From the NCBI GenBank assembly GCA_027308685.1, contig DAIDEE010000007.1, positions 62,001 to 126,000 of the forward strand: a stretch of DNA of 64,000 bases, written 5' to 3'. The translations under genes and the position numbers were made by a program. A model generated the notes under the pieces. That model had not been told where the DNA came from. It was given only the letters and a program-made list of their open reading frames with translations, and did not search any database. Position 1 is the stretch's first letter. The number at the start of each line of letters is the position of its first letter. The DNA is from Acidocella sp. Its GTDB lineage: Bacteria; Pseudomonadota; Alphaproteobacteria; Acetobacterales; Acetobacteraceae. This document shows, piece by piece, positions 1 to 64,000 of the stretch.

Positions 1-905
1 GTCAGATGATTATGGCGAAGGATGAAGCAGGCCGCCGTGTGGCGCTTGAGAAATTACTGCCCTTCCAGCGCGAAGATTTTGTCTCATTGTTCAAAATCAT
101 GGCTGGTCTGCCGGTGACCATCCGCCTGCTCGACCCGCCTTTGCATGAATTCCTGCCCCATGGCGCCGCCGAACTGGCGGAAGTGGCGCAGGCTTTGGGG
201 ATGGATGCGCATGCCATCGCCGAACGTGCCGCCGAGCTTTCGGAAACCAACCCGATGCTGGGGCATCGTGGCTGCCGGTTAGGTGTTTCCTACCCGGAAA
301 TTTACGAAATGCAGGCGCGCGCGATTTTTGAGGCCGCTGTGGAAGTGGGCAAAACCGGCGCCGCTCCGGTGCCGGAGATCATGATTCCGCTGGTGGGGAT
401 CAAGCGCGAGTTGGATATTACCCGCGCCCAGGTGGAAAAAGTGGCCAAGGCGGTGTTCGCCGAAACCGGCACCACCATTGAATATAGCATCGGCACCATG
501 ATCGAACTACCGCGTGCCGCCCTAACCGCTGACTCCATCGCCGACGCGGCCGACTTTTTCTCGTTCGGCACCAACGATTTAACCCAGACCGTGTTTGGCC
601 TCTCGCGTGATGATGCCGGCAAGTTCTTGCCACATTATGTCGAGCAAGGGATTTTGGCGAAAGACCCGTTTGTCTCGATCGATGTGGAGGGCGTTGGCAC
701 GCTGGTGCGGATTGCCGCCGAGAAAGGCCGTGCCACTAAATCTGCATTGAAGCTGGGGATTTGTGGTGAGCATGGCGGTGATCCGGCTTCCATCGCCTTC
801 TGTGAGTCGGTTGGGCTGGATTACGTCTCGTGCAGCCCATACCGCGTGCCGGTGGCGCGTCTGGCCGCGGCGCAAGCGGCGATTGAGGCTAAAAGAGCGG
901 CGTAA
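1..905 (+). CDS. ppdK: Pyruvate, phosphate dikinase, C-terminal part (5' end outside window)
   Basis: The reading frame is open from the left edge, so only the C-terminal PEP-utilising TIM-barrel domain (about 300 residues) is visible. PPDK interconverts pyruvate + ATP + Pi and PEP + AMP + PPi in the cytoplasm, feeding gluconeogenesis or PEP supply. Family landmarks are the stretch around FQREDF, then [18 protein letters not shown], the GTNDLTQT motif, and near the end [10 protein letters not shown], which holds the catalytic Cys of the PEP/pyruvate site. The C-terminus matches the usual end of the family, so the gene is intact on this side. A thioesterase gene starts 6 bp downstream. Confidence 0.95.
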
Positions 906-911
906 GGGAGC

Positions 912-1388
912 ATGATAGCGGCCCCCTTTGTTGGCCACCGGGGCGCGGTTCTCCCTGCGTGGGCCGACGACAATGCGCATATGAATTTAGCGTATTATCT
1001 GGTGATGTTTGACGCCGCTTCCGACGCGATTTTTGAGGCGTTAGGCATTGGCCAAGAATACCGGCGCGAGGCAGGTAGCACCTGCTTCGCGGCGGAAACC
1101 CACTTGGTTTACGAGCAGGAGATGAATGTGGGTGATAGAGCTTGCATCACCACCACTGTAATCGATGCAGACTCAAAACGGCTACACCTCGCACATGAGA
1201 TGGTGCGTGAAGGCGCAACGGCGCGGGCGTGCTTGCAGGAAATCATGTTTATTAACGTGAATTTAACAACTCGGCGAGCGGCGTTGTGGACCCCGCAGGC
1301 AAAGGAGACGTTACAGCAGGCTGTATTGACGCATAGCGGCTTGCCCAGGCCAGCCAAGCTCGGGCGGGCGATCGGGATTGTGCGTTAA
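912..1388 (+). CDS. Thioesterase family protein (hotdog fold)
   Basis: This 158-residue protein resembles the 4HBT-type acyl-CoA thioesterases. The N-terminal block WADDNAHMNLAYYLVMFD matches the conserved D-x-x-x-HMN-x-x-YY signature of that group, where the Asp/Asn and His lie at the thioester site. It probably hydrolyses an acyl-CoA thioester in the cytoplasm; relatives are linked to carnitine or betaine metabolism, but nothing here fixes the substrate. The ATG at 912 has a GGGAG ribosome site 3 to 7 bases upstream and begins 6 bp after the ppdK stop, so the two are probably cotranscribed. The 3' end overlaps the convergent membrane protein gene by 4 bp. Confidence 0.75.
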   Translation: MIAAPFVGHRGAVLPAWADDNAHMNLAYYLVMFDAASDAIFEALGIGQEYRREAGSTCFAAETHLVYEQEMNVGDRACITTTVIDADSKRLHLAHEMVREGATARACLQEIMFINVNLTTRRAALWTPQAKETLQQAVLTHSGLPRPAKLGRAIGIVR

Positions 1389-1963
1389 GCCAGCTTCAGG
1401 ATTAAAAACCCACCAACAATGCTGATAGCTATGATGGTTGTGATCAGCCCCAGGCGTTTTTCCACAAACACCCGCACGGGGTCGCCGAATATACGCAGCA
1501 ATGTCGCCAGCAGAAAAAACCTCCCACCTCGCGTAATCACGCTGGCTCCCATAAAAATCGGGAAATTGAACGCGGCGGCTCCGGCGGCGATGGTGACGAT
1601 TTTGTAAGGGATGGGCGTTAGACCCTTAATAAGAATGACCCATACGCCATACTGTGCGAATTTTTGTTGAAACGCCACGAAGGCGGCATGGTAATGGTAA
1701 AAATTGATAATCGGCTGGGCCAACTTGGCGAGCAGGAAATAGCCGATGCTATAACCCAAGGCACCGCCGAGCACGCTACCCAAAGTGCAGATGAGGGCAA
1801 AGGGGAAGGCCTTCTTTGGTTGTGCCAATGCCATCGGGATCAGCAAGGCATCTGGTGGGATCGGAAAAAAGCTGGCTTCGGCAAAGGCGATAGCGAATAG
1901 CCATAACGGCGCGGCCGGGCGTTCACTCAGCGCAATAATGCTGTCGTAAAATTTCTTGAGCAT
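1385..1963 (-). CDS. YqaA/DedA-type (VTT/SNARE-associated) membrane protein
   Basis: A 192-residue hydrophobic protein with four to five membrane segments (about residues 17-45, 53-78, 105-130, 138-160 and 172-192). The motif FAEASFFPIPPDALLIPMAL near the N-terminus and the internal G-x-x-x-G-x-x-x-GY pattern are typical of the YqaA branch of the DedA family, implicated in lipid or undecaprenyl phosphate handling at the inner membrane. The C-terminal PIPYKIVTIAAG stretch is also family-like. The substrate cannot be deduced. It is convergent with the thioesterase gene and lies 23 bp downstream of the histidine kinase stop on the same strand. Confidence 0.8.
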   Translation of the reverse strand: MLKKFYDSIIALSERPAAPLWLFAIAFAEASFFPIPPDALLIPMALAQPKKAFPFALICTLGSVLGGALGYSIGYFLLAKLAQPIINFYHYHAAFVAFQQKFAQYGVWVILIKGLTPIPYKIVTIAAGAAAFNFPIFMGASVITRGGRFFLLATLLRIFGDPVRVFVEKRLGLITTIIAISIVGGFLILKLA

Positions 1964-1986
1964 GGAGCCCTCCTGCCATGGCGGGC

Positions 1987-3405
1987 TTAAACCGGCAATG
2001 TGACGCTCACCTTCAAGCCGCCATTAGCAGCGTTTTGGAGTAAAATATCACCGCCATGGGCGCGGATGATGTTGCGGGCGATGGAGAGCCCCAACCCCGA
2101 ACCGCCAGTCTCGCGGTTGCGGCTGGTCTCCAGGCGGCGGAACGGCTCGAACACGGTCTCGATGTGGCTGTTGGGAATGCCGGGGCCGTTGTCCTCGATG
2201 GTGATATTCACCATGCCGGCATCTTTCGGGATCAGGGTGATACGTGCGGCATCGCCATACTTCAGAGCGTTGTTAACCAGATTGACCAAGGCCCGTTTGA
2301 GGCTGAGCGGCCTAGCCTTGATCGCCAGATGGTCAGGCCCTTGATAGGCTAAGGAATCGGCCTGGTCGGGTGCTCCGTCACCAGCCTCATCTAAAATGGT
2401 ACGCAATAGGCTTGGCAGATCAATGCGTGTGGCGGCTTCGCTGTTGGTGACGTCACGACCAAAGGCCAATGTGGCAGCGACCATGGCTTCCATCTCATCC
2501 AGATCCGCCAGCATTTTCACCCTTTGCTCGTCATCTTCCATGTACTCGGCGCGTAATTTCAGCCGCGTGATCGGCGTGCGTAAATCATGACCGATGGCGG
2601 TGAGCATGAAGGTGCGGTCCTCAACAAATCGGCGAATACGCGAGGCCATTGTGTTGAAGGCGATGGCGGCGGTGACGAGTTCCTCCGGTCCGGTTTCAGG
2701 CAGGTCCGGCGCGTTGGCGACGTCGCGGCCCAAGCGCTCGGCAGCTTGCGCCAATGTTTTCACAGGCACCAATAATTGCCGGACTGCCCAGAAGATCATG
2801 ATGGCCCCCAGCACTGTCATCACGATGAATGCCGCGCCAAACTCAGGCGAGCGCCAGGGGTGCGGTGTCGTGATCGGTGAGGTAATGGTGAGCCATATAT
2901 GGGGTGGTACTTGTGGTGGCACGCCCTTAGGCGTTGGCAATGCTGGGGTACCCGACCGGTCCATGAGGGGTGCGCCGTCAGGCAGGGCAAAGCTGATGAC
3001 ATAGCGTAGCGGGTGGCCAATACCACGAAGCTCCAACCCGTGTGGGCGCAACTGCATGGGAATGCCGTAACCTATAATGCTGGCCCGTATAATCTGCCGA
3101 GCGGGCAAGGGTAGTTGAAAAGTGGTGGTCGGGGGAGGCGGGGTGTCGCTCAAGGTGATGCTATCGCCCGATGGGATAGGCTCGCTCGCCATCGCTTCGG
3201 CACGCTGGGCCGGTGGTGTGGCGGCGATATGACGATAAATAATCACATCCTGCGTCGCGATTTCACGTTGCTGCTCAATGCGAGCGAGTTTTACTTGGGT
3301 GACTGTATGCACCCCTAAGCCGAGAATCTGGACCAGCATGAAGCCAGCCAGCAGCATTAAAATGGTTCGCCCTGCCAGACTGCGTGGCAGGATGCCAAAC
3401 CTCAT
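1987..3405 (-). CDS. Sensor histidine kinase, EnvZ-like
   Basis: A 472-residue inner-membrane kinase. There is a membrane segment at about residues 12-32, a periplasmic region rich in Pro and Thr, a second membrane segment at about 190-212, a HAMP linker, a HisKA dimerisation domain with the phospho-accepting His273 (GHDLRTPITRLK), and an ATPase domain with the N box (LVNNALKYG), G1 (EDNGPGIP) and G2 (GSGLGLSIAR). The layout matches EnvZ-like kinases. The start codon overlaps the stop of the upstream response regulator as ATGA, so the pair is translationally coupled. The signal is unknown; neighbours do not identify it. Confidence 0.9.
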   Translation of the reverse strand: MRFGILPRSLAGRTILMLLAGFMLVQILGLGVHTVTQVKLARIEQQREIATQDVIIYRHIAATPPAQRAEAMASEPIPSGDSITLSDTPPPPTTTFQLPLPARQIIRASIIGYGIPMQLRPHGLELRGIGHPLRYVISFALPDGAPLMDRSGTPALPTPKGVPPQVPPHIWLTITSPITTPHPWRSPEFGAAFIVMTVLGAIMIFWAVRQLLVPVKTLAQAAERLGRDVANAPDLPETGPEELVTAAIAFNTMASRIRRFVEDRTFMLTAIGHDLRTPITRLKLRAEYMEDDEQRVKMLADLDEMEAMVAATLAFGRDVTNSEAATRIDLPSLLRTILDEAGDGAPDQADSLAYQGPDHLAIKARPLSLKRALVNLVNNALKYGDAARITLIPKDAGMVNITIEDNGPGIPNSHIETVFEPFRRLETSRNRETGGSGLGLSIARNIIRAHGGDILLQNAANGGLKVSVTLPV

Positions 3406-4121
3406 GTACGCTCCACTGGCGTTGAGAGCACATAGCCGCCACCGCGCACAGTTTTAATCAATTGAGCGTTGCGGCCATCATCTTCCAGCTTGCGGCGCAG
3501 CCGCGAGACGGCAACATCGATCGCGCGGTCGAACGGTCCGGCTTGCCGGCCCCTCAGCAGGTCGAGTAGCATTTCGCGTGTTAGTACGCGGTTGGGGCGG
3601 TCTAGCAGGGCCACCAGCAATTCATACTCACCGCCGGTAATGGCCACTTCAACGCCGGTAGGGTCCAGCAGGCGCCGCCGGGCGGTTTCCAGCAGCCAGC
3701 CTGAAAATTTGTAGGTTTTGGCGGCAGTCTCCGGAGTGCGATCATCAGAGTCGCTGGTGCGGCGTAAAACGGCGCGAATTCGGGCCAGTAATTCGCGGGG
3801 GTTGAAGGGCTTGGTGACGTAGTCATCGGCACCGAGCTCCAGCCCGATGATCCGGTCGGTCTCCTCGGTCATGGCGGTAAGCATGATGATAGGAACTTTG
3901 GTCTCACTGCGGAACCAGCGGGCAAGGTCCAGCCCACCTTCACCAGGAAGCATCAAATCCAGCACCACAAGTTGAAAATGTCCGTTCAAAAAGGCTCGCC
4001 TTGCCTCTTTGCCGTCTCGCGCCGAGGTAACGCGCAGGCGTTGGCGTTCCAGAAATTTCGCAAGGAGATCACGGATCTCACGGTCATCATCGACAATAAG
4101 AATATGCGGCATGGTTTCCAT
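3402..4121 (-). CDS. OmpR-family response regulator
   Basis: A 239-residue protein with a receiver domain (acidic pocket IVDDD near residues 9-13, phospho-accepting Asp55 in VVLDLMLPG, conserved Lys in VTKPF) followed by a winged-helix DNA-binding domain ending in RRKLEDDGR...TVRGGGYVL. It is the partner of the kinase it overlaps by 4 bp. I place the start at the Met opening METMPHILIVDDD (4121), because the receiver fold starts there; an in-frame start at 4163 would add 14 unrelated residues. Neither start has a strong ribosome site. OmpR-type regulators bind promoters of envelope or acid-response genes, but no target is identifiable here. Confidence 0.88.
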   Translation of the reverse strand: METMPHILIVDDDREIRDLLAKFLERQRLRVTSARDGKEARRAFLNGHFQLVVLDLMLPGEGGLDLARWFRSETKVPIIMLTAMTEETDRIIGLELGADDYVTKPFNPRELLARIRAVLRRTSDSDDRTPETAAKTYKFSGWLLETARRRLLDPTGVEVAITGGEYELLVALLDRPNRVLTREMLLDLLRGRQAGPFDRAIDVAVSRLRRKLEDDGRNAQLIKTVRGGGYVLSTPVERT

Positions 4122-4237
4122 GTCTGTTACAATAGCGCCGAGACCAGGCATTTGGCACCCCAAGTTGCAATTGGTTGCAATTTGCCCTGTTACGTCTTGG
4201 TCGGTTGGTCGGCACCTTATGGTTCAAATTTATGAAA

Positions 4238-4457
4238 AATATTCTTGCTTTGCAGGAATATTGGTCCTAATTGCGCCCCACGCAGCAACGCACGTGCCTC
4301 TGCCGCTTCTTCAGAGCTTTATGGAGGGTGGTTACGCAACGACGTCAAGCGTTCTGGCAGCACTGCTGGCTCAACCCGTGAGGGCAAAGCCGAAAGTGGC
4401 TGGTTCGTTGGACCGTTTTGTAACCTAAGCCCGTCGCCTGATTCATAAGGCGGGCTT
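4238..4457 (+). promoter_or_regulatory. Structured 5' leader of ornithine decarboxylase, candidate speF-type RNA
   Basis: The ~350 bases between the response regulator and the decarboxylase hold no convincing gene but many self-complementary segments. (1) 4238-4248 pairs with 4252-4262, 11 bp with one T-G and a TTT loop. (2) 4272-4275 with 4281-4284. (3) 4298-4302 with 4312-4316. (4) 4330-4335 plus 4338-4341 pair with 4414-4417 plus 4420-4425, a long-range stem (GGTTAC/GTAACC). Inside it lie CAGC-ACT-GCTG (4358-4368), CCC-GTGA-GGG with a GNRA-type loop (4375-4384), and AGCC/GGCT (4388-4401). (5) 4427-4438 pairs imperfectly with 4449-4457, just before the ribosome site. A cis-regulatory RNA called speF is known upstream of alphaproteobacterial ornithine decarboxylase genes; position and complexity fit, but identity is inferred. 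A 35-codon ORF (4321-4428) overlaps the structure. Confidence 0.55.
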
Positions 4458-4477
4458 CCATAGAGAGGCTCGATGTG

Positions 4478-5602
4478 ATGACCCCTAAAGTCGCCGCTTT
4501 CCTTGATTCATCCGCGCTGGCAACACCTTGCCTGGTGCTAGACCTTGACCGGGTAGCCGAGAATTATGCTGCCTTACGCCACGCGTTGCCGGCGGCGAAA
4601 ATTTATTATGCCGTTAAAGCTAACCCGGCGGCACCAATTTTGCGCCTGTTGGCTGGCATGGGTTCGTGCTTCGATGCCGCAAGTATTCAGGAGATTAACG
4701 AATGCGTTGCGGCGGGAGCGCCGCCTGCGACGATCAGTTTTGGTAATACCGTCAAAAAGCCGGGCGCCATTGCTGCGGCTCATGCCCTGGGGGTGCCGCT
4801 TTATGCGTTTGATTCCCTTGAGGAGTTGCGCAAAATCGCCAGCCACGCGCCGGGTTCAAAAGTTTATTGCCGGATCGCGGTAAACAATGTTGGCGCTGAC
4901 TGGCCGCTTTCTAAAAAATTTGGGACAACATTGGACTGCGCGCGAGATTTGATGCTGATGGCCCCGCAACTTGGGCTGGTGCCGCATGGGTTGTCGTTTC
5001 ATGTTGGCAGCCAGCAAACCGGCACTGTGGCCTATGAAATGGCGATAGCCGAGGTGGCGATGTTGTTTACGAACCTCAAGGCGGCGGGGGTTGACCTGAA
5101 GATGCTCAATCTCGGCGGTGGGTTCCCGGTTCGCTACCGGGACGACGTGCCAGGAACCGATACATTCGGCGACGCGATTATGACCGCGATGACTAAGCAT
5201 TTTGGCAATGATCTACCGGATATGCTGATCGAACCGGGCCGTGCGATGGTGGGCAATGCTGGTGTGGTCGCCGCCGAGGTGGTGTTGGTATGCCGCCGGA
5301 TGCCTGAGGATGATCGCCGATGGGTTTACCTTGATATCGGCCGTTTTGGCGGCCTAGCTGAAACTGAAGGCGAGGCGATTCGCTATCGTATCACCGCCGG
5401 TACCGGGGCGACTGGCCCAGTGGTGCTGGCAGGCCCAAGCTGCGATGGCGTGGATATCATGTATGAAAAAACCCCCTATCGACTGCCGTTGGACCTGCAG
5501 GCTGGCGAGCGCGTGCTGATCCACGATGCCGGCGCGTACGTGACAAGTTACGCCAGCCAGAATTTTAATGGTTTCACTCCTTTGGCAGAGCACTATCTCT
5601 AG
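4478..5602 (+). CDS. Ornithine/lysine-type decarboxylase (PLP, alanine racemase fold)
   Basis: A 374-residue group IV decarboxylase that converts ornithine (possibly lysine too) to putrescine (cadaverine), the first step of polyamine synthesis. The PLP Lys48 lies in YYAVKANP; other family blocks are SFHVGSQ, LNLGGGFPVRY, EPGRAMVGNAG, the substrate-site Cys near residue 322 in AGPSCDGVD, and DAGAY. Length fits the short alphaproteobacterial enzymes. I choose the ATG at 4478, which has AGAGAGG about 9 bases upstream; a GTG at 4475 directly before it is possible. Expression is probably controlled by the long structured leader just upstream. Whether lysine is also used cannot be told from the sequence. 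Confidence 0.9.
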   Translation: MTPKVAAFLDSSALATPCLVLDLDRVAENYAALRHALPAAKIYYAVKANPAAPILRLLAGMGSCFDAASIQEINECVAAGAPPATISFGNTVKKPGAIAAAHALGVPLYAFDSLEELRKIASHAPGSKVYCRIAVNNVGADWPLSKKFGTTLDCARDLMLMAPQLGLVPHGLSFHVGSQQTGTVAYEMAIAEVAMLFTNLKAAGVDLKMLNLGGGFPVRYRDDVPGTDTFGDAIMTAMTKHFGNDLPDMLIEPGRAMVGNAGVVAAEVVLVCRRMPEDDRRWVYLDIGRFGGLAETEGEAIRYRITAGTGATGPVVLAGPSCDGVDIMYEKTPYRLPLDLQAGERVLIHDAGAYVTSYASQNFNGFTPLAEHYL

Positions 5603-5656
5603 CACGTCGTGGCGGCTAAGGAGCCCCCACTTACTTTGTATTGGGAGACGTGAAAC

Positions 5657-6355
5657 ATGACCGACATTAAGCTGAAAGCCACAGATGGTTCCGGAGACTT
5701 CAACGCTTATGTGGTGAAGCCAAAGGCTGAAGCCGCCGGGGCGGTGGTGGTGATCCAGGAGATTTTTGGGGTGAATGACGCAATCCGCGCTACCTGCCAG
5801 GAATTGGCCGATATGGGCTTTATTGCCGTGGCACCGGATTTATTTTGGCGCCAGGAGCCGGGTGTGAACCTGACCGATAAAACTGAGGCCGAGTGGAAGA
5901 AAGCTTTTGCGCTGATGAATGGCTTTAATCAGGACAAGGGCGTTGAAGATTTGAAAGTGACACTGGCGGCGGCCCGTAATTTGCCAGGATCAAACGGCAA
6001 GGCCGGGACGATCGGGTTTTGCCTTGGCGGCCGGTTGGCGGTGATGATGGCGACCCGTTCCGATGCCGATGTCAACGTCTCATACTACGGTGTGGGGCTG
6101 GATGGGTTGGTGCCCGAGTTCGAGAACATTACAGCGCCTTTGATGGTGCATATCGCCGAGAACGACGAGTTTTCCTCGCCAGAGGTTGTTGAAAAAGTCC
6201 TGGATGGTGCTGAGGAGAACGAATGGATCGATGCCTTTTTGTACCCCGACGTACAGCACGCTTTTGCGCGGGTGAATGGTGTGCATTTTGACGCACGCGC
6301 TGCCACCATCGCTAACGGCCGTACGGCGGAAATTTTATCCGAAATGCTTGATTGA
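5657..6355 (+). CDS. Dienelactone hydrolase family protein
   Basis: A 232-residue alpha/beta hydrolase with the dienelactone hydrolase triad: Cys122 in GFCLGG, Asp170 in ENDEF and His201 in VQHAF. The oxyanion-region motif VIQEIFGVN is also present. Such enzymes open lactones such as carboxymethylene butenolide, but many members have unknown substrates and no aromatic degradation genes are nearby. The ATG follows GGGAG with an 8-base spacer. The stop codon overlaps the TTG start of the next gene (TTGA), suggesting coupling. Confidence 0.88.
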   Translation: MTDIKLKATDGSGDFNAYVVKPKAEAAGAVVVIQEIFGVNDAIRATCQELADMGFIAVAPDLFWRQEPGVNLTDKTEAEWKKAFALMNGFNQDKGVEDLKVTLAAARNLPGSNGKAGTIGFCLGGRLAVMMATRSDADVNVSYYGVGLDGLVPEFENITAPLMVHIAENDEFSSPEVVEKVLDGAEENEWIDAFLYPDVQHAFARVNGVHFDARAATIANGRTAEILSEMLD

Positions 6356-7512
6356 TCACCCGGCGGGCCTTTACTGGCGGGAGTATGTTGCTCCCGGCAG
6401 TAGCCTGGGGGGCCGGTGAGCCTTTGGCACGGCGGTTAGTGGGAGCCTTACAGTCCGCGATGGCTCTGCTGCCGTCAGGGCCGGTATTGTTGAACAGCTA
6501 TATTGTTGATACCGGGCCTGAGTTGGCGGATTTCGACATCACCCAGGCCAATGCGGCCTACGTGTATGACAACGCACTGGCCGGCTTGGCCTTATTGGCG
6601 GCGGGCGACAGAGCCAGTGCCGCCAGAATAGGTGCTGCGTTGGCGATCGCGCAAACCAATGACCGGTTTTGGAAAGATGGCAGGTTGCGCAATAGCTATC
6701 AGGCCGGCGCCATGACGAAACCGGCCAAATTGCCTGGATGGTGGGACGCGAAGACGTCAGCATGGCGAGAAGATCCGTATCAGGTGGGCTCGCAAACGGG
6801 TCCGGTCGCGTGGGCGATGTTGCTTTGGTCGGCACTCGATCAGGTTGATGCCGCGAATCGAGCGGGCAACTGGCTGGAAGAGCAACTGCGTGCGGTGAAC
6901 GGCTATTATGGCGGGTTTTACGGATTTGAACCTAATCCCCTGAAGTTAACGTGGCAAAGTACCGAGCAGAATACGGACTTATGCGTCGCCTTCAGAAAAT
7001 TGCATCGAATGGAGGATGCAGACCACGCAGGAAATTTTGTCCGAGGCATGTTTAACGCGCAAACTGGCGTGTTTAACGCCGGGGTATCCCCCACAGGTTC
7101 CCGGGATGATTTGTTGGCGGCTGATGCGGGGATATGGCCGTATTTGGCTGGACTCGGCAGTGCGGCGACAGCGCTGAGCGCTATAAAGTTATTGTCTCAC
7201 GGCACGGGGGTGGGGTTTTCTGCGGCGAGTACGGGCATTTGGCTCGAAGGCACGGCTTTTGCCGGACTGGCATTGCGTCGCTTGGGTGATGTTCGGGTTA
7301 ACAAGTTTAGGGCGACCGTTGAGGCGAATGTGTCGCCTTCGGGCTATGTTTACGCGACGGTTGAGGCTGCAATGCCGACAGGGTTAACCGTTGGTCCGTC
7401 TTTGCAGCCAGGTGTGCCGGAACAAAAATTTATCTATTTCCGACGCCCTGCCTTAGCGCCGACCGCGTGGGCCATTTTAGCGGCACTGGATGTTAATCCT
7501 CTTGCAGGATAG
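6352..7512 (+). CDS. Exported protein, probable (alpha/alpha) barrel glycosidase-like fold
   Basis: A 386-residue protein of unknown function. The TTG start overlaps the previous stop as TTGA; it preserves an N-terminal twin-arginine-like signal (TRRAFTGG, then a hydrophobic run to about residue 21), which supports it over the internal ATG at 6385. The mature part has repeated helical hairpins, with aromatic and acidic clusters such as NAAYVYDNALAGLALLAAGD, GPVAWAMLLWSALDQ and AADAGIWPYLAGLG, as in six-hairpin glycosidase folds. No catalytic residues can be assigned. It lies 40 bp before a large glycosyltransferase, so a role in a periplasmic or surface polysaccharide is reasonable but inferred. 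Confidence 0.55.
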   Translation: MITRRAFTGGSMLLPAVAWGAGEPLARRLVGALQSAMALLPSGPVLLNSYIVDTGPELADFDITQANAAYVYDNALAGLALLAAGDRASAARIGAALAIAQTNDRFWKDGRLRNSYQAGAMTKPAKLPGWWDAKTSAWREDPYQVGSQTGPVAWAMLLWSALDQVDAANRAGNWLEEQLRAVNGYYGGFYGFEPNPLKLTWQSTEQNTDLCVAFRKLHRMEDADHAGNFVRGMFNAQTGVFNAGVSPTGSRDDLLAADAGIWPYLAGLGSAATALSAIKLLSHGTGVGFSAASTGIWLEGTAFAGLALRRLGDVRVNKFRATVEANVSPSGYVYATVEAAMPTGLTVGPSLQPGVPEQKFIYFRRPALAPTAWAILAALDVNPLAG

Positions 7513-7552
7513 GTTTGAACCGTTGGATCAAACAATTTGGTGAATTACATCC

Positions 7553-10500
7553 ATGCCTGAGCCTGCCCGTGTATTATTGGTCTTGCCTCCTGATGCACGG
7601 CCCGCGTGGGCTTTATTCGATGCAGGATGGTATTTTGCTCGCTATCCGTCGGCCCGTGAGCGGTGCGCAGATAATGTCGACGCCGGTCTCGACGATTACT
7701 TAAATATCGGCGCCAAATTGGGTTGCTCACCGAACCCACTTTTCGACGAGGCGTTTTATCGCTCACAAAACCCCGATATCGCTGAACTTATCCGCGCCGG
7801 TCATTATCAATCAGGGTTTGACCATTTTTGCCAGCATGGCCATCGAGCCTCATCACCACACTGGTTATTCGATGATCGACTTTACGCGCGCTTGTATGAG
7901 GATATGTCGATTGATAACCTTGAACAGCATGGGTTCATGGGCCGGTACGATCATTATTTGAAGTCAGGCCAGTTCGAAGGACGCCAAGCGCATTTCATTT
8001 TTGATGGCTTCCATTATAAGCAGAAAGCAATAGATGCAGGTGTGGATGGCATCGAGCTTGATACCCTCGGAGCGTATAAGCATTTTTTATATCGACTTTA
8101 TTCAGACGTAACCGAGCAGCCGCCATCGATATATTTTGACCCACAGTGGTACATTGAGACGAGCGTCGGAGTTCGAGGGGAAATCGCCAAGGGATTGTTT
8201 CAATCCGCGATTGAACATTATCTTTGCAATGCCTTGCCAGAGATCAGAGACCCGGTTCCGCAGTTTTCAGAGCCATATTATCGTGAGGCTAATCGGGACG
8301 TTCAAAGTGCCATTGAAAACGGTATGTTTCGGTGTGGCTATGAACATTTTGTGCAGTTCGGCGCCTTTGAACTGAGACGCCCAAACGCCGAGATAGATTT
8401 AGTCTATTATCGCGATATGAATCCTGTTGTACGCGATGATCTAAATAATGGTTTTGTGCGTGATGCTTTCGCGCATTTACGATTGGTAGGGGGCCCGAAG
8501 GGACTGGCGTATGCACCGCCAGATACAAAGGTCAAAATAACCGAAGCAGTTGCCAAGGAACTTTTTTTGGCACGAGCCCGCGATCAAATAATACTATTTT
8601 CGCGAACAACCCTATGCTTCTCGTCGATTGACCCGATCATTTCTGTCGTGATGGTGGCATTTAATAAGTTTGAGCTGACCATGTTGGCACTGGCCTCATT
8701 ACGAAATAATTATGCGGGCGATATTCAGCTTATTTTTATTGATAATGGGTCGGCCGATAATACCCGGTTGATTGATAGATATGTGACGGGCGCAACAATT
8801 CGTCATCTTCCAGAGAATATCGGCTTTTTGCGCGCCGCAAATACTGCATTATCCGACGTGAGAGCACCTGTAACGCTGTATTTGAACAATGATGTAGAGC
8901 TTGGATATGGTGCTCTCAAATCCGCATTGCATACATTGGCGATGGCAGGTGATGTTGGCGCAGTGGGTGGCAAAGTCATTCGGTCTCATGGTATGTTACA
9001 GGAAGCTGGCTCTATCATTTGGAGAGACGGTGCTACGGTTGGTTATATGCGAGATGCAAGTCCAACGATCCCAGAGATAAATTTTCGTCGAAATGTTGAC
9101 TATTGTTCAGCGGTATTTTTGTTGTGCCGGAGTGATCTGTTGAAATCTCTGAAGGGGTTTGATGAAGATTATAGTCCGTCGTATTATGAAGATGCGGACC
9201 TTTGCGTTAGGATGTTCAAGGTAGGGTATCGAACGGTATATGACCCTGCAGTTATGATTTATCATCTTGAATATGGCAGCGCCGAACATTCGGATGTGTC
9301 GGTTGCCTTAATGCGGCGTGGCTGCAAGATATTTCGGCAAAAGCATACAGATTTTTTGGAGACTAAATTCGAAAAATCTGATGAACATATTAGTCAGGCA
9401 CGGTTCAGTCGTTCAAATGAAAAGCGTATTTTGGTTTTAGATGATACTATACCCTTACGTTATTTCGGCTCCGGTTTTGTGCGTTCAAACGATATCGTTA
9501 ACGCCATGGCTGACCTGGGATACCAGGTATCGATATTTCCGGTAAATGGTATCAGAAACGACATATTATCAATATACAATGATTTCTCGCCCACGATTGA
9601 ACTTTTGTCTGATAGCGACATAAATGGTTTGAAAAAATTCCTTGATGCTCGACAATTTTCCTATGATCTGATTTGGATATCGCGGACTCATAATCTGTCC
9701 CGTACGGCCTCCATATTCTCTGAGACTGGGATCAGTCCTGAGAGAGTTCCATTTGTCCTGGATACTGAAGCGGTCGCCACGAATCGTGAGCTTGCAAAGC
9801 TCAGATTGACTGGTGAACCGGAAAATTTCGATTTTAATCGTGCTCTGGAGATGGAGCTTTCGGGTGCCCAGGTCTGCCGACATATAACGGCGGTCAATCA
9901 GGTTGAGTTGGATCAGCTTTGTGAATTTGGGCTCCCGAAAGTCTCGATATTGGGCACGCTACGGCGAGCACAGCCAACGCCGCGAGATTTCAATTCTCGC
10001 AAGGAGATTCTCTTCGTTGGGAGTATTCATCAGGAGGACAGCCCAAACCTCGATTCTTTGCATTGGTATGTCAATGAAGTGATGCCGGCCCTAGCCTTGG
10101 AAATGGGTGAGGTTCCATTGCTGAATTTTGTTGGCTATGTCGATCCGCGTATTGATTTGTCATCTTTTGACAACGAACCGACGATTAAAATTCATGGCTC
10201 CGTGCCTGAGTTGGAGCCCTACTACAACAACAACCGCTTATTTATCGCGCCGACGCGATTTGCGGCAGGTACGCCATACAAAATTTATGAGTCAGCCTCA
10301 TTTGGTTTGCCTTGCGTCGCAACGACGATACTGGCTGATCAATTGGGCTGGCAGGCTGGAAGCGAGTTGCTTGTCGCTTCGGTCGACGATGCCAAGGGGT
10401 TTGCCAGTAAAATCGCGCGTTTATATCGCTCCGAAAGTCTGTGGGAAACGTTGCGGAAAGGGGCGATTGGCCGTATCGAACGGGAAAATACCGAGCAAAA

Positions 10501-10609
10501 ATTCAATGCAGCATTGAAGCATATCATTGAGACAGCCCTAGCTCCCAAGTTATCCTTAACTGCCCGCCGCAAGCACAGCGCGGCCCGGAAGCCGGTGACG
10601 GTACGCTAG
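7553..10609 (+). CDS. Large two-domain glycosyltransferase (repeats + GT2 + GT4-like)
   Basis: A 1018-residue protein. Residues 1 to about 320 hold six or so degenerate repeats of the form F-D-x-x-x-Y-x-x-x-N-P-D ... HY/HF-x-x-x-G (for example LFDEAFYRSQNPDI, FDPQWYIETSV, IDLVYYRDMNP), a module common in front of bacterial glycosyltransferases. Residues 360-590 are a GT2 domain (ISVVMVAFNKFEL, FIDNGSADNT, the DXD-like LNNDVELG, and YYEDADLCVRM). Residues 624-1000 resemble GT4 (EILFVGSIH, then APTRFAAGTPYKIYESASFGLPCVAT). It probably adds two sugars to a surface polysaccharide from the cytoplasmic face. The DNA is more AT-rich than its flanks. The last 54 bp overlap the convergent comM gene. 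Confidence 0.85.
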   Translation: MPEPARVLLVLPPDARPAWALFDAGWYFARYPSARERCADNVDAGLDDYLNIGAKLGCSPNPLFDEAFYRSQNPDIAELIRAGHYQSGFDHFCQHGHRASSPHWLFDDRLYARLYEDMSIDNLEQHGFMGRYDHYLKSGQFEGRQAHFIFDGFHYKQKAIDAGVDGIELDTLGAYKHFLYRLYSDVTEQPPSIYFDPQWYIETSVGVRGEIAKGLFQSAIEHYLCNALPEIRDPVPQFSEPYYREANRDVQSAIENGMFRCGYEHFVQFGAFELRRPNAEIDLVYYRDMNPVVRDDLNNGFVRDAFAHLRLVGGPKGLAYAPPDTKVKITEAVAKELFLARARDQIILFSRTTLCFSSIDPIISVVMVAFNKFELTMLALASLRNNYAGDIQLIFIDNGSADNTRLIDRYVTGATIRHLPENIGFLRAANTALSDVRAPVTLYLNNDVELGYGALKSALHTLAMAGDVGAVGGKVIRSHGMLQEAGSIIWRDGATVGYMRDASPTIPEINFRRNVDYCSAVFLLCRSDLLKSLKGFDEDYSPSYYEDADLCVRMFKVGYRTVYDPAVMIYHLEYGSAEHSDVSVALMRRGCKIFRQKHTDFLETKFEKSDEHISQARFSRSNEKRILVLDDTIPLRYFGSGFVRSNDIVNAMADLGYQVSIFPVNGIRNDILSIYNDFSPTIELLSDSDINGLKKFLDARQFSYDLIWISRTHNLSRTASIFSETGISPERVPFVLDTEAVATNRELAKLRLTGEPENFDFNRALEMELSGAQVCRHITAVNQVELDQLCEFGLPKVSILGTLRRAQPTPRDFNSRKEILFVGSIHQEDSPNLDSLHWYVNEVMPALALEMGEVPLLNFVGYVDPRIDLSSFDNEPTIKIHGSVPELEPYYNNNRLFIAPTRFAAGTPYKIYESASFGLPCVATTILADQLGWQAGSELLVASVDDAKGFASKIARLYRSESLWETLRKGAIGRIERENTEQKFNAALKHIIETALAPKLSLTARRKHSAARKPVTVR

Positions 10610-12082
10610 GGCCTCTGCGACGTGACTTTGTTCAACCGTGTCTAATCCGGCCAGGTCAGCGATCGTTCGGGCGACGCGCAGTGTCCGGGTATAGCCTCTC
10701 GCCGAGAGACGCAATTTTGTGGCCGCCATCTCCACAAACCTCTTGGCATCTGGGCTAAGAAAGATAAAATCAGCCAGTGCCTCCGCATTGGTTTGTGCCC
10801 CGTCATCGCCATAGCGTTCGCGTTGGCGTTTACGGGCTATGGCAACACGTTTGGCGACGATCAGGCTCGCTTCACCAACCGGAGCACGAGATAACTCGAT
10901 CGGTGTTGCTGGTGAAATTTCAATGATCAAATCAATGCGGTCCAGTAATGGGCCGCTGACCTTGCTTTGGTAATCTTCGCCACAGCGCGGGGCCCTGCCA
11001 CATTCGCGGGATGCATCGCCCAGATAGCCACAGCGGCACGGGTTCATGGCGGCAACAAGTTGGAAGCGGGCGGGATAGGTAATATGTGCGGCGGCTCGGG
11101 CGACAGTGGTTTGCCCGGCCTCGAGCGGTTGGCGTAAGGCTTCTAATGTGGCGCGGGGAAATTCGGGTAATTCATCCATGAATAAAACCCCACGGTGGGC
11201 CAGAGAAACTTCACCCGGTTTTGCACGATTTCCACCGCCTGATATGGCAGCCATGCTTGCGGAGTGATGCGGTTCACGAAATGGTGGCCGCGTGACGAGT
11301 CTGCCTTCCTCCAGAAGCCCGGCGACCGAATGCACCATGCTGACTTCGAGAGCTTCGCGAGGAGACAGGTCTGGCAGGATGCCGGGCAAGCGTGAGGCGA
11401 GCATGGATTTTCCGCCGCCTGGAGGGCCGATCATCAGAAGATTATGGTTGCCGGCAGCAGCGATTTCCAACGCCCGCCGGGCCGTCTCCATGCCGCGCAC
11501 GTCGGCTAGATCGAGGGTTTTGTAACCTGCGCCAAGTTTGCCCATCGGAGGGGGGGAGATAATTTGCGTACCGCGAAAATGATTGATCAGCGCGAGCAAG
11601 TCAGGTGCTGCAAGCACGGAAAGATCACCAGCCCAACGTGCTTCGGGCCCCTGCGACTGCGGGCAGATCAATCCTAGCTCCCGGCCGCTCGCGGCAATGG
11701 CAGCAGGCAAGACGCCGGCCACCGGGTTTATGCGGCCATCGAGGGAGAGTTCCCCCAGTGCAGCATATTGTGTGAGGTCTTCAAACGGTAGAACGTCCAT
11801 GGCGGCTAAGACGGCCAGAGCAACAGGCAGGTCGAAGTGACTACCCTCTTTGAGAACATCCGCAGGGGCTAGGTTCACCAATACCCGTTTAGGTGGTAAG
11901 GCTAACCCCATCGAGGTAAGCGCCGCTCGAACCCGTTCGCGAGCTTCGCCGACAGCTTTGTCGGGCAATCCCACCATCAAAAAATTTGGTAAACCGCTGG
12001 AAATTTGAACTTGCACTTCAACCGGAAGTGCGTCGATGCCAGCGAAAGCGAAGCTTTGAACGCGGGCAATGCTCACAACCAA
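10556..12082 (-). CDS. comM: ComM/YifB family Mg-chelatase-like AAA+ ATPase
   Basis: A 508-residue protein with an N-terminal Lon-protease-like S5 fold domain (VQSFAFAGIDALPVEVQVQISSG, GLPDKAVGEARERVRAAL), then an AAA+ core with Walker A GPPGGGKSM and Walker B VLFMDELPEF, and a C-terminal sensor domain (LSARGYTRTLRVARTIADL). ComM is a hexameric helicase that promotes branch migration of incoming strands in natural transformation; many non-competent bacteria also carry it. The start is TTG at 12082 or GTG at 12076; no in-frame ATG fits. It is convergent with the glycosyltransferase gene and overlaps it by 54 bp. Confidence 0.92.
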   Translation of the reverse strand: MVVSIARVQSFAFAGIDALPVEVQVQISSGLPNFLMVGLPDKAVGEARERVRAALTSMGLALPPKRVLVNLAPADVLKEGSHFDLPVALAVLAAMDVLPFEDLTQYAALGELSLDGRINPVAGVLPAAIAASGRELGLICPQSQGPEARWAGDLSVLAAPDLLALINHFRGTQIISPPPMGKLGAGYKTLDLADVRGMETARRALEIAAAGNHNLLMIGPPGGGKSMLASRLPGILPDLSPREALEVSMVHSVAGLLEEGRLVTRPPFREPHHSASMAAISGGGNRAKPGEVSLAHRGVLFMDELPEFPRATLEALRQPLEAGQTTVARAAAHITYPARFQLVAAMNPCRCGYLGDASRECGRAPRCGEDYQSKVSGPLLDRIDLIIEISPATPIELSRAPVGEASLIVAKRVAIARKRQRERYGDDGAQTNAEALADFIFLSPDAKRFVEMAATKLRLSARGYTRTLRVARTIADLAGLDTVEQSHVAEALAYRHRLPGRAVLAAGS

Positions 12083-12126
12083 AATACCATCATAGGTTGT
12101 AAGTTAGGGGCTTGGAAAGAGCTTGT

Positions 12127-12831
12127 CTAGGGTTTTAGGAACGCCAGAAAATGTCGTTCGGCCTTACGGAACGCGAAAATCAACCCGAAGGAGATGCACA
12201 GGTATAAAAGTGCGGCAATGCTGAATGAGGCGAATGGATTGTAAGTAGCCGAATAGGCATCTTTTGCGACCTTCAGAATGTCAGGCACGGTTGCAGTGAA
12301 GGCAAGCGTGGTGGCGTGCAGCATGAGGATAACCTCATTGCTATAGACGGGCAGGGCCCGCCGTAGTGCGCCGGGTAGAATAATACGCTGGTATAGCTTG
12401 AACTGTGACATTCCTAATGAACGTGCCGCATCAACCTCACCAAACGCCGTATCCTTTATTGCGCCGGCAAAAATTTCAGTGGTGTAGGCACCGGTGTTGA
12501 GGCCAAATGCCAGGATCGTGCAGTTAATGCCTTGCCGGAAAAACCCGTTGAGAGGTGCTGTTTCGCGGACAAAATCGAGACTGTAAAAGCCCGTATAAAT
12601 AATGAGTAGTTGCACATAAAGCGGGGTACCGCGGAAAATAAACGTATATAGCCACACGGGAAACCATATGAGGGGGTTACGGGCATTCCGGGCGATGGCA
12701 AGTGGGACCGCGATTATAAACCCCATGACGCATGACACGACAAGCAACCAAAGGGTCATGGCGACCCCGGTCATGTTGTACCCGTCAGAATAGAGCAATG
12801 CCTGCCAGTAATTCTGTAGGATATAAATCAT
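12127..12831 (-). CDS. Polar amino acid ABC transporter permease (HisM-like)
   Basis: A 234-residue inner-membrane permease with five or so membrane segments and the His/Glu/Gln/Arg/opine family permease signature around TRGTPLYVQLLIIY-like sequence (FRGTPLYVQLLIIYTGFY) and the cytoplasmic EAA loop (GEVDAARSLGMSQFKLYQRIILPGALRRALP). It pairs with the HisQ-like permease whose stop it overlaps by 4 bp (ATGA), forming the heterodimeric channel of an importer for a polar or basic amino acid. No ATP-binding partner gene lies beside it; the ATPase would have to come from elsewhere in the genome. Confidence 0.9.
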   Translation of the reverse strand: MIYILQNYWQALLYSDGYNMTGVAMTLWLLVVSCVMGFIIAVPLAIARNARNPLIWFPVWLYTFIFRGTPLYVQLLIIYTGFYSLDFVRETAPLNGFFRQGINCTILAFGLNTGAYTTEIFAGAIKDTAFGEVDAARSLGMSQFKLYQRIILPGALRRALPVYSNEVILMLHATTLAFTATVPDILKVAKDAYSATYNPFASFSIAALLYLCISFGLIFAFRKAERHFLAFLKP

Positions 12832-13541
12832 AGCACCGCCTTACGAACGCCGACTGCGAATTTACGCTCCAGGAGCATCAGGACTCCATTGGAAATGACG
12901 GTGAGTGCCAGATAAACCAGACCGGCAAGGCTCATGAAGTAAAAGGTTCGGAATGTTCCTTCCCCGGCGTTCTGGGAGGCCTTGATAACGTCGGTTAAGC
13001 CGATGAGCGACACCAAGGCTGTAGCCTTTAATATGACCTGCCAGTTATTAGCCAAACCAGGCAGCGCAAAACGCATCATTTGAGGGAATAATATTCGACG
13101 AAATACCAGCGAGGGCTTCATTCCAAATGACCTCGCCGCCTCAAGCTGACCTCTCGGCACCGCCATGAACGCGCCGCGAAAAGTCTCGGTGAAATATGCA
13201 CCATAGATGAAGCCGAGCGTTATAACGCCGCTGGTAAAGGGGTCGAGATTGATCTGTTCGACTTCGATGTAGCTTTGAGCGGCAGCAAGATAATCGGTTA
13301 TGTCGTTCAGCCATATTTGGAGGCTGTAAAATATCAACAGCATCAGAACGAGGTCGGGCACGCCGCGAACAATGGTTGTGTAAATGGTTGCAATGCCGGC
13401 CGCGGCACGGCTTTTCGATAGTTTGGCGGATGCGCCGAGAAGGCCAATAAGGAAAGACACCAGTAGCGAGAGAATGGATAGTTCAATGGTCGTGACCGTA
13501 CCGGCAATAATTTGCGGGCCATAGCCATTGAGTGTCAGCAT
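12828..13541 (-). CDS. Polar amino acid ABC transporter permease (HisQ-like)
   Basis: A 237-residue membrane protein with the family block VRGVPDLVLMLLIFY and the EAA loop RGQLEAARSFGMKPSLVFRRILFPQMMRFALPGL. It is the second permease of the importer, downstream of the binding protein gene and overlapping the HisM-like gene by ATGA. The 72-bp gap to the binding protein gene contains a stable hairpin that may lower permease expression relative to the binding protein. Similarity points to the lysine/arginine/ornithine/histidine subgroup, but the ligand is not proved. Confidence 0.9.
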   Translation of the reverse strand: MLTLNGYGPQIIAGTVTTIELSILSLLVSFLIGLLGASAKLSKSRAAAGIATIYTTIVRGVPDLVLMLLIFYSLQIWLNDITDYLAAAQSYIEVEQINLDPFTSGVITLGFIYGAYFTETFRGAFMAVPRGQLEAARSFGMKPSLVFRRILFPQMMRFALPGLANNWQVILKATALVSLIGLTDVIKASQNAGEGTFRTFYFMSLAGLVYLALTVISNGVLMLLERKFAVGVRKAVL

Positions 13542-13574
13542 CGCCTAACTCCGGCTAAAGTGGAATTTAGGAAT

Positions 13575-13605
13575 GCGGCCATGCCGTTTTACAAAGCATG
13601 ACCGC
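13575..13605 (-). terminator. Intercistronic hairpin between binding protein and permease genes
   Basis: Read on the minus strand, 13605-13596 pairs with 13584-13575 over 10 bp with one G-U pair, around an 11-base loop. No T run follows, so it is more likely a 3'-end stabilising or attenuating hairpin than a full terminator. Such structures commonly make the periplasmic binding protein more abundant than its permeases. Confidence 0.55.
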
Positions 13606-13613
13606 CAGCCTGC

Positions 13614-14420
13614 TTATTTGGTAGGAGTCGCGGCGTAAACGTCAAAATTGAAATATTTCGCCTCGATTTTTTTGTATGTGCCGTTTTTAATAATCGTTGC
13701 GATGGCTTTATCGATTGAGGCTTTTAGTTCCGGCTCGTCTTTACGAATGCCGATGGCGATGTAGGATCCTAAAACGTCTTTCGGGTCGTCAGTAACATTC
13801 GCGACCAGCGCATAACCGGCGCCTTTCGGTGTTTTCAAGAAACCATAATCAGCTTCAACGGAATCTTGCAATGAAGCATCCAACCGTCCGGAGAGCAGGT
13901 CGGCGTAAACCTGATCCTGACCGGGGTAGGACACGACGTTCACACCGTTGGGCTTCCAATAGGTATTGGCATAGGTTTCCTGAATGGTGCCGGCTTCCAC
14001 GCCAACGGTTTTTCCTTTGAGGCTATCGACAGTTGGCTTCAGTCCAGCGCCTTTTTTGGCAATCAAGCTTGTGGGTTCGTTATACATTTCGGATGAGAAA
14101 TCGATCTGCTGTTCGCGAGCTGGTGTCACTGTCATCGAGGACAGAATGGCATCAAATTTCCGGGCCTCAAGCGCAGGGATGATCCCATCGAAACCCTGCG
14201 CAACGAATACGCATTTAACTTTCAAGTCGGCGCAAATCGCTTTGCCGAGATCAATGTCAAACCCAACGAACTGTCCGCTCGGCGACATGCTCTCGAACGG
14301 TGGGTAGGTCGCATCGACGCCAAATTTGATCTCGGTAAGAGCTTTAGCGTTTGCCGGCACATTTGCGGCAAAACCAAAAGCCAAAGCGGCCAGCGCGCCT
14401 GTGGCCAAAATTTTCTTCAT
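13614..14420 (-). CDS. Periplasmic amino acid-binding protein (HisJ/ArgT-like)
   Basis: A 268-residue solute-binding protein with a Sec signal peptide (MKKILATGALAALAFGFAAN, cleavage near ANAKA). Family-3 features are IKFGVDATYPPFESMSPSG, FVGFDIDLGKAICADL, the ligand-site stretch DAILSSMTVTPAREQQIDFS, and GTIQETYANTY. It captures a polar, probably basic, amino acid in the periplasm for the two downstream permeases. I place the start at the Met of MKKILATG (14420), which has GGGAG 8 bases upstream and begins a proper signal peptide; an upstream start at 14489 would precede it with 23 non-signal residues. Confidence 0.9.
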   Translation of the reverse strand: MKKILATGALAALAFGFAANVPANAKALTEIKFGVDATYPPFESMSPSGQFVGFDIDLGKAICADLKVKCVFVAQGFDGIIPALEARKFDAILSSMTVTPAREQQIDFSSEMYNEPTSLIAKKGAGLKPTVDSLKGKTVGVEAGTIQETYANTYWKPNGVNVVSYPGQDQVYADLLSGRLDASLQDSVEADYGFLKTPKGAGYALVANVTDDPKDVLGSYIAIGIRKDEPELKASIDKAIATIIKNGTYKKIEAKYFNFDVYAATPTK

Positions 14421-14595
14421 AAATATCTCCCAGTTAATACACTCAAATGTTTGTCGGCCGAACACATAAGAGATACGTGTGGGACGCAAGCCCTGTCACT
14501 CTACCGAAATCAATCTGGTTAGCAACTAATATTCAGGCTGTGGGCTGGGGATTCAGGGAATTATCGGGGCGCGGGCTTCGCCCAGATTGGAAGAA

Positions 14596-15114
14596 CTAAA
14601 CCGAAGAGCGCAGAGCGGCCGGGATTCCGGCGATCGCGCGATCGATCATTCCCAGATCAGTTTCCGCAGCAAACCCAGCTTTGAGAAGTTGCGTCGAGGC
14701 GGATGTGGCAACGTCGATGGCGACATTACGAACCTCTTCCAGGGCAGCTTTTTCAGCAGCGGCAATACGATCCAGCGCTAGGCGTTCACGGCGTTTGGTC
14801 ATAGCGCGCGCTTCGGCAGCCAGTTCAAGGCGCGTTCGCGTTGCTTCAGCCTCCGCATGAGCGATGATTTCCTTGGCATCCTCAATGGCTTGCGCCTGAC
14901 GAGCCTTTGCCGCGACCAGCATAGCTTCCGCTTCGGCTTTCAACTTTGCAGCTTCATCGAGAGCCGCTCGAACCGCGTTGGTCCGGGCGTCGAGCATTGC
15001 GGTGATGGGTACAATAATCTTCTTTGCGAACAATACGATGAAGATGATAATAGCGACCGCAACCCAGAATGAGCCATGTTCCCAAGGTGCGCTGTTGAAG
15101 GCTTGATATTCCAT
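14596..15114 (-). CDS. atpF: ATP synthase F0 subunit b
   Basis: A 172-residue stator subunit: an N-terminal membrane helix (about residues 14-33, VAVAIIIFIVLFAKKIIVPI) followed by a long charged, Ala/Glu-rich coiled coil that reaches to F1 in the cytoplasm. It is the last gene of the atpI-B-E-F'-F cluster, 14 bp after the b' gene. As usual in alphaproteobacteria, two b-type genes form a b/b' heterodimer and the F1 genes lie elsewhere. Which of the two is named b or b' follows gene order and is not absolute. Confidence 0.92.
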   Translation of the reverse strand: MEYQAFNSAPWEHGSFWVAVAIIIFIVLFAKKIIVPITAMLDARTNAVRAALDEAAKLKAEAEAMLVAAKARQAQAIEDAKEIIAHAEAEATRTRLELAAEARAMTKRRERLALDRIAAAEKAALEEVRNVAIDVATSASTQLLKAGFAAETDLGMIDRAIAGIPAALRSSV

Positions 15115-15128
15115 GGTTTTTTCCTGCC

Positions 15129-15701
15129 TCAGGCTGCTTTGCGGGCCAGAAGAGCCGCGTCAATCTCAGGCGTAAGGGTTGCCTCGCTGGGCGCTTTGCC
15201 CGTCAAACGGACCATGAGCGTGGCAGCTACGTCGGCAGCCACAGGCTTTATGGCCGCCAAGGCAGCGTTGCGGGCTTCAGAAATTTGGTTTTCTGAGTAC
15301 GCTAACTGTGCGTCCAATTTATCATTCAGTACCTTCGCGTCAGCAAAAGCCTTGGCTTTTGATTCTGCTTCCGCTTTGGCAATATCCGCTTGAGCTTTGT
15401 CGCGAGCCTGCTTCATGGTCGCATTCAACTCGGCCACCGCACGATCTGCTTCTGCTTTGGCGGCGTGAGCTGCTTCCAAGTCGCTGGCGATATGGCGTTC
15501 CCGGTTTTCGAGCACGTTGCCAATCTGCGGTAAACCCCAGCGGGAGAGGACCAGATATAGCACCACCAGAATGACCGCCATCCACTCCACTTGCGATTTA
15601 GTGAGCGGATTCTGGAAATCCATCTGCGGCATGGTGCCCTCCGCCATGGCGGCGGCGGGAACCATGCTGAGCGCGAGCGCGAAGGCGAGCTTGCGAATCA
15701 T
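15129..15701 (-). CDS. atpG: ATP synthase F0 subunit b'
   Basis: A 190-residue second b-type stator subunit. It has a short leading hydrophobic segment that looks like a signal peptide (MIRKLAFALALSMVPAAAMA), a membrane helix at about residues 37-55 (VEWMAVILVVLYLVLSRWGL) and a coiled coil with many Ala, Lys and Glu. The N-terminal signal-like segment is a common feature of b' in this group. It starts 1 bp after the subunit c stop codon. It heterodimerises with the downstream b subunit to hold F1 against rotation. Confidence 0.9.
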   Translation of the reverse strand: MIRKLAFALALSMVPAAAMAEGTMPQMDFQNPLTKSQVEWMAVILVVLYLVLSRWGLPQIGNVLENRERHIASDLEAAHAAKAEADRAVAELNATMKQARDKAQADIAKAEAESKAKAFADAKVLNDKLDAQLAYSENQISEARNAALAAIKPVAADVAATLMVRLTGKAPSEATLTPEIDAALLARKAA

Positions 15702-15702
15702 A

Positions 15703-15939
15703 TCAGGTGAAGAGGATGACCAGCGCGATAACCAGCGCGTACAAGGCTACTGCCTCGGTCAAAGCAAAGCCCAACAGCACGTCGCGGAACATCGTGTCGC
15801 GAGCAGCCGGGTTGCGGCCTACAGCAGAGACGAATGAGCCGAACAGATTACCGATGCCGACACCGGCACCGGCAACGCCGATTGTAGCAAGGCCCGCGCC
15901 AATGTCTTTGGCGAGAAGGGCGGTTTGAGCTGCGTCCAT
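15703..15939 (-). CDS. atpE: ATP synthase F0 subunit c
   Basis: A 78-residue hairpin of two membrane helices, the proton-carrying rotor subunit. The loop contains the conserved polar turn with Arg (VGRNPAARD) and the second helix carries the proton-binding Glu in FALTEAVALYALV. Gly-rich helix 1 (AGLATIGVAGAGVGIG) allows ring packing. A single copy lies between the a and b' genes, as expected. Nothing suggests Na+ specificity. Confidence 0.97.
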   Translation of the reverse strand: MDAAQTALLAKDIGAGLATIGVAGAGVGIGNLFGSFVSAVGRNPAARDTMFRDVLLGFALTEAVALYALVIALVILFT

Positions 15940-15983
15940 TTAATGTTCCTTTCCGAAACTTCTAAGCAAAATTATATAGTCGA

Positions 15984-16736
15984 TTAGTGCATATGCACAG
16001 CGTCGTGCAGATACAAACAGGTGAGAATGGCAAAAACATAGGCTTGCAAGCCTGCCACCAGCAACTCTAAGGCCACCAGTGCTACGTTCAGCCCCAAGGG
16101 CACCACTGATGCGAAAGCACCAAGAACGCCGAAGCTTGCGGTAAGCAGTAGCATGAACCCGGCAAAAACTTCCCACATCACGTGACCGGCGGTCATGTTG
16201 GCAAACAAACGAACCGAAAGTGAAACCGGGCGCGACAGGTAGGAAATGATCTCAATAGGCACCAGCAAAGGCAGCAACCATACCGGCACACCTTCGGGCA
16301 CGAAGAATTTGAAAAACCGGAACCCGTGGGTGTAAAACCCAACGCCGGTTGAGAACACGAACACAAATAGTGCCAGCGATAATGTGACAGCGATATGGCT
16401 CGTAAAGGCAAAGAAATATGGGAACAGCCCAAGCAAATTGCCGAGCAAAATGAAGCTGAATAACGTGAATACCAATGGGAAAAACCGCAGCCCTTCCTCG
16501 CCGATGGTATCGACACACATATTGCGCACGAATTCGTATAACAACTCGATTAAGGCTTGCAGCCGACCTGGTACGATCGCGCGCGAACGCAGGCCGAGGA
16601 CAAACAGCACCACAATAATAGCAGCGCTGGCGAGCATGGCTTCGTTGGAATTCGTGAAATTGACCGCCGCACCCAAAGGCCCAAGACCCGGTGAGAGACG
16701 AAATTGTCCAAGCGCGTCGATCGATGGGCCCGCCAT
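15984..16736 (-). CDS. atpB: ATP synthase F0 subunit a
   Basis: A 250-residue polytopic membrane protein that forms the proton half-channels beside the c ring. The key segment is SRPVSLSVRLFANMTAGHV, containing the essential Arg of helix 4, followed by the C-terminal ALELLVAGLQAYVFAILTCLYL helix with conserved Gln and polar residues. It begins 2 bp after the atpI stop and precedes atpE by 44 bp in the F0 cluster. Confidence 0.96.
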   Translation of the reverse strand: MAGPSIDALGQFRLSPGLGPLGAAVNFTNSNEAMLASAAIIVVLFVLGLRSRAIVPGRLQALIELLYEFVRNMCVDTIGEEGLRFFPLVFTLFSFILLGNLLGLFPYFFAFTSHIAVTLSLALFVFVFSTGVGFYTHGFRFFKFFVPEGVPVWLLPLLVPIEIISYLSRPVSLSVRLFANMTAGHVMWEVFAGFMLLLTASFGVLGAFASVVPLGLNVALVALELLVAGLQAYVFAILTCLYLHDAVHMH

Positions 16737-16738
16737 AG

Positions 16739-17056
16739 TCAGTCTTCCCTGTTACCCGTTTTCACCCCGGTCGCGCGAACCAAATTGCGCAACCCAGCCG
16801 CCATACCTACCGGCACCATCAGGACCATCAACCACGGTTTGGTATGAAAAAGCCGGTCCAGGCCCCACCCAATCACCACGGCGATGACCATTGCGGCCAC
16901 CAGTTCAACCCCCAGACGCATGGCGAGATTGATTGCCTTTTGCGCAGCACCGGCACCAGATTGTGCCTCGTTCGCCTTTGGCCGAGTCAATCTCGCTTTG
17001 TCTTGCGCTGCCGCCAGACGTTGCTCGAATGTGTCTTTGTCTCGACTTTCGTTCAT
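16739..17056 (-). CDS. atpI: ATP synthase-associated protein AtpI (AtpZ/AtpI family)
   Basis: A 105-residue protein with a charged N-terminus (residues 1-40) and two membrane helices (about 48-67 and 74-92, the second containing PWLMVLMVPVGMAAGLRNLVR). It opens the F0 operon and probably helps assemble the c ring or supply Mg2+. The start is taken at MNESRDKD (17056). An in-frame start at 17131 would add 25 residues with no family resemblance. Confidence 0.85.
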   Translation of the reverse strand: MNESRDKDTFEQRLAAAQDKARLTRPKANEAQSGAGAAQKAINLAMRLGVELVAAMVIAVVIGWGLDRLFHTKPWLMVLMVPVGMAAGLRNLVRATGVKTGNRED

Positions 17057-17170
17057 GCACCTGTTTTCAGCGCCCTTGTAACAGACGCTGGTAATTGAGG
17101 GGTTGCTACCCATACCCCCCACCTGTGTCAAGAATGCCAGAAGATATAAAGCGATACTTAGGAATAATCC

Positions 17171-20100
17171 TTATTCGGCAGCCATCGCGTGGCCTGCCGG
17201 CTCCACCATATCAACCGCTCTTGCCAGGTCGACTGACAGGAGCCGGGATATTCCGCGTTCTTGCATGGTCACGCCGTAGAGCCGGTCCATGCGGGCCATT
17301 GTCAGATGATGGTGGGTAACGACCAGGAACCGCGTGCCGGTTTCGCGCACCATATCCTCGAGCAAGGTGCAGAACCGTTCCACGTTAGCATCATCGAGCG
17401 GCGCGTCCACCTCATCCAGCACTGAAATAGGGGCTGGATTGCACTTAAAGACCGCGAATATCAACGAAAGAGCCGTGAGTGCCTGCTCACCACCCGATAA
17501 CAAGGACAGTGTTGCGAGCTTTTTACCTGGCGGTTGGGCGTAGATTTCCAGGCCAGCCTCCAGCGGGTCGTCCGAGCCAACCAGCGCTAAATGGGCCTTG
17601 CCGCCCCCGAACATCCGCGAGAATAAAGTCTGGAAGTGCTTATCGACTTCGGTGAACACTGCCGAGAGCCGTTCCCGGCCCTCTCGGTTGAGGTGACCGA
17701 TGGACCCACGCAGCTTGGCAATGGCCGAGGTTATTTCGTCGCGTTCACGCTCAATGGTCGCAATGGCGGCCTCAGCTTCCTCGGCTTCGATGTCGGCCCG
17801 TAGATTGACCGGGCCCATTTCCTCACGTTCGCGGGTCAGCCGCTCCCAGCGTTTGCGGGCCTTGTCCTCGGCGTCCGGCGTAAGGTCAGCCGGAGGATCA
17901 GGCAGTGCCGGCGTTGCGCCCAATCGTTCCAAAATCCGCTCAGCTACCGTGCCCCAGGCATGTTTGGCGGCGGTAATATTACCTTCCTCGCGGGCCCGGG
18001 CTTCACGGGCATTGCTCAGGGCCGTCTCCGCCACGCGCACCTGGCGGGCGGCATTATCAGCGTTGGTTTGCGCCACATGCAAGGCTTCAGCAGCACGTCG
18101 GTGGTTGGCTTCGGCGGCACCAAGCGCGTCCAAAGCGTCGCGGCGCGCTGCCGCAGCAACGGCGGGGGCGTCGGTGAGGGCGGCGGCGGTAAGTTCAGCT
18201 TCGGCGCGCCGGGCGGTAAGGTCTGTCAGGCGGTCGGTGGCGTCACGTGCCCGTTCAACCCAATCCCCGCGCTCCCGATCCAGAATCTCTAACCGCTTCG
18301 TTCTCGCAGCGTCTGCAGACCGTAGCGCTTCTAGTTCACGGCGGGCTGCTGACTCCGCCTGCCGTGCTGTGGTCAAAGCTGATCTCGCGGCCTCTACGAC
18401 AGCACGCGCATTACTAATGTCGGGCAGCTTGGCCGCTTTAGATTGAATATCGGTTAAAATCGCCTGCAACTCAGCAGCCTCGGCGGAGGATTGATCATAT
18501 TGAGCCTTGACCGTGGCGAGTTTGGCGCTGGCACGTTCGGCCTCTGCAACCAAACGTACGGCTTCGCTGCGTGCACGGTCGAATCGTTGTTCGGCAGTTC
18601 GTCTGGCTTCGCGTGCCGCTTGTTCGGCGGTGCGGGCGTTACGTTCCGCCAACTCGGCCTGACTACGTGCTGCCCGGCCGGTCTCAGCGGCGGTTCGGGT
18701 GATGGCTCGTTCTGATTCCAGAGCATTGAGACGGTTGCGTTGGGCTAGCCGAACCGCCGCTTCGGAAGTTGCACCGGGGCGGATGGTGTAACCATCCCAG
18801 CGCCAGACCGCACCCTCGCGTGATACCAGGATTTGACCGGCGGTCAGATTTCCTTGGTGGATATCGCCGTCAGCACCTTCGGGCAGCAACAGAATATGCG
18901 AAAGGGCGCGGGTGAGGGCGGCGGGTCCGGTTACCAGATTTGCAAATGATTTCAGTGGGACCACAGTGAGTTCGAGCGGCGGCAATTGGCGCCAGTGCCG
19001 CGCCGCTGCCGGCTCCGCCGACGCCGATAATTCCTCCCGTAGAGCCGCACCCAAAGCCACTTCGAGGCCGGGTGGCACTGCAATGGAATCAAGAATAGGC
19101 GTGCCCTCCCGGCCAAATTTTTGCGCCAAAAGCGCTGCAAGGGCATCGTACTCAGTGGTAATTTTTGTAGCAGCTGAGTCGGCAGCGGCGGCTTCGGTCC
19201 GAGCGGCGGCAAGCGCCGTTTCGGCGCGGGCACGCTCCGCTTCCGCGACCGTGACAGCTTCCCGTGCTGCTAATAAAGCGGCCTCTGCGGCGGTGCGTTC
19301 AGCTTCAGCCGCCGCCACGCGCTCAGCGGGAATTAAGCTAGCAGACAGCCGGTTAAATTCGGATTCGATCTCGGCAAGGCGGCTGGCGGCCCGTTTTGAT
19401 CGTGACTCGGCTTCGCCTAATGCCCGCCGGGCGGCTTCGGATTCGGCTGCGATTCGCGCGGCATCCTCAGTTGCGCGATTTGCAGCGACTTCCGCCTCGC
19501 GCATCGCTTCCAACGCAGCGTCCTCGGCCTGGCCGGCAGCTTCCAGCAGCGCCGGTGCTGAGACCAGTTCGTTGAGCAGCCGTGTTTGTTCTTCGTCCAG
19601 CCGGTTCTGTGCTGTCTCCGCATCGGCGGCGAGCTTGCTGGCATGGGCATGGTCACGCGCCAGAGTGTCCACCCGCATCCGTGCTTCAGTGAGGCTGGCG
19701 CGGGCACGAGTCTCGGCTTCGGCGGATTGCTCCTGCGCAATCCGCGCCCGTTCCAGCAAGGTCCGGGCTTCGGCTTCGGTACTACGTAATTGCGGCAGTA
19801 ATGCCTCGGTCTCAGCGGCATAGGTGGCAGCCTCAGTGCTGGCAATTGTGGCTTCAGTCACTTTGGCGTCGGCGAGGTTAAATGCCGCCTGGGCTGCCTT
19901 TTGCGCGGCCTGTGCCACAGCGCGTTGGATCGCCAAAAGTTCGGCCTCGGCAGCGCGGATGGCGCCGGATAGATTACGATACCGGCTCGCTTGCCGCGAT
20001 TGTTTCTTCAACTCAGCCAAGCGCGACTCGATCTGCCCTTTCAAATCCTCAGCACGGGAGAGGTTTTGCTCGGCAGCTTTGAGTTTTAACTCTGCCTCAT

Positions 20101-20638
20101 GCCGGCGGGCATGTAATCCGGTAATACCGGCGGCCTCTTCGAGTAGTGCGCGGCGCTCGTCAGGGCGAGCGTTAACCAGCGCACCAACTCGGCCCTGGCT
20201 GACCATGGCCGAAGCCCTGGAGCCGGAAGCTAGGTCCGCAAACAATGTTTGAACGTCGCGCGCCCGCGCTTCCTTACCGTTGACGCGGTACGAGCTACCC
20301 GACCCACGCTCGATTTTTCGGGAAATTTCCAGGTCGGCCGCCTCGTGGAAGGGCGGTGGCGCGAGGCCGGAGGTTTCCTCCAACGTAAGAGTGACCTCCG
20401 CGAGGTTGCGGGACGCACGCCCCGCAGTTCCGGCGAAAATAACATCTTCCATTTCGCCACCGCGCATGTTGCGCGCGTTGGCCTCTCCCATGGCCCAACG
20501 CAATGCCTCAATCACGTTGGATTTACCGCACCCGTTCGGCCCGACCACGCCAGTCAGGCCAGGCAAAATTTCCACTGTGGTTGCATCAGCGAAACTCTTG
20601 AACCCAGCAATGCGCAGGCGGGCAAAACGAGCGGGCAT
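17171..20638 (-). CDS. smc: Chromosome segregation ATPase SMC
   Basis: A 1155-residue SMC protein. The N-terminal head has Walker A (VGPNGCGKSNV) and the C-terminal head has the ABC signature (LSLLSGGEQALTALSL) and Walker B (ISVLDEVDAPLDD). Between them lie long Ala/Glu/Arg-rich coiled coils (roughly residues 165-480 and 640-970) around a hinge at about 490-620. The dimer entraps and organises chromosomal DNA with ScpA/ScpB, which are not in this window. The gene starts 2 bp after the DsbA-family gene. Its extreme Ala content creates long meaningless open frames on the opposite strand. Confidence 0.97.
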   Translation of the reverse strand: MPARFARLRIAGFKSFADATTVEILPGLTGVVGPNGCGKSNVIEALRWAMGEANARNMRGGEMEDVIFAGTAGRASRNLAEVTLTLEETSGLAPPPFHEAADLEISRKIERGSGSSYRVNGKEARARDVQTLFADLASGSRASAMVSQGRVGALVNARPDERRALLEEAAGITGLHARRHEAELKLKAAEQNLSRAEDLKGQIESRLAELKKQSRQASRYRNLSGAIRAAEAELLAIQRAVAQAAQKAAQAAFNLADAKVTEATIASTEAATYAAETEALLPQLRSTEAEARTLLERARIAQEQSAEAETRARASLTEARMRVDTLARDHAHASKLAADAETAQNRLDEEQTRLLNELVSAPALLEAAGQAEDAALEAMREAEVAANRATEDAARIAAESEAARRALGEAESRSKRAASRLAEIESEFNRLSASLIPAERVAAAEAERTAAEAALLAAREAVTVAEAERARAETALAAARTEAAAADSAATKITTEYDALAALLAQKFGREGTPILDSIAVPPGLEVALGAALREELSASAEPAAARHWRQLPPLELTVVPLKSFANLVTGPAALTRALSHILLLPEGADGDIHQGNLTAGQILVSREGAVWRWDGYTIRPGATSEAAVRLAQRNRLNALESERAITRTAAETGRAARSQAELAERNARTAEQAAREARRTAEQRFDRARSEAVRLVAEAERASAKLATVKAQYDQSSAEAAELQAILTDIQSKAAKLPDISNARAVVEAARSALTTARQAESAARRELEALRSADAARTKRLEILDRERGDWVERARDATDRLTDLTARRAEAELTAAALTDAPAVAAAARRDALDALGAAEANHRRAAEALHVAQTNADNAARQVRVAETALSNAREARAREEGNITAAKHAWGTVAERILERLGATPALPDPPADLTPDAEDKARKRWERLTREREEMGPVNLRADIEAEEAEAAIATIERERDEITSAIAKLRGSIGHLNREGRERLSAVFTEVDKHFQTLFSRMFGGGKAHLALVGSDDPLEAGLEIYAQPPGKKLATLSLLSGGEQALTALSLIFAVFKCNPAPISVLDEVDAPLDDANVERFCTLLEDMVRETGTRFLVVTHHHLTMARMDRLYGVTMQERGISRLLSVDLARAVDMVEPAGHAMAAE

Positions 20639-20640
20639 GA

Positions 20641-21252
20641 TTATCCTTTCGCGGCAGCGGCAACCGTTGAGACAAACTCATCATACTCCATGGCACCGGT
20701 ATGAAGCGTGCCGTTAATGAGGAAGCTGGGCGTCGCGTTAATGTGGTACATTTTCTCGGCTTCCTGCTGCCCTTGCAGGATGAAGCTTTTCAGTTTGTCG
20801 TCGGCTAGAGCGGCGTCGAAAATAGCTTGGTCCATTCCCGCCAGCGCTGCGTATTTATAGATTGCTTTTTTGTAGTCGATGCCGGGGGTAAAGGCCCAGT
20901 CGCTCTGGCTGGCAAAAAGTGTCTCGATAAATGGGTAATATTCCTCGGCTGGCAGGTAGCGGGAAACCTGGGCCGCCATCAGCGCCACCCCATCCAGGGG
21001 GAAGTCCTTATAGATGATTTGAAGTTTACCGGTATCGACCAAGTCGGGCTTAACTTTGGGCATGACCGTCGTGCCGAAATAAGCGCAATGGGTGCAGGTG
21101 AGTGAAAAATACTCAATAGCCGTCACAGGCGCCTTGGGCGAACCGACTGAGCGCTGACTAAATGGATCAACAGCAGTTCCGGCAGCAAAAGCTGACGGCG
21201 ATAAAACGGAAGCACCCACAAGGGATAGTATTGAACGGCGAGATATCTGCAT
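20641..21252 (-). CDS. DsbA-family thiol-disulfide oxidoreductase, exported
   Basis: A 203-residue thioredoxin-fold protein with a signal peptide (SRRSILSLVGASVLSPSAFA, twin-arginine-like) and the redox motif Cys53-Thr-His-Cys56 in YFSLTCTHCAYF. The long helical insertion and the C-terminal cis-Pro region (HINATPSFLINGTLHTGAM) match the Thioredoxin_4/DsbA group. It oxidises or isomerises disulfides in periplasmic proteins. The start at 21252 has AGAGGA about 7 bases upstream; the in-frame start at 21333 adds 27 unrelated residues. Lying between dciA and smc is a conserved alphaproteobacterial arrangement. Confidence 0.9.
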   Translation of the reverse strand: MQISRRSILSLVGASVLSPSAFAAGTAVDPFSQRSVGSPKAPVTAIEYFSLTCTHCAYFGTTVMPKVKPDLVDTGKLQIIYKDFPLDGVALMAAQVSRYLPAEEYYPFIETLFASQSDWAFTPGIDYKKAIYKYAALAGMDQAIFDAALADDKLKSFILQGQQEAEKMYHINATPSFLINGTLHTGAMEYDEFVSTVAAAAKG

Positions 21253-21307
21253 AATTTCCTCTATATGTAGTTTAGTCAAAAATCGGGGGAAGAGTCGAAT
21301 CGTAAGT

Positions 21308-21775
21308 TCAGCCCTTTCGGGTGATGCCCTCATATAATTTTGCCAGAGCCTCGCCCAAAGGGCCGTCGGGCAGGTTTTGGGGCGGGGTTAGGGCGATGTT
21401 CGAGGGCTTTTTGGCGGCGGCGGCGCGGGTGCCCGGGGTTTGCTGCACAAAGCGCAGGCGTTCCACCATCTTCTGGCCAACCCCAAGGTTCAATCGGCTG
21501 ATCAGGGCCGCTCCGCCATACTGCAACTCCATTGCCACCGGTCCGCTGCAAGCCAGGGTGAGCGTACCCCCGGCAAATTTTAGGGGGGTAGCGCGGGCGC
21601 AAAATTCCGGGCCGGCGAGACTATCCCAATCAGCCAGCAACTGCGCCGCCGCTGGGGCGCGTTTGCGAAAGGCCGGACGGACGATGGGCGCAATGAGGGC
21701 GGCAATACCGCGTGCCGCAAAGTTGCGCGGCGGCGGCTCCAGGGGCACATCCTGTTTGCGTGACGCTTTTACCAT
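21308..21775 (-). CDS. dciA: DciA-like protein (DUF721)
   Basis: A roughly 155-residue protein whose first half carries the DUF721 core: LADWDSLAGPEFCARATPLKF, then GGTLTLACSGPVAMELQYGG. DciA-type proteins load or recruit the replicative helicase DnaB in bacteria that lack DnaC. The C-terminal part is Ala/Pro-rich and probably disordered. The start is uncertain: the ATG at 21775 would overlap the divergent mutY start by 16 bp, while a GTG at 21748 would not. It precedes the DsbA-like gene and smc on the same strand. Confidence 0.78.
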   Translation of the reverse strand: MVKASRKQDVPLEPPPRNFAARGIAALIAPIVRPAFRKRAPAAAQLLADWDSLAGPEFCARATPLKFAGGTLTLACSGPVAMELQYGGAALISRLNLGVGQKMVERLRFVQQTPGTRAAAAKKPSNIALTPPQNLPDGPLGEALAKLYEGITRKG

Positions 21776-22767
21776 CCGCCAAAAAACTCCTGTCCTGGTA
21801 TGCCAGCCACCGGCGGCACTTGCCCTGGCGTTCTGCGCCCGGCGCGACAGCAAATCCATATCATGTCTGGCTCTCCGAGATCATGTTGCAGCAAACCGTG
21901 GTTGCCACCGTAATTCCCTATTACGCCAAATTTCTGGCGGCGTATCCGGCGATTGCTGATTTAGCCGCCGCCCCGGTGGATGAGGTGCTGGGGATGTGGG
22001 CAGGGCTTGGTTACTACGCCCGCGCCCGCAACCTGCATGCCTGCGCCAAGCAAGTGGCAGCATTAGGCGGCTTTCCTGACACTATTGAAGGCTTACGGGC
22101 GTTGCCTGGCATTGGCCCTTATACCGCCAACGCCATCGGTGCCATTGCTTTCAACCTGCCAGTGTTGCCGGTGGATGGTAATATTGAACGTGTCGCGGCA
22201 CGGATATTCGCCATTACCGCGCCGATTCCTGCTGCCAAGCCCGTTATTGCTCAGGCGGCGGCGCGGTTCATACAAGATAAAGCCGCGCGTAAGGCCCCGG
22301 GTGATTTCGCCCAGGCATTGTTTGACCTAGGCGCAACGATCTGCACGCCGCGCAGTCCTTCGTGCATAAATTGCGCGTGGCGTGCCGCCTGCCAGGCATA
22401 TGCGCAAGGCATTGCCGCCACTTTGCCTGCCCGCACCAAAAAACCCGCGCGTCCGCGCCGTGAGGGGGCGGCCTACGTATTGCTGGACAGAACAGGTAAC
22501 GTGTTGCTGATCCGCCGGCCGCCCTCCGGCTTGCTTGGCGGTATGCTGGCCCTACCCGAGTCGCCCCCGGTTGCCGCGGCATGGCGCGACGCCGGGGAGA
22601 TACAGCATATATTCACCCATTTTGCCCTGACCCTGCGGGTAAAACTGGCGGTGGTGGCGAAATTACCGCCGGGCGCATTTGCGGCACCCGCCAGAACCGC
22701 GCCATTACCTTCAGTGATGCGCAAGGCGCTTGACGCTGCGCTGAACTCAATTGACGATTGCGTATGA
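21760..22767 (+). CDS. mutY: A/G-specific adenine DNA glycosylase MutY
   Basis: A roughly 335-residue DNA repair enzyme that removes adenine mispaired with 8-oxoguanine. Visible are LSWYASHRRHLPWR, the catalytic Glu in SEIMLQQT, the helix-hairpin-helix GIGPYTANAIG, the catalytic Asp in VLPVDGNIERV, and a perfect 4Fe-4S spacing C-x6-C-x2-C-x5-C (from CTPRSPSC to WRAAC). The C-terminal third is the NUDIX-like 8-oxoG recognition domain. The most plausible start is GTG at 21760, since the conserved N-terminus begins right after it; no ATG is suitably placed. The stop overlaps the next ATG (ATGA). Confidence 0.93.
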   Translation: MTLLPSAKKLLSWYASHRRHLPWRSAPGATANPYHVWLSEIMLQQTVVATVIPYYAKFLAAYPAIADLAAAPVDEVLGMWAGLGYYARARNLHACAKQVAALGGFPDTIEGLRALPGIGPYTANAIGAIAFNLPVLPVDGNIERVAARIFAITAPIPAAKPVIAQAAARFIQDKAARKAPGDFAQALFDLGATICTPRSPSCINCAWRAACQAYAQGIAATLPARTKKPARPRREGAAYVLLDRTGNVLLIRRPPSGLLGGMLALPESPPVAAAWRDAGEIQHIFTHFALTLRVKLAVVAKLPPGAFAAPARTAPLPSVMRKALDAALNSIDDCV

Positions 22768-23786
22768 CAGAATTTTCCCCGCACGACGGTTTGCTTGCCA
22801 TCGACACCCATGTGGACATCCCCTGGCCCAACGGCCCCAGCCCGTTTGAGGATGGCCCGCGCTGCGTGGATTTGCCCAAGCTGAAAGCCGGCAATATCGC
22901 CGCCGTATGTTTTGCCGCCTATATTCCGCAAGGACCGCGTGACGCCGGCGGGCATGAACAAGCGGCGTTGCGCGTGCGGGCGATGCTGGATGCCATCGCA
23001 GCGATTGCCCCTGAGGATGGCGCCGGTGGCGTGCTGACCAGCACGGCGGGTGCTATCGAGGCAGCTTTTGCGGCGGGTAAAATTGGCGTCATCCCCGCCA
23101 TTGAAAACGGCTACGCGATGGGCGAGGATTTGGCCGCCCTGGATGAGTTTGCAGCCCGTGGCGTGCGCTACATGACACTCACGCACAACGGCCATAACGC
23201 CCTGGCCGATGCCGCCATTCCGCTGGCCAGCTTAGGCAACGCCGCTACCGAGCATGGAGGGCTTTCAGAACTTGGCCGCGCGGCGGTGGCACGGATGAAC
23301 CAGTTGGGCATTTTGGTGGATATCTCGCACGCCGCCAAATCCACCATGCTGCAGGCGGCAGCACTCTCGCGCACGCCAATTCTGGCCACCCATTCCTGCA
23401 TCCGCTCACTTTGTGACCACCCCCGCAACCTTGATGATGAGCAATTGGAAGTGCTGGGTGCCACCGGCGGGCTGGTACAGATCACCATCGTCTCAAATTT
23501 TTTGCGCCCCAAAGCCCGCGCCAGTGATTTAACGGTGGCCGATATTGCCGACCATGTGGATTACGCCGTGAAAAAAATCGGCATCGACCATGTTGGTATT
23601 GGCACGGACTTCGACGGCGGCGGCGGCGTGCGGGGCTTCATGAACGCCGCGCAGGCGCCGAATTTAACCAAGGAATTGTTCAAGCGCGGGTACAGCCGGG
23701 AGGCTTTGGGCAAAATTTGGGGCGGCAATTTTTTGCGGTTGTTACGGGCAGCGGAGCGAGTTGCCCATGTTGCCCAAGCTGTATAA
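22764..23786 (+). CDS. Membrane dipeptidase family (M19) peptidase
   Basis: A 340-residue zinc dipeptidase of the renal dipeptidase family. Metal and substrate motifs are IDTHVDIPW (H-x-D), the bridging Glu in IPAIENGYAMG, THNGHN, VDISHAAKSTMLQAA, ILATHSCIRSL, and IDHVGIGTDFDGGGG. It cleaves dipeptides, including D-amino-acid-containing or beta-lactam-like ones. No signal peptide is visible, so it is probably cytoplasmic. The ATG at 22764 overlaps the mutY stop (ATGA), indicating coupling to mutY; a TTG two codons upstream is less likely. Confidence 0.93.
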   Translation: MTEFSPHDGLLAIDTHVDIPWPNGPSPFEDGPRCVDLPKLKAGNIAAVCFAAYIPQGPRDAGGHEQAALRVRAMLDAIAAIAPEDGAGGVLTSTAGAIEAAFAAGKIGVIPAIENGYAMGEDLAALDEFAARGVRYMTLTHNGHNALADAAIPLASLGNAATEHGGLSELGRAAVARMNQLGILVDISHAAKSTMLQAAALSRTPILATHSCIRSLCDHPRNLDDEQLEVLGATGGLVQITIVSNFLRPKARASDLTVADIADHVDYAVKKIGIDHVGIGTDFDGGGGVRGFMNAAQAPNLTKELFKRGYSREALGKIWGGNFLRLLRAAERVAHVAQAV

Positions 23787-23831
23787 TGCGATGTTATCAG
23801 CCAATATGAAACAAATATCGAAAGACCTTAC

Positions 23832-24608
23832 ATGACCTCGAATTTTGATAATGCGGCGTCGCTTTACCTTGATTTACTAAAAAAATCCTTGACCATGACG
23901 CTTTATAGCGATGAGCCAGACACGGACGACAAAAACCAAGGCCGTTTTTTACAGGATTTCATTCAGCATTACATCAAGGGGGCGGCTGTTTCGATGTTGC
24001 CGTTGGCGCGGTTTGAAAATCTTCAAGCCTGTATTGCCGATGTGTTGGAGACCAAAGTGCCGGGTGACTTTATTGAGACTGGCGTTTGGCGGGGTGGCGC
24101 GACAATTTTCATGCGGGCGATGCTAAAAGCCTATGGAATAAATGACCGGACTGTATGGGTTGCTGATTCTTTTGAAGGCTTGCCTGAGCCTGACGCTGAG
24201 AAGTTTCCGGTTGAATTTAAAGCCCACCAAAGCGCTGTTATGACAAAGGTTCATAAACATTTTGCCTCGGGTATTGATGAGGTGAAGTTGAATTTCCAAG
24301 CCTATGGCATGTTGGACGAACAAGTAAAATTCCTCAAGGGGTGGTTTAAGGATACTTTGCCGGCGGCGCCTATCGAGCGTTTGGCGATTATGCGCCTGGA
24401 TGGTGATTATTATGAGTCAACCATGGATGGGTTGAAGAATCTCTATTCCAAGTTATCGGTTGGTGGTTATGCCATAATTGACGATTACGGCGAGGATATG
24501 TGGACTTATTGCCGTAAGGCCGTTGATGATTTCCGGCGGGAAAACGGCATTACAGAGCCGTTGATCACGGTTGATTCCAAATGTTCATATTGGAAAAAAG
24601 CTGGGTGA
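23832..24608 (+). CDS. TylF/macrocin O-methyltransferase-like protein
   Basis: A 258-residue SAM-dependent O-methyltransferase of the TylF group. Characteristic blocks are GDFIETGVWRGGATIFMRA (SAM loop), VWVADSFEGLPEPD, RLDGDYYESTMDGLKNLY with the metal-binding acidic residues, and GGYAIIDDYGEDMW. Relatives methylate sugar hydroxyls in macrolides and in bacterial surface glycans. It meets the AT-rich glycan-type unit tail to tail (1 bp gap), so a sugar O-methylation role is plausible but inferred. Confidence 0.85.
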   Translation: MTSNFDNAASLYLDLLKKSLTMTLYSDEPDTDDKNQGRFLQDFIQHYIKGAAVSMLPLARFENLQACIADVLETKVPGDFIETGVWRGGATIFMRAMLKAYGINDRTVWVADSFEGLPEPDAEKFPVEFKAHQSAVMTKVHKHFASGIDEVKLNFQAYGMLDEQVKFLKGWFKDTLPAAPIERLAIMRLDGDYYESTMDGLKNLYSKLSVGGYAIIDDYGEDMWTYCRKAVDDFRRENGITEPLITVDSKCSYWKKAG

Positions 24609-24609
24609 T

Positions 24610-27198
24610 TCAGGGCTGGCCATTCATATCTTCGCTCGGATACCCTCCACGCGGACTATGTTCCAGAATAGAAAATATGGGGCGTAAAATAGCCATCTCA
24701 TAGGCAGTGCCTTCTGGAGTGCTTGAGTGGCTTAGGTGGTAGTAGTCATAACCCGCCGGCATGGGAGCGTGAACATAGATTAGCTGATCTGTGTTGCTAA
24801 ATGGCACAGGTACTGGCCGCGTGTCGATCATAATCAGGTATGATCGATCGTTCAGTAAGTGATTTTGAGCACTCAAGATCAGCCGGTTAAGGTCGATGTC
24901 TCTCGTAATTATGTGATAATATATTCTTGTTTCATGATCGGCCAATGCGCGCCAGTTTTGAATGGCATTAGCAAGATGGTTATGAAATTCTTGCAATGAG
25001 GATTCATCCCAGTCGGAGCGTCGAGCCAGAAAAAATGTAGCTCCTGATGGCTTATGTTCAATAATTTTACCGCCAACCGCTACAGTATTTGTCTCGAACT
25101 GTGCTTTGTCGACAAAAATATCAAAATCAGAATCTATGGCATTGATGGTGGCATCCTGAAGAAAGTCGCAAAAATCAAAAGGTATGGTGTTAGAAAAATT
25201 TTGTCGCTCGTTTCGTAAACCCCATCGACCAAGGATAATTGATGGCATGGTATTTTGTCCGAGTGGAATAATTTTTATATCTGAATCGTACAATTGTGCT
25301 TGATACAACAAGGCTTCATTTAAACGGAAGAAAACATTATCAAGTATCGATTCACCAACAAGTTGCTTAGCAGTGGTATCTGAGTGTGTTATCAAATTAA
25401 GAGCAGCTTCAAGATAAGAATGTTTGTTCAAAAAATTCAGAGCAGTTGCAAATAATTCTGGTTTTTGAGTGAAAATTTGCCAGTATAGAAAAATATAATC
25501 AAGCGCTTGTTTCCACAAGCCAGATTCGTAACGTGCAATCAAGGCAAGATGAATGACGATCCAACTAATAGGGTCGGCGGCGGGAGGAACAACAATACAA
25601 AAATGTACTGCCCGACTTATAGCTTCATTCCAGTGTGCGCTATAAGCGGCGACTTCTACCGACAATAAAAGAAGCTCTTTATTTCTAAAGTCGAGCACAG
25701 AATTGTTTATAAAAAAATTATTGGCGGCGTCATTGCCGTATTTAGTTCGGATTAGAGAAACATACTCAAGAGTCAAAATCTCGTCGCGTTCAAAACGCTT
25801 CATATATACGGCTAGAATGGACTCGAGTCCGGCGGTATCGCCGTTTTTACGAGATTCGTTCAGGGCAAGCATAAACGAATCACGTTGCTTGGTCTCAAAG
25901 CCTATAGCAGCCTCGGCACTTAATGGAATTTTCAATATCGAAATGATTTTCGACATAAAAGTCATTTCCCATTGAAAACCGTCATTTTTGCTGTAGCATG
26001 AAATTCCATCCCAAATAAAATCAGGGGGATAAGGTGCATGAACATAGCTCACTCTTGGCCGATTAGGGTATTTGGTTGGTGTTTTAAGTACGTCTATGAT
26101 CAATAAATGCGAGTCATCATCAAGCAGGCAGCGTTCAGCGATATCAATTATTGCTGCTAAATCTCCGGCACCACAAAACGAAAATATATACAACTTACGC
26201 TTCCCGAGAATCCGTCCATTCTGCCAGTTCTCGATGCGTCTTGAAATACGGTCGAAAAAGTGAGACTGCTTTTGATCGTCAAAAAAACTTGCCCGATCAT
26301 GAAAAAATGTTGCTCCAGTTTGAATATGTCGAGGCATATTGCAGCGACCAAAGCCTTTAACAAATTCAAAATTTTGCTGTTTTCTAAATTCAACGAAATT
26401 ATTTTCGATCGATTCTCCGGCTGTGTTATTATAAAACATAGCACGGTCCATCAGAGTTAAATCACTGGTATGGGCGCGTGAACCCCTTAAGCCCCAAGGA
26501 CCGCCGACTAGATAGGGCATGCAGTTTTGCCCGATTCCAAATACGCGAGTACCAGTTGCCTCAACCAAATCATGAACTTGTAAAGCCAAATTCGTCCTAA
26601 GAGTTAAATTACTGCGGCTTTCAGCCGATAATTTTGCCCAAGCTTGAGGCTTTGATTGGCTCAGTAATTCTTTAACTTTATTGTTCAAAAACAATTTCGC
26701 GTAGTAGTGAATACCTACTGGAAGTATTTCTGGATAGGTGGTGAAGTTGTTCCAATTTTCATCGAGAACAAATTCCAAATTATCAAACAACCCAATCTCC
26801 CAAAGCAAATCTATTTCAATCACTAAGCTCTGCCATGCTTCTGGGTAATCAGGAGGCGGAAAGGTTTCGCGGAACGCCCGGCCACGCCGAATAGCGTTCA
26901 TATGTTCTTTCATGCTGTCGGCAACAAAGGCCGCGTGCAGGGTCCAGGCTTTATTGATATGAAAGTCTTTGGGATTACTTTTTGCAGCATGTCCCAATAT
27001 TTCATCCGCGTCATATGGCCGATTTAACTTCATTAAACCGTTGGCGTATTCCCATGCTACACGAGTGTCATTAGGAAATTTTTCAATCAATCGTTGAAAT
27101 TTTTCAATGCTGTCTTCATAATCACCATCTTCCCGCAAGTCGATGGCTTCAGTTAGCAGTTCATTATAGTCAGTAGTTACGTCTGTCGTACCAGTCAT
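24610..27198 (-). CDS. TPR-like protein with a duplicated DUF1796-like domain
   Basis: An 862-residue protein. Residues 1 to about 140 look like TPR helices. A domain of about 200 residues occurs twice, near 219-425 and 648-850. Shared landmarks are GQNCMP / GQNTMP, G-x-WGLR, GATFF-x-x-R, an IENW/IQNW helix, a LL-x-D-x-S-x-L-x-x-ID strand and YVHAPYP / YVHAPMP. This pattern resembles DUF1796, a putative papain-like cysteine peptidase family; the nucleophile-position Cys is Thr in the second copy, so that copy may be inactive. Residues 430-640 are helical repeats. Family assignment is tentative. It overlaps the FkbH gene stop-start by 4 bp and is AT-rich. Confidence 0.55.
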   Translation of the reverse strand: MTGTTDVTTDYNELLTEAIDLREDGDYEDSIEKFQRLIEKFPNDTRVAWEYANGLMKLNRPYDADEILGHAAKSNPKDFHINKAWTLHAAFVADSMKEHMNAIRRGRAFRETFPPPDYPEAWQSLVIEIDLLWEIGLFDNLEFVLDENWNNFTTYPEILPVGIHYYAKLFLNNKVKELLSQSKPQAWAKLSAESRSNLTLRTNLALQVHDLVEATGTRVFGIGQNCMPYLVGGPWGLRGSRAHTSDLTLMDRAMFYNNTAGESIENNFVEFRKQQNFEFVKGFGRCNMPRHIQTGATFFHDRASFFDDQKQSHFFDRISRRIENWQNGRILGKRKLYIFSFCGAGDLAAIIDIAERCLLDDDSHLLIIDVLKTPTKYPNRPRVSYVHAPYPPDFIWDGISCYSKNDGFQWEMTFMSKIISILKIPLSAEAAIGFETKQRDSFMLALNESRKNGDTAGLESILAVYMKRFERDEILTLEYVSLIRTKYGNDAANNFFINNSVLDFRNKELLLLSVEVAAYSAHWNEAISRAVHFCIVVPPAADPISWIVIHLALIARYESGLWKQALDYIFLYWQIFTQKPELFATALNFLNKHSYLEAALNLITHSDTTAKQLVGESILDNVFFRLNEALLYQAQLYDSDIKIIPLGQNTMPSIILGRWGLRNERQNFSNTIPFDFCDFLQDATINAIDSDFDIFVDKAQFETNTVAVGGKIIEHKPSGATFFLARRSDWDESSLQEFHNHLANAIQNWRALADHETRIYYHIITRDIDLNRLILSAQNHLLNDRSYLIMIDTRPVPVPFSNTDQLIYVHAPMPAGYDYYHLSHSSTPEGTAYEMAILRPIFSILEHSPRGGYPSEDMNGQP

Positions 27199-28967
27199 AC
27201 TGCTTCAATTGCTATGAGGTCTATCAAATCATCAACAGGTTGCTCGACCGCCCGTCGCCATGTCTTTGCATGAACAATTTCAACGAAGCCAAGCCGCGGA
27301 TACAAATCAGCGACAACTCCGTTTTTTGTTGTTGGCTCATACACGCCGGCGATGCTCGAAAGTCCGAGCGCCTTAGCCTCTACGATCAATGCGCGCAGCA
27401 TAAATTGCTCAAGCGTACGGGAGAACACACGGCAACTCATCAACCAGCTTTCAATGACCAAACTATCGCCATCGATCACGCCGATGAGGCTCGCAACCAA
27501 GCCATGATCGCCAAATTTGTCAGCCAGGGTGGCACCGAGCACAATGGCATCAGGCCGTGCCGCGAACGCTTGAATCGCGGCATCATTGTAGCGCCTCGTG
27601 GTAAGGTTGAACTGGTTGGTTTTACCCTCAAGTTGGGCAATGCGCGCCAGTGCGGCGCCCTCGGCCCTGAATATTTTGCCTTTCATATCAAGACTGGCAA
27701 GAAAGCTCGGCAGGTCGGTGGCATCACCCTGTGCCGCCGCCGCTTCAGCCCGTGCCTGATAGGCCTGGCCGCGGGCGAGGTCTTCGGGGCTTAGCCCCTG
27801 GCTGGCAAACCAGTAACCCTCATCCAGCTTTGCGATAAAAGCCGCCGGGTCTTCACCTAGTTCAATGACTGTGATTTCCGGCAATTCAGCCCGTACCAAG
27901 GCACATTCAGCCGGGTTGTCATCAACAAACACAAAGGAATCGATACCAAGATTAAGCTGGCTGGCAATGCGCCTCAACCCGCCGGCTTTATCTGTCCAGG
28001 CACATTCAAAGGCGGCAAAGTCGCTGCGTTTTAGCACTGCGTGCGGATGTGTGAAGCCTGCCGCAGCAATTTCGGGAGCGTTTTTACTGCATACGGCCAG
28101 CACAACCCCACGGGCAGCGAGGGCACGAATATAGGTTTGAAACGCCCTGAAGGCTTCACCCTTGGGCGTGTCTGGCCCTAATTGTAGTCCATCAACCCCG
28201 TCATCGCCAATCACGCCACCCCATAGAGTGTTATCAAGATCAACGGCGAGGAGTTTTTTACTGCGGCCAGTGGCTTGCCGCAAAGCGGCGCGAAACCGCA
28301 CGCAATACTCAGGGATGTCCTTTTGCGAAAATGGCAGCTTGGCTGCAAACCAGGCGGAGGCATCCTCAGCCAGACCCTCGGTATCGAGAAAAATAATATC
28401 CGGCCCCGCTTCAAGCATTTTAGTACGCAAGGCGTGGATTTGCGCCAGTGGACTGGCGGGCGCTCGTAATTCCGCAATCGCGCTAAAGCGGGAGGTGGGT
28501 AGAGTCGGCAGGTGGTGAATAATTCGCCGGTCAGGAGCGGTTTTTCGCAAACCATCCCAAAAACTCCGGCAGGCAGCCATTTTTGCATCGAGGATTTTCG
28601 CAACATCCTCAGCCGGCGTGGAGAGCGCGATGTCGGCTACCCAGTCGCGCCAGGTTGTTGCCACCACAACCAGATGAGGGGCAAATTTATGCAGCCCCGA
28701 TCCGGCATCGAGGGCCTCCTGCTGCCAAGCGCCAAACGGGGCCTGATATGTAACCGGCGCCAAACCCTCCAAGGCTGCGCCTACGGCACAAGCGCGCGCT
28801 ATCAGGTCGGTGGTAACCGCACCGGCCAAAGCAATTTTGTAGGTGCCATGTTTGGCGGCTAACAGCCGTGTGCCATGAACAAAAATATCAACTGGCTTTG
28901 GTGTGATAATTGGCCCGAGGGCGGCACGAACGAGATTCATTGTTTCGAGGCCGTCCATATCGGTCAT
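27195..28967 (-). CDS. FkbH-like protein (HAD-IIIC phosphatase + GNAT-like domain)
   Basis: A 590-residue protein with an N-terminal SGNH-like region (about 1-220), a HAD domain with the nucleophile motif DLDNTLWGG near residue 243 and FVDDNPAECALVR, and a C-terminal GNAT-like acyltransferase domain (about 415-565, LEGKTNQFNLTTRRY, IESWLMSCRVFSRTLEQFML). FkbH proteins load a three-carbon unit from 1,3-bisphosphoglycerate onto an acyl carrier protein as glyceryl-ACP. The ACP gene sits directly upstream, overlapping by 1 bp (TAATG), so the two surely act together. Unlike its AT-rich neighbours, this gene has typical GC-rich composition. Confidence 0.88.
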   Translation of the reverse strand: MTDMDGLETMNLVRAALGPIITPKPVDIFVHGTRLLAAKHGTYKIALAGAVTTDLIARACAVGAALEGLAPVTYQAPFGAWQQEALDAGSGLHKFAPHLVVVATTWRDWVADIALSTPAEDVAKILDAKMAACRSFWDGLRKTAPDRRIIHHLPTLPTSRFSAIAELRAPASPLAQIHALRTKMLEAGPDIIFLDTEGLAEDASAWFAAKLPFSQKDIPEYCVRFRAALRQATGRSKKLLAVDLDNTLWGGVIGDDGVDGLQLGPDTPKGEAFRAFQTYIRALAARGVVLAVCSKNAPEIAAAGFTHPHAVLKRSDFAAFECAWTDKAGGLRRIASQLNLGIDSFVFVDDNPAECALVRAELPEITVIELGEDPAAFIAKLDEGYWFASQGLSPEDLARGQAYQARAEAAAAQGDATDLPSFLASLDMKGKIFRAEGAALARIAQLEGKTNQFNLTTRRYNDAAIQAFAARPDAIVLGATLADKFGDHGLVASLIGVIDGDSLVIESWLMSCRVFSRTLEQFMLRALIVEAKALGLSSIAGVYEPTTKNGVVADLYPRLGFVEIVHAKTWRRAVEQPVDDLIDLIAIEAV

Positions 28968-29221
28968 TATATTTTGCTCACCAGCAAGGCTTCGAGGTCT
29001 GCAAAGCTTTTAATCTCTCCAATTCGGTCATAACCCAAGGATATGCTCATATCTTCTTCGGTCAGCATAAACAGAGTCAATGTGGCAATCGAGTCCCAGC
29101 CTTGCACGGTTTCCATGGTGGCCGAAGGGGCCTCCTGAAGATCAAGGTCCGGAAACGCGCTGACAAAAACACGGCTAAGGCGTTTACGGATCCGCTCGGG
29201 GGTAAGTGTGCTACCAGACAT
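28967..29221 (-). CDS. Acyl carrier protein
   Basis: An 84-residue four-helix carrier protein. The phosphopantetheine site is Ser44 in GWDSIATLTLF, matching the DSL/DSI motif of carrier proteins, and helices III-IV (YDRIGEIKSFADLEALLV) follow. It is the likely partner of the FkbH protein encoded 1 bp into its stop codon. It is not the housekeeping fatty-acid ACP, which would carry DSLD and sit near fab genes. Confidence 0.88.
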   Translation of the reverse strand: MSGSTLTPERIRKRLSRVFVSAFPDLDLQEAPSATMETVQGWDSIATLTLFMLTEEDMSISLGYDRIGEIKSFADLEALLVSKI

Positions 29222-29256
29222 TCATTTTCTCCATAAATTCAGATGATTGTTGCATA

Positions 29257-30741
29257 TTAAGGCCAGTTGGGGATGATGGTCCGAAAAACAATCTGCATGG
29301 CTTCCAGCGGTTCTCCGCCTTCTGAAAAACAACCGGCTTCACCTTTTGTTTGTATGAGACCTTCTCGTCCGGCAAAGCTGCCGATGCAAACAGCTTCATA
29401 ACTCAGAGCCAATTTGCCTTTTAATCGAACTGAAAAACCAAATATCTCTCGGTGCTCGCCGCGCGAGCCTACATAGGAACCATTAGGCGCCCAGTCACTC
29501 CAGCTTCCATCTCCGAGACGTGCGCGATATTCAACCTCAAACAGATTTTCTTCCAGACAATCCAGCGAAAAACCCTGAATGGTTGTTGTTTTACTACCTG
29601 GAACCCCACAAACGAGGTGTCCCCGGCGTGTGCCGGGCACAGCGTTTGTTTCAGAGACAAAATCACCTTTGAATGAAAAATGCGCGGTCAGCTTAGCGGG
29701 CCACAAACAATCTTCCAGAGAGTCTGGGGTGAGGGGGATTCTATAATTGAATTTATCAGAAATTGCCTCAACGCTACCGCCAACGCCAAAATCATAGCGG
29801 CGCAAAAGCCCTTCGCCGGGGCAATTATACACATAATGTTCGGTGGTTGGCTTGCCGGTGCGGCAAAATGCTTCAAAACAGGCCAAATTTGAAAATGTAG
29901 ATATACTGGTTCCAATAAACGTCGGTGCACGAACAGCCATTTCAAAATCGAGGATTGAAAGTTCCAATAATGAAAGGCCGGCCAATTCTTCAGCAGAGAG
30001 AAAGTCTGATTTCCAAACCAGAAAAACCCCAAATTTCTTTAGAGTTGTTGCTCGAATTTCCTCTTTAGGGACGGGCAAATTGGCTTCGTCGCAAACAACG
30101 TATATTTGTCGTCCCACAACGTCGAGCGACTGTGTGGTTTTGAGCATAATGTCATAGAACGTAAGAGCGTAATCATTCCGTTTTTCCGGATAGTGTTCGC
30201 CATAAACTTTTGCAACGTCGAGCCAATCTTTCTCGATCCTGAGTTGGCTGACGACTGATATTTTACTCTGGGCGTAAACAGCCTTTGTGAGCTTCTTGAA
30301 AACATCAGTTTGAGTTACATGAGGCTCTAAATTGCGAAAAAACTGGCAGGTGAATTCATCGAGCCCGCCAGCACCTTTTAAGGCACGCCAGCCTAAGGTA
30401 CTGGTACCTGCAATAAAGGAGTGCCAGCCGTTCTCAGTCTCGATGGGAGGTTGGTCCAGAATTGTCACCCCAAAAGCCTCAGCGAAATTTTTCAGCTTTT
30501 CAACGGAATAAATTTTTGAGAACTCGATTTTTTGATGAGTTCCGTTGGTGGCGTCAAAACTGGCCATATTGGGTAAGACGACATCCCGATGTTGCAGGTA
30601 AGCTTTTTCAAAAAGCGCGTACAAAGCATATTTTTGATTGTTCAGCCCGAGTCCAAGTTCAGGGTACCCTAGGGGAGAGTTGTCTGCCGACGTCTCAAAT
30701 TGGTCAGAATCGCCATCCAAAATCGCCATTTGCCCCTGCAT
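29257..30741 (-). CDS. O-fucosyltransferase-like protein with C-terminal ChW-like repeats
   Basis: A 494-residue protein not closely matching a characterised enzyme. The N-terminal GLGLNNQKYALYALFEKAYL followed by RDVVLP, and later LDFEMAVRAPTFIGTSISTF, resemble the start and the nucleotide-sugar-binding end of GDP-fucose O-fucosyltransferase folds. Residues about 400-442 (EVEYRARLGDGSWSDWAPNG ... GFSVRLKG) look like a ChW (hydrophobic, conserved Trp) repeat, and 446-487 (YEAVCIGSFAG ... PLEAMQIVF) like a second. ChW repeats are mainly known from Gram-positive extracellular proteins. No signal peptide is seen. It sits 35 bp upstream of the ACP-FkbH pair. Function is inferred only. Confidence 0.55.
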   Translation of the reverse strand: MQGQMAILDGDSDQFETSADNSPLGYPELGLGLNNQKYALYALFEKAYLQHRDVVLPNMASFDATNGTHQKIEFSKIYSVEKLKNFAEAFGVTILDQPPIETENGWHSFIAGTSTLGWRALKGAGGLDEFTCQFFRNLEPHVTQTDVFKKLTKAVYAQSKISVVSQLRIEKDWLDVAKVYGEHYPEKRNDYALTFYDIMLKTTQSLDVVGRQIYVVCDEANLPVPKEEIRATTLKKFGVFLVWKSDFLSAEELAGLSLLELSILDFEMAVRAPTFIGTSISTFSNLACFEAFCRTGKPTTEHYVYNCPGEGLLRRYDFGVGGSVEAISDKFNYRIPLTPDSLEDCLWPAKLTAHFSFKGDFVSETNAVPGTRRGHLVCGVPGSKTTTIQGFSLDCLEENLFEVEYRARLGDGSWSDWAPNGSYVGSRGEHREIFGFSVRLKGKLALSYEAVCIGSFAGREGLIQTKGEAGCFSEGGEPLEAMQIVFRTIIPNWP

Positions 30742-30811
30742 GATATCAAAATCGAATATATTGCGGATAGCATTAGCAGGGGGCTGTTTCCAGGGGGTTA
30801 GGCTTTATGTA

Positions 30812-31210
30812 TCACCCCGCCGCGAAGGTCCGTGGCCTACCCTCGGCATCAATAGCCACAAACGTAAACACCGCGCGTGTCACCCGGTATTCTTCCTCGG
30901 TGATCCGCGCCCGCCGCCAGGCTTCAACGTTGATCTTCATGGACGTGCGGCCCTGTGAGAGTAATTCACAGTAAACGCTCACCTCATCGCCGATTTTCAC
31001 CGGGCGCAGGAAATTCATTGCATCCGCGGAAACGGTCACGCATCGGCCGTGTGACACCCGAGACGCCAGGTTGCCGGCCGCCAGATCCATCTGGCTCATC
31101 AACCAGCCGCCGAAAATATCGCCATTGGCGTTGGAATCGGCGGGCATGGCGATGGTGCGGATCATCGGGATGCCGGCCGGCGGGTGTTCCGCCGGCGTGA
31201 GAGGCGTCAT
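30812..31210 (-). CDS. Acyl-CoA thioesterase (YciA-like hotdog)
   Basis: A 132-residue hotdog-fold acyl-CoA thioesterase. The motif MPADSNANGDIFGGWLMSQMDLAAG, with the conserved NxxGDIFGGWLMSxMD block and catalytic Asp, identifies the YciA/BACH group. It hydrolyses a range of short to long acyl-CoAs in the cytoplasm. It lies 2 bp downstream of trxA and is probably cotranscribed with it. Confidence 0.92.
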   Translation of the reverse strand: MTPLTPAEHPPAGIPMIRTIAMPADSNANGDIFGGWLMSQMDLAAGNLASRVSHGRCVTVSADAMNFLRPVKIGDEVSVYCELLSQGRTSMKINVEAWRRARITEEEYRVTRAVFTFVAIDAEGRPRTFAAG

Positions 31211-31212
31211 GC

Positions 31213-31530
31213 TTACAGGCTTTTCTCGATCCAGGCTTTTAGGGCACTTTTTGGGGCAGCGCCTACCTGGGTGGCGGCTGGTTTGCCGTCCTTGAAGATG
31301 ATCAGCGTGGGGATGCCGCGGACACCAAACTGGCTGGGGGTGAGGGGGTTTTCGTCGATGTTTACCTTCACAATATCGAGTTTGCCAGCGTATTCAGTCC
31401 CCAGTTCTTCGAGGGAAGGCGCAATGGCACGGCAGGGGCCGCACCATTCGGCCCAAAAATCCACCAGTACCGGGCCGGAGGATTTGAGTACGTCAACAGC
31501 GAATGTTTCGTCGGTTACAGGTTTGCTCAT
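31213..31530 (-). CDS. trxA: Thioredoxin
   Basis: A 105-residue classical thioredoxin with the redox pair Cys30-Gly-Pro-Cys33 in [16 protein letters not shown], and the cis-Pro loop [12 protein letters not shown]. It reduces cytoplasmic disulfides using thioredoxin reductase. It follows addA after a 53-bp gap, an order conserved in alphaproteobacteria. Confidence 0.97.
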
Positions 31531-31583
31531 GATAAGGTCCTAAAATTGCGTTGCCGTGAACATGGCGGGAATGGTTGCGTTGA

Positions 31584-34500
31584 TCAAGCGCTTCGGCTGG
31601 TTTCAGATGGCTGCGCATTCCCCGGCGCATGGCGGGCCAAAAGAGCGGCGGAGACTGGCATGACAACCGCGTTCTCGGTCCATATCAACAGGCACGAAAT
31701 ATGTTTTGCGGGAAAAATTTGGCCTAAAACCGCTTGGTAGGCGGCCAATTGGCGCAAATACGCGGGTGGAATGGCGTCTGGACCCTTGGGCGGGAGGCGG
31801 TCGGTTTTATAGTCGGCAATCAAAATGGCAGTGTCACTTATGACCAACCGGTCCACCAATCCGCCGATTTCGACATCGCCTAAAACGCCAGCGAGAGGAA
31901 CCTCCGCCTTAGAGCCAGGGCCAAATAAAGGCGCAAGATCAGGCTGTTGCAGAATATTCAGCACTGAATCGAGCACTTGGCTCTGCAACGTAGCGCTCAA
32001 CCCCGCGCCTGGCTGGGCGAGATATTTCCGGCCCGCCTCGGGTCGCTCGGATGCTGTAATGTCAGGTAAATGTTGCAGGAGTGCATGGACACACCGGCCT
32101 CTTGCCAGCGCAGTCGTTCGGGCTTCACGTGCCGCCAGCAAGCCATCGCCCAAGGGAGAGGCTGCTGTAGCCCGCTTCGCCGGGTCTTCAGTATTTCGGC
32201 TCGGTGCCAGGGGTTCGGGCCTTGTGGTCTCGGCACTCGGTGGCACCGCTCGCCAATCGGGCGCAGCCCCGGTCCAAGGGGGCAATTTTGTTTTTGTGCT
32301 ACCCTCGCGCACTTCAGCGCGGTCAGGCCTCGCGGTTTGTGGGACTATATAAGCGTGCACCCCAGCAGCATCGGGCGGAGCCCCCATGGCCAAAAAAGCT
32401 GATTTCACAAAATTGTACCAACAACCGGCCACCGGGGTTTGTCGGCCTTCAGCGCCGCAGACGATCAACTCATCTTCGGCGCGCGTGAGCGCTACATAAA
32501 GCAGCCTGTTGTATTCAGCTAATTGACTGACCTTATTTTCAGTTGCCGCCGTGGTAACAGCTTCTGAGCGTAATTCGGTACGCGGACAAAAGATGGGTAC
32601 GGCGATATTCTGTTGTGGCACGGGCAGGCGGAACAAAGTCTCTCGTGGTTTGGGGACGGTTGTGGTGTCTGGCAAAATTACGATCGGGGCTTGCAAGCCT
32701 TTTGCCCCATGAATGGTCATAATGCGCACCATATCTCCGCCGGCTTCGGCCTCACGTTTAATTGAAGCCCCGGATTGCCGAAGTGAGGCGACAAAATGCT
32801 GCAACGAAGCCGGATTGTTGCGCGAATGCGCCTGGGCTTCAGCCAGCATCTCATCGATCGGCTCAGCAGCTTCCGGACCCAGCCGTTGCAACAGTTTGGC
32901 TCGCCCGCCAAGTGGCCCCAGTGCTTCTGACAACAAAGCATAGGGTGAAATATAATCAACCTGCTGCAGTAATGTTTGGAAAAATCCTACCGCCGCCGCC
33001 CAGTCGGGTCGTTCAATCCGGCGGGCAAATAATGCTGCCACCAAGCTGTTCTTGCGACCCAGCGCCAGAGACATGAGGCTTTCATCGGACAGTCCACCGA
33101 GCGGAGATACTAAAAATTGTCCAAACGCCAGATCATCGCGCGGTAGCAGCAGCGCATCACATAGCGCCAGCAAATCACTGACGGCTTGTTGCTCGGGTAG
33201 TACCATGCGATCGAGACCGGCGATCGGAATATCGGCAGTTTTGCACGCCCGTGTAATAGCTGTGACAAGTTCATCTCGTTTTCGAACCAAAATCAGAAAA
33301 TCGCCGGGGGTCACTTTGCGATGACGGCTTGGCAAAAGTACGCCAGATGTAAGTGACGTTTTAATATGTGCCGCAATCTGGGCAGCGAGCGCGGTTTTAG
33401 CCGATTCAGCCAGGGCGTAATCATCAGGGACATCCCACGCCGCCAGCGCATCTGCCGTGGCGGGTTTGCTCAAGGGCCAAAGTGCGGCCTTACCGGCTTG
33501 GCCAATCCGGCTTACTTGGTGGTGAAGACTGCCTGGCTTGCAAACGCCTTCACAGGCTGTCCCTTGGGCGAACACCGCATCGACAAGTTTCAAAATGGGT
33601 TCTGTTGAACGAAATGAAACCGAAAGCTGGCCATCCAGCCATTGTTGCCCGGCTGATGTTACCTTGTCTCGAAATGCTTTGCGATAAGTTTGAAAACTTT
33701 CAAGATCAGCGCCTTGAAATGAGAAAATTGATTGCTTTGGATCGCCAACCGCAAAAATACTACGGTGGAGATCGCGTGCGCCTTTACCTGCGAAAAATTC
33801 TCCGGCAATCGCATCAGCAATTTGCCACTGAGCGGGTGCGGTATCCTGTACCTCATCCAAAAGTAAATGGTCGATACCCCCATCGAGCTTATATAGTATC
33901 CAGGCAATATCCTCGGGCTTTTTGAATAAATCCAGCGTGATTGTAATCAAATCAGTGTAGGCCAGCATCGCTTGCTCAGCTTTTTTGGCGCCATCAACTT
34001 GCAGGATCGGCGCCACGAGTGCGAGCAGGTGCGCATTGAAGGAAGCCAACCTAGCCGCGCGGCGGGCTTCCTCAATCGCTTCGATCCGCGCATGCTCAGC
34101 ATCAAGTTCCATGAACAGCGCATCGCGTTCACCAGTCAATTTTTTACCGAGGTAGCCGGTTAATACCCGCCTGGTACCCTTGCCGGTAAAATGGGCGCCG
34201 ATCCATTCTGCCCATTCAACCTGCCGCGTGCCATGATCCTGGGCCAGCCAGTTCAGGCATTCCTGCGCCCATTTTGCGCCGCTGGGATTACCTAATTCTA
34301 CGAACCGGCTGAACGCGCGGATTAAATGAGGTTCTCGCGGTAGGGTCGCGGCTTCGATGAGAATTTGCTCTTGTGTCGTATCAGGCGCATTCAAAGCCGC
34401 CCGTTGCATGGCGATAATTGCATCAAGGGTGAACTGCTGCAATAAGGAATGAATTTCATTTTCATTGGCGAACTGAGCGACCAGCGCGGCAAATTCAACC

Positions 34501-35042
34501 TCATTGGTTTCCTCAGCCAAAGCCATTATATGCTGGCGATGCGCGGGGTTTGAAAGCTCGACCTCGCGGGCCTCGCGCAGGCGACTGGCTGCATCGAAGT
34601 CATCTTCAAGTTTGAAGTGGGGAGATAATTCAGCTTCTAACGGAAACCGTCGTAATAATGATTGGCAAAATGCGTGAATAGTCCTGATATTCATTCCACC
34701 AGGCAAGTCCAGGACATCCGCAAATAATTTGCGGGCGGTGGCGCGTGATTTGGCGGTGGGGAGAACGTCAAGTTTGGTTAACTCTGAATCTAACCGCTCG
34801 TCGGATGACACGACCCACTCACCAAGCCGACGGTTTAACCTGATGGCCATTTCTGCCGCAGCGGCCTTGGTATAGGTCAGGCACAAAATTTTATCAGCCG
34901 GAGTGCCGCTCAGCATCAGTCGCAACAGCCGGTCGGTGAGCAGCTTGGTTTTGCCGCTACCAGCCGAGGCTGCAACGAAGGCAGAGACTTTTGGGTTGGA
35001 GGCGCTTAGTTGCTCCTGGTTTGCAATTTCAATTGCCGTCAT
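31584..35042 (-). CDS. addA: Double-strand break repair helicase-nuclease AddA
   Basis: A 1152-residue UvrD-type helicase with a C-terminal RecB-family nuclease. Motif I is ASAGSGKTKLLTDRLLRLML, motif II LLLDEVQDTAPAQWQ, motif V/VI region MTIHGAKGLQAPIV and RLLYVALTRAEDE; the nuclease motif is LIADYKTDR. With AddB it resects double-strand ends and loads RecA. The ATG at 35042 has AAGGAG 6 bases upstream and overlaps the addB stop by 14 bp. In-frame starts further upstream (to 35156) lie inside addB and are not supported. Confidence 0.95.
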   Translation of the reverse strand: MTAIEIANQEQLSASNPKVSAFVAASAGSGKTKLLTDRLLRLMLSGTPADKILCLTYTKAAAAEMAIRLNRRLGEWVVSSDERLDSELTKLDVLPTAKSRATARKLFADVLDLPGGMNIRTIHAFCQSLLRRFPLEAELSPHFKLEDDFDAASRLREAREVELSNPAHRQHIMALAEETNEVEFAALVAQFANENEIHSLLQQFTLDAIIAMQRAALNAPDTTQEQILIEAATLPREPHLIRAFSRFVELGNPSGAKWAQECLNWLAQDHGTRQVEWAEWIGAHFTGKGTRRVLTGYLGKKLTGERDALFMELDAEHARIEAIEEARRAARLASFNAHLLALVAPILQVDGAKKAEQAMLAYTDLITITLDLFKKPEDIAWILYKLDGGIDHLLLDEVQDTAPAQWQIADAIAGEFFAGKGARDLHRSIFAVGDPKQSIFSFQGADLESFQTYRKAFRDKVTSAGQQWLDGQLSVSFRSTEPILKLVDAVFAQGTACEGVCKPGSLHHQVSRIGQAGKAALWPLSKPATADALAAWDVPDDYALAESAKTALAAQIAAHIKTSLTSGVLLPSRHRKVTPGDFLILVRKRDELVTAITRACKTADIPIAGLDRMVLPEQQAVSDLLALCDALLLPRDDLAFGQFLVSPLGGLSDESLMSLALGRKNSLVAALFARRIERPDWAAAVGFFQTLLQQVDYISPYALLSEALGPLGGRAKLLQRLGPEAAEPIDEMLAEAQAHSRNNPASLQHFVASLRQSGASIKREAEAGGDMVRIMTIHGAKGLQAPIVILPDTTTVPKPRETLFRLPVPQQNIAVPIFCPRTELRSEAVTTAATENKVSQLAEYNRLLYVALTRAEDELIVCGAEGRQTPVAGCWYNFVKSAFLAMGAPPDAAGVHAYIVPQTARPDRAEVREGSTKTKLPPWTGAAPDWRAVPPSAETTRPEPLAPSRNTEDPAKRATAASPLGDGLLAAREARTTALARGRCVHALLQHLPDITASERPEAGRKYLAQPGAGLSATLQSQVLDSVLNILQQPDLAPLFGPGSKAEVPLAGVLGDVEIGGLVDRLVISDTAILIADYKTDRLPPKGPDAIPPAYLRQLAAYQAVLGQIFPAKHISCLLIWTENAVVMPVSAALLARHAPGNAQPSETSRSA

Positions 35043-37938
35043 TGTCGGCTCCTTCATCGCCCCATTCGCCGCGCCGTGATATACCTCTGAATGGGTCATC
35101 ATAAGTGGCACGGTCTGGGTGCGGTGCAGACAGATAAGCTGTGGCGGGGTTAGCAAATTTTTTAAATAACTTTGGCAGACGATCGGCCGCCTGGTCGATT
35201 ACGTCTCGCAAAACTTCAGGCTTCGCAAATACTGGTTTATTCTCACCACTTATGTGCCGGCCCGAGAGTTTCCAAAACGCAATTTCAGTCACGTCGCCTT
35301 TAAAGCGGTCCCCAAAGGCACCAGCCTCAGCCATTACCGCTTCCAGCGGTAATTGAGGTGCGGAGCCGGACATGACCTGTTTACCGTTGGGCGGCGTACC
35401 GGTTTTATAATCCATAATGAAAACGCTGCCATCCGGGCGCTTTTCAATCCGGTCAGCTCGGCCGATCAAGGTGAAAATCTCATCAACACCGAGCGTCGCT
35501 TCGGTTTCAACGGCAATGTCAGATGGTATGCCATTCTGCTGGCGGCGTTCGCGTTCGGCTTCTACAACCCAAAGCGCGATACGCTCGAGTCGCGCTTCCC
35601 ACCAATGCTGCAAGGCGGCACGCGGCCGTTCGGTTCGCATGGCCTTGTGCAAAGCAATGGTCAGACGTGCAGCGCAGTCGGGCGCTTCAAAATCTGGCGC
35701 AAGCGAAAAAAAATCAGCAAGCCCGGCATGGACGATATTGCCAAACTGGCTGGCGTCACTTTCCTCATCCAACTTATCAAGTTCACGAAACTTCAGAATT
35801 TTCCTGACATAAACTGCGTATGGATCTGCCATCAGCGTCGCGATATCGGAGATGCTGAGGCGGCGGGGGCGGTGATTTGCAGGAGGTTTGGGTGCCGGCT
35901 TGGGGTGTACGACGCGTGCGCTCGGCAGGTCGATTTGTGATGTCCATGATTCCGCAGGATGATGTTTAAGCCACAGATTATTGCCTGCCAGCAAAGCATC
36001 AAGCCTGGTGATCCAGCGGGCCGGAACAGCCGGGGCGCGTTCGCGCCTCACGGGCGCTGCCAATATCACTTTCGGACAACGGCAGCAGAGGCTAAAAAAA
36101 TCATGCGCGGCGAGTCCGGTTTGCTGCTCGGTTGACGGCAGGCCGGCGGCTTTGCGCATCGGACGGCTGAGCCACGGCCCAGGTTCCGTGATCGCAGGCC
36201 ATGTTCCCTCAACCAATCCGCCAAGAACCACCACATCGACCGTTTGCAAATCCGCCTCCTGCACGCCCCAAATAGCCACGCGGGGGTGTCCATCTTTGGT
36301 TCGGGGCTTTCGCACCACATGGCCGGTCAGCAGGGCGTCTAGCAGGTCGCCCAAATCAGCAGGAGCAATGTCTGGCAGAGTTTCCAACGTCGCCAGGGCC
36401 TCGATCAACAGCTCTGACAATGCCGATCCCGCTTCGCCATGCCACAATCGCGCCGCGCCAGCTTCGGCGCCGCTCGCGGCCAGATGTTCACCCGCTTCGA
36501 TCAAGCGGCGCAAAGCCTCAGCCGGGCCGAGAGCCTTTGGCAATCCGGTAACCGGACGAAGGCATAATTCCAGGCGGTCGAGAAAATCCAGTTCTGAATT
36601 TGCATTATTTTCAACCAGACGGAATTTTATGCCATCAAATCCTGGCGCGGGGCGCGGCCCGCGAAGTGCTGAAACTTCCAGCGCCCGTGCATGGTCGCGG
36701 CATATTTCAGGCGGCTCCCCCGCTGCGGCCAAAGGATGTTTCAATAACGTTAGTAAAGGCAGCGGTGCGAAATCGCTCACTGCCGCGCCCGCCAGAAGCC
36801 GCAGGAAAACCGCTGGTGGCGTATCGCTTAACGGTTCGCCGGCGCTATCGTCGGCGACGATGCCAAAGCGCCGAAGTGCCGCCGTTACCCGCATCGCGAG
36901 GCCACGATCAGGCGTCACCAATGCTGCGGTTTGCCCAGGCACGTCTAAGGCTTCCCGCAGTACCATGGCGATGGCGGTTGCCTCCTCGTGCTCGTCGCGC
37001 GTGGCGAGCCGGAATAGTCCAGATGCGTCTATTTGGGCCGGGCTTTGCCATTCGCCAAGCCGCGCTGCGGGCAGCAGAGCAAGAGATAAAAGCGCCCCAC
37101 GCCCTGCCGGTACTTGGCTCCGGGGAGACGGCCAAAGCTCGACCTCCTCGTGCCGCACGCCAAGCATGGTGAGGATATTCGCGATGCCGTTCTGAGCATG
37201 AACATCATCCACCTCGTCCCAGGCATCAGCGTGCATGGCCGCGTCGTATCCTGGCAAAATCACGGCACCTTGCGGCAACCCTGCAATGGTTTTGGCTAGC
37301 CGCCCAGCTGCCGGGGCTATATCGCGGGCTACAAACCAGACTTTATGTTCAGTTGGTTTATGTGCCCAGGCTTTGTTCTGAGACTTTATCAGTAAAATTT
37401 GCTGTTGGGCGGAATCGATCATGCCCATATCCGATAAAATTTCTGGCCATGATAGCGTAATGATCTCAAGAAATTCCAGCGTTGTCTGCCAGTGTCTTGC
37501 TAACTCGGCTCCGACGACTCGCACGAGCGCTGCGGCCAAGTCGATCTCCGAAATTGCGGCTTCGTCGAGCAACGCAGCCAAGTCTCCGGCTAATGACCAT
37601 GCATTATGAAGTTTTTTTGGAGCACCGTTTTGGCCGTGGCGTGCCAGAATTAACTTTGCCAGAATGGCTTGCCGCATCATGGCGGGCACAGCGGGGGGCA
37701 ATTCCAGGACACCGTTTAATGCCAAAGCCACGTCATCGAGCGCACCCAATGCGATGATGCGCGGCAATAGCAATGGTTTACCGTTATTGGCTTTTAGAAA
37801 AGCCCCCGCTAATGCTCGAGCGGCTCGCCGGCTTGGCAGAATGATCAGGCCATCACTGGCATCGCCGCCGGTTGCCAGCCAAGCCTGCGCCAAGGCAGGC
37901 AAAAACGCAGCATCAACCGGGAATGCGGCAACCCTCAC
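35029..37938 (-). CDS. addB: Double-strand break repair protein AddB
   Basis: A 969-residue partner of AddA. The N-terminal half is an inactivated helicase-like domain (LIILPSRRAARALAGAFL; LVTPDRGLAMRVTAALRRFGI), and the C-terminus holds a PD-(D/E)XK nuclease with GRADRIEKRPDGSVFIMDYKTGTPP and a trailing Gln motif (AP-QLPLEAVMAEAGAF). The four-cysteine iron-sulfur arrangement known in Bacillus AddB is not evident. Start and stop overlap its neighbours by a few bases, consistent with one operon murU-addB-addA. Confidence 0.93.
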   Translation of the reverse strand: MRVAAFPVDAAFLPALAQAWLATGGDASDGLIILPSRRAARALAGAFLKANNGKPLLLPRIIALGALDDVALALNGVLELPPAVPAMMRQAILAKLILARHGQNGAPKKLHNAWSLAGDLAALLDEAAISEIDLAAALVRVVGAELARHWQTTLEFLEIITLSWPEILSDMGMIDSAQQQILLIKSQNKAWAHKPTEHKVWFVARDIAPAAGRLAKTIAGLPQGAVILPGYDAAMHADAWDEVDDVHAQNGIANILTMLGVRHEEVELWPSPRSQVPAGRGALLSLALLPAARLGEWQSPAQIDASGLFRLATRDEHEEATAIAMVLREALDVPGQTAALVTPDRGLAMRVTAALRRFGIVADDSAGEPLSDTPPAVFLRLLAGAAVSDFAPLPLLTLLKHPLAAAGEPPEICRDHARALEVSALRGPRPAPGFDGIKFRLVENNANSELDFLDRLELCLRPVTGLPKALGPAEALRRLIEAGEHLAASGAEAGAARLWHGEAGSALSELLIEALATLETLPDIAPADLGDLLDALLTGHVVRKPRTKDGHPRVAIWGVQEADLQTVDVVVLGGLVEGTWPAITEPGPWLSRPMRKAAGLPSTEQQTGLAAHDFFSLCCRCPKVILAAPVRRERAPAVPARWITRLDALLAGNNLWLKHHPAESWTSQIDLPSARVVHPKPAPKPPANHRPRRLSISDIATLMADPYAVYVRKILKFRELDKLDEESDASQFGNIVHAGLADFFSLAPDFEAPDCAARLTIALHKAMRTERPRAALQHWWEARLERIALWVVEAERERRQQNGIPSDIAVETEATLGVDEIFTLIGRADRIEKRPDGSVFIMDYKTGTPPNGKQVMSGSAPQLPLEAVMAEAGAFGDRFKGDVTEIAFWKLSGRHISGENKPVFAKPEVLRDVIDQAADRLPKLFKKFANPATAYLSAPHPDRATYDDPFRGISRRGEWGDEGADNDGN

Positions 37939-38660
37939 GTGGTATTGCCAACTTCGCGGGCTTCAAGCACGGCATCGGCATGGGCGAGGTCTTCCGGGGT
38001 TGAGAGATGAAACCAAACCCCATCATGGACAATCGCGCCCAACCGCCCGTCAGCCAGCGCCCGATCCCACAGAAGATTCATGCTGAACGGCGCAGGCGGA
38101 GCTTCAGCAAACAAGGTTGGGCTGACAATCTGTATCCCGGCATATAAATACGGTGCGACGTCGCGTTCTTCGCGTCGTTTCAATTGGCCGCCGCGCGGCC
38201 AAAGGAAATCCCCCAGGCCGGTTTCGGCCATGGCGCCGGCCGTGCGTGCCAGCAGCAACATGGCATCGAGTTGTTTGGCATCAAATGCGTCGGCCAGGCG
38301 TGCCAGAGTGTCGGTTGGTCCATCGACCCAGAAGGCATCACCGTTGACCACGTAAAATGGCTCGTCCGGCAGCAGGTGTTTCGCTTGCATGGCCATAATG
38401 GCGCCGCCGGTGTCCAACAGCTGTGGCTCCCGGTTAAGCACCACGTCCGGTTGGTCCGCCAAAAACGCCCCGATCTGATCCGCCAGATAATGGGCATTTA
38501 CCACAATCTTCCGGACCCCGGTGGCTCGCAACCGCTCAAGCGCGTGCGCCAATATCGGGCGGCCCGCCAAGTGCAGTAACGGTTTTGGCGTGGTGAGGGT
38601 GAGCGGGCGCATCCGTGTCCCTAGTCCTGCGCTAAGAATGACTGCCGTATCAGGACGCAT
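37935..38660 (-). CDS. murU: Sugar-1-phosphate nucleotidyltransferase, MurU-like
   Basis: A 241-residue nucleotidyltransferase with the family start AVILSAGLGTRMRPLTLTTPKPLLHLAGRPI, the metal-binding ND in FYVVNGDAFWVDG, and LNREPQLLDTGGAI. Position upstream of addB and after tsaE matches the N-acetylmuramate alpha-1-phosphate uridylyltransferase of the peptidoglycan recycling shunt. The usual kinase partner amgK, normally just upstream, is absent here. Start taken at 38660 with AAGGTGG 4 bases before it; it overlaps the tsaE stop. Stops 4 bp into addB. Specificity is inferred from context. Confidence 0.78.
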   Translation of the reverse strand: MRPDTAVILSAGLGTRMRPLTLTTPKPLLHLAGRPILAHALERLRATGVRKIVVNAHYLADQIGAFLADQPDVVLNREPQLLDTGGAIMAMQAKHLLPDEPFYVVNGDAFWVDGPTDTLARLADAFDAKQLDAMLLLARTAGAMAETGLGDFLWPRGGQLKRREERDVAPYLYAGIQIVSPTLFAEAPPAPFSMNLLWDRALADGRLGAIVHDGVWFHLSTPEDLAHADAVLEAREVGNTT

Positions 38661-39093
38661 CGAACCACCTTGGATCACCTTGAAGCCTTATCTCACGGCC
38701 CGCCGGGTTGAGCGAGATGGTAATTGATAAACTGTTGAGTGGCATGTGGGCGCCGAGCCGCTCCGGCCATTCAACCAGCACAATTCCGCCACGCGCCTCA
38801 TCCCAGGCCAATTCCTCCAGCGCTTCAGGCCCGCTCAGCCGCCAAAGGTCGAAATGCCAGATGTTGCCATCGTGGTGTTCGTACATTTGTACCAGCGTGA
38901 AGGTGGGGCTGGGGACTTCGAGGACCGGGTTTTTGCAGCGCGCCCGGATGAAGGCGCGAGCAAAGGTGGATTTTCCAGCCCCCATGGGGCCGCGTAAGCA
39001 CAACACATCGCCCGGCCGCGCCCTGGTGGCCAGTTGTGCGGCCAATTCGGCTGTGACGGCTTCGTCGGGTGATATGAAATGCGAGTCGGACAT
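38650..39093 (-). CDS. tsaE: tRNA threonylcarbamoyladenosine biosynthesis ATPase TsaE
   Basis: A 147-residue P-loop protein with Walker A LRGPMGAGKSTFARAFIRA, the PSPTFTLVQMY block and the HFDLWRL motif typical of TsaE. With TsaB and TsaD it makes t6A37 in ANN-decoding tRNAs. It heads the tsaE-murU-addB-addA run. It is divergent from the ferredoxin-NADP reductase gene, 58 bp away. Confidence 0.95.
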   Translation of the reverse strand: MSDSHFISPDEAVTAELAAQLATRARPGDVLCLRGPMGAGKSTFARAFIRARCKNPVLEVPSPTFTLVQMYEHHDGNIWHFDLWRLSGPEALEELAWDEARGGIVLVEWPERLGAHMPLNSLSITISLNPAGREIRLQGDPRWFDAS

Positions 39094-39151
39094 AGACTAA
39101 GTTTCACCTGTTCCGCTTGATTGTGAAAGCGCTCTGCGGCACATCCATTAT

Positions 39152-40165
39152 ATGGGTGACACGATTAAAACGGATGTAGCAATTATTGGCGCAGGCCCCG
39201 TTGGCCTGTTCGCGGTGTTTGAGTGCGGCATGTTGAAGCTGCGCAGCGTGCTGGTTGACGCGCTCGGTGAGGTGGGCGGCCAGTGCGCTGCTTTGTACCC
39301 TGAAAAGCCGATCTATGACATTCCAGCCCATCCGGCGATCCAAGCGGCGGATTTGATTGTGAGTTTGGAGCAGCAAATCGCGCCGTTCCCGACGCCGCGT
39401 TTGTTGAACCGGCGGGTCGAGTCGCTGAGCGGCGCAGCGGGGGATTTTACCCTTACCACATCCGCAGGTGATACCATTCATGCCAAGGCGGTCATTATTG
39501 CTGCCGGCGCCGGCGCGTTTGGGCCAAACCGTCCGCCGTTGGAGGGGCTTGCCGCTTATGAGGAAACCGGCACGATCCAGTATTACGTAAAAAAACGTGA
39601 AGATTTCCGTGGCAAGCGGGTAGTGATCGCCGGTGGTGGTGATTCCGCCGTGGATTGGGCACTGGCGTTGAAGGACATTGCCGCTTCAATTCACGTTATC
39701 CATCGACGGCCCAAGTTCCGCGCTGCTCCTGAAACCGCCGCCCAACTTGATGCAGCGGCGGCTAAAGGTGAGATCGACCTTGTGATTCCCTACCAATTGC
39801 ATGCGTTACATGGTCTGGATGGTCATTTGACTCATGTTGAAGTCGCCGACCTCGATAATGTGACGAAGCACCTTGAAGCCGATGTTTTGCTGCCATTTTT
39901 CGGCCTGGCGATGGAACTGGGACCGATCGCTGATTGGGGGCTGGCGCTGGAGCGCCATCACCTGACCGTCACGCCCGCCACCTGCGAAACCTCGACCCCG
40001 GGTATTTTTGCGATCGGGGATATCGCCACCTACGCAGGTAAGCTGAAGCTCATTCTGCAAGGCTTTTCGGAAGCCGCGATGGCAGCACACGCCATTCACC
40101 CCATTGTGTTCCCCGACACCGCCCTGCATTTCGAGTATTCGACCAGCAAGGGCGTTCCCGGCTAG
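39152..40165 (+). CDS. Ferredoxin-NADP+ reductase, thioredoxin reductase-like
   Basis: A 337-residue FAD/NADPH protein. The FAD site is VAIIGAGPVGLFAVFECGM, the NADPH site VIAGGGDSAVDWALAL with IHRRPKFRAAP, and the second FAD motif GIFAIGDIATYAGKLKLI. The absence of a CxxC redox pair separates it from true thioredoxin reductase and assigns it to the TrxR-like ferredoxin/flavodoxin-NADP reductases, which supply reduced ferredoxin. It stops 4 bp before the convergent ssb stop. No good ribosome site is visible. Confidence 0.9.
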   Translation: MGDTIKTDVAIIGAGPVGLFAVFECGMLKLRSVLVDALGEVGGQCAALYPEKPIYDIPAHPAIQAADLIVSLEQQIAPFPTPRLLNRRVESLSGAAGDFTLTTSAGDTIHAKAVIIAAGAGAFGPNRPPLEGLAAYEETGTIQYYVKKREDFRGKRVVIAGGGDSAVDWALALKDIAASIHVIHRRPKFRAAPETAAQLDAAAAKGEIDLVIPYQLHALHGLDGHLTHVEVADLDNVTKHLEADVLLPFFGLAMELGPIADWGLALERHHLTVTPATCETSTPGIFAIGDIATYAGKLKLILQGFSEAAMAAHAIHPIVFPDTALHFEYSTSKGVPG

Positions 40166-40169
40166 GCTT

Positions 40170-40649
40170 TCAGAAAGGGATTTCGTCATCCATGTCGTTG
40201 CTCGGCCTGGTATCCCAGCCGCCACTGCTGGCAGGTTTGGCGGCGGGCTTCGCAGCGGCGGCGCGCGGCGCGTACTCCTCGCCACCAGCAGGGGCGTTGG
40301 GGTTGCGGTCGAGCAGCACCAGGTCGCCGCCAAAGCGGCCCAGCAGTACTTCGGTGGTGTATTTTTCGACCCCCGAATTATCAGTCCACTTGCGGGTTTG
40401 CAGCTTGCCTTCGAGGTAAACCTTCGAGCCTTTGTGGAGATATTTTTCCGCCACATCGGCCAACCGTTCGTTCATGATCACCACCCGGTGCCATTCGGTC
40501 TGTTCCTTGCGCTCGCCACTGGCTTTGTCGGTCCATGTATCGGAGGTGGCGAGGGTCAGGTTGACGATTTTCATGCCCGACTGCGCGTTACGCACCTCCG
40601 GCTCTTTGCCCAAATTACCAACAAGAATCACTTTATTGACACCGGCCAT
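40170..40649 (-). CDS. ssb: Single-stranded DNA-binding protein
   Basis: A 159-residue OB-fold protein beginning MAGVNKVILVGNLGKEPEVR and ending in the acidic tip DMDDEIPF that recruits repair and replication partners. The linker (about 115-150) is Ala/Pro-rich. It coats single-stranded DNA. It is divergent from uvrA, and the intervening 132 bp carry an SOS box, so ssb may also respond to DNA damage. Confidence 0.97.
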   Translation of the reverse strand: MAGVNKVILVGNLGKEPEVRNAQSGMKIVNLTLATSDTWTDKASGERKEQTEWHRVVIMNERLADVAEKYLHKGSKVYLEGKLQTRKWTDNSGVEKYTTEVLLGRFGGDLVLLDRNPNAPAGGEEYAPRAAAAKPAAKPASSGGWDTRPSNDMDDEIPF

Positions 40650-40754
40650 CTCTGCCTCCTGCTATTTCTGATTGTTGCATCGTTAACTCATTATCCCGAC
40701 GGAAACCAGCTTCATAAAATTTGCAGTTGCGGGAGGAGTCACCATATCTTATAA

Positions 40755-40769
40755 GAACATACTGGGAAC
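40755..40769 (+). promoter_or_regulatory. LexA (SOS) box upstream of uvrA
   Basis: GAACATACTGGGAAC is a perfect GAAC-N7-GAAC direct repeat, the LexA operator of alphaproteobacteria. It ends 12 bp before the uvrA start, so it would block the promoter or early transcription. The site lies in the uvrA-ssb divergent region and could affect both. Confidence 0.85.
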
Positions 40770-40781
40770 ATTAGAGCAAGC

Positions 40782-43658
40782 ATGGTAAAGTCAACAGGCG
40801 CTGGTTTCATTACCGTGCGCGGCGCACGTGAGCACAACCTCAAGAACATCGATATTGCCATACCGCGTGAGCAGTTGACGGTGATTACCGGGCTCTCAGG
40901 GTCAGGCAAGTCATCTCTGGCGTTCGATACCATCTACGCCGAAGGTCAGCGCCGGTATGTGGAGAGCCTGTCCTCCTACGCGCGGCAGTTTTTGGAACTG
41001 ATGGGCAAGCCTGATGTGGACTCGATCGAAGGCCTGTCACCGGCGATCTCGATTGAACAAAAAACCACGTCGAAAAACCCGCGTTCGACCGTGGGAACAG
41101 TCACCGAAATTCATGATTACATGCGCCTGCTTTGGGCCCGGGCTGGGGTGCCGTATTCGCCGGTGACGGGTCTGCCGATCGAGGCGCAGAGTGTCGCGCA
41201 GATGGTGGACCGCGTGATGGCGATGCCTGAGGGCACCAAATTATTGCTGTTGGCGCCGATTATTCGTGACCGCAAGGGTGAATACCGCAAGGAACTAGCC
41301 GAGTTGCAACGCCGTGGTTTCACCCGCGCTAAGGTTGACGGCAAACTTTATGAAATCGATCAGGTTCCCGCGCTGAATAAAAAGCTCAAGCACGAAATTG
41401 AGGCGGTGGTGGATCGCATTGTGGTACGCTCTGGCATTGAAAAGCGGCTGGCTGATTCATTCGAGACGGCCTTGGGGCTCTCCGATGGCATCGTGTATGC
41501 GGAAGGAGCCGACGATGCAGCCCGAACGGTATTTTCCTCGCGCTTTGCCTGTCCGGTTTCCGGCTTCAGCATCGAGGAAATCGAACCGCGGCTCTTCTCA
41601 TTCAACTCGCCGCACGGCGCCTGTCCGGTGTGCGATGGCTTGGGCGCTGAGACCTTCTTTGACCCGCATCTGGTGGTGCCCGATGAGCAGCGGGCGCTCA
41701 ATGAAAGTACCGTGCTGCCATGGGCGAACGCGCAATCGCCCTATTACGACCAAACGCTTGCCAGCCTGGCCAAACATTTTAACGTGAAGATGACGACCCC
41801 GTGGGAGGCCTTGCCCGAGCACGTGCGAGACGCCATTCTCTTTGGTACCGGCAAGCAGGTCGTTGAGTTTACCTATAAGGACACAGCGCGGGCCTATAAG
41901 GTTGAAAAGCCGTTTGAAGGCGTCATTAAAAACCTCGAGCGCCGGTTACGGGAAACCGATTCCGCTTGGGTGCGGGAGGAATTATCGCGTTACCAAGCGC
42001 ATCGCCCCTGCGGCACATGCCACGGTGCCCGCTTGAAGCCGGAGGCCTTGGCGGTCAAAATCGCCGGAAACAACCTGGCTGAGGTGGCGGAGCTCTCAAT
42101 CGCCAAGGCGCATGATTGGTTTGCGGGCGTCGATCGAACACTCACGCCGCAGCGCCGTGAAATCGCCCGGCGTATTTTACGCGAGATCAACGACCGCTTA
42201 CAGTTTCTTGTTGATGTGGGCTTAAGTTATCTCACTTTGGCCCGAGGCTCGGCAACACTCTCGGGTGGTGAAAGCCAGCGCATCCGGCTGGCCAGCCAGA
42301 TCGGCTCCGGTCTGACCGGGGTTTTATATGTGTTGGATGAACCATCCATTGGCCTGCACCAGCGTGATAACGAACGCTTGCTTGGCACGCTGCAGCGTTT
42401 GAAAAATCTTGGCAATACAGTGCTGGTCGTTGAGCATGACGAAGACGCCATCCGCAGCGCTGATCATCTGATCGACATGGGGCCCGCCGCAGGCATGAAT
42501 GGCGGTTATGTGGTGGCTGAAGGCACGCCGGCGGAAGTGGCGGCGAACCCTAAATCCGTTACCGGGGATTATCTGTCTGGCCGAAAAATGATCCCGGTAC
42601 CCAACCCCAGGCGGCCCATCAAAACAGACCGCATGATTAAAATTATTGGTGCTCGCGGCAATAATTTAAAAGAAGTCACGGCAGCTTTCCCGTTAGGCGT
42701 ATTTACCTGCGTCACCGGCGTTTCGGGCGGTGGTAAATCCACTTTGGTTATCGACACACTCTACAAAGCTGTCTCCCGGCGCTTGATGGGTTCCGGGGAA
42801 GTGCCGAGCGCTTTCGATAAATTGGAAGGTCTCGAGCAGCTCGATAAAATCATCGATATTGATCAATCACCGATCGGCCGCACGCCACGCTCCAACCCGG
42901 CAACCTACACAGATTTATTCGCGCCCATCCGCGACTGGTTTTCTGAAATGCCGGAAGCCCGGACCCGTGGCTACAAGCCTGGCCGCTTCAGTTTCAATGT
43001 CAAAGGCGGGCGCTGTGAGGCTTGCCAGGGTGACGGCGTTTTAAAAATTGAAATGCACTTTCTGCCGGACGTGTTCGTGACCTGCGATACGTGCAAAGGC
43101 AAGCGCTATAACCGCGAAACCTTGGAAGTGAAATTCCGCGAAAAATCGATCGCGGATGTGTTGGATATGACCGTTGATGAAGCCAAAGAGTTCTTCAAGG
43201 CAGTCCCTAAAATTCACGACCGTCTCAGCATCCTGCAAAAAGTTGGCCTTGGCTATATCAGCCTTGGTCAGCAGGCAACGACGCTCTCCGGCGGTGAGGC
43301 GCAGCGCATCAAACTCTCGAAAGAACTCGCCAAGCGTCCTACGGGACGGACATTGTATATCCTGGACGAGCCGACAACCGGCCTGCATTTCGACGATATT
43401 CGTAAACTGCTCGATGTGCTGCACGCGTTGGTTGACGCAGGCAACACCATCATCGTCATTGAGCATAATCTCGAAGTCATCAAGACGGCGGACCATGTGA
43501 TTGATCTGGGCCCTGAAGGTGGCGACGGCGGAGGGCGCATCGTCGCCACGGGGACGCCTGAGGAAATTGCCGCCAATCCTAGGAGTCACACTGGCCGGTT
43601 TTTGGCCCCGTTATTGGTGCCGGTGAAGCCGGCGCGTGCCAAAAGGAAGGCCGGCTGA
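40782..43658 (+). CDS. uvrA: Excinuclease ABC subunit A
   Basis: A 958-residue DNA damage recognition ATPase. It has two ABC modules: Walker [17 protein letters not shown] and [18 protein letters not shown], signatures [15 protein letters not shown] and [15 protein letters not shown]. Zinc fingers are visible at [16 protein letters not shown] and CEACQGDG...CDTCKG. With UvrB and UvrC it performs nucleotide excision repair. A perfect LexA box directly precedes it. It is convergent with the methyltransferase gene, 5 bp away. Confidence 0.98.
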
Positions 43659-43663
43659 GCAAT

Positions 43664-44500
43664 TTACCGATTGGTCGCGGTGACGACATTAACCGTTGCT
43701 GGCAGTTTGATACCGTGAGGACCATCAAACTGCGCCAACGCGGTGCTGATTTCCTCGCGTAGGATTTGCCGGGTGGCTTCATCGGCCTGTTTCTCATCCG
43801 TCAGCGCACCAGAGGGGCCAAGCAGGCAGGCAATTTGCGCTTCTTCGGTAAGATTTTTCCCAATGATCGGCACCGGCGTTGGGGTAACCGCGATATCGGA
43901 ATATCCAGCCCGGGTTAAAATCTCAGCAACATAACCAGCATCGGCAAAAGCCATCGGGCCAGGCGCACGCGCTGGTCGCTCCTCAGGATATCCCAACCGC
44001 TGGGCAACCAGTTGAAACGGAATGTTCCAATGCGGGTTTTCATCCAGCGTTGCCCAACACACGAAGCACACCCTGCCACCAGGAACCAGTGCTGCGCGTA
44101 AGTTTGTGAAAGCCGCCACCGGGTCGCCAAAAAACATCACTCCGAAACGCGAGGCAAGAACATTAAATTTTGCCGCGTCGAACTGAAAAGTCTGGGCGTC
44201 GGCCAATAAAAAATCCAAGCGCGGAATTCCTGCGCCACGCTGCCGCGCCACGTTGAGCATCGGTGTTGAGATATCGATCCCGGTGACGTGGCCTTCAGGC
44301 CCGGCTTTGTCGGCGAAGCAGAAGGTCGTCGGCCCCATGCCGCACCCGATATCAAGCACGCGCTCGCCTGGTTTTACATCAGCTTGCGTGACCAGCAGGT
44401 CGGTGATGGCGGTAAACCGTGAGTCCATTTCATCGCCAACTTTGACCCATTTGGGGCCGGCGACTTCATTCCAGTAAGTGAATTGCTTTTCGTTTGCCAT
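43664..44500 (-). CDS. Class I SAM-dependent methyltransferase
   Basis: A 278-residue methyltransferase with motif I VLDIGCGMGPTTFCFA, the acidic motif II end GIDIS, and the post-motif LLADAQTFQF. The C-terminal part is unlike well-known families, so the substrate is unknown. The stop of the ChrA gene lies 1 bp upstream on the same strand, so it is the tail of the his-HIT-chrA run. Confidence 0.82.
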   Translation of the reverse strand: MANEKQFTYWNEVAGPKWVKVGDEMDSRFTAITDLLVTQADVKPGERVLDIGCGMGPTTFCFADKAGPEGHVTGIDISTPMLNVARQRGAGIPRLDFLLADAQTFQFDAAKFNVLASRFGVMFFGDPVAAFTNLRAALVPGGRVCFVCWATLDENPHWNIPFQLVAQRLGYPEERPARAPGPMAFADAGYVAEILTRAGYSDIAVTPTPVPIIGKNLTEEAQIACLLGPSGALTDEKQADEATRQILREEISTALAQFDGPHGIKLPATVNVVTATNR

Positions 44501-44501
44501 A

Positions 44502-45671
44502 TTAGATCAATACCGTAGTCATCGCGCAAATACCAACCACTAAAAGGGGTGACATATTGCGGAGCATCAGAGCCCAGCACGCGGCCAAAACAATCAATAA
44601 ATCATAAATACTATGCATACTGCCGAGCGTGATGAGGTTGATCAACGCAAACCCCAACATACCAACCACAATCGCGTTCAACCCGCGCATGGTCATCACC
44701 ACGTCCAGCCTATGCCGGAGTCCATGCCAGAATGGCAATATCCCGGCCACCAGCAACAGGCCCGGCAGAAATATCGCAACTAATGAAATGCCAGCCCCCA
44801 CCCAGCTTGATGATGCCGTTGTCGCGACCGCCCCCAAATAGGCCGCAAATGTGAAAAGCGGTCCTGGCATGGCTTGCGCTGCGCCATAACCAGCCAAAAA
44901 TAATTTTGGGTTTACCCATCCGGGTAACACAATGGCGTCGTTAAGAAGGGGCAGCACCACATGACCGCCGCCAAATACCAGGGCTCCGGTCCGATAAAAG
45001 GCGTTGAATAGGCCCCAGTTGCCGGAGGCTGGTGATGTCAGTGTTATTACCAAAATCACAAGGAAGCCGCCGAAACACGTAATTCCAACCTTATGCGACA
45101 ATTTAAAGCCGGGTGCCGTCATTTCCGCTAGAGGGTTGGCTGGTCGGTCCAGCAGATAGCGCCCCACCAAACCGCCGAGGCCCAGCGCAACAATCTGTCC
45201 CTCGGTGCCAGGTAAAAGAGTGACGACCAGCAGCCCGATGACCGCCAATGTCCGGCAGGAAAAGTCACGGCACAGGCTGTTGGCCATGACCCACACCGCT
45301 TGCGCCACGACCGCCAGTGCGGCCAATTGCAGCCCATGCAGAAACCGCAGGCCAACCGGCGAAGCCTCCAGTCGCCCGGCATTCAAGGCGATGACAAACA
45401 TTACTAAGGCTGAGGGCAGAGTAAATCCGACCCATGCCGCCAGTCCACCTAGCCAGCCAGCCCGTAAAAGACCTATCCCGAAGCCCGTCTGGCTTGACCC
45501 TGGCCCCGGCAGAAACTGGCATAGTGCGATTAAGGAGGCATAGTCTGAGTCACGCAGCCAGCCGCGCTTTTTAACAAACTCACGTTGAAAATAGCCCAAA
45601 TGTGCAACGGGGCCACCAAAACAGGTGAAGCCGAGCTTAAGGAAGACCCAGAAGACTTCCAGAGCCAACAT
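44502..45671 (-). CDS. Chromate transporter family protein (ChrA, two CHR domains)
   Basis: A 389-residue inner-membrane protein with two related halves. The N-terminal CHR domain has KLGFTCFGGPVAHLGYFQREFV and LCQFLPGPGSSQTGFGIGLL; the C-terminal one has RTGALVFGGGHVVLPLL and AQAMPGPLFTFAAYLGA. Bidomain CHR proteins export chromate, though many members act on other anions. Its ATG overlaps the HIT gene stop by 1 bp. Whether it confers chromate resistance here is not shown. Confidence 0.9.
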   Translation of the reverse strand: MLALEVFWVFLKLGFTCFGGPVAHLGYFQREFVKKRGWLRDSDYASLIALCQFLPGPGSSQTGFGIGLLRAGWLGGLAAWVGFTLPSALVMFVIALNAGRLEASPVGLRFLHGLQLAALAVVAQAVWVMANSLCRDFSCRTLAVIGLLVVTLLPGTEGQIVALGLGGLVGRYLLDRPANPLAEMTAPGFKLSHKVGITCFGGFLVILVITLTSPASGNWGLFNAFYRTGALVFGGGHVVLPLLNDAIVLPGWVNPKLFLAGYGAAQAMPGPLFTFAAYLGAVATTASSSWVGAGISLVAIFLPGLLLVAGILPFWHGLRHRLDVVMTMRGLNAIVVGMLGFALINLITLGSMHSIYDLLIVLAACWALMLRNMSPLLVVGICAMTTVLI

Positions 45672-46057
45672 TAATCCCGGCTCGGTGCCAGCATCGTGCC
45701 AAGTTTACGGCCACCCAGAATATGAACATGATAATGGGGTACTTCCTGGTGGCTATCCCAGCCCATGTTAGCAATTAAACGATAGCCGGTTTTTTCAAGC
45801 GCCAGCTTTTGCGCCACGAACGCAATAGCGCGGTTGAAACCACATGCCAGTTCAGCCGGTGCATTGCTGCCGAAATCAGCAAAGCTGACGTATTTTCCCT
45901 TGGGAATGACCAATGCATGAACGGGCGCTTGTGGTCTTATGTCATGAAAAGCGAGCGCGTGTTCGTCCTCATGGATTTTACGGCAGGGAATTTCGCCGCG
46001 CAAAATTTTGGCGAAGATGTTGTTATCATCATAGGGAGGCAAACCGCTGACGACCAT
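45671..46057 (-). CDS. HIT-domain nucleotide-binding protein
   Basis: A 128-residue HIT protein with the histidine triad in HYHVHILGG (His-x-His-x-His) near the C-terminus and the N-terminal FAKILRGEIPC block. It hydrolyses purine nucleoside phosphoramidates or adenylated small molecules. The start at 46057 has AAGGAG 7 bases upstream; the in-frame start at 46129 would overlap hisE and add 24 residues. Following hisE is common in this group. Confidence 0.92.
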   Translation of the reverse strand: MVVSGLPPYDDNNIFAKILRGEIPCRKIHEDEHALAFHDIRPQAPVHALVIPKGKYVSFADFGSNAPAELACGFNRAIAFVAQKLALEKTGYRLIANMGWDSHQEVPHYHVHILGGRKLGTMLAPSRD

Positions 46058-46067
46058 GACGCGCTCC

Positions 46068-46556
46068 TTAGGGTATTTTGGTTGTGGCAACGGCCTTGTA
46101 AACGGGTTTACGGGCGGCCTTCTCGGCAATTCCGCTTACTCCCTCACGGCGGGCAAGCTCTGCCCATATCTGCTCAGGCCGCAGTCCGGCATCAACCCAT
46201 AGCACCAACAGATGGTAGAGCACGTCGGCACTCTCACCAATTAATGCGCTACGTTGCCCGCTGACGGCTTCGATCAGGCACTCAACGGCCTCTTCCCCAA
46301 ATTTCTGCGCGATTTTAGCGGTGCCGCGGGACAGTAATCGGGCGGAGTGACTGAGAGCGGGGTCAGAATTTTTGCGCGAGAGAACAGTGCCCCAAAGCCG
46401 GTCCAGCACGCGCGCATCAATTGAAGCACTGGGGGGTGGGATGGTTTGGGCCGATGCTTTGCTTGCCGCTTTAGTCTTCGGCTTCACTTTGGCTTTCACC
46501 TTTTCCTTGACTTTCGCCTTAGCCGGAGAAGAGGATTTTAGAGGTTTCTTGGCCAT
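46068..46556 (-). CDS. hisE: Phosphoribosyl-ATP pyrophosphatase HisE with Lys/Ala-rich N-terminal tail
   Basis: A 162-residue protein. Residues about 45-150 form the HisE domain ([31 protein letters not shown]), which hydrolyses PR-ATP in histidine synthesis. The first 40 residues are an unusual Lys/Ala/Pro-rich, low-complexity extension that most HisE proteins lack. The Met used here opens that tail and no later in-frame start is evident before the domain. It lies 18 bp after hisF. Confidence 0.9.
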
Positions 46557-46574
46557 TTATAATCAAAATTTCCT

Positions 46575-47348
46575 TTACGCCGCTATGGATCGCGCCTTGC
46601 GAATCGGCAGATGCGCGTGGCCTAAGGCTAGCTTAACGTCATCTATCTTAAATGTGCCAAAATGGAAGACACTGGCCGCTAGTAATCCGGTTGCCCCAGC
46701 CTTAGCGCCCTCGACAAAATGTTCGAGCGTTCCTACCCCGCCAGACGCGATTACAGGCAGTCTTACCGCGCTGCAAACGGCTCTCAACAGGTCTAAGTCG
46801 AACCCCTTACCGGTGCCGTCGCGGTCCATTGATGTTAGCAATATTTCGCCGGCACCCAATTCGGCCATCTGTTTGGCCCAATCAATCACATCCAGGCCGG
46901 TATTCTGGCGACCGCCGTGAGAAAAAACCTCCCATTTGCCTGGCGTGGATTGGCGGGCGTCGATGGCCACCACAACGCATTGGCTGCCAAATTTCTGCGC
47001 CGCTTCAGCCACCAGTTCGGGGCGGGTGATGGCAGCCGAGTTGATGCTGCATTTATCAGCCCCGGCTAATAACAACCGCCGAATGTCTGTCACTGAGCGG
47101 ATGCCGCCGCCAACGGTGAGGGGTAAAAATATTTTCTCGGCGGTGCGTGCTACCACGTCGAGTATCGTATCGCGGTTGTCGCTGCTGGCGGTGATATCCA
47201 AAAAGGTCAGTTCATCGGCGCCCGCGGCGTCATAAACCACGGCTTGTTCCACCGGATCTCCGGCATCGCGTAGGGAGACAAAATTTACCCCCTTCACCAC
47301 GCGCCCGTCCTTCACATCCAGACACGGAATAACGCGGAGCTTCAACAT
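46575..47348 (-). CDS. hisF: Imidazole glycerol phosphate synthase subunit HisF
   Basis: A 257-residue TIM barrel cyclase with the start [28 protein letters not shown], the catalytic Asp in VVVAIDARQ and [19 protein letters not shown]. It uses ammonia channelled from HisH to make IGP and AICAR. It overlaps hisA by 7 bp. Confidence 0.97.
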
Positions 47349-48073
47349 GCGGCCAACGCTTCGGCGGCGTTTAGCCGGCCATCGTACAAAGCCCGACCGA
47401 TGATAGCACCGGAGAGGTTCCGGGTGGTTCGCGCAGCAGCTTTCAGGGCCATGATATCGGCAATACCCGCGACACCGCCGGACGCGATCACAGGTAGCGA
47501 AATCTGGGCTGCCAATGCCGCCGTTTCATCGAGGTTCAGCCCGCTTAACATGCCGTCACGGGCGATATCGGTATAAATAATCGCCGAAATCCCGGCATCT
47601 TGCAGTCGGACCGCCAGATCGGTGGCAGCCAGCGTGGACGTCTCGGCCCAGCCTTCGGTTGCCACCATGCCCCCCCGCGCGTCGATGCCCACCACAATCC
47701 GCCCGGGAAATTTTGCGCCCGCTTCGCGGACCAAGGCTGGGTTTTTGGCTGCCGCACTGCCAAGGATCACCCGATTCACCCCCGCATTCAGCCAGGTTTC
47801 GATACCATTGAGATCACGTATGCCGCCGCCTAGTTGCACCGGTATGGTCACCGCCGCCAAAATCGCGCGGACGGCTTCAGCATTTACAGGTTTGCCGGCG
47901 AAGGCTCCATTCAAATCCACCACATGAACCCATGAAAACCCCATGGCTTCCCATGCCGCAGCTTGTGCGCCGGGGTCCTCCGCATAAATCGTCGCCTGGT
48001 CCATTTCGCCGCGCTTCAGCCGGACGCAGGCGCCGTCCTTCAAGTCGATAGCTGGGTAGAGGGTCAGGGTCAT
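47342..48073 (-). CDS. hisA: ProFAR isomerase HisA
   Basis: A 243-residue TIM barrel enzyme with [18 protein letters not shown], the catalytic Asp near residue 9, [22 protein letters not shown] and [14 protein letters not shown]. It isomerises ProFAR to PRFAR in histidine biosynthesis. Its ATG overlaps the GNAT gene stop (ATGA). Confidence 0.97.
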
Positions 48074-48615
48074 TTTGTTAGCCGTTTGTAGTAAAAATGC
48101 CCCTGCACCAAGGCGCCCTTTACCCGCGCATAGGCGGGGTGCGTGCCCCAGCGGGTGAACCCGGCCGATTCGTAAAGTGAAATCGCCGCCGTCTGGGACT
48201 CCCGAACGTCTAAATTCAGGACGTGAAACCCTAATGTCCTGGCTCGCTCCTCGGCCTTTTGGATAATCATCGCCGCCAATCCATGCCCACGGGCATAGGG
48301 GGCTACAAAGTTATGCATGATGCTGGCAGCAAAGGCCTGCGCCTCGTTGTTGCGGGATGGTTTGAGTAATTGGGCTGCGCCATAAATCACGCCGTCCATC
48401 CGGCCAACGATGAGCTCGCGCTCGGGCACCAAAAGTACCCCCCGAAAATATTGTTCCAGTACAGTGGCCTTTGGGGGCTTAACCCAACCGAATCCACCCC
48501 CATCCAAAATCGCTGCGGTGGCGGCTTCGGCAATAGCGTGCACGTCCGCCTCGTCATCGAAGCGGCCAATATGTTCAACGGTCAGCGTCGCGGGTTTGGG
48601 CATATCTTGTTTCAC
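48070..48615 (-). CDS. GNAT N-acetyltransferase inside the his cluster
   Basis: A 181-residue GNAT protein with the acetyl-CoA loop region [22 protein letters not shown] and the C-terminal [17 protein letters not shown] block. It is not a known histidine enzyme; acetyltransferases at this place recur in related genomes but the substrate is unknown. The start is GTG at 48615 (AGAGG 5 bases upstream) or ATG at 48603. A perfect 9-bp hairpin covers the GTG and puts AGAGG in its loop, suggesting translation control. It overlaps hisA by 4 bp. Confidence 0.8.
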
Positions 48616-48636
48616 GGCTGCCTCTTCGCAGCCGTG
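48613..48636 (-). promoter_or_regulatory. Hairpin enclosing the ribosome site and start of the GNAT gene
   Basis: 48613-48621 pairs perfectly with 48628-48636 over 9 bp with a 6-base loop. On the minus-strand RNA the loop holds AGAGG and the stem includes the GTG start at 48615. It could be a weak terminator after hisH or a translational switch; no T run follows. Confidence 0.55.
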
Positions 48637-48674
48637 GCTCCGCTAATCAAGCCATGCCGCATTAAACTTCGGAA

Positions 48675-49310
48675 TTACGGGTTCCAGGTGAGGAAATTGC
48701 GTAAAATCTGGATGCCCACATCCTGGCTTTTTTCAACATGGAACTGGGTTCCAGCCCGGTTGCCTTTGGCCACCATGGCAACCACCGGGCCGCCATAATC
48801 CGTACTGGCAATAATATCAGCCGGTTCACCGCCCGTGAGGGCGAAGGAATGTACAAAATAGGCATGGTCGCCAGGTAGCAGCTTATCGAGCAAATGGTGC
48901 GCGCCTGGTGTGAACGCCAGCTCATTCCAGCCCATATGCGGCAGCCGCAACGATTCAGTGGGAAGTGCTGCAATGTCTCCGGTAATCCAGCCGAAACCAG
49001 GGGTGATCTGGTGCTCAAGCCCGCGTGTGGCCATTAATTGCATCCCCACGCAGATCCCAAGGAAAGGGGCCCCGGCAGCAACTCGCGCCATCATCGCTTC
49101 TTGCAGGCCATCAAAGCTACCAAGGCCCGCCGCGCAATCAGCGAAGGCGCCTTGTCCAGGCAGAACAATCCGGTCAGCCTTGCGCACAATTTCTGGGTTG
49201 GAGGTAACGCGGATATCAGACGTAATATTTTGCCGTTCCGCTGCCAAAGCCAAACCACGTGCCGCCGAAGCTAAATTGCCGCTACCATAATCAATAACAG
49301 CGATGAGCAA
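48675..49310 (-). CDS. hisH: Imidazole glycerol phosphate synthase subunit HisH
   Basis: A 211-residue class I glutamine amidotransferase with the nucleophile Cys in FLGICVGMQLMATRGLEH, the PGQGAFADC oxyanion region and the catalytic His/Glu segment YFVHSFALTGG. It supplies ammonia to HisF. It begins directly after the hisB stop without a gap. Confidence 0.95.
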   Translation of the reverse strand: MLIAVIDYGSGNLASAARGLALAAERQNITSDIRVTSNPEIVRKADRIVLPGQGAFADCAAGLGSFDGLQEAMMARVAAGAPFLGICVGMQLMATRGLEHQITPGFGWITGDIAALPTESLRLPHMGWNELAFTPGAHHLLDKLLPGDHAYFVHSFALTGGEPADIIASTDYGGPVVAMVAKGNRAGTQFHVEKSQDVGIQILRNFLTWNP

Positions 49311-49901
49311 TTACAGGCTGCCTTTGGTAGAAGGTATCTCGCCCGCGACGCGCGGCTCGATAGCCACCGCCATTTTCAGCGCCCGCCCCATTGCCTTGAA
49401 CGCCGCCTCTGCCACATGGTGGGCATTGGTGCCGGCCTTTTGCACAATGTGCATTGTCATCAAGCCATTGCCCGCGAACGCCCGGGAAAATTCTTCAAAT
49501 AGCTGTGTGTCCATCTCACCCAGCATTGGGCGTGGAAACTCAACGCTCCAACTCAAATGAGCGCGGCCCGACAAATCTACCACTGCTTCAACCAGCGCTT
49601 CATCCATCGGCACAATGGCCTGGCCAAACCGGGTAATGCCGCGTTTATCGCCCAAAGCCTTGGCAAAAGCCTGGCCCAGCACGATGCCGACATCTTCCAC
49701 GGTATGGTGCGCGTCGATATGCAGATCGCCCGTCGCGGCCACTTTCAGGTCGAATAGCCCATGGCGGGTGAAGGCGGTGAGCATGTGGTCGAAGAACCCA
49801 ACCCCGGTGGCGATCTCGGCCTTGCCGGTGCCATCGAGGTTCAAAGCCAACGAAATATTGGTTTCGCTGGTCTTGCGGGTGATATCGGCGGTGCGGCTCA
49901 A
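49311..49901 (-). CDS. hisB: Imidazoleglycerol-phosphate dehydratase HisB (IGPD only)
   Basis: A 196-residue dehydratase with the two metal-binding blocks GVGFFDHMLTAFTRHG and IDAHHTVEDVGIVLGQA, and a second pair GLMTMHIVQKAGTNAHHVAEA. It lacks the phosphatase domain of enterobacterial HisB. The only start giving a normal length is TTG at 49901, overlapping the secB stop as TTGA; upstream in-frame starts lie inside secB. This coupling is unusual. Confidence 0.92.
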   Translation of the reverse strand: MSRTADITRKTSETNISLALNLDGTGKAEIATGVGFFDHMLTAFTRHGLFDLKVAATGDLHIDAHHTVEDVGIVLGQAFAKALGDKRGITRFGQAIVPMDEALVEAVVDLSGRAHLSWSVEFPRPMLGEMDTQLFEEFSRAFAGNGLMTMHIVQKAGTNAHHVAEAAFKAMGRALKMAVAIEPRVAGEIPSTKGSL

Positions 49902-50392
49902 GCGTTCGCCACCGTTTTCATGTTCTGGGCGGCGCGGGCCTGCCACAAACCAACAAAGTCGATCGGGCCCAGCATCACTGGCGGAAAACCGCCATCGCGG
50001 GTCACGTCGGCCAGAATGTTGCGGGCAAACGGGAACAGCAGGCGCGGGCATTCAACCAGCAAAATCGGTTCCTGCTGGTTCTCGGGGATGCCGTTCAGGG
50101 TGAAAATTCCGGCATAGGCAATGTCAGCGATAAACACGACCATTGGCTTATCATCAGCCTTGGCGCCTTCTGCTGGCGGCATGGTTGCCTCGGCGCGGGC
50201 GGCCAGAGTGACCTCAAATACGGTCTGGTCTTCCTCAAGTTTGCGCACTTGCACATCGAGGTTGATATTCACCAGCGGCGCCGAGCGCAAAACTGTATAG
50301 ATGGCCGGCGCATTGGGCACTTCGAAAGATAGGTCTTTGGTGTATTGAATATTCAGGACAAGTGGCGCAACGGCCGGTGCGGCTTCAGACAT
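49898..50392 (-). CDS. secB: Protein-export chaperone SecB
   Basis: A 164-residue tetrameric chaperone that keeps preproteins unfolded for SecA. The family blocks are VLNIQYTKDLSFEVPNAP, LEEDQTVFEVTLAARAE, and near the C-terminus LLFPFARNILADVTRDGGFPPVMLGPIDF. It is the first gene before the his cluster and is divergent from argC. Confidence 0.96.
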   Translation of the reverse strand: MSEAAPAVAPLVLNIQYTKDLSFEVPNAPAIYTVLRSAPLVNINLDVQVRKLEEDQTVFEVTLAARAEATMPPAEGAKADDKPMVVFIADIAYAGIFTLNGIPENQQEPILLVECPRLLFPFARNILADVTRDGGFPPVMLGPIDFVGLWQARAAQNMKTVANA

Positions 50393-50466
50393 GAATGGTT
50401 TCCCTGGTATAAGTTCTGGGACCGCCTAGCACGGCAGGTGTATCGTTGCCAGTATCGGAGAAAAGA

Positions 50467-51417
50467 ATGGCGAGACTGTTCATAGACGGCGAGGCGGGTA
50501 CCACGGGCTTGGGTATCCGTGAGCGCATGCTGCGGCTGGCTGGCATTGAGCTGATCAGCTTGTCTGATGCTGACCGCAAGGACGAGCGGGCCAGGCTGGA
50601 TGCCATGCGGTCAGCCGATTTGGTGGTGCTGTGCCTACCTGATGAGGCCGCCCGCCATGCCGTTGCAATGGTGGAATCACTCGGAGACTCTGGCCCTAAG
50701 CTGCTGGACGCGAGCTCTGTGCACCGGGTGTTGCCGGGCTGGGTGTATGGTTTCTCGGAACTTTCAGCAACTCAACCCGCGGCCATCGCCAGTGCGAAAA
50801 AGGTTTCCAACCCTGGTTGCTATGCCACCGGCGCGATTGCACTGCTGCGCCCGCTGATCGATGCGGGCATCATTACCCCTGACCATGATATCAGCATCAA
50901 TGCCATTTCGGGCTATTCCGGTGGCGGCAAGGCCATGATTGCCGCCCATGAAGCCGATGACGGCCCAGCTTTTGAGCTTTATGCGCTGGGCCTGGCTCAT
51001 AAGCATGTGCCGGAGATTATCAGCTATGGCGGGCTGTCTCGCCGCCCCATTTTTGTGCCATCGGTCGGGCATTTCCGGCAAGGCATGCTGGTTTCAATCC
51101 CTCTGTTCCTCGACCGTTTGCCAAGCCGGCCAAGTGGCCATGAAATTGTTGAAGCTTATCATGAACGTTTTGCCGGTACTCTGCGGGTCCGCCCGCCCGC
51201 TGGTATCAGTGCTGCCGAAATTGAGCCGCAGGCCCGCAATAATACCGACCTCATGGATATTTTCGTTTGTGCGAACTCGGTGCATGATCATGCCGTTCTA
51301 ATCGCCCGGTTGGATAATCTCGGCAAAGGCGCCTCGGGTGCCGCCGTTCAGAATATTGCTTTGATGCTCGGTCTGCCTGACCCTCTGGCCTCACACAAGG
51401 AACTTCACCATGCCTGA
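50467..51417 (+). CDS. argC: N-acetyl-gamma-glutamyl-phosphate reductase (short type)
   Basis: A 316-residue NADPH enzyme of arginine/ornithine synthesis. The dinucleotide site is FIDGEAGTTGLGIRERM, and the catalytic Cys118 lies in VSNPGCYATGAI. The length and sequence indicate the shorter type 2 enzyme. The ATG at 50467 has GGAG 8 bases upstream; an in-frame ATG at 50446 adds seven residues. Its last 8 bp overlap the carbonic anhydrase gene. Confidence 0.94.
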   Translation: MARLFIDGEAGTTGLGIRERMLRLAGIELISLSDADRKDERARLDAMRSADLVVLCLPDEAARHAVAMVESLGDSGPKLLDASSVHRVLPGWVYGFSELSATQPAAIASAKKVSNPGCYATGAIALLRPLIDAGIITPDHDISINAISGYSGGGKAMIAAHEADDGPAFELYALGLAHKHVPEIISYGGLSRRPIFVPSVGHFRQGMLVSIPLFLDRLPSRPSGHEIVEAYHERFAGTLRVRPPAGISAAEIEPQARNNTDLMDIFVCANSVHDHAVLIARLDNLGKGASGAAVQNIALMLGLPDPLASHKELHHA

Positions 51418-51964
51418 CACTCATGCCCCCGCTAAACTCGGCGGACTGGTTTATCCGTTCAACGGCGTTTGGCCCACGATTCACCCAACCGCCTGGGTTG
51501 CGCCCACCGCCGTGCTCATCGGCGACGTGCGGGTGGGACCGGAGGCGAGCATTTGGTTTAATTGTGTTCTACGCGGTGATACCAACCCCATCATCGTCGG
51601 AGCCCGCTCCAATATTCAGGACGGCACCATCATTCATGTCGACCATGGTGAGAATTTCACTGACATCGGTGACGATGTCACGATAGGTCATGCCGCCATT
51701 ATCCACGCCTGCAAACTTCGCAACCGCGCGTTCGTGGGTATGGGCGCCACCATTCTGGACGGCGCAATCATCGAAGAAGCTGGCCTCATTGGCGCCCGTG
51801 GCCTCCTCGGCCCCGGCAAGCGGATTGGTCCGCAGGAACTATGGGCTGGTGCGCCCGCCCGCCTCGTCCGCGTTATGAGCGATGAAGAACGCGCTCGCTG
51901 GGACGAAACTGTTCCGCACTACGTTGGCCTCGCTAACCAATACCGTACCGCGATAATCAAATAG
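51410..51964 (+). CDS. Gamma-class carbonic anhydrase-like protein
   Basis: A 184-residue left-handed beta-helix (hexapeptide repeat) protein with the metal ligand His residues in TIIHVDHGENF and VTIGHAAIIHACKL. It resembles Cam/PaaY/YrdA proteins. The stop is followed by a strong hairpin that probably terminates transcription. Carbonic anhydrase activity is not shown; many relatives are structural or inactive. It overlaps argC by 8 bp. Confidence 0.88.
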   Translation: MPDTHAPAKLGGLVYPFNGVWPTIHPTAWVAPTAVLIGDVRVGPEASIWFNCVLRGDTNPIIVGARSNIQDGTIIHVDHGENFTDIGDDVTIGHAAIIHACKLRNRAFVGMGATILDGAIIEEAGLIGARGLLGPGKRIGPQELWAGAPARLVRVMSDEERARWDETVPHYVGLANQYRTAIIK

Positions 51965-51976
51965 AGTTGGAAGGGT

Positions 51977-52007
51977 TAAGGTCAAAGGGAAGCTCCCCTT
52001 GACCTTA
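51977..52007. terminator. Bidirectional terminator between carbonic anhydrase and recA
   Basis: 51977-51989 pairs with 51995-52007 (TAAGGTCAA then GGG against CCC then TTGACCTTA), 12 bp with one mismatch and a 5-base loop. It sits between two convergent genes and is nearly symmetric, so it can serve both strands. No long T run follows on either strand. Confidence 0.75.
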
Positions 52008-52018
52008 CGCCCCCTCAC

Positions 52019-53083
52019 TCAGTCAGCCGCCTCGGCTTCGCTGTCGGTGTCGCTTTCGGGGGCGACCATCAGGGCTTCGGCTACCACGGCTGATTGATCG
52101 CGGATGCGTTTTTCGATGGCGTCGGACATTGCGGGATGGTCGCGCAGGAATTGTTTGGCGTTTTCCCGGCCCTGGCCGATGCGCTGGCTGTCATAGCTGA
52201 ACCAGGCACCGGATTTCTCGACCACGTTGGCTTTGACGCCGAGGTCGATGAGCTCACCAACCTTACTGATGCCTTCACCGAACATGATGTCGAACTCGAT
52301 TTGCCGGAACGGTGGGGCGAGCTTGTTCTTTACCACTTTCACGCGGGTATGATTGCCGGTAACTTCCTCGCGGTCCTTGATCGACCCGATCCGGCGGATT
52401 TCCATCCGGATCGAGGCGTAGAATTTCAGAGCGTTACCACCTGTGGTTGTTTCCGGGTTGCCAAACATCACGCCGATTTTCAGACGGATCTGGTTGAGAA
52501 AAATCAACATGGTGTTGCTGCGCGAGACTGAGCCGGTGATTTTGCGCAAAGCCTGGCTCATCAGGCGAGCATGCAGGCCAACGTGCGTATCGCCCATTTC
52601 GCCTTCAAGTTCAGCGCGCGGTACCAGAGCAGCCACCGAGTCGATGACCAAAACATCAATTGAACCGGAGCGCACCAGAGTATCGGCGATCTCCAATCCT
52701 TGTTCGCCAGTGTCGGGCTGGCTGATGAGAAGGTTATCCACATCCACTCCCAACTTGCGGGCATAGGTCGGGTCAAGTGCGTGCTCGGCATCGATAAAGG
52801 CACAGACCCCGCCGCGTTTTTGCGCTTCGGCGATCGCGTGCAACGCGAGGGTCGTTTTGCCAGAGCTCTCCGGGCCGTAAATTTCAATGACCCGACCGCG
52901 CGGCAGGCCGCCGATGCCGAGTGCCAAATCCAGCCCGAGAGAGCCAGATGAAATCACGTCGAACGCTTCGCCGGTGCCTTTTGAGCCCATCCGCATGATG
53001 GAGCCTTTGCCAAAGGCACGTTCGATCTGTGCCATCGCGGCGTCGAGTGCCTTATTTTTTTCGGGGTCGAGTTTTTTAGCCAT
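52019..53083 (-). CDS. recA: Recombinase RecA
   Basis: A 354-residue recombinase with Walker [21 protein letters not shown], the Walker [16 protein letters not shown] region, and loop L2 [21 protein letters not shown]. The start at 53083 has GGAGG 6 bases upstream; the in-frame start at 53158 adds 25 unrelated residues. It promotes strand exchange and LexA cleavage. A perfect SOS box lies about 195 bp upstream. Confidence 0.98.
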
Positions 53084-53276
53084 TGTTACCTCCGGTGCGT
53101 CCGACACCGATTCAACGGCTGCCAAACGGCGTCTTGATGCTGTAGGAGATACAACCATAACGTGTTCCGATCAAATTGCTAAGGGCCAATTTTTGTGCGC
53201 GAATCGAGCACATAAAGAAGGCTGTCACGAGAGGAACAAATTAGCAACAGAAAAAGAAGCAGTTTGTTAATAAATT

Positions 53277-53291
53277 GTTCTGGTCTTGTTC
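53277..53291 (-). promoter_or_regulatory. LexA (SOS) box upstream of recA
   Basis: Plus-strand GTTCTGGTCTTGTTC is, on the minus strand, GAACAAGACCAGAAC, a perfect GAAC-N7-GAAC. It lies between the phoB stop and recA. An imperfect copy (GAAC-N7-CAAC, plus strand 53234-53248) sits between it and recA. Confidence 0.85.
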
Positions 53292-53293
53292 CG

Positions 53294-54010
53294 CTACGCG
53301 GCGGCCACGGTACCGTCGAGGTCCAGGGCGTAACCGGCGGCCCGCACGGTGCGGACGATATCGGTTTCGCCGGGGCCATTGATGGCCTTACGCAACCGGC
53401 GGATATGTACGTCCACGGTGCGGGGTTCCACATGGATATCGCGGCCCCAAACGGCGTTCAACACGTCTTCGCGCGAGAAAACCCGCTTGGGATGACGGAG
53501 GAAGAATTCCAGTAGCCGGAATTCAGTCGGGCCCAGATGCAGCGCCCGGCCATTACGCAACACACGGTGCGAGGCTGGGTCGAGTGAGATGTCGTGGAAA
53601 TTCAGCTTGAGCTTGGTCGGCACCGTGCCCGAACGGCGCAGCAAAGCTCTAATCCGGGCGATCAGCGCCTCGGTGGAAAATGGCTTTGTGATATAGTCAT
53701 CAGCGCCGGTATCCAGCCCGCGCACGGCGTCCTGGTCCTCCGCGCGCGCGGTCAGCATAATAATCGGTAGTGTCCGGTTGGCAGGTCGGCGGCGCAATTG
53801 CCGGCAAAGCTCAATCCCCGACATCGTGGGCAGCATCCAGTCGAGCAACAACAGGTCGGGCGGCGCTTCGGTAATGCGGGTGAGTGCCTCGCCGCCGTCG
53901 CCGGCATCTTCTACTCTGAAGCCTTGTTTTTCCAGATTGTAGCGCAGCAGCGTGACCAGCGGCGCTTCGTCCTCAACGATTAGTATGTAGGGTTTGTTTT
54001 GATCGCTCAT
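53294..54010 (-). CDS. phoB: Phosphate regulon response regulator PhoB
   Basis: A 238-residue OmpR-class regulator with phospho-accepting Asp57 (LLLLDWMLPT), the KPFSTEALIARI switch region and a winged helix ending in IRRLRKAINGPGETDIVRTVRAAGYALD. It activates phosphate-starvation genes. It is third in pstB-phoU-phoB. No phoR kinase gene is beside it. Confidence 0.93.
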   Translation of the reverse strand: MSDQNKPYILIVEDEAPLVTLLRYNLEKQGFRVEDAGDGGEALTRITEAPPDLLLLDWMLPTMSGIELCRQLRRRPANRTLPIIMLTARAEDQDAVRGLDTGADDYITKPFSTEALIARIRALLRRSGTVPTKLKLNFHDISLDPASHRVLRNGRALHLGPTEFRLLEFFLRHPKRVFSREDVLNAVWGRDIHVEPRTVDVHIRRLRKAINGPGETDIVRTVRAAGYALDLDGTVAAA

Positions 54011-54013
54011 GTT

Positions 54014-54736
54014 TCACTTCGCCGGGTCAATATGCACGTAGGCTGAAGTCTGGTCGCCCTTTGGGCGGAAATCAGGCAATGTGTCGCCAGTCACGGCGTA
54101 ATAGGTCAACTCAGCGATATTGGTCGCATGATCGCCGATCCGTTCAAGGTTTTTGGCAATGAACAGCAGGTGCGTGCAGGCGGTGATGCTGCGGGCATCT
54201 TCCATCATATAGGTAATGAGTTCGCGGAAGATAGTGTTATATAAATCATCCACCATCTGATCAGCACGCCAAACACTGATCGCTTTCTGCGGGTCGGCCT
54301 CGCCGACAGCATCGATCACGGTTTTCAAATTTTGTTGCACCAGCGCGGCCATCTGGCCGATACCGGAGAGCGAATAGGCGCTGGCTACTTTGTTCAACAC
54401 CAAGCTGCGCTTGGCAACGTTTGAGGCATAATCGCCCACTCGTTCAAGGTCGGTGATGACCTTAAGGGCGGCAACCACTTGGCGTAAATCATCAGCGACG
54501 GGCTGACGCAACGCCAGCAGTTTCACCGCGAATTGGTCAACCGCCCGCTCTTCGGCGTCGATTTTCGGATCCATTGCCACAACCCGCGCTGCAAGTTCGC
54601 TGTCATGTGTCATCAAGGCAGTTGTCGCGTCAGCTACCGAGCGCTCCACGAGGCCACCCATCACGGCGATCATGTCACGCAGCTTGCGCAGATCAAATTC
54701 GAAGCTGGAAACGATGTGCTTGGTATCTTCACCCAT
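54014..54736 (-). CDS. phoU: Phosphate signalling protein PhoU
   Basis: A 240-residue protein of two similar three-helix bundles, each with the metal-binding E-x-x-x-D pattern (for example ERVGDYASNVA and ERIGDHATNIAEL). PhoU couples the Pst transporter to the PhoR/PhoB system and inhibits it at high phosphate. It lies 11 bp after pstB and 3 bp before phoB. Confidence 0.95.
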   Translation of the reverse strand: MGEDTKHIVSSFEFDLRKLRDMIAVMGGLVERSVADATTALMTHDSELAARVVAMDPKIDAEERAVDQFAVKLLALRQPVADDLRQVVAALKVITDLERVGDYASNVAKRSLVLNKVASAYSLSGIGQMAALVQQNLKTVIDAVGEADPQKAISVWRADQMVDDLYNTIFRELITYMMEDARSITACTHLLFIAKNLERIGDHATNIAELTYYAVTGDTLPDFRPKGDQTSAYVHIDPAK

Positions 54737-54747
54737 GTCTGTGTTCC

Positions 54748-55572
54748 TTAGCCGAACCGGCCAGTAATATATTCCTGCGTCCGGCGCTCCCGTGGGGCGG
54801 TAAAAATTTGGCTAGAGGAGCCGACTTCCACCAGTTCACCAAGATAGAAAAACGCCACCTGGTCCGCGCAACGGCCAGCCTGCTGCATGTTGTGGGTTAC
54901 GATGATGATGGTGAAGTCTTTCTTTAACTCATCAATCAACTCTTCGATTTTCAAAGTGCTGATCGGGTCGAGCGCGCTGGTCGGTTCATCAAGCAGCAGC
55001 ACTTCGGGGCGCACCGCAATTGAGCGGGCAATACAAAGCCGTTGTTGCTGGCCGCCGGAAAGACCGATCGCTGACGTGTTTAACCGATCCTTCACTTCCC
55101 CCCAGAGCGCCGCCCGGGTTAAAGCCCACTCAACACGTTCATCCAATTCAGCTTTTGACAGTCTTTCGTGCAGACGCACGCCAAAAACCACGTTCTCATA
55201 GATCGACTTCGGAAACGGCGTGGGTTTCTGGAACACCATACCAATCCGGCGGCGCAGCCGGTTCAAATCCACGCCCGGTGCGATAATATTTTGGTCACCC
55301 AGCATCACCTCGCCCTCGGCGCGTTGGCCGGGGTAGAGGTCGTACATGCGGTTTAAAACCCGCAAAAGTGTGGATTTTCCACAGCCGGAGGGACCGATCA
55401 TGGCCGTGGTTTTGCGGTCAAGATAGTCGATATTAATGTCTTTCAGCGCGTGCGTATCGCCGTAATAGAAATTCAGGTCTCGGATAGACACCCTTACCCG
55501 GTCGGTCTCCACGGCTGCCTGCAGGTCAGTGAGCGGGGTGACTGAAGACATTTTGTAACTCGCTATTTCCAT
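54748..55572 (-). CDS. pstB: Phosphate ABC transporter ATP-binding protein PstB
   Basis: A 274-residue ABC ATPase with Walker [19 protein letters not shown], signature [16 protein letters not shown] and Walker [14 protein letters not shown]. It powers high-affinity phosphate uptake. The start is uncertain: ATG at 55572 has GGAGG 5 bases upstream, whereas a Met at 55551 would fit a very short leader from the Pho-box promoter. pstS, pstC and pstA are not upstream here. Confidence 0.94.
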
Positions 55573-55595
55573 GAGCGCCTCCATAAGCGCGTTTC

Positions 55596-55613
55596 ATGAC
55601 AGAGCGATGACAC
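55596..55613 (-). promoter_or_regulatory. Candidate Pho box upstream of pstB
   Basis: On the minus strand GTGTCAT-CGCT-CTGTCAT forms two 7-bp repeats with a 4-bp spacer, matching the PhoB operator (CTGTCAT-N4-CTGTCAT). A TTATGG that could act as -10 lies about 9 bases downstream. The site fits autoregulation of pstB-phoU-phoB. Confidence 0.65.
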
Positions 55614-55655
55614 TACCGTGAAGGTTCAGTGACACACAATGTTTGCTTAATGTTC

Positions 55656-55689
55656 ATTATGACGGGCCGCCTCAACAGCCCGTCATAAT
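55656..55689 (-). terminator. Terminator-like hairpin after the peroxiredoxin gene
   Basis: 55656-55666 pairs perfectly with 55679-55689 (ATTATGACGGG against CCCGTCATAAT), extended by one C-G, with a short loop. It lies 7 bp beyond the peroxiredoxin stop and before the pstB promoter. No clear T run follows. Confidence 0.65.
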
Positions 55690-55696
55690 TGTTAAA

Positions 55697-56341
55697 TCAA
55701 GCCTGTGGCAGTTTAGGCTGCTTCACGATCCGCAGGTACGGTTTCAGGGTCTTCCAGCCCTCGGGGAAGCGGGCCTTGGCATCTTCATCGGACAATGAGG
55801 GAACGATGATAACATCCTCGCCGTTTTTCCAGTTCACCGGCGTTGCCACTTTATGGGCATCAGTTAGTTGCAAACTATCCACAACCCGCAAAATTTCCAG
55901 GAAATTACGGCCGGTGGAGGGTGGGTAGGTGAGGATGAGGCGGACTTTTTTGTTTGGGTCGATCACAAATACGGAACGCACGGTCACGGAAGGGTCGGCC
56001 TCCGGGTGGACCATGCCGTACAGGTTGGAAACTTTGCGATCATGGTCAGCCAGCACCGGGAAGTTCAGGGCCTGGCCCTGGGTCTCCACGATATCCGCGG
56101 CCCAGCCGGCGTGGTTTTCGCCGGTATCAACCGACAGACCAAGCGGCTTGACGTTGCGTTTGGTCCATTCCGGCATCAGCCGCGCCACTTCGGCCAGTTC
56201 GGTGGTGCAAACCGGGGTGTAGTCCTTCGGGTGGCTGAACAGGATGCCCCAGGATGAGCCCAAGTAATCGTAGAATTTAATGTTCCCCTGGCTGGAATCC
56301 TGTTCGAAATCAGGCGCCAGTTGGCCGAGTTGAATGGTCAT
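55697..56341 (-). CDS. Peroxiredoxin, 1-Cys (Prx6) type
   Basis: A 214-residue peroxidase. The peroxidatic Cys45 is in SHPKDYTPVCTTELAEVARL; the C-terminal extension (LPEGWKTLKPYLRIVKQP) is typical of the Prx6/1-Cys group, and no resolving Cys is conserved. It reduces H2O2 or organic peroxides in the cytoplasm. A hairpin ends the gene; a tRNA gene lies upstream. Confidence 0.93.
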   Translation of the reverse strand: MTIQLGQLAPDFEQDSSQGNIKFYDYLGSSWGILFSHPKDYTPVCTTELAEVARLMPEWTKRNVKPLGLSVDTGENHAGWAADIVETQGQALNFPVLADHDRKVSNLYGMVHPEADPSVTVRSVFVIDPNKKVRLILTYPPSTGRNFLEILRVVDSLQLTDAHKVATPVNWKNGEDVIIVPSLSDEDAKARFPEGWKTLKPYLRIVKQPKLPQA

Positions 56342-56475
56342 GTTTCAGTCCTCGTATGAAATAAATACAGCAATGAAGCCTTGCTCCGCAGCGTATGGCG
56401 TGCAGAAACCGGATTGTCCAACAACAGCAGAACTCTGCCAAAAGGCCCAAAACAAAAGAAAATTTTTCTAAAATT

Positions 56476-56550
56476 TGGTGGGCGCGACAGGGATTGAACC
56501 TGTGACCCCCACCATGTCAAGGTGGTGCTCTACCGCTGCGCTACGCGCCC
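56476..56550 (-). tRNA. tRNA-Val (GAC)
   Basis: Seventy-five bases on the minus strand form a complete cloverleaf: acceptor GGGCGCG/CGCGCCC, a D arm with GCGCAGCGGTAGAGC, an anticodon stem CCACC/GGTGG with loop TTGACAT (anticodon GAC), a T arm with GGTTCAATCC and an encoded CCA end. It decodes GUC (and GUU) valine codons. Confidence 0.95.
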
Positions 56551-56601
56551 ATTCCGGAGCGGCTTTTAGCCGTGTTGCGTTTTGGTGGCAAGCCTTGGAG
56601 C

Positions 56602-59600
56602 CTACACATCCTCCACCAGCTCCACCCCAGGGACCATCTTCAGGGCCTGGGCCAAACGAGGTGAGACGTTAAATAACCCCGGCAACACCACATCCAAACT
56701 GCGCTCCATGCTTAATTTGGGCACCAGGGCCACTTTTCCGCGGCCTTTGCCCTCGCGCTCCAGCAAGGCCTTGATGTGCGGCAGCGCCTCGGTGCGGTCC
56801 AGCCAAATGCGTAACCCAGCCCCCGCCTTGGAGGCGGCCTCATCCAGCAGCCCAATATCCTGGGCGGTAATCCTGAGCGCTTCGTTCTCGATCTTCACAT
56901 CGGCGGTCACCAGCAGTGCGGCGCCCTCGCTCAGCATTTCGCGGCTGCGGTTCAGCACCTCGGAGAATAAGGTCACCTCGAAACTGCCGGCCATGTCGGA
57001 GAGTGTCACCCACATCATCCGGCTGCCGGTGCGGGTGATGCGCTCCTTCTTGGCGGTCATGGTTCCAGCTAGCTTGATGCGGCTACCAGTTTGCGCCCAG
57101 CGCTCAATGGCGCTGGAGGCCACCACGCCCAGGCGCTTCAATGCAATGGCATACATGTCCAGCGGATGTGCACTGATGTGAAAGCCGATGGCCTCGGCTT
57201 CAAAAATCAAACGGTCGGTTTGCGGCCAGTCCGGCATATCCGGCAAGCGGATGGCTTCCGGTTCGCCACCGCCAAACAAACCAACCTGGCCAGACTCGCG
57301 CTCCTCTGCCTGGGCTTGCGCCCGGCGGATGATGGTCTCTGCCAAGGCGAAAGCCTGCGCACGGTTGGGTACGATTGAGTCGAGAGCGCCGGCTTTGGCC
57401 AGGGTTTCCAACTGGCCCTTGGTGGCGGCACGCGGGTCAAGCCGGGCAGAAAAATCAGCGAGACTTTTAAATTTATGTGAGCCTCGCGCGGCAACGATCT
57501 GTGCCATTGCCGCCGCGCCCACACGTTTTATGGCACCCAGCGCGTAACGAATCGCCAAGGTTCCATCGTCCTGCTTCTCCACCATAAAGTTAGCACCGGA
57601 GACATTTATATCAGGAGGCAACACCGCAATGCCCAGCCGCACCGCATCTTGCCGCAAGGAGGCGAGCTTCTCAGTGTTGGCTTGGGCGAGGCTCATACAG
57701 GCAGCCAGAAACGCCACCGGGTAATTGGCTCGCAAATAGGCGGTTTGGTATGAAACCAGCGCGTAGGCCGCCGCGTGTGATTTATTGAAGCCGTAATCAG
57801 CGAACTTCGCCATCAGGTCGAACACGTCTTCGGCCTTGGCGGCATCGAAGCCTTGCGCTTTCGCGCCGTCGGTAAAGATTTTGCGTTGCGCATCCATTTC
57901 GGCGCGGATTTTTTTACCCATCGCGCGGCGCAGCAAATCAGCACCCGCCAGCGTGTAGCCGGCCATCACCTGGGCGATCTGCATGACCTGTTCCTGATAG
58001 ATCATGATGCCGAAGGTCTCGCCTAGAATACCCGCCAACACCGGGTGCGGCGGCTCCCACGGCGCTCCACGCTTGCGGGCGCAATAGTCTGGGATGTTCG
58101 CCATCGGGCCGGGCCGGTTGAGCGCCTGGATGGCGACGAGGTCTTCAAACTTGTCAGGCCGCATCTGCAACAATGCACCGCGATATAGCTGTGTTTCAAA
58201 GGTAAACACGCCACCGGTGTCGCCTTTGGAAATCATCTCGTAGGTTTTGGTGTCATCCAGCGGCAGGGTGGCGAGATCGATCTCCACACCCTGCTCGCGC
58301 AAAAATTTCAACGCCCGGTCCAGCACGGTCAGGGTGGTCAGCCCCAAAAAGTCGAACTTCACTAAGCCGGCTTGTTCGACATATTTCATCGAATATTGCG
58401 TGACCAATAAATCTGAGCGCGGGTCTTTATACAGCGGCACCAGCTGGTTCAGCGGCCTATCACCGATCACCACACCGGCGGCATGGGTGCTGGCGTGGCG
58501 GTACAGGCCTTCCAACTGCAAGGCAATTTCCATCAGCCGCCGCAGCGATTCATCCTGCGCGCGCAATTCCTGCAACTTCGGCTCGCCATCAATCGCCTGC
58601 TGCAGCGTCACGGGTTTGGCCGGATTATTGGGGATCAGTTCGGCAACTTTATTTACCTGCCCATATGGCAGCCCCAGCACCCGCCCTACATCGCGCACCG
58701 CTGCCCGCGCCTGCAATTTACCAAAGGTGATGATCTGCGCCACGCGGTCTTTGCCGTATTCGCGCGTCACGTAGGCGATCACCTCGTCGCGCCGCTCCTG
58801 GCAGAAATCGATATCAAAGTCCGGCATCGAGACACGTTCGGGATTCAAAAACCGCTCGAACAACAGGCCAAAATGAATCGGGTCCAAATCGGTAATCAGC
58901 AGCGCCCAGGCCACCACCGAGCCAGCACCCGAGCCGCGCCCTGGCCCCACCGGAATTTTCTGCGATTTCGCCCATTGGATGAAATCCGCCACAATCAAAA
59001 AATAGCCGGGGAAGCCCATCTGCTCGATCACGCCCAGCTCAAAGCTCAGCCGCTCGCGGTAGGGTGCGCGTAAATCCTCGGCCAGATTTTTGGCGTCCAG
59101 CCGCGCTTCCAGCCCTTCGGCGGCCATAGCGCGGATGGTCTCGGCCTCGGTGGTGCCGGGGCGCACTTTCGGGCAGGTGGGTAGCAGGGGTTTGCTGGTC
59201 TCTGCCATGGCGGCACAGCTTTGCGCAATCGCGATGGTGTTGTCGCACGCCTCGGGCAAATCAGCGAACAGCTTGCGCATATCCGCCGCCGGCTTGAACC
59301 AGTGCTCTGGCGTCACGCGGCGGCGTTCCGGCTCGGCCAGCACGCGTCCCTCCGCGATGCACAGCAGCGCATCATGCGCCTCATACATCGACTGCGTGGC
59401 AAAAAAACACTCATTGGTGGCCACCAGCGGGATGCCGAATTTGTCCGCCAGCGTGATCATCCCCGGCTCGACGGCTTCCTCCAGTTTTTCACCATGGCGC
59501 TGCAATTCCATGGCGATCCGGCTGGAAAACATCTCGTGCAACGTGGCCAGCATGGCCTCGGCCTCGGCCACCTGGCCCTCCGCCAGCAATCGCCCGATGG

Positions 59601-60015
59601 GACCGTGCGCGCCGCCGGTGAGCAAAAACAGCCCCTCAGCGTGCGCAGCCAGCACGGCCAGCGAAATCTGCGCCTTGGAACCCCCATCATCTGTCAAAAA
59701 GCTGAGAGAGGATAATTTTTGCAAATTGATGAACCCCGCGGGGGTTTGCGCCAGCAGCACCACGTAATCCGGCGGCAGTATGCCGCCGGCCTTGCGTTCT
59801 ATCCCCAACTGGCAGCCGATAATCGGCTGCACGCCCTTGCCCACACAATATTGCGAAAATTCCAGGGCGCCGAACATGTTGGACGTATCGGTAATCGCCA
59901 CCGCCGGCATGTTCCCGGCCCGCGCCAGTACCGGGATTTGGTCCACTTTGATGGCCCCTTCGGACAGCGAATAGGCCGAATGTACCCGTAAGTGGACAAA
60001 ATTCTCATGGGACAT
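56602..60015 (-). CDS. dnaE: DNA polymerase III subunit alpha
   Basis: A 1137-residue replicative polymerase. An N-terminal PHP domain (FVHLRVHSAYSLSEGAI) precedes the polymerase core with GPGRGSGAGSVVAWAL and the catalytic aspartates in MPDFDIDFCQERRDEVIAYV. The finger/beta-binding segments (GFNKSHAAAYALVSYQTAYL) and a C-terminal OB domain (RIKLAGTMTAKKERITRTGSRM) follow. It is the main replicative DnaE rather than the mutagenic DnaE2, since it lies alone without imuA/imuB. Confidence 0.96.
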   Translation of the reverse strand: MSHENFVHLRVHSAYSLSEGAIKVDQIPVLARAGNMPAVAITDTSNMFGALEFSQYCVGKGVQPIIGCQLGIERKAGGILPPDYVVLLAQTPAGFINLQKLSSLSFLTDDGGSKAQISLAVLAAHAEGLFLLTGGAHGPIGRLLAEGQVAEAEAMLATLHEMFSSRIAMELQRHGEKLEEAVEPGMITLADKFGIPLVATNECFFATQSMYEAHDALLCIAEGRVLAEPERRRVTPEHWFKPAADMRKLFADLPEACDNTIAIAQSCAAMAETSKPLLPTCPKVRPGTTEAETIRAMAAEGLEARLDAKNLAEDLRAPYRERLSFELGVIEQMGFPGYFLIVADFIQWAKSQKIPVGPGRGSGAGSVVAWALLITDLDPIHFGLLFERFLNPERVSMPDFDIDFCQERRDEVIAYVTREYGKDRVAQIITFGKLQARAAVRDVGRVLGLPYGQVNKVAELIPNNPAKPVTLQQAIDGEPKLQELRAQDESLRRLMEIALQLEGLYRHASTHAAGVVIGDRPLNQLVPLYKDPRSDLLVTQYSMKYVEQAGLVKFDFLGLTTLTVLDRALKFLREQGVEIDLATLPLDDTKTYEMISKGDTGGVFTFETQLYRGALLQMRPDKFEDLVAIQALNRPGPMANIPDYCARKRGAPWEPPHPVLAGILGETFGIMIYQEQVMQIAQVMAGYTLAGADLLRRAMGKKIRAEMDAQRKIFTDGAKAQGFDAAKAEDVFDLMAKFADYGFNKSHAAAYALVSYQTAYLRANYPVAFLAACMSLAQANTEKLASLRQDAVRLGIAVLPPDINVSGANFMVEKQDDGTLAIRYALGAIKRVGAAAMAQIVAARGSHKFKSLADFSARLDPRAATKGQLETLAKAGALDSIVPNRAQAFALAETIIRRAQAQAEERESGQVGLFGGGEPEAIRLPDMPDWPQTDRLIFEAEAIGFHISAHPLDMYAIALKRLGVVASSAIERWAQTGSRIKLAGTMTAKKERITRTGSRMMWVTLSDMAGSFEVTLFSEVLNRSREMLSEGAALLVTADVKIENEALRITAQDIGLLDEAASKAGAGLRIWLDRTEALPHIKALLEREGKGRGKVALVPKLSMERSLDVVLPGLFNVSPRLAQALKMVPGVELVEDV

Positions 60016-60174
60016 GGGGGCGACTCCGGTGGAGGGGCATGGTCGGCGTTTTGGGCGGGGGATTCAAGGTTTGTGAAGATGGGTTGGATATGGCCTCTGT
60101 CCTTTGCACTTCCGTATCGGAACCAATATGTCGAGGCTGTGCCGGTGCCTGATAATCGACGTCATCGCGTGGCC

Positions 60175-60200
60175 GGTGCCATGCCCGAGAGCATGGCGCC
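60175..60200 (-). terminator. Hairpin downstream of truA
   Basis: 60175-60184 pairs with 60191-60200 over 10 bp with one G-T pair and a 6-base loop. It sits 11 bp past the truA stop on the minus strand, so it may end the def-fmt-truA operon. There is no T run. The rest of 60016-60210 shows no gene. Confidence 0.45.
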
Positions 60201-60210
60201 CTACGCTTGC

Positions 60211-60969
60211 TCACCGTTCGTCAAACACATCCCGCTCATACGCCACACTCACAAAATACAGCCCCTCCGCCGGGGCCGTTGGCCCCGCCACCGCGCGGTC
60301 GCGGGCTGCCAGCACTTTCGCCACGCGCGCCACCTCCCACGTGCCTTCGCCAACCATTTTCAATGACCCCACCATGTTACGCACCTGGTGGTGCAGGAAA
60401 CTCCGGGCCCGCGCCTTCACCACAATCTGCGTGCCGGTGCGTGTCACGCTCAGTTCATCGAGCGTTTTGATCGGGGATTTTGCCTGGCAGGCAGAGGCGC
60501 GGAAGGAGGAGAAATCATGGTGGCCGAGCAGCGTATCGGCGGCCCGCTGCATTGCCCCGGCATCCAACGGCTGGCGCACATGCCATACCCGGTTGGCCTC
60601 AATGGTGGGCCACACCTCGCGGTTGGAGATGATATAGCGGTAAGTGCGCTCGATGGCGGAAAACCGCGCACTCCAATTTTCCGGCGCGTGGACCGCCCGC
60701 AGCACTGCCACCGGGTGCGGCTTCATGTGGTAGTTCAGCGCCTCGCGGATGCGTTTCGCCGGGTAGTCCGGCAGGTCCATCTGCACCACCTGGCCCAGCG
60801 CGTGCACTCCGGCATCGGTGCGGCCCGAGGCGACAGCGGCGGGCTTGATGCCGCCGCACAGCATGGCGCCGGCTTCCTCCATCACCTGCTGGATGGCCAG
60901 CCCATGCTTCTGGCGCTGCCAGCCCATGAAGGGCGTGCCGTCATATTCAACTTCCAGCGCCCAGAGCAA
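60211..60969 (-). CDS. truA: tRNA pseudouridine(38-40) synthase TruA
   Basis: A roughly 252-residue enzyme that isomerises U38-U40 of the anticodon arm. It starts WALEVEYDGTPFMGWQRQ and has the catalytic Asp in ASGRTDAGVHALGQV, and the HHQVRNMVG motif near the end. The most plausible start is TTG at 60969, 1 nt after the fmt stop, since upstream in-frame codons lie in fmt. The start is inferred. Confidence 0.92.
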   Translation of the reverse strand: MLWALEVEYDGTPFMGWQRQKHGLAIQQVMEEAGAMLCGGIKPAAVASGRTDAGVHALGQVVQMDLPDYPAKRIREALNYHMKPHPVAVLRAVHAPENWSARFSAIERTYRYIISNREVWPTIEANRVWHVRQPLDAGAMQRAADTLLGHHDFSSFRASACQAKSPIKTLDELSVTRTGTQIVVKARARSFLHHQVRNMVGSLKMVGEGTWEVARVAKVLAARDRAVAGPTAPAEGLYFVSVAYERDVFDER

Positions 60970-60970
60970 T

Positions 60971-61876
60971 TCAGCAGAACCTGGAACCCGCAGCCACCGG
61001 AAAGCCGCGCAGAAACTCCGAAGTGGACAGAGCGGTTTTACCGGCCCGTTGCAGCCGGGTGGGGCGCAGTGCGCCTTCACCACAGGCAATGGTCAGCCGG
61101 TCGTCCAGAATTTCCCCCGGCTCGCCTTCACCCGCCACCAACTCGGCACCCAAAAATTTAATCACGGCGGTGCCCAGCAAGGCCAGGCTGCCGGGCCATG
61201 GGTGGTACGCCCGGATTTGCCGTTCAAGCAGCAGCGCCGGTTTGGTGAAATCGAGCCTGGCATCCTCGCGTGACAGTTTCGGCGCGTAGGTGGAGGCGGC
61301 ATCGTCCTGCGGCACCGGCTGGGGTGGCGATTCGAGCGCCTGCAAAATCAGCCGCCCGCCGATTTCGGCCAGCCGGTCGTGCAAATCCGCCGCCGTATCC
61401 TGCGGGCCGATTGGGGTGGCTTCGCGCAGCAGCATGGCACCGGTATCCAGCCCCACATCCATTTGCATGATGGTGATGCCGGTCTCGGAATCCCCGGCCA
61501 GAATTGCCGCCTGGATGGGGGCGGCACCACGCCAACGCGGCAGCAGGCTGGCATGGATGTTGAGGCAACCGCGCGTGGGGGCGGTGAGGAACGCGTCCGG
61601 CAAAATCAACCCGTAGGCGGCGACCACGGAGGCATCCAGCTTGAGGCTCGCGAAGAACGCCGCTTCCTCGGCATTGCCGCGCAGCCGCTTCGGCGTGCGG
61701 ACCGGCAAGCCCAGCGCCAAAGCCGCCTGATGCACCGGGCAGGGTGTTTCTTGCTGGCCGCGCCCGGCGGGTTTTGGGGGCTGGGCATATACTGCAACAA
61801 CCTCGTGCCCCGCCGCCACCAGCGCTTGCAAAGCCGGCACGGCAAAGGCGGGCGAGCCCATGAACGCGAGACGCAT
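60971..61876 (-). CDS. fmt: Methionyl-tRNA formyltransferase
   Basis: A 301-residue enzyme that formylates initiator Met-tRNA. It opens MRLAFMGSPAFAVPALQAL and has the 10-formyl-THF site block NIHASLLPRWRGAAPIQAAI followed by TGITIMQMDVGLDTG. The ATG at 61876 begins 1 nt after the def stop (TAATATG). An in-frame start at 61912 would overlap def. Confidence 0.96.
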   Translation of the reverse strand: MRLAFMGSPAFAVPALQALVAAGHEVVAVYAQPPKPAGRGQQETPCPVHQAALALGLPVRTPKRLRGNAEEAAFFASLKLDASVVAAYGLILPDAFLTAPTRGCLNIHASLLPRWRGAAPIQAAILAGDSETGITIMQMDVGLDTGAMLLREATPIGPQDTAADLHDRLAEIGGRLILQALESPPQPVPQDDAASTYAPKLSREDARLDFTKPALLLERQIRAYHPWPGSLALLGTAVIKFLGAELVAGEGEPGEILDDRLTIACGEGALRPTRLQRAGKTALSTSEFLRGFPVAAGSRFC

Positions 61877-61877
61877 A

Positions 61878-62408
61878 TTACCGTGCCTTCCGTTCTTTCT
61901 GGTCCTTGGCAAGCCGCCTCAGCAGCATATTGCGCTTGAGCGAGGACAGATAATCCACGAACAGCACGCCGTTCAGATGGTCGATCTCATGCTGCAAACA
62001 GGCCGCCAGCAGGCCGTCGCCCTCAATCTCGTGCTTATGGCCTTCCTCATCCTGGTAGCGCACCCGCACCCATGAAGGCCGGGTTACATCGGCATATTGG
62101 TCCGGCAAGGAGAGGCAGCCTTCCTCGCGGGTGGCTTTGTCCTCGCTTTTGGCGATCACCTCGGGGTTGATCAGCGCAATCGGTGTTGGCACTTTCTCGG
62201 GTGCTAAGTCGATCACCACCAATCGCAGCAGTGCGCCCACTTGCGGCGCGGCGAGGCCAATGCCGGGGGCCTTGTACATGGTGGCGAACATCTGCGGAAT
62301 CAGGGTTTTCACCCGCTTCATGTCGTCAGGTGTGACCGCCCGGCAGACTTTGCGCAGCAGCGGGTCGGGTACGATCAGGATCGGCAACAGTAATTTTTGT
62401 TCAGACAT
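61878..62408 (-). CDS. def: Peptide deformylase
   Basis: A 176-residue metalloenzyme that removes the N-formyl group from nascent proteins. The three motifs are GIGLAAPQVGA, EEGCLSLPDQ (metal Cys) and LQHEIDHLNGVLF (HExxH). It heads the def-fmt-truA operon. It is divergent from hsp20. Confidence 0.97.
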   Translation of the reverse strand: MSEQKLLLPILIVPDPLLRKVCRAVTPDDMKRVKTLIPQMFATMYKAPGIGLAAPQVGALLRLVVIDLAPEKVPTPIALINPEVIAKSEDKATREEGCLSLPDQYADVTRPSWVRVRYQDEEGHKHEIEGDGLLAACLQHEIDHLNGVLFVDYLSSLKRNMLLRRLAKDQKERKAR

Positions 62409-62486
62409 CCCTCCATATTACTGCCTGCCCGCCCACCCGGCAACGCACCCCCTTGCAAGACGCGCAGATTATGACAACATATGGCT

Positions 62487-62538
62487 TACAGATGCCGCTT
62501 TTGGGTCTGTATGACTGCTTCGCTCAACCAGGGGGAGC
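62487..62538 (+). promoter_or_regulatory. Candidate ROSE-like RNA thermometer before hsp20
   Basis: The hsp20 leader contains a hairpin (TACAGA 62487-62492 with TCTGTA 62506-62511) and a second weak one (GCTC 62522-62525 with GAGC 62535-62538) around the GGGGGAG ribosome site. The sequence TCGCT (62520-62524), matching the U-Y-GCU element of ROSE thermometers, faces that ribosome site. ROSE elements precede small heat-shock genes in alphaproteobacteria; identity here is a hypothesis. Confidence 0.4.
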
Positions 62539-62542
62539 CACT

Positions 62543-63013
62543 ATGAATACACGTGTCTTTACATCGCCTTTGTTTCTCGGCTTCGACCATCTCGAACAAA
62601 TGATTGAGCGCGCCGCCAAAAACTCTTCGGACGGGTATCCGCCCTACAATATCGAGCAACTCAGCCCGATTTCGCTGCGCATTACGCTGGCAGTAGCCGG
62701 TTTTACTATGGATGATCTGCAAATCACACTGGAGGACAACCAGCTTGTCATAAGGGGCCGCCAGACGGAAGATGGCAATGGACGAGTGTTTCTGCACCGG
62801 GGCATCGCGGCCAGGCAATTTCAGCGCGCGTTCGTGATCGCCGAGGGGATTGAAGTGAAGGGGGCCTGGCTCGACAATGGGCTGTTGCATGTCGATTTAG
62901 TGCGGCCTGTGCCACAACCAGTGGTGAAGACCATCCCGATCTCGAAAGGCCAGACCAAAGCTCCCGCGGGTGCCAACCGCATGGTCGATGGCGGGACCTC
63001 AACAGACTACTGA
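62543..63013 (+). CDS. Small heat shock protein (Hsp20/alpha-crystallin family)
   Basis: A 156-residue chaperone of the IbpA type. The alpha-crystallin domain spans about residues 35-130 (YNIEQLSPISLRITLAVAGF; FVIAEGIEVKGAWLDNGLLHVDL) and the C-terminal anchoring motif region is KTIPI. It holds denatured proteins. The ATG at 62543 has GGGGGAG 5 bases upstream; an in-frame TTG at 62453 is unlikely because it would put leader bases into protein. Confidence 0.93.
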   Translation: MNTRVFTSPLFLGFDHLEQMIERAAKNSSDGYPPYNIEQLSPISLRITLAVAGFTMDDLQITLEDNQLVIRGRQTEDGNGRVFLHRGIAARQFQRAFVIAEGIEVKGAWLDNGLLHVDLVRPVPQPVVKTIPISKGQTKAPAGANRMVDGGTSTDY

Positions 63014-63085
63014 CGCTTCCGGCGCGTCCCCAATTTAGGCACAAAAAATTTAACAAACATCTTGGCGCGGAAAGGATTTTTTATC

Positions 63086-63340
63086 GTGAACATAAAAACC
63101 CATGACGGTACTGCCAACTTCATTCCCGGTACCGTGTTTGATATCCACCACATCTCAGTTGCCGAGTTGGCAACGCTGGGCATGGAGGAGATTGCCTTCG
63201 TGAAACCCGTGATGACCGAAAAAGGCCCCGCCTTTGCCATTCACGCGGCAGACGGCACGCCTATGGCGATCGCCTCTGATGCCATGTTGGCGCAGGCAGC
63301 GATCATTCAGCACGACATGATGCCCTCTCTGGTGCATTAA
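63086..63340 (+). CDS. DUF1150 family protein
   Basis: An 84-residue protein of unknown function, widespread beside hsp20 in alphaproteobacteria. Recognisable blocks are VAELATLGMEEIAFVKPV and FAIHAADGTPMAIASDAMLA, ending HDM. Start taken at GTG 63086 with AAAGGA 11 bases upstream; a TTG at 63062 is possible. A strong hairpin follows within 10 bp of the stop. Confidence 0.82.
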   Translation: MNIKTHDGTANFIPGTVFDIHHISVAELATLGMEEIAFVKPVMTEKGPAFAIHAADGTPMAIASDAMLAQAAIIQHDMMPSLVH

Positions 63341-63348
63341 CCTTATTT

Positions 63349-63383
63349 CGCGCTAGCCTGGGACAAAAGCCCCCAGGAGCGCG
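63349..63383 (+). promoter_or_regulatory. Hairpin sequestering the ribosome site of the GST gene
   Basis: 63349-63354 plus 63357-63362 pair with 63372-63377 plus 63378-63383 (CGCGCT/AGCGCG and CCTGGG/CCCAGG), 12 bp with a 2-base bulge. The GST ribosome site AGGAG (63375-63379) lies entirely in the 3' strand, 7 bp before the ATG. It may both end the DUF1150 transcript and limit GST translation. Confidence 0.6.
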
Positions 63384-63385
63384 CG

Positions 63386-64000
63386 ATGAGCAGCCATTTA
63401 ACCTTCTACACCAACCCAATGTCCCGCGGGCGCATGATTCGCTGGATGTTGGAGGAGGTTGGCCAGCCCTACGAAGCCAAGGTGCTGGAGTACGGCACCA
63501 GCATGAAGGCGCCAGAGTATCTGGCCATTAACCCGATGGGCAAGGTGCCGGCGATTCGCCACGGCGATATCGTGGTGACTGAGGTTGCCGCGATCTGCGC
63601 GTATCTGGCGGACGCCTTCCCGGAAGCCGGGCTGGCCCCTGCTTCAGGTAGTCCCGCTCGTGGCGCGTATTATCGCTGGCTGTTTTATGGCGCCGGGCCG
63701 GTTGAGGCTGCGGTGACCAATAAGGCCTGCGGGTTTGAACTGCCACCGGGCAAATCCGGCATGGCGGGTTACGGTAGTTTCGAGGCGGTGATGGAAACGC
63801 TGGCAAAGGCGGTCTCAGCCACTGAGTATTTAGCCGGCGATAAATTCTCGGCGGCCGATCTCTACATTGCCTCGCAAATTGGTTTTGGCTTGCGCTTTGG
63901 CAGCATCACCCCCCGCCCGGAATTTTCCGCGTATTGGGACCGGATAAAAACCCGCCCAGCTGCCGTGCGCGCGGCGGGGATAGATGATGCGTTGGTGAAA
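63386..64000 (+). CDS. Glutathione S-transferase family protein (3' end outside window)
   Basis: An open frame of 205 codons that runs off the right edge. The N-terminal thioredoxin-like domain has LTFYTNPMSRGRMIRWMLEE (catalytic Ser/Arg region), INPMGKVPAI and the GSH-binding TEVAAICAYLAD; the C-terminal helical domain has GDKFSAADLYIASQI. It probably conjugates glutathione to electrophiles or reduces peroxides. The ATG at 63386 has AGGAG 6 bases upstream, but this site is inside a 12-bp stem. Confidence 0.9.
   Translation, partial: MSSHLTFYTNPMSRGRMIRWMLEEVGQPYEAKVLEYGTSMKAPEYLAINPMGKVPAIRHGDIVVTEVAAICAYLADAFPEAGLAPASGSPARGAYYRWLFYGAGPVEAAVTNKACGFELPPGKSGMAGYGSFEAVMETLAKAVSATEYLAGDKFSAADLYIASQIGFGLRFGSITPRPEFSAYWDRIKTRPAAVRAAGIDDALVK

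Follow-up and report, generated by a model that had tools for sequence, protein, structure and literature searches.

A variable gene islet in Acidocella sp. joins ACP and FkbH to a DUF1796-like protein, a possible acyltransferase for surface glycans

The window, the whole 64,000-nucleotide stretch of Acidocella sp. DNA analyzed here, carried a 7.07-kb stretch with five genes, compared with 49 bp at the equivalent place in a genome of the same genus (G010), whose flanks were collinear with the window (81% and 73% identity). At either end, the islet reaches into the final codons of the gene that flanks it. The first-pass annotation had described tight junctions among four genes on the same strand, and the open reading frame coordinates confirmed a 35-bp gap followed by overlaps of 1 and 4 bp in the order O-FucT-like/ChW, ACP, FkbH, and TPR/DUF1796-like. 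The stop codons of the last of these genes and of the TylF gene were 1 bp apart, in agreement with the abutting methyltransferase noted earlier. The GC content was uneven (TPR protein, 41.6%; TylF, 46.3%; O-FucT, 46.7%; ACP, 50.2%; FkbH, 55.7%), with 54.8-62.2% in six neighbours, and the genomic context backed the mosaic assembly that had been proposed from such values.

Table 1 Features of the islet and their positions in the window.
Feature	Position	Strand	Remarks
Islet absent from G010	23757..30829	.	Between M19 dipeptidase gene and yciA-type thioesterase gene
TylF-type O-methyltransferase	23832..24608	+	PF05711 286.5 bits (cut-off 23); converges on the four same-strand genes
Proposed acyltransferase: TPR protein with two DUF1796-like domains	24610..27198	-	862 aa
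DUF1796-like domain 2 (residues 630-862)	24613..25311	-	Thr replaces Cys, Leu replaces His
DUF1796-like domain 1 (residues 205-440)	25879..26586	-	Cys226 and His300 present
FkbH with divergent N-terminal domain, proposed ACP loader	27195..28967	-	590 aa; TIGR01686 E 5.2e-80
Discrete acyl carrier protein	28967..29221	-	84 aa; GWDS motif, Ser44
O-fucosyltransferase-like protein with C-terminal ChW-like region	29257..30741	-	494 aa; PF10250 31.7 bits

The FkbH domain scored 269 bits against TIGR01686, above the curated cut-off of 146.65, while its N-terminal domain matched FkbH_N (PF21211) only weakly (E 0.097, 13.0 bits, cut-off 27). The ACP had no Pfam match at E<=1, so that the PF00550 cut-off was not reached, and a homologue in the genome G706 gave 13.1 bits against a cut-off of 20.8. 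The window ACP fitted a profile of neighbouring ACPs with an E value of 1.5e-31, itself being one of the ten seeds; the neighbour-protein profiles used on FkbH loci were seeded from those same loci. No polyketide genes were found near the islet: the nine genes tested around it, at 17-38 kb, were of housekeeping types. In the genome as a whole, a single ketosynthase-family frame was full-length (420 aa, on contig C47); four other matches were short, and none of the five lay on the window's contig. The earlier remark that ACP and FkbH stand here without polyketide genes was thus borne out.

The O-FucT assignment was marginal, its score lying just above the cut-off of 31.5 bits, and a paralogue in the same genome scored 57.6 bits. 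The ChW repeats (PF07538, cut-off 22) stayed below threshold with the whole protein (18.2 bits) and with its C-terminal part (21.5 bits); of the two assignments made at first, only the fucosyltransferase-like one therefore reached its threshold. O-FucT homologues with 56-57% identity occupied the same site in two genomes of the genus, alone in G006 and together with a ChW-like/GSCFA protein in G031; the site is empty in G010. No O-FucT match was obtained in the other 65 FkbH loci fetched (tblastn, E<=1e-4). Since O-FucT was found beside none of those FkbH genes and is the sole gene at this site in G006, the four genes do not form one fixed unit, contrary to what had been assumed. TylF-like matches within 5 kb of FkbH were found in only 4 of 66 loci; the homologue in G582 was 67% identical and lay 102 bp from FkbH.

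Next to FkbH lies the TPR protein. The TPR region and two DUF1796-like domains described at first were upheld; as for the label peptidase-like, the neighbourhood fits an acyltransferase better. Against DUF1796 itself (PF08795, cut-off 23), domain 1 had no match and domain 2 gave 13.5 bits (E 0.063). A pairwise profile-profile comparison, however, aligned the window domain with DUF1796 over 146 columns with a probability of 94.8 and an E value, for that one pair, of 5.6e-8, which supports a remote relationship at the level of sequence profiles. In an alignment of 16 DUF1796-like domains, Cys and His were each conserved in 15, and domain 2 was the sole member lacking both. Structure predictions of the region were not confident (pLDDT 72.9 with the TPR part and 58.8 for the domain alone), and fold searches with them gave nothing clear. 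The name DUF1796 was not mentioned in the limited literature collection searched.

We surveyed the neighbourhoods of 66 FkbH loci (63 of 81 FkbH places plus L049, L053, and L054). In 62 of them, FkbH had an ACP no more than 5 kb away. Proteins with an SLGxNC motif (20 loci), WcbI (8), or DUF1796-like domains (3) accompanied FkbH in 28 loci, and an MBOAT acyltransferase did so in 16; 22 had neither class, and MBOAT and a Cys-type protein never occurred together (0/66). This exclusivity had a Fisher p of 2.8e-5, with the grouping made post hoc and relatedness uncorrected; it partly reflects one lineage, because only three label changes on the FkbH tree explain MBOAT. The run ACP-FkbH-DUF1796-like was found again in two other genomes, G004 and G706 (loci L049 and L111). 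In G004 it included a fusion to a GT61 glycosyltransferase (94 bits) and had overlapping reading frames, as in the window; in G706, which belongs to another genus, the DUF1796-like gene was on the opposite strand. Several homologous loci had glycosyltransferases, WcbI, or MBOAT as neighbours. ACP-FkbH is hence not surrounded by unrelated genes only, as related Cys-His proteins recur beside it, and this context backs the suggestion that ACP and FkbH act here in a glycan rather than a polyketide setting.

The association extended beyond FkbH. In four genomes (G644, G609, G536, and G456), a remote DUF1796-like gene adjoined an ACP and an AMP-binding ligase with no FkbH, the ligase being assigned by Pfam at three loci and by 70% identity in G609. 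No ACP match was found at 6 of 13 DUF1796-like loci, and at the canonical DUF1796 loci of the class, 14 in number, the stretches fetched contained no match to the ACP, FkbH, MBOAT, WcbI, or ligase queries. Among the 150 SLGxNC places listed, 29 had an FkbH place at a distance of 5 kb or less, against about 0.34 expected, and 121 lay away from FkbH. The SLGxNC proteins resembled the window domain with a probability of 84.8 and an E value, for this one comparison, of 6.6e-6, whereas their direct comparison with canonical DUF1796 gave a probability of 2.2 (E 0.022); they are therefore tied in only via the window-type domain. For WcbI, profile comparison detected no similarity to the window domain (probability 0.2).

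From this gene content we infer a sequence of steps. FkbH would start from a phosphorylated acid of three carbons, which family precedent suggests to be 1,3-bisphosphoglycerate, and load it onto the adjacent ACP, probably as glyceryl-S-ACP; such a product has been proposed for FkbH and ACP in the excerpted text of PMC7489565. Domain 1 would accept the acyl group, probably via Cys226 with the help of His300, and might hand it on to a sugar at the cell surface, in a glycan or a glycoprotein. With neither Cys nor His, domain 2 would be a pseudo-enzyme for binding or positioning a partner. The same glycan may receive a sugar from the O-FucT/ChW protein, and O-methylation of the sugar or of the glycerate may be the task of TylF. 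The general idea put forward earlier, a three-carbon acyl group added to a surface glycan, is backed by the context; for the whole model, a mosaic glycan-modification islet in which FkbH makes the acyl-ACP and the DUF1796-like protein transfers the acyl group, we put the chances close to even, slightly on the doubtful side.

The DUF1796-like protein could instead be a cysteine peptidase, or it could serve without catalysis as a scaffold, with TPR binding and degenerate domains, the acyl group being moved by an enzyme encoded elsewhere in the genome. Pfam describes DUF1796 as a putative papain-like cysteine peptidase, and the canonical loci without ACP, the DUF1796-like loci without ACP, and the loss of Cys and His from domain 2 point the same way; repeated adjacency to an ACP and two different acyl-loading enzymes, together with the mutual exclusion of MBOAT and Cys-type proteins, speaks against it, and we consider this reading unlikely, if still a serious competitor. 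An acyltransferase accommodates the neighbourhood evidence better than a peptidase does.

Quite unlikely, in our estimate, is that variable glycan islands carry the partner genes as passengers, brought together by hot spots rather than by a single pathway. The variable site in the genus and the uneven GC content would fit such an origin, but recurrence of the run in G004 and G706, the overlapping frames, and the DUF1796-like/ligase/ACP runs in four genomes do not. It is also conceivable that FkbH makes a different acyl-ACP (e.g. lactyl) for a small secreted metabolite, since its substrate cannot be read from the sequence and FkbH-type enzymes are best known from secondary metabolism (PMC7489565, excerpt, among others); given the single full-length ketosynthase-family frame, away from the window's contig, and the glycosyltransferases, WcbI, and MBOAT at homologous loci, this seems very improbable.

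Bacterial glycans are known to bear glyceryl and methylglyceryl groups. To our knowledge, the enzyme moving a glyceryl-type acyl group from a carrier protein to a glycan is mostly unassigned. In AlmE-AlmF-AlmG, a surface glycolipid, lipid A, is decorated with glycine by a loader, a carrier protein, and a transferase; the scheme proposed for the islet follows the same plan but with a different loader, acyl group, and transferase. With the polyketide ACP-FkbH unit (glyceryl-ACP; methoxymalonyl-ACP, tetronates), as excerpted from PMC7489565, the islet shares a discrete ACP and an FkbH-like loader, yet it lacks a polyketide synthase and the dehydrogenases of the methoxymalonyl route and continues with the TPR/DUF1796-like protein. 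The Campylobacter jejuni flagellin locus resembles the scheme proposed for the islet in an FkbH-domain gene (cj1302) within a glycan locus, O-methylation, and a three-carbon acyl group on a sugar: di-O-methylglyceroyl pseudaminic acid depends on Cj1295 (PMC3068675, excerpt), and two strains are described without the di-O-methylglyceroyl group, one having cj1302 only as a pseudogene (PMC7099621, excerpt). There the acyl group is on an amino group, and the excerpts of both papers mention no DUF1796-like protein. WcbI (PF18588) of capsule clusters resembles the islet protein in its glycan setting and in its Cys and His, which lie at the thiol of CoA; WcbI, whose structure is published, bound CoA, yet no acetyltransferase activity was observed with it (PMC4104973). 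It occurs near ACP-FkbH in Acetobacteraceae, yet shares no discernible profile similarity with the window domain.

We tentatively propose, with somewhat less than even confidence, that the Acetobacteraceae DUF1796-like and SLGxNC proteins form a new class of Cys-His acyltransferases, which would depend on a carrier protein and act on surface glycans. Their loaders would be interchangeable (a three-carbon acid being supplied by FkbH, other acids by an AMP-ligase), and they would fill the place of MBOAT or WcbI in sister loci, the window protein adding a pseudo-enzyme second domain. The neighbour pattern suggests an acyl-ACP as a possible identity for the partner that PMC4104973 proposes for WcbI, and it makes DUF1796-like, SLGxNC, and WcbI proteins testable candidates for the ACP-dependent transferase. 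The islet points to the little-studied DUF1796-like family as the likely acyl-attaching enzyme.

The four minus-strand genes of the islet were found where the first-pass annotation had placed them, with the same 35-bp gap and 1-bp and 4-bp overlaps, and the computed base composition agreed with its description of AT-rich flanking genes around an FkbH gene that is not. The FkbH (TIGR01686) and TylF assignments were firm. The O-FucT score was barely above the family cut-off, that of ChW barely under it, and both DUF1796-like domains of the TPR protein were under the Pfam cut-off; pairwise profile comparison indicated that these domains are related to DUF1796 (probability 94.8, E 5.6e-8).

Coordinates of the islet genes and of features at other loci
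Feature	Location	Strand	Remark
TylF	window 23832..24608	+	1 bp between its end and the TPR gene's stop
TPR/DUF1796-like	window 24610..27198	-	domain 1, residues 205-440 (Cys226, His300); domain 2, 630-862
FkbH	window 27195..28967	-	4-bp overlap with TPR gene (27195-27198)
ACP	window 28967..29221	-	1-bp overlap with FkbH (28967)
O-FucT/ChW	window 29257..30741	-	35-bp gap to ACP (29221/29257)
Second glycan cluster, same genome	L051 (G000:C14:60001-80000), 9687-17839		ChW-like/GSCFA protein, O-FucT/ChW paralogue (33% identity), second TylF (43% identity)
Two SLGxNC domains in a 921-aa frame	L146, 4184-6949	-	parallels the doubled domain of the window protein
Large frame after ACP	L116, 3366-7976		SLGxNC locus
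Two GSCFA-like matches (28-29% identity)	L177, 12066-14634		close to the DUF1796-like/ligase/ACP run of genome G609

In G010, a genome of the same genus, the counterparts of window positions 20001-23756 and 30830-36000 lie just 49 bp apart, so that the intervening 7.07 kb, which hold all five genes plus the final codons of both flanking genes, are absent there. We infer that this stretch was inserted in the window's lineage and not lost in G010. In G006, O-FucT is the sole gene ahead of yciA, and the contig opens inside M19 with 99 bp that match window 23645-23743; in G031, the remainder of the contig beyond O-FucT encodes a ChW-like/GSCFA protein. These variants favour the mosaic origin suggested earlier and support stepwise assembly at a variable site. 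The O-FucT/ChW query matched 31 of the 37 genomes searched in the genus, mostly via the C-terminal ChW-like region; loci L012-L036 of this genus have in common a protein of about 300 aa with such a C-terminal region.

The core recurs elsewhere. The same-genus relative G004 encodes ACP and FkbH (59% identity to that of the window) along with a TPR/DUF1796-like protein that carries a fused GT61 glycosyltransferase (94 bits), with 4-bp overlaps between ACP and FkbH and between FkbH and the next gene. In G706, from a different genus, ACP and FkbH are accompanied by a TPR/DUF1796-like gene in convergent orientation, 94 bp away. Among 299 genomes of the Acetobacteraceae, the family to which the window's organism belongs, FkbH was detected in 75 (E<=1e-60; 81 places listed), and neighbours were compared at 66 loci (63 of the 81 places plus L049, L053 and L054), some of which end at contig ends. 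ACP lay within 5 kb of FkbH in 62 of them and a TylF-like match in 4, and O-FucT gave no match at E<=1e-4 in the 65 loci other than the window. The partner was MBOAT in 16 loci, SLGxNC in 20, WcbI in 8 and DUF1796-like in 3, and 22 had neither partner class. MBOAT never occurred together with any of the other three (0/66; Fisher p 2.8e-5, with post hoc grouping and kinship ignored). However, on the midpoint-rooted FkbH tree, where the long branch of L054 is a hazard, only 3 label changes are needed for MBOAT, so this exclusivity is partly due to one lineage. The window fell within a group of 15 rows (100/100), all without MBOAT; its nearest rows, L101 and L049, carry WcbI and DUF1796-like, respectively, indicating that the partner varies among close FkbH relatives. 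L101 also has one gene above the DUF1796 cut-off, 5.2 kb from FkbH.

The window-type DUF1796-like domain was present in 13 of the 299 genomes, and 13 loci were compared (the window, L049, L111 and L173-L182), four further listed places lying outside this set. FkbH and ACP accompany the gene in three, and ACP with an AMP-binding ligase adjoins it in four (L176, L177, L179 and L182; in L176 and L177 the DUF1796-like genes are paired in tandem). The strongest evidence that the DUF1796-like protein acts on acyl-ACP is this swap of loaders while ACP and the DUF1796-like gene stay together. The other six loci gave no ACP match; among these the gene adjoins a glycosyltransferase (L173), a weak, below-cut-off glycosyltransferase match (L180) or a TylF-family protein (L174). 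At 14 loci of canonical DUF1796 genes from across the class, the stretches read held no ACP, FkbH, MBOAT, WcbI or ligase match, which limits the acyltransferase proposal to the acetobacterial branch. When 16 domains were aligned (12 from fetched loci, the window's two, and those of G004 and G706), a Cys after the first strand and a later His were each kept in 15, domain 2 of the window protein being the sole exception for both (Thr and Leu instead). Judged from these residues, domain 1 is likely the catalytic one.

The SLGxNC proteins (motif FESLGxNCEFGxVQR; Cys and His invariant in 13/13 aligned members) showed no Pfam family over the cut-off in the two members scanned, and profile comparison related them to the window domain (probability 84.8, E 6.6e-6) but hardly to canonical DUF1796 (probability only 2.2). 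With a profile whose seeds came from FkbH loci, they were found in 80 of the 299 genomes, namely 47/75 with FkbH versus 33/224 others. Among the matches listed, 29 of 150 SLGxNC places had an FkbH place no more than 5 kb away (about 0.34 expected, assuming a 4.5-Mb genome) and 121 lay elsewhere; at least 25 of the 81 FkbH places had SLGxNC. Very large frames follow ACP in the SLGxNC loci L116, L117 and L119 (1534-1552 aa) and L115 (1025 aa, broken off by the contig end).

Four papers offer precedents. Glyceryl-ACP formation from FkbH and ACP was proposed for tetromadurin synthesis (PMC7489565), and in Campylobacter jejuni the di-O-methylglyceroyl group on pseudaminic acid requires Cj1295 (PMC3068675). 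Strain 12664, one of two described as lacking this group, has the fkbH-domain gene cj1302 solely as a pseudogene (PMC7099621). WcbI binds CoA via Cys14 with His201 nearby; no acetyltransferase activity was obtained, and a further partner was proposed (PMC4104973). Since 8 of the 66 loci (L101, L102, L103, L109, L110, L112, L152 and L159; WcbI as two neighbouring matches in five) place WcbI close to ACP and FkbH, this partner may be an acyl-ACP.

The earlier proposal that a three-carbon acyl group is added to a cell-surface glycan or protein is plausible, with a putative acyl group, transferase role and acceptor. The islet is real and variable, with a putative role in glycan modification, and its core combines an acyl-loading pair with a probable new type of acyltransferase.
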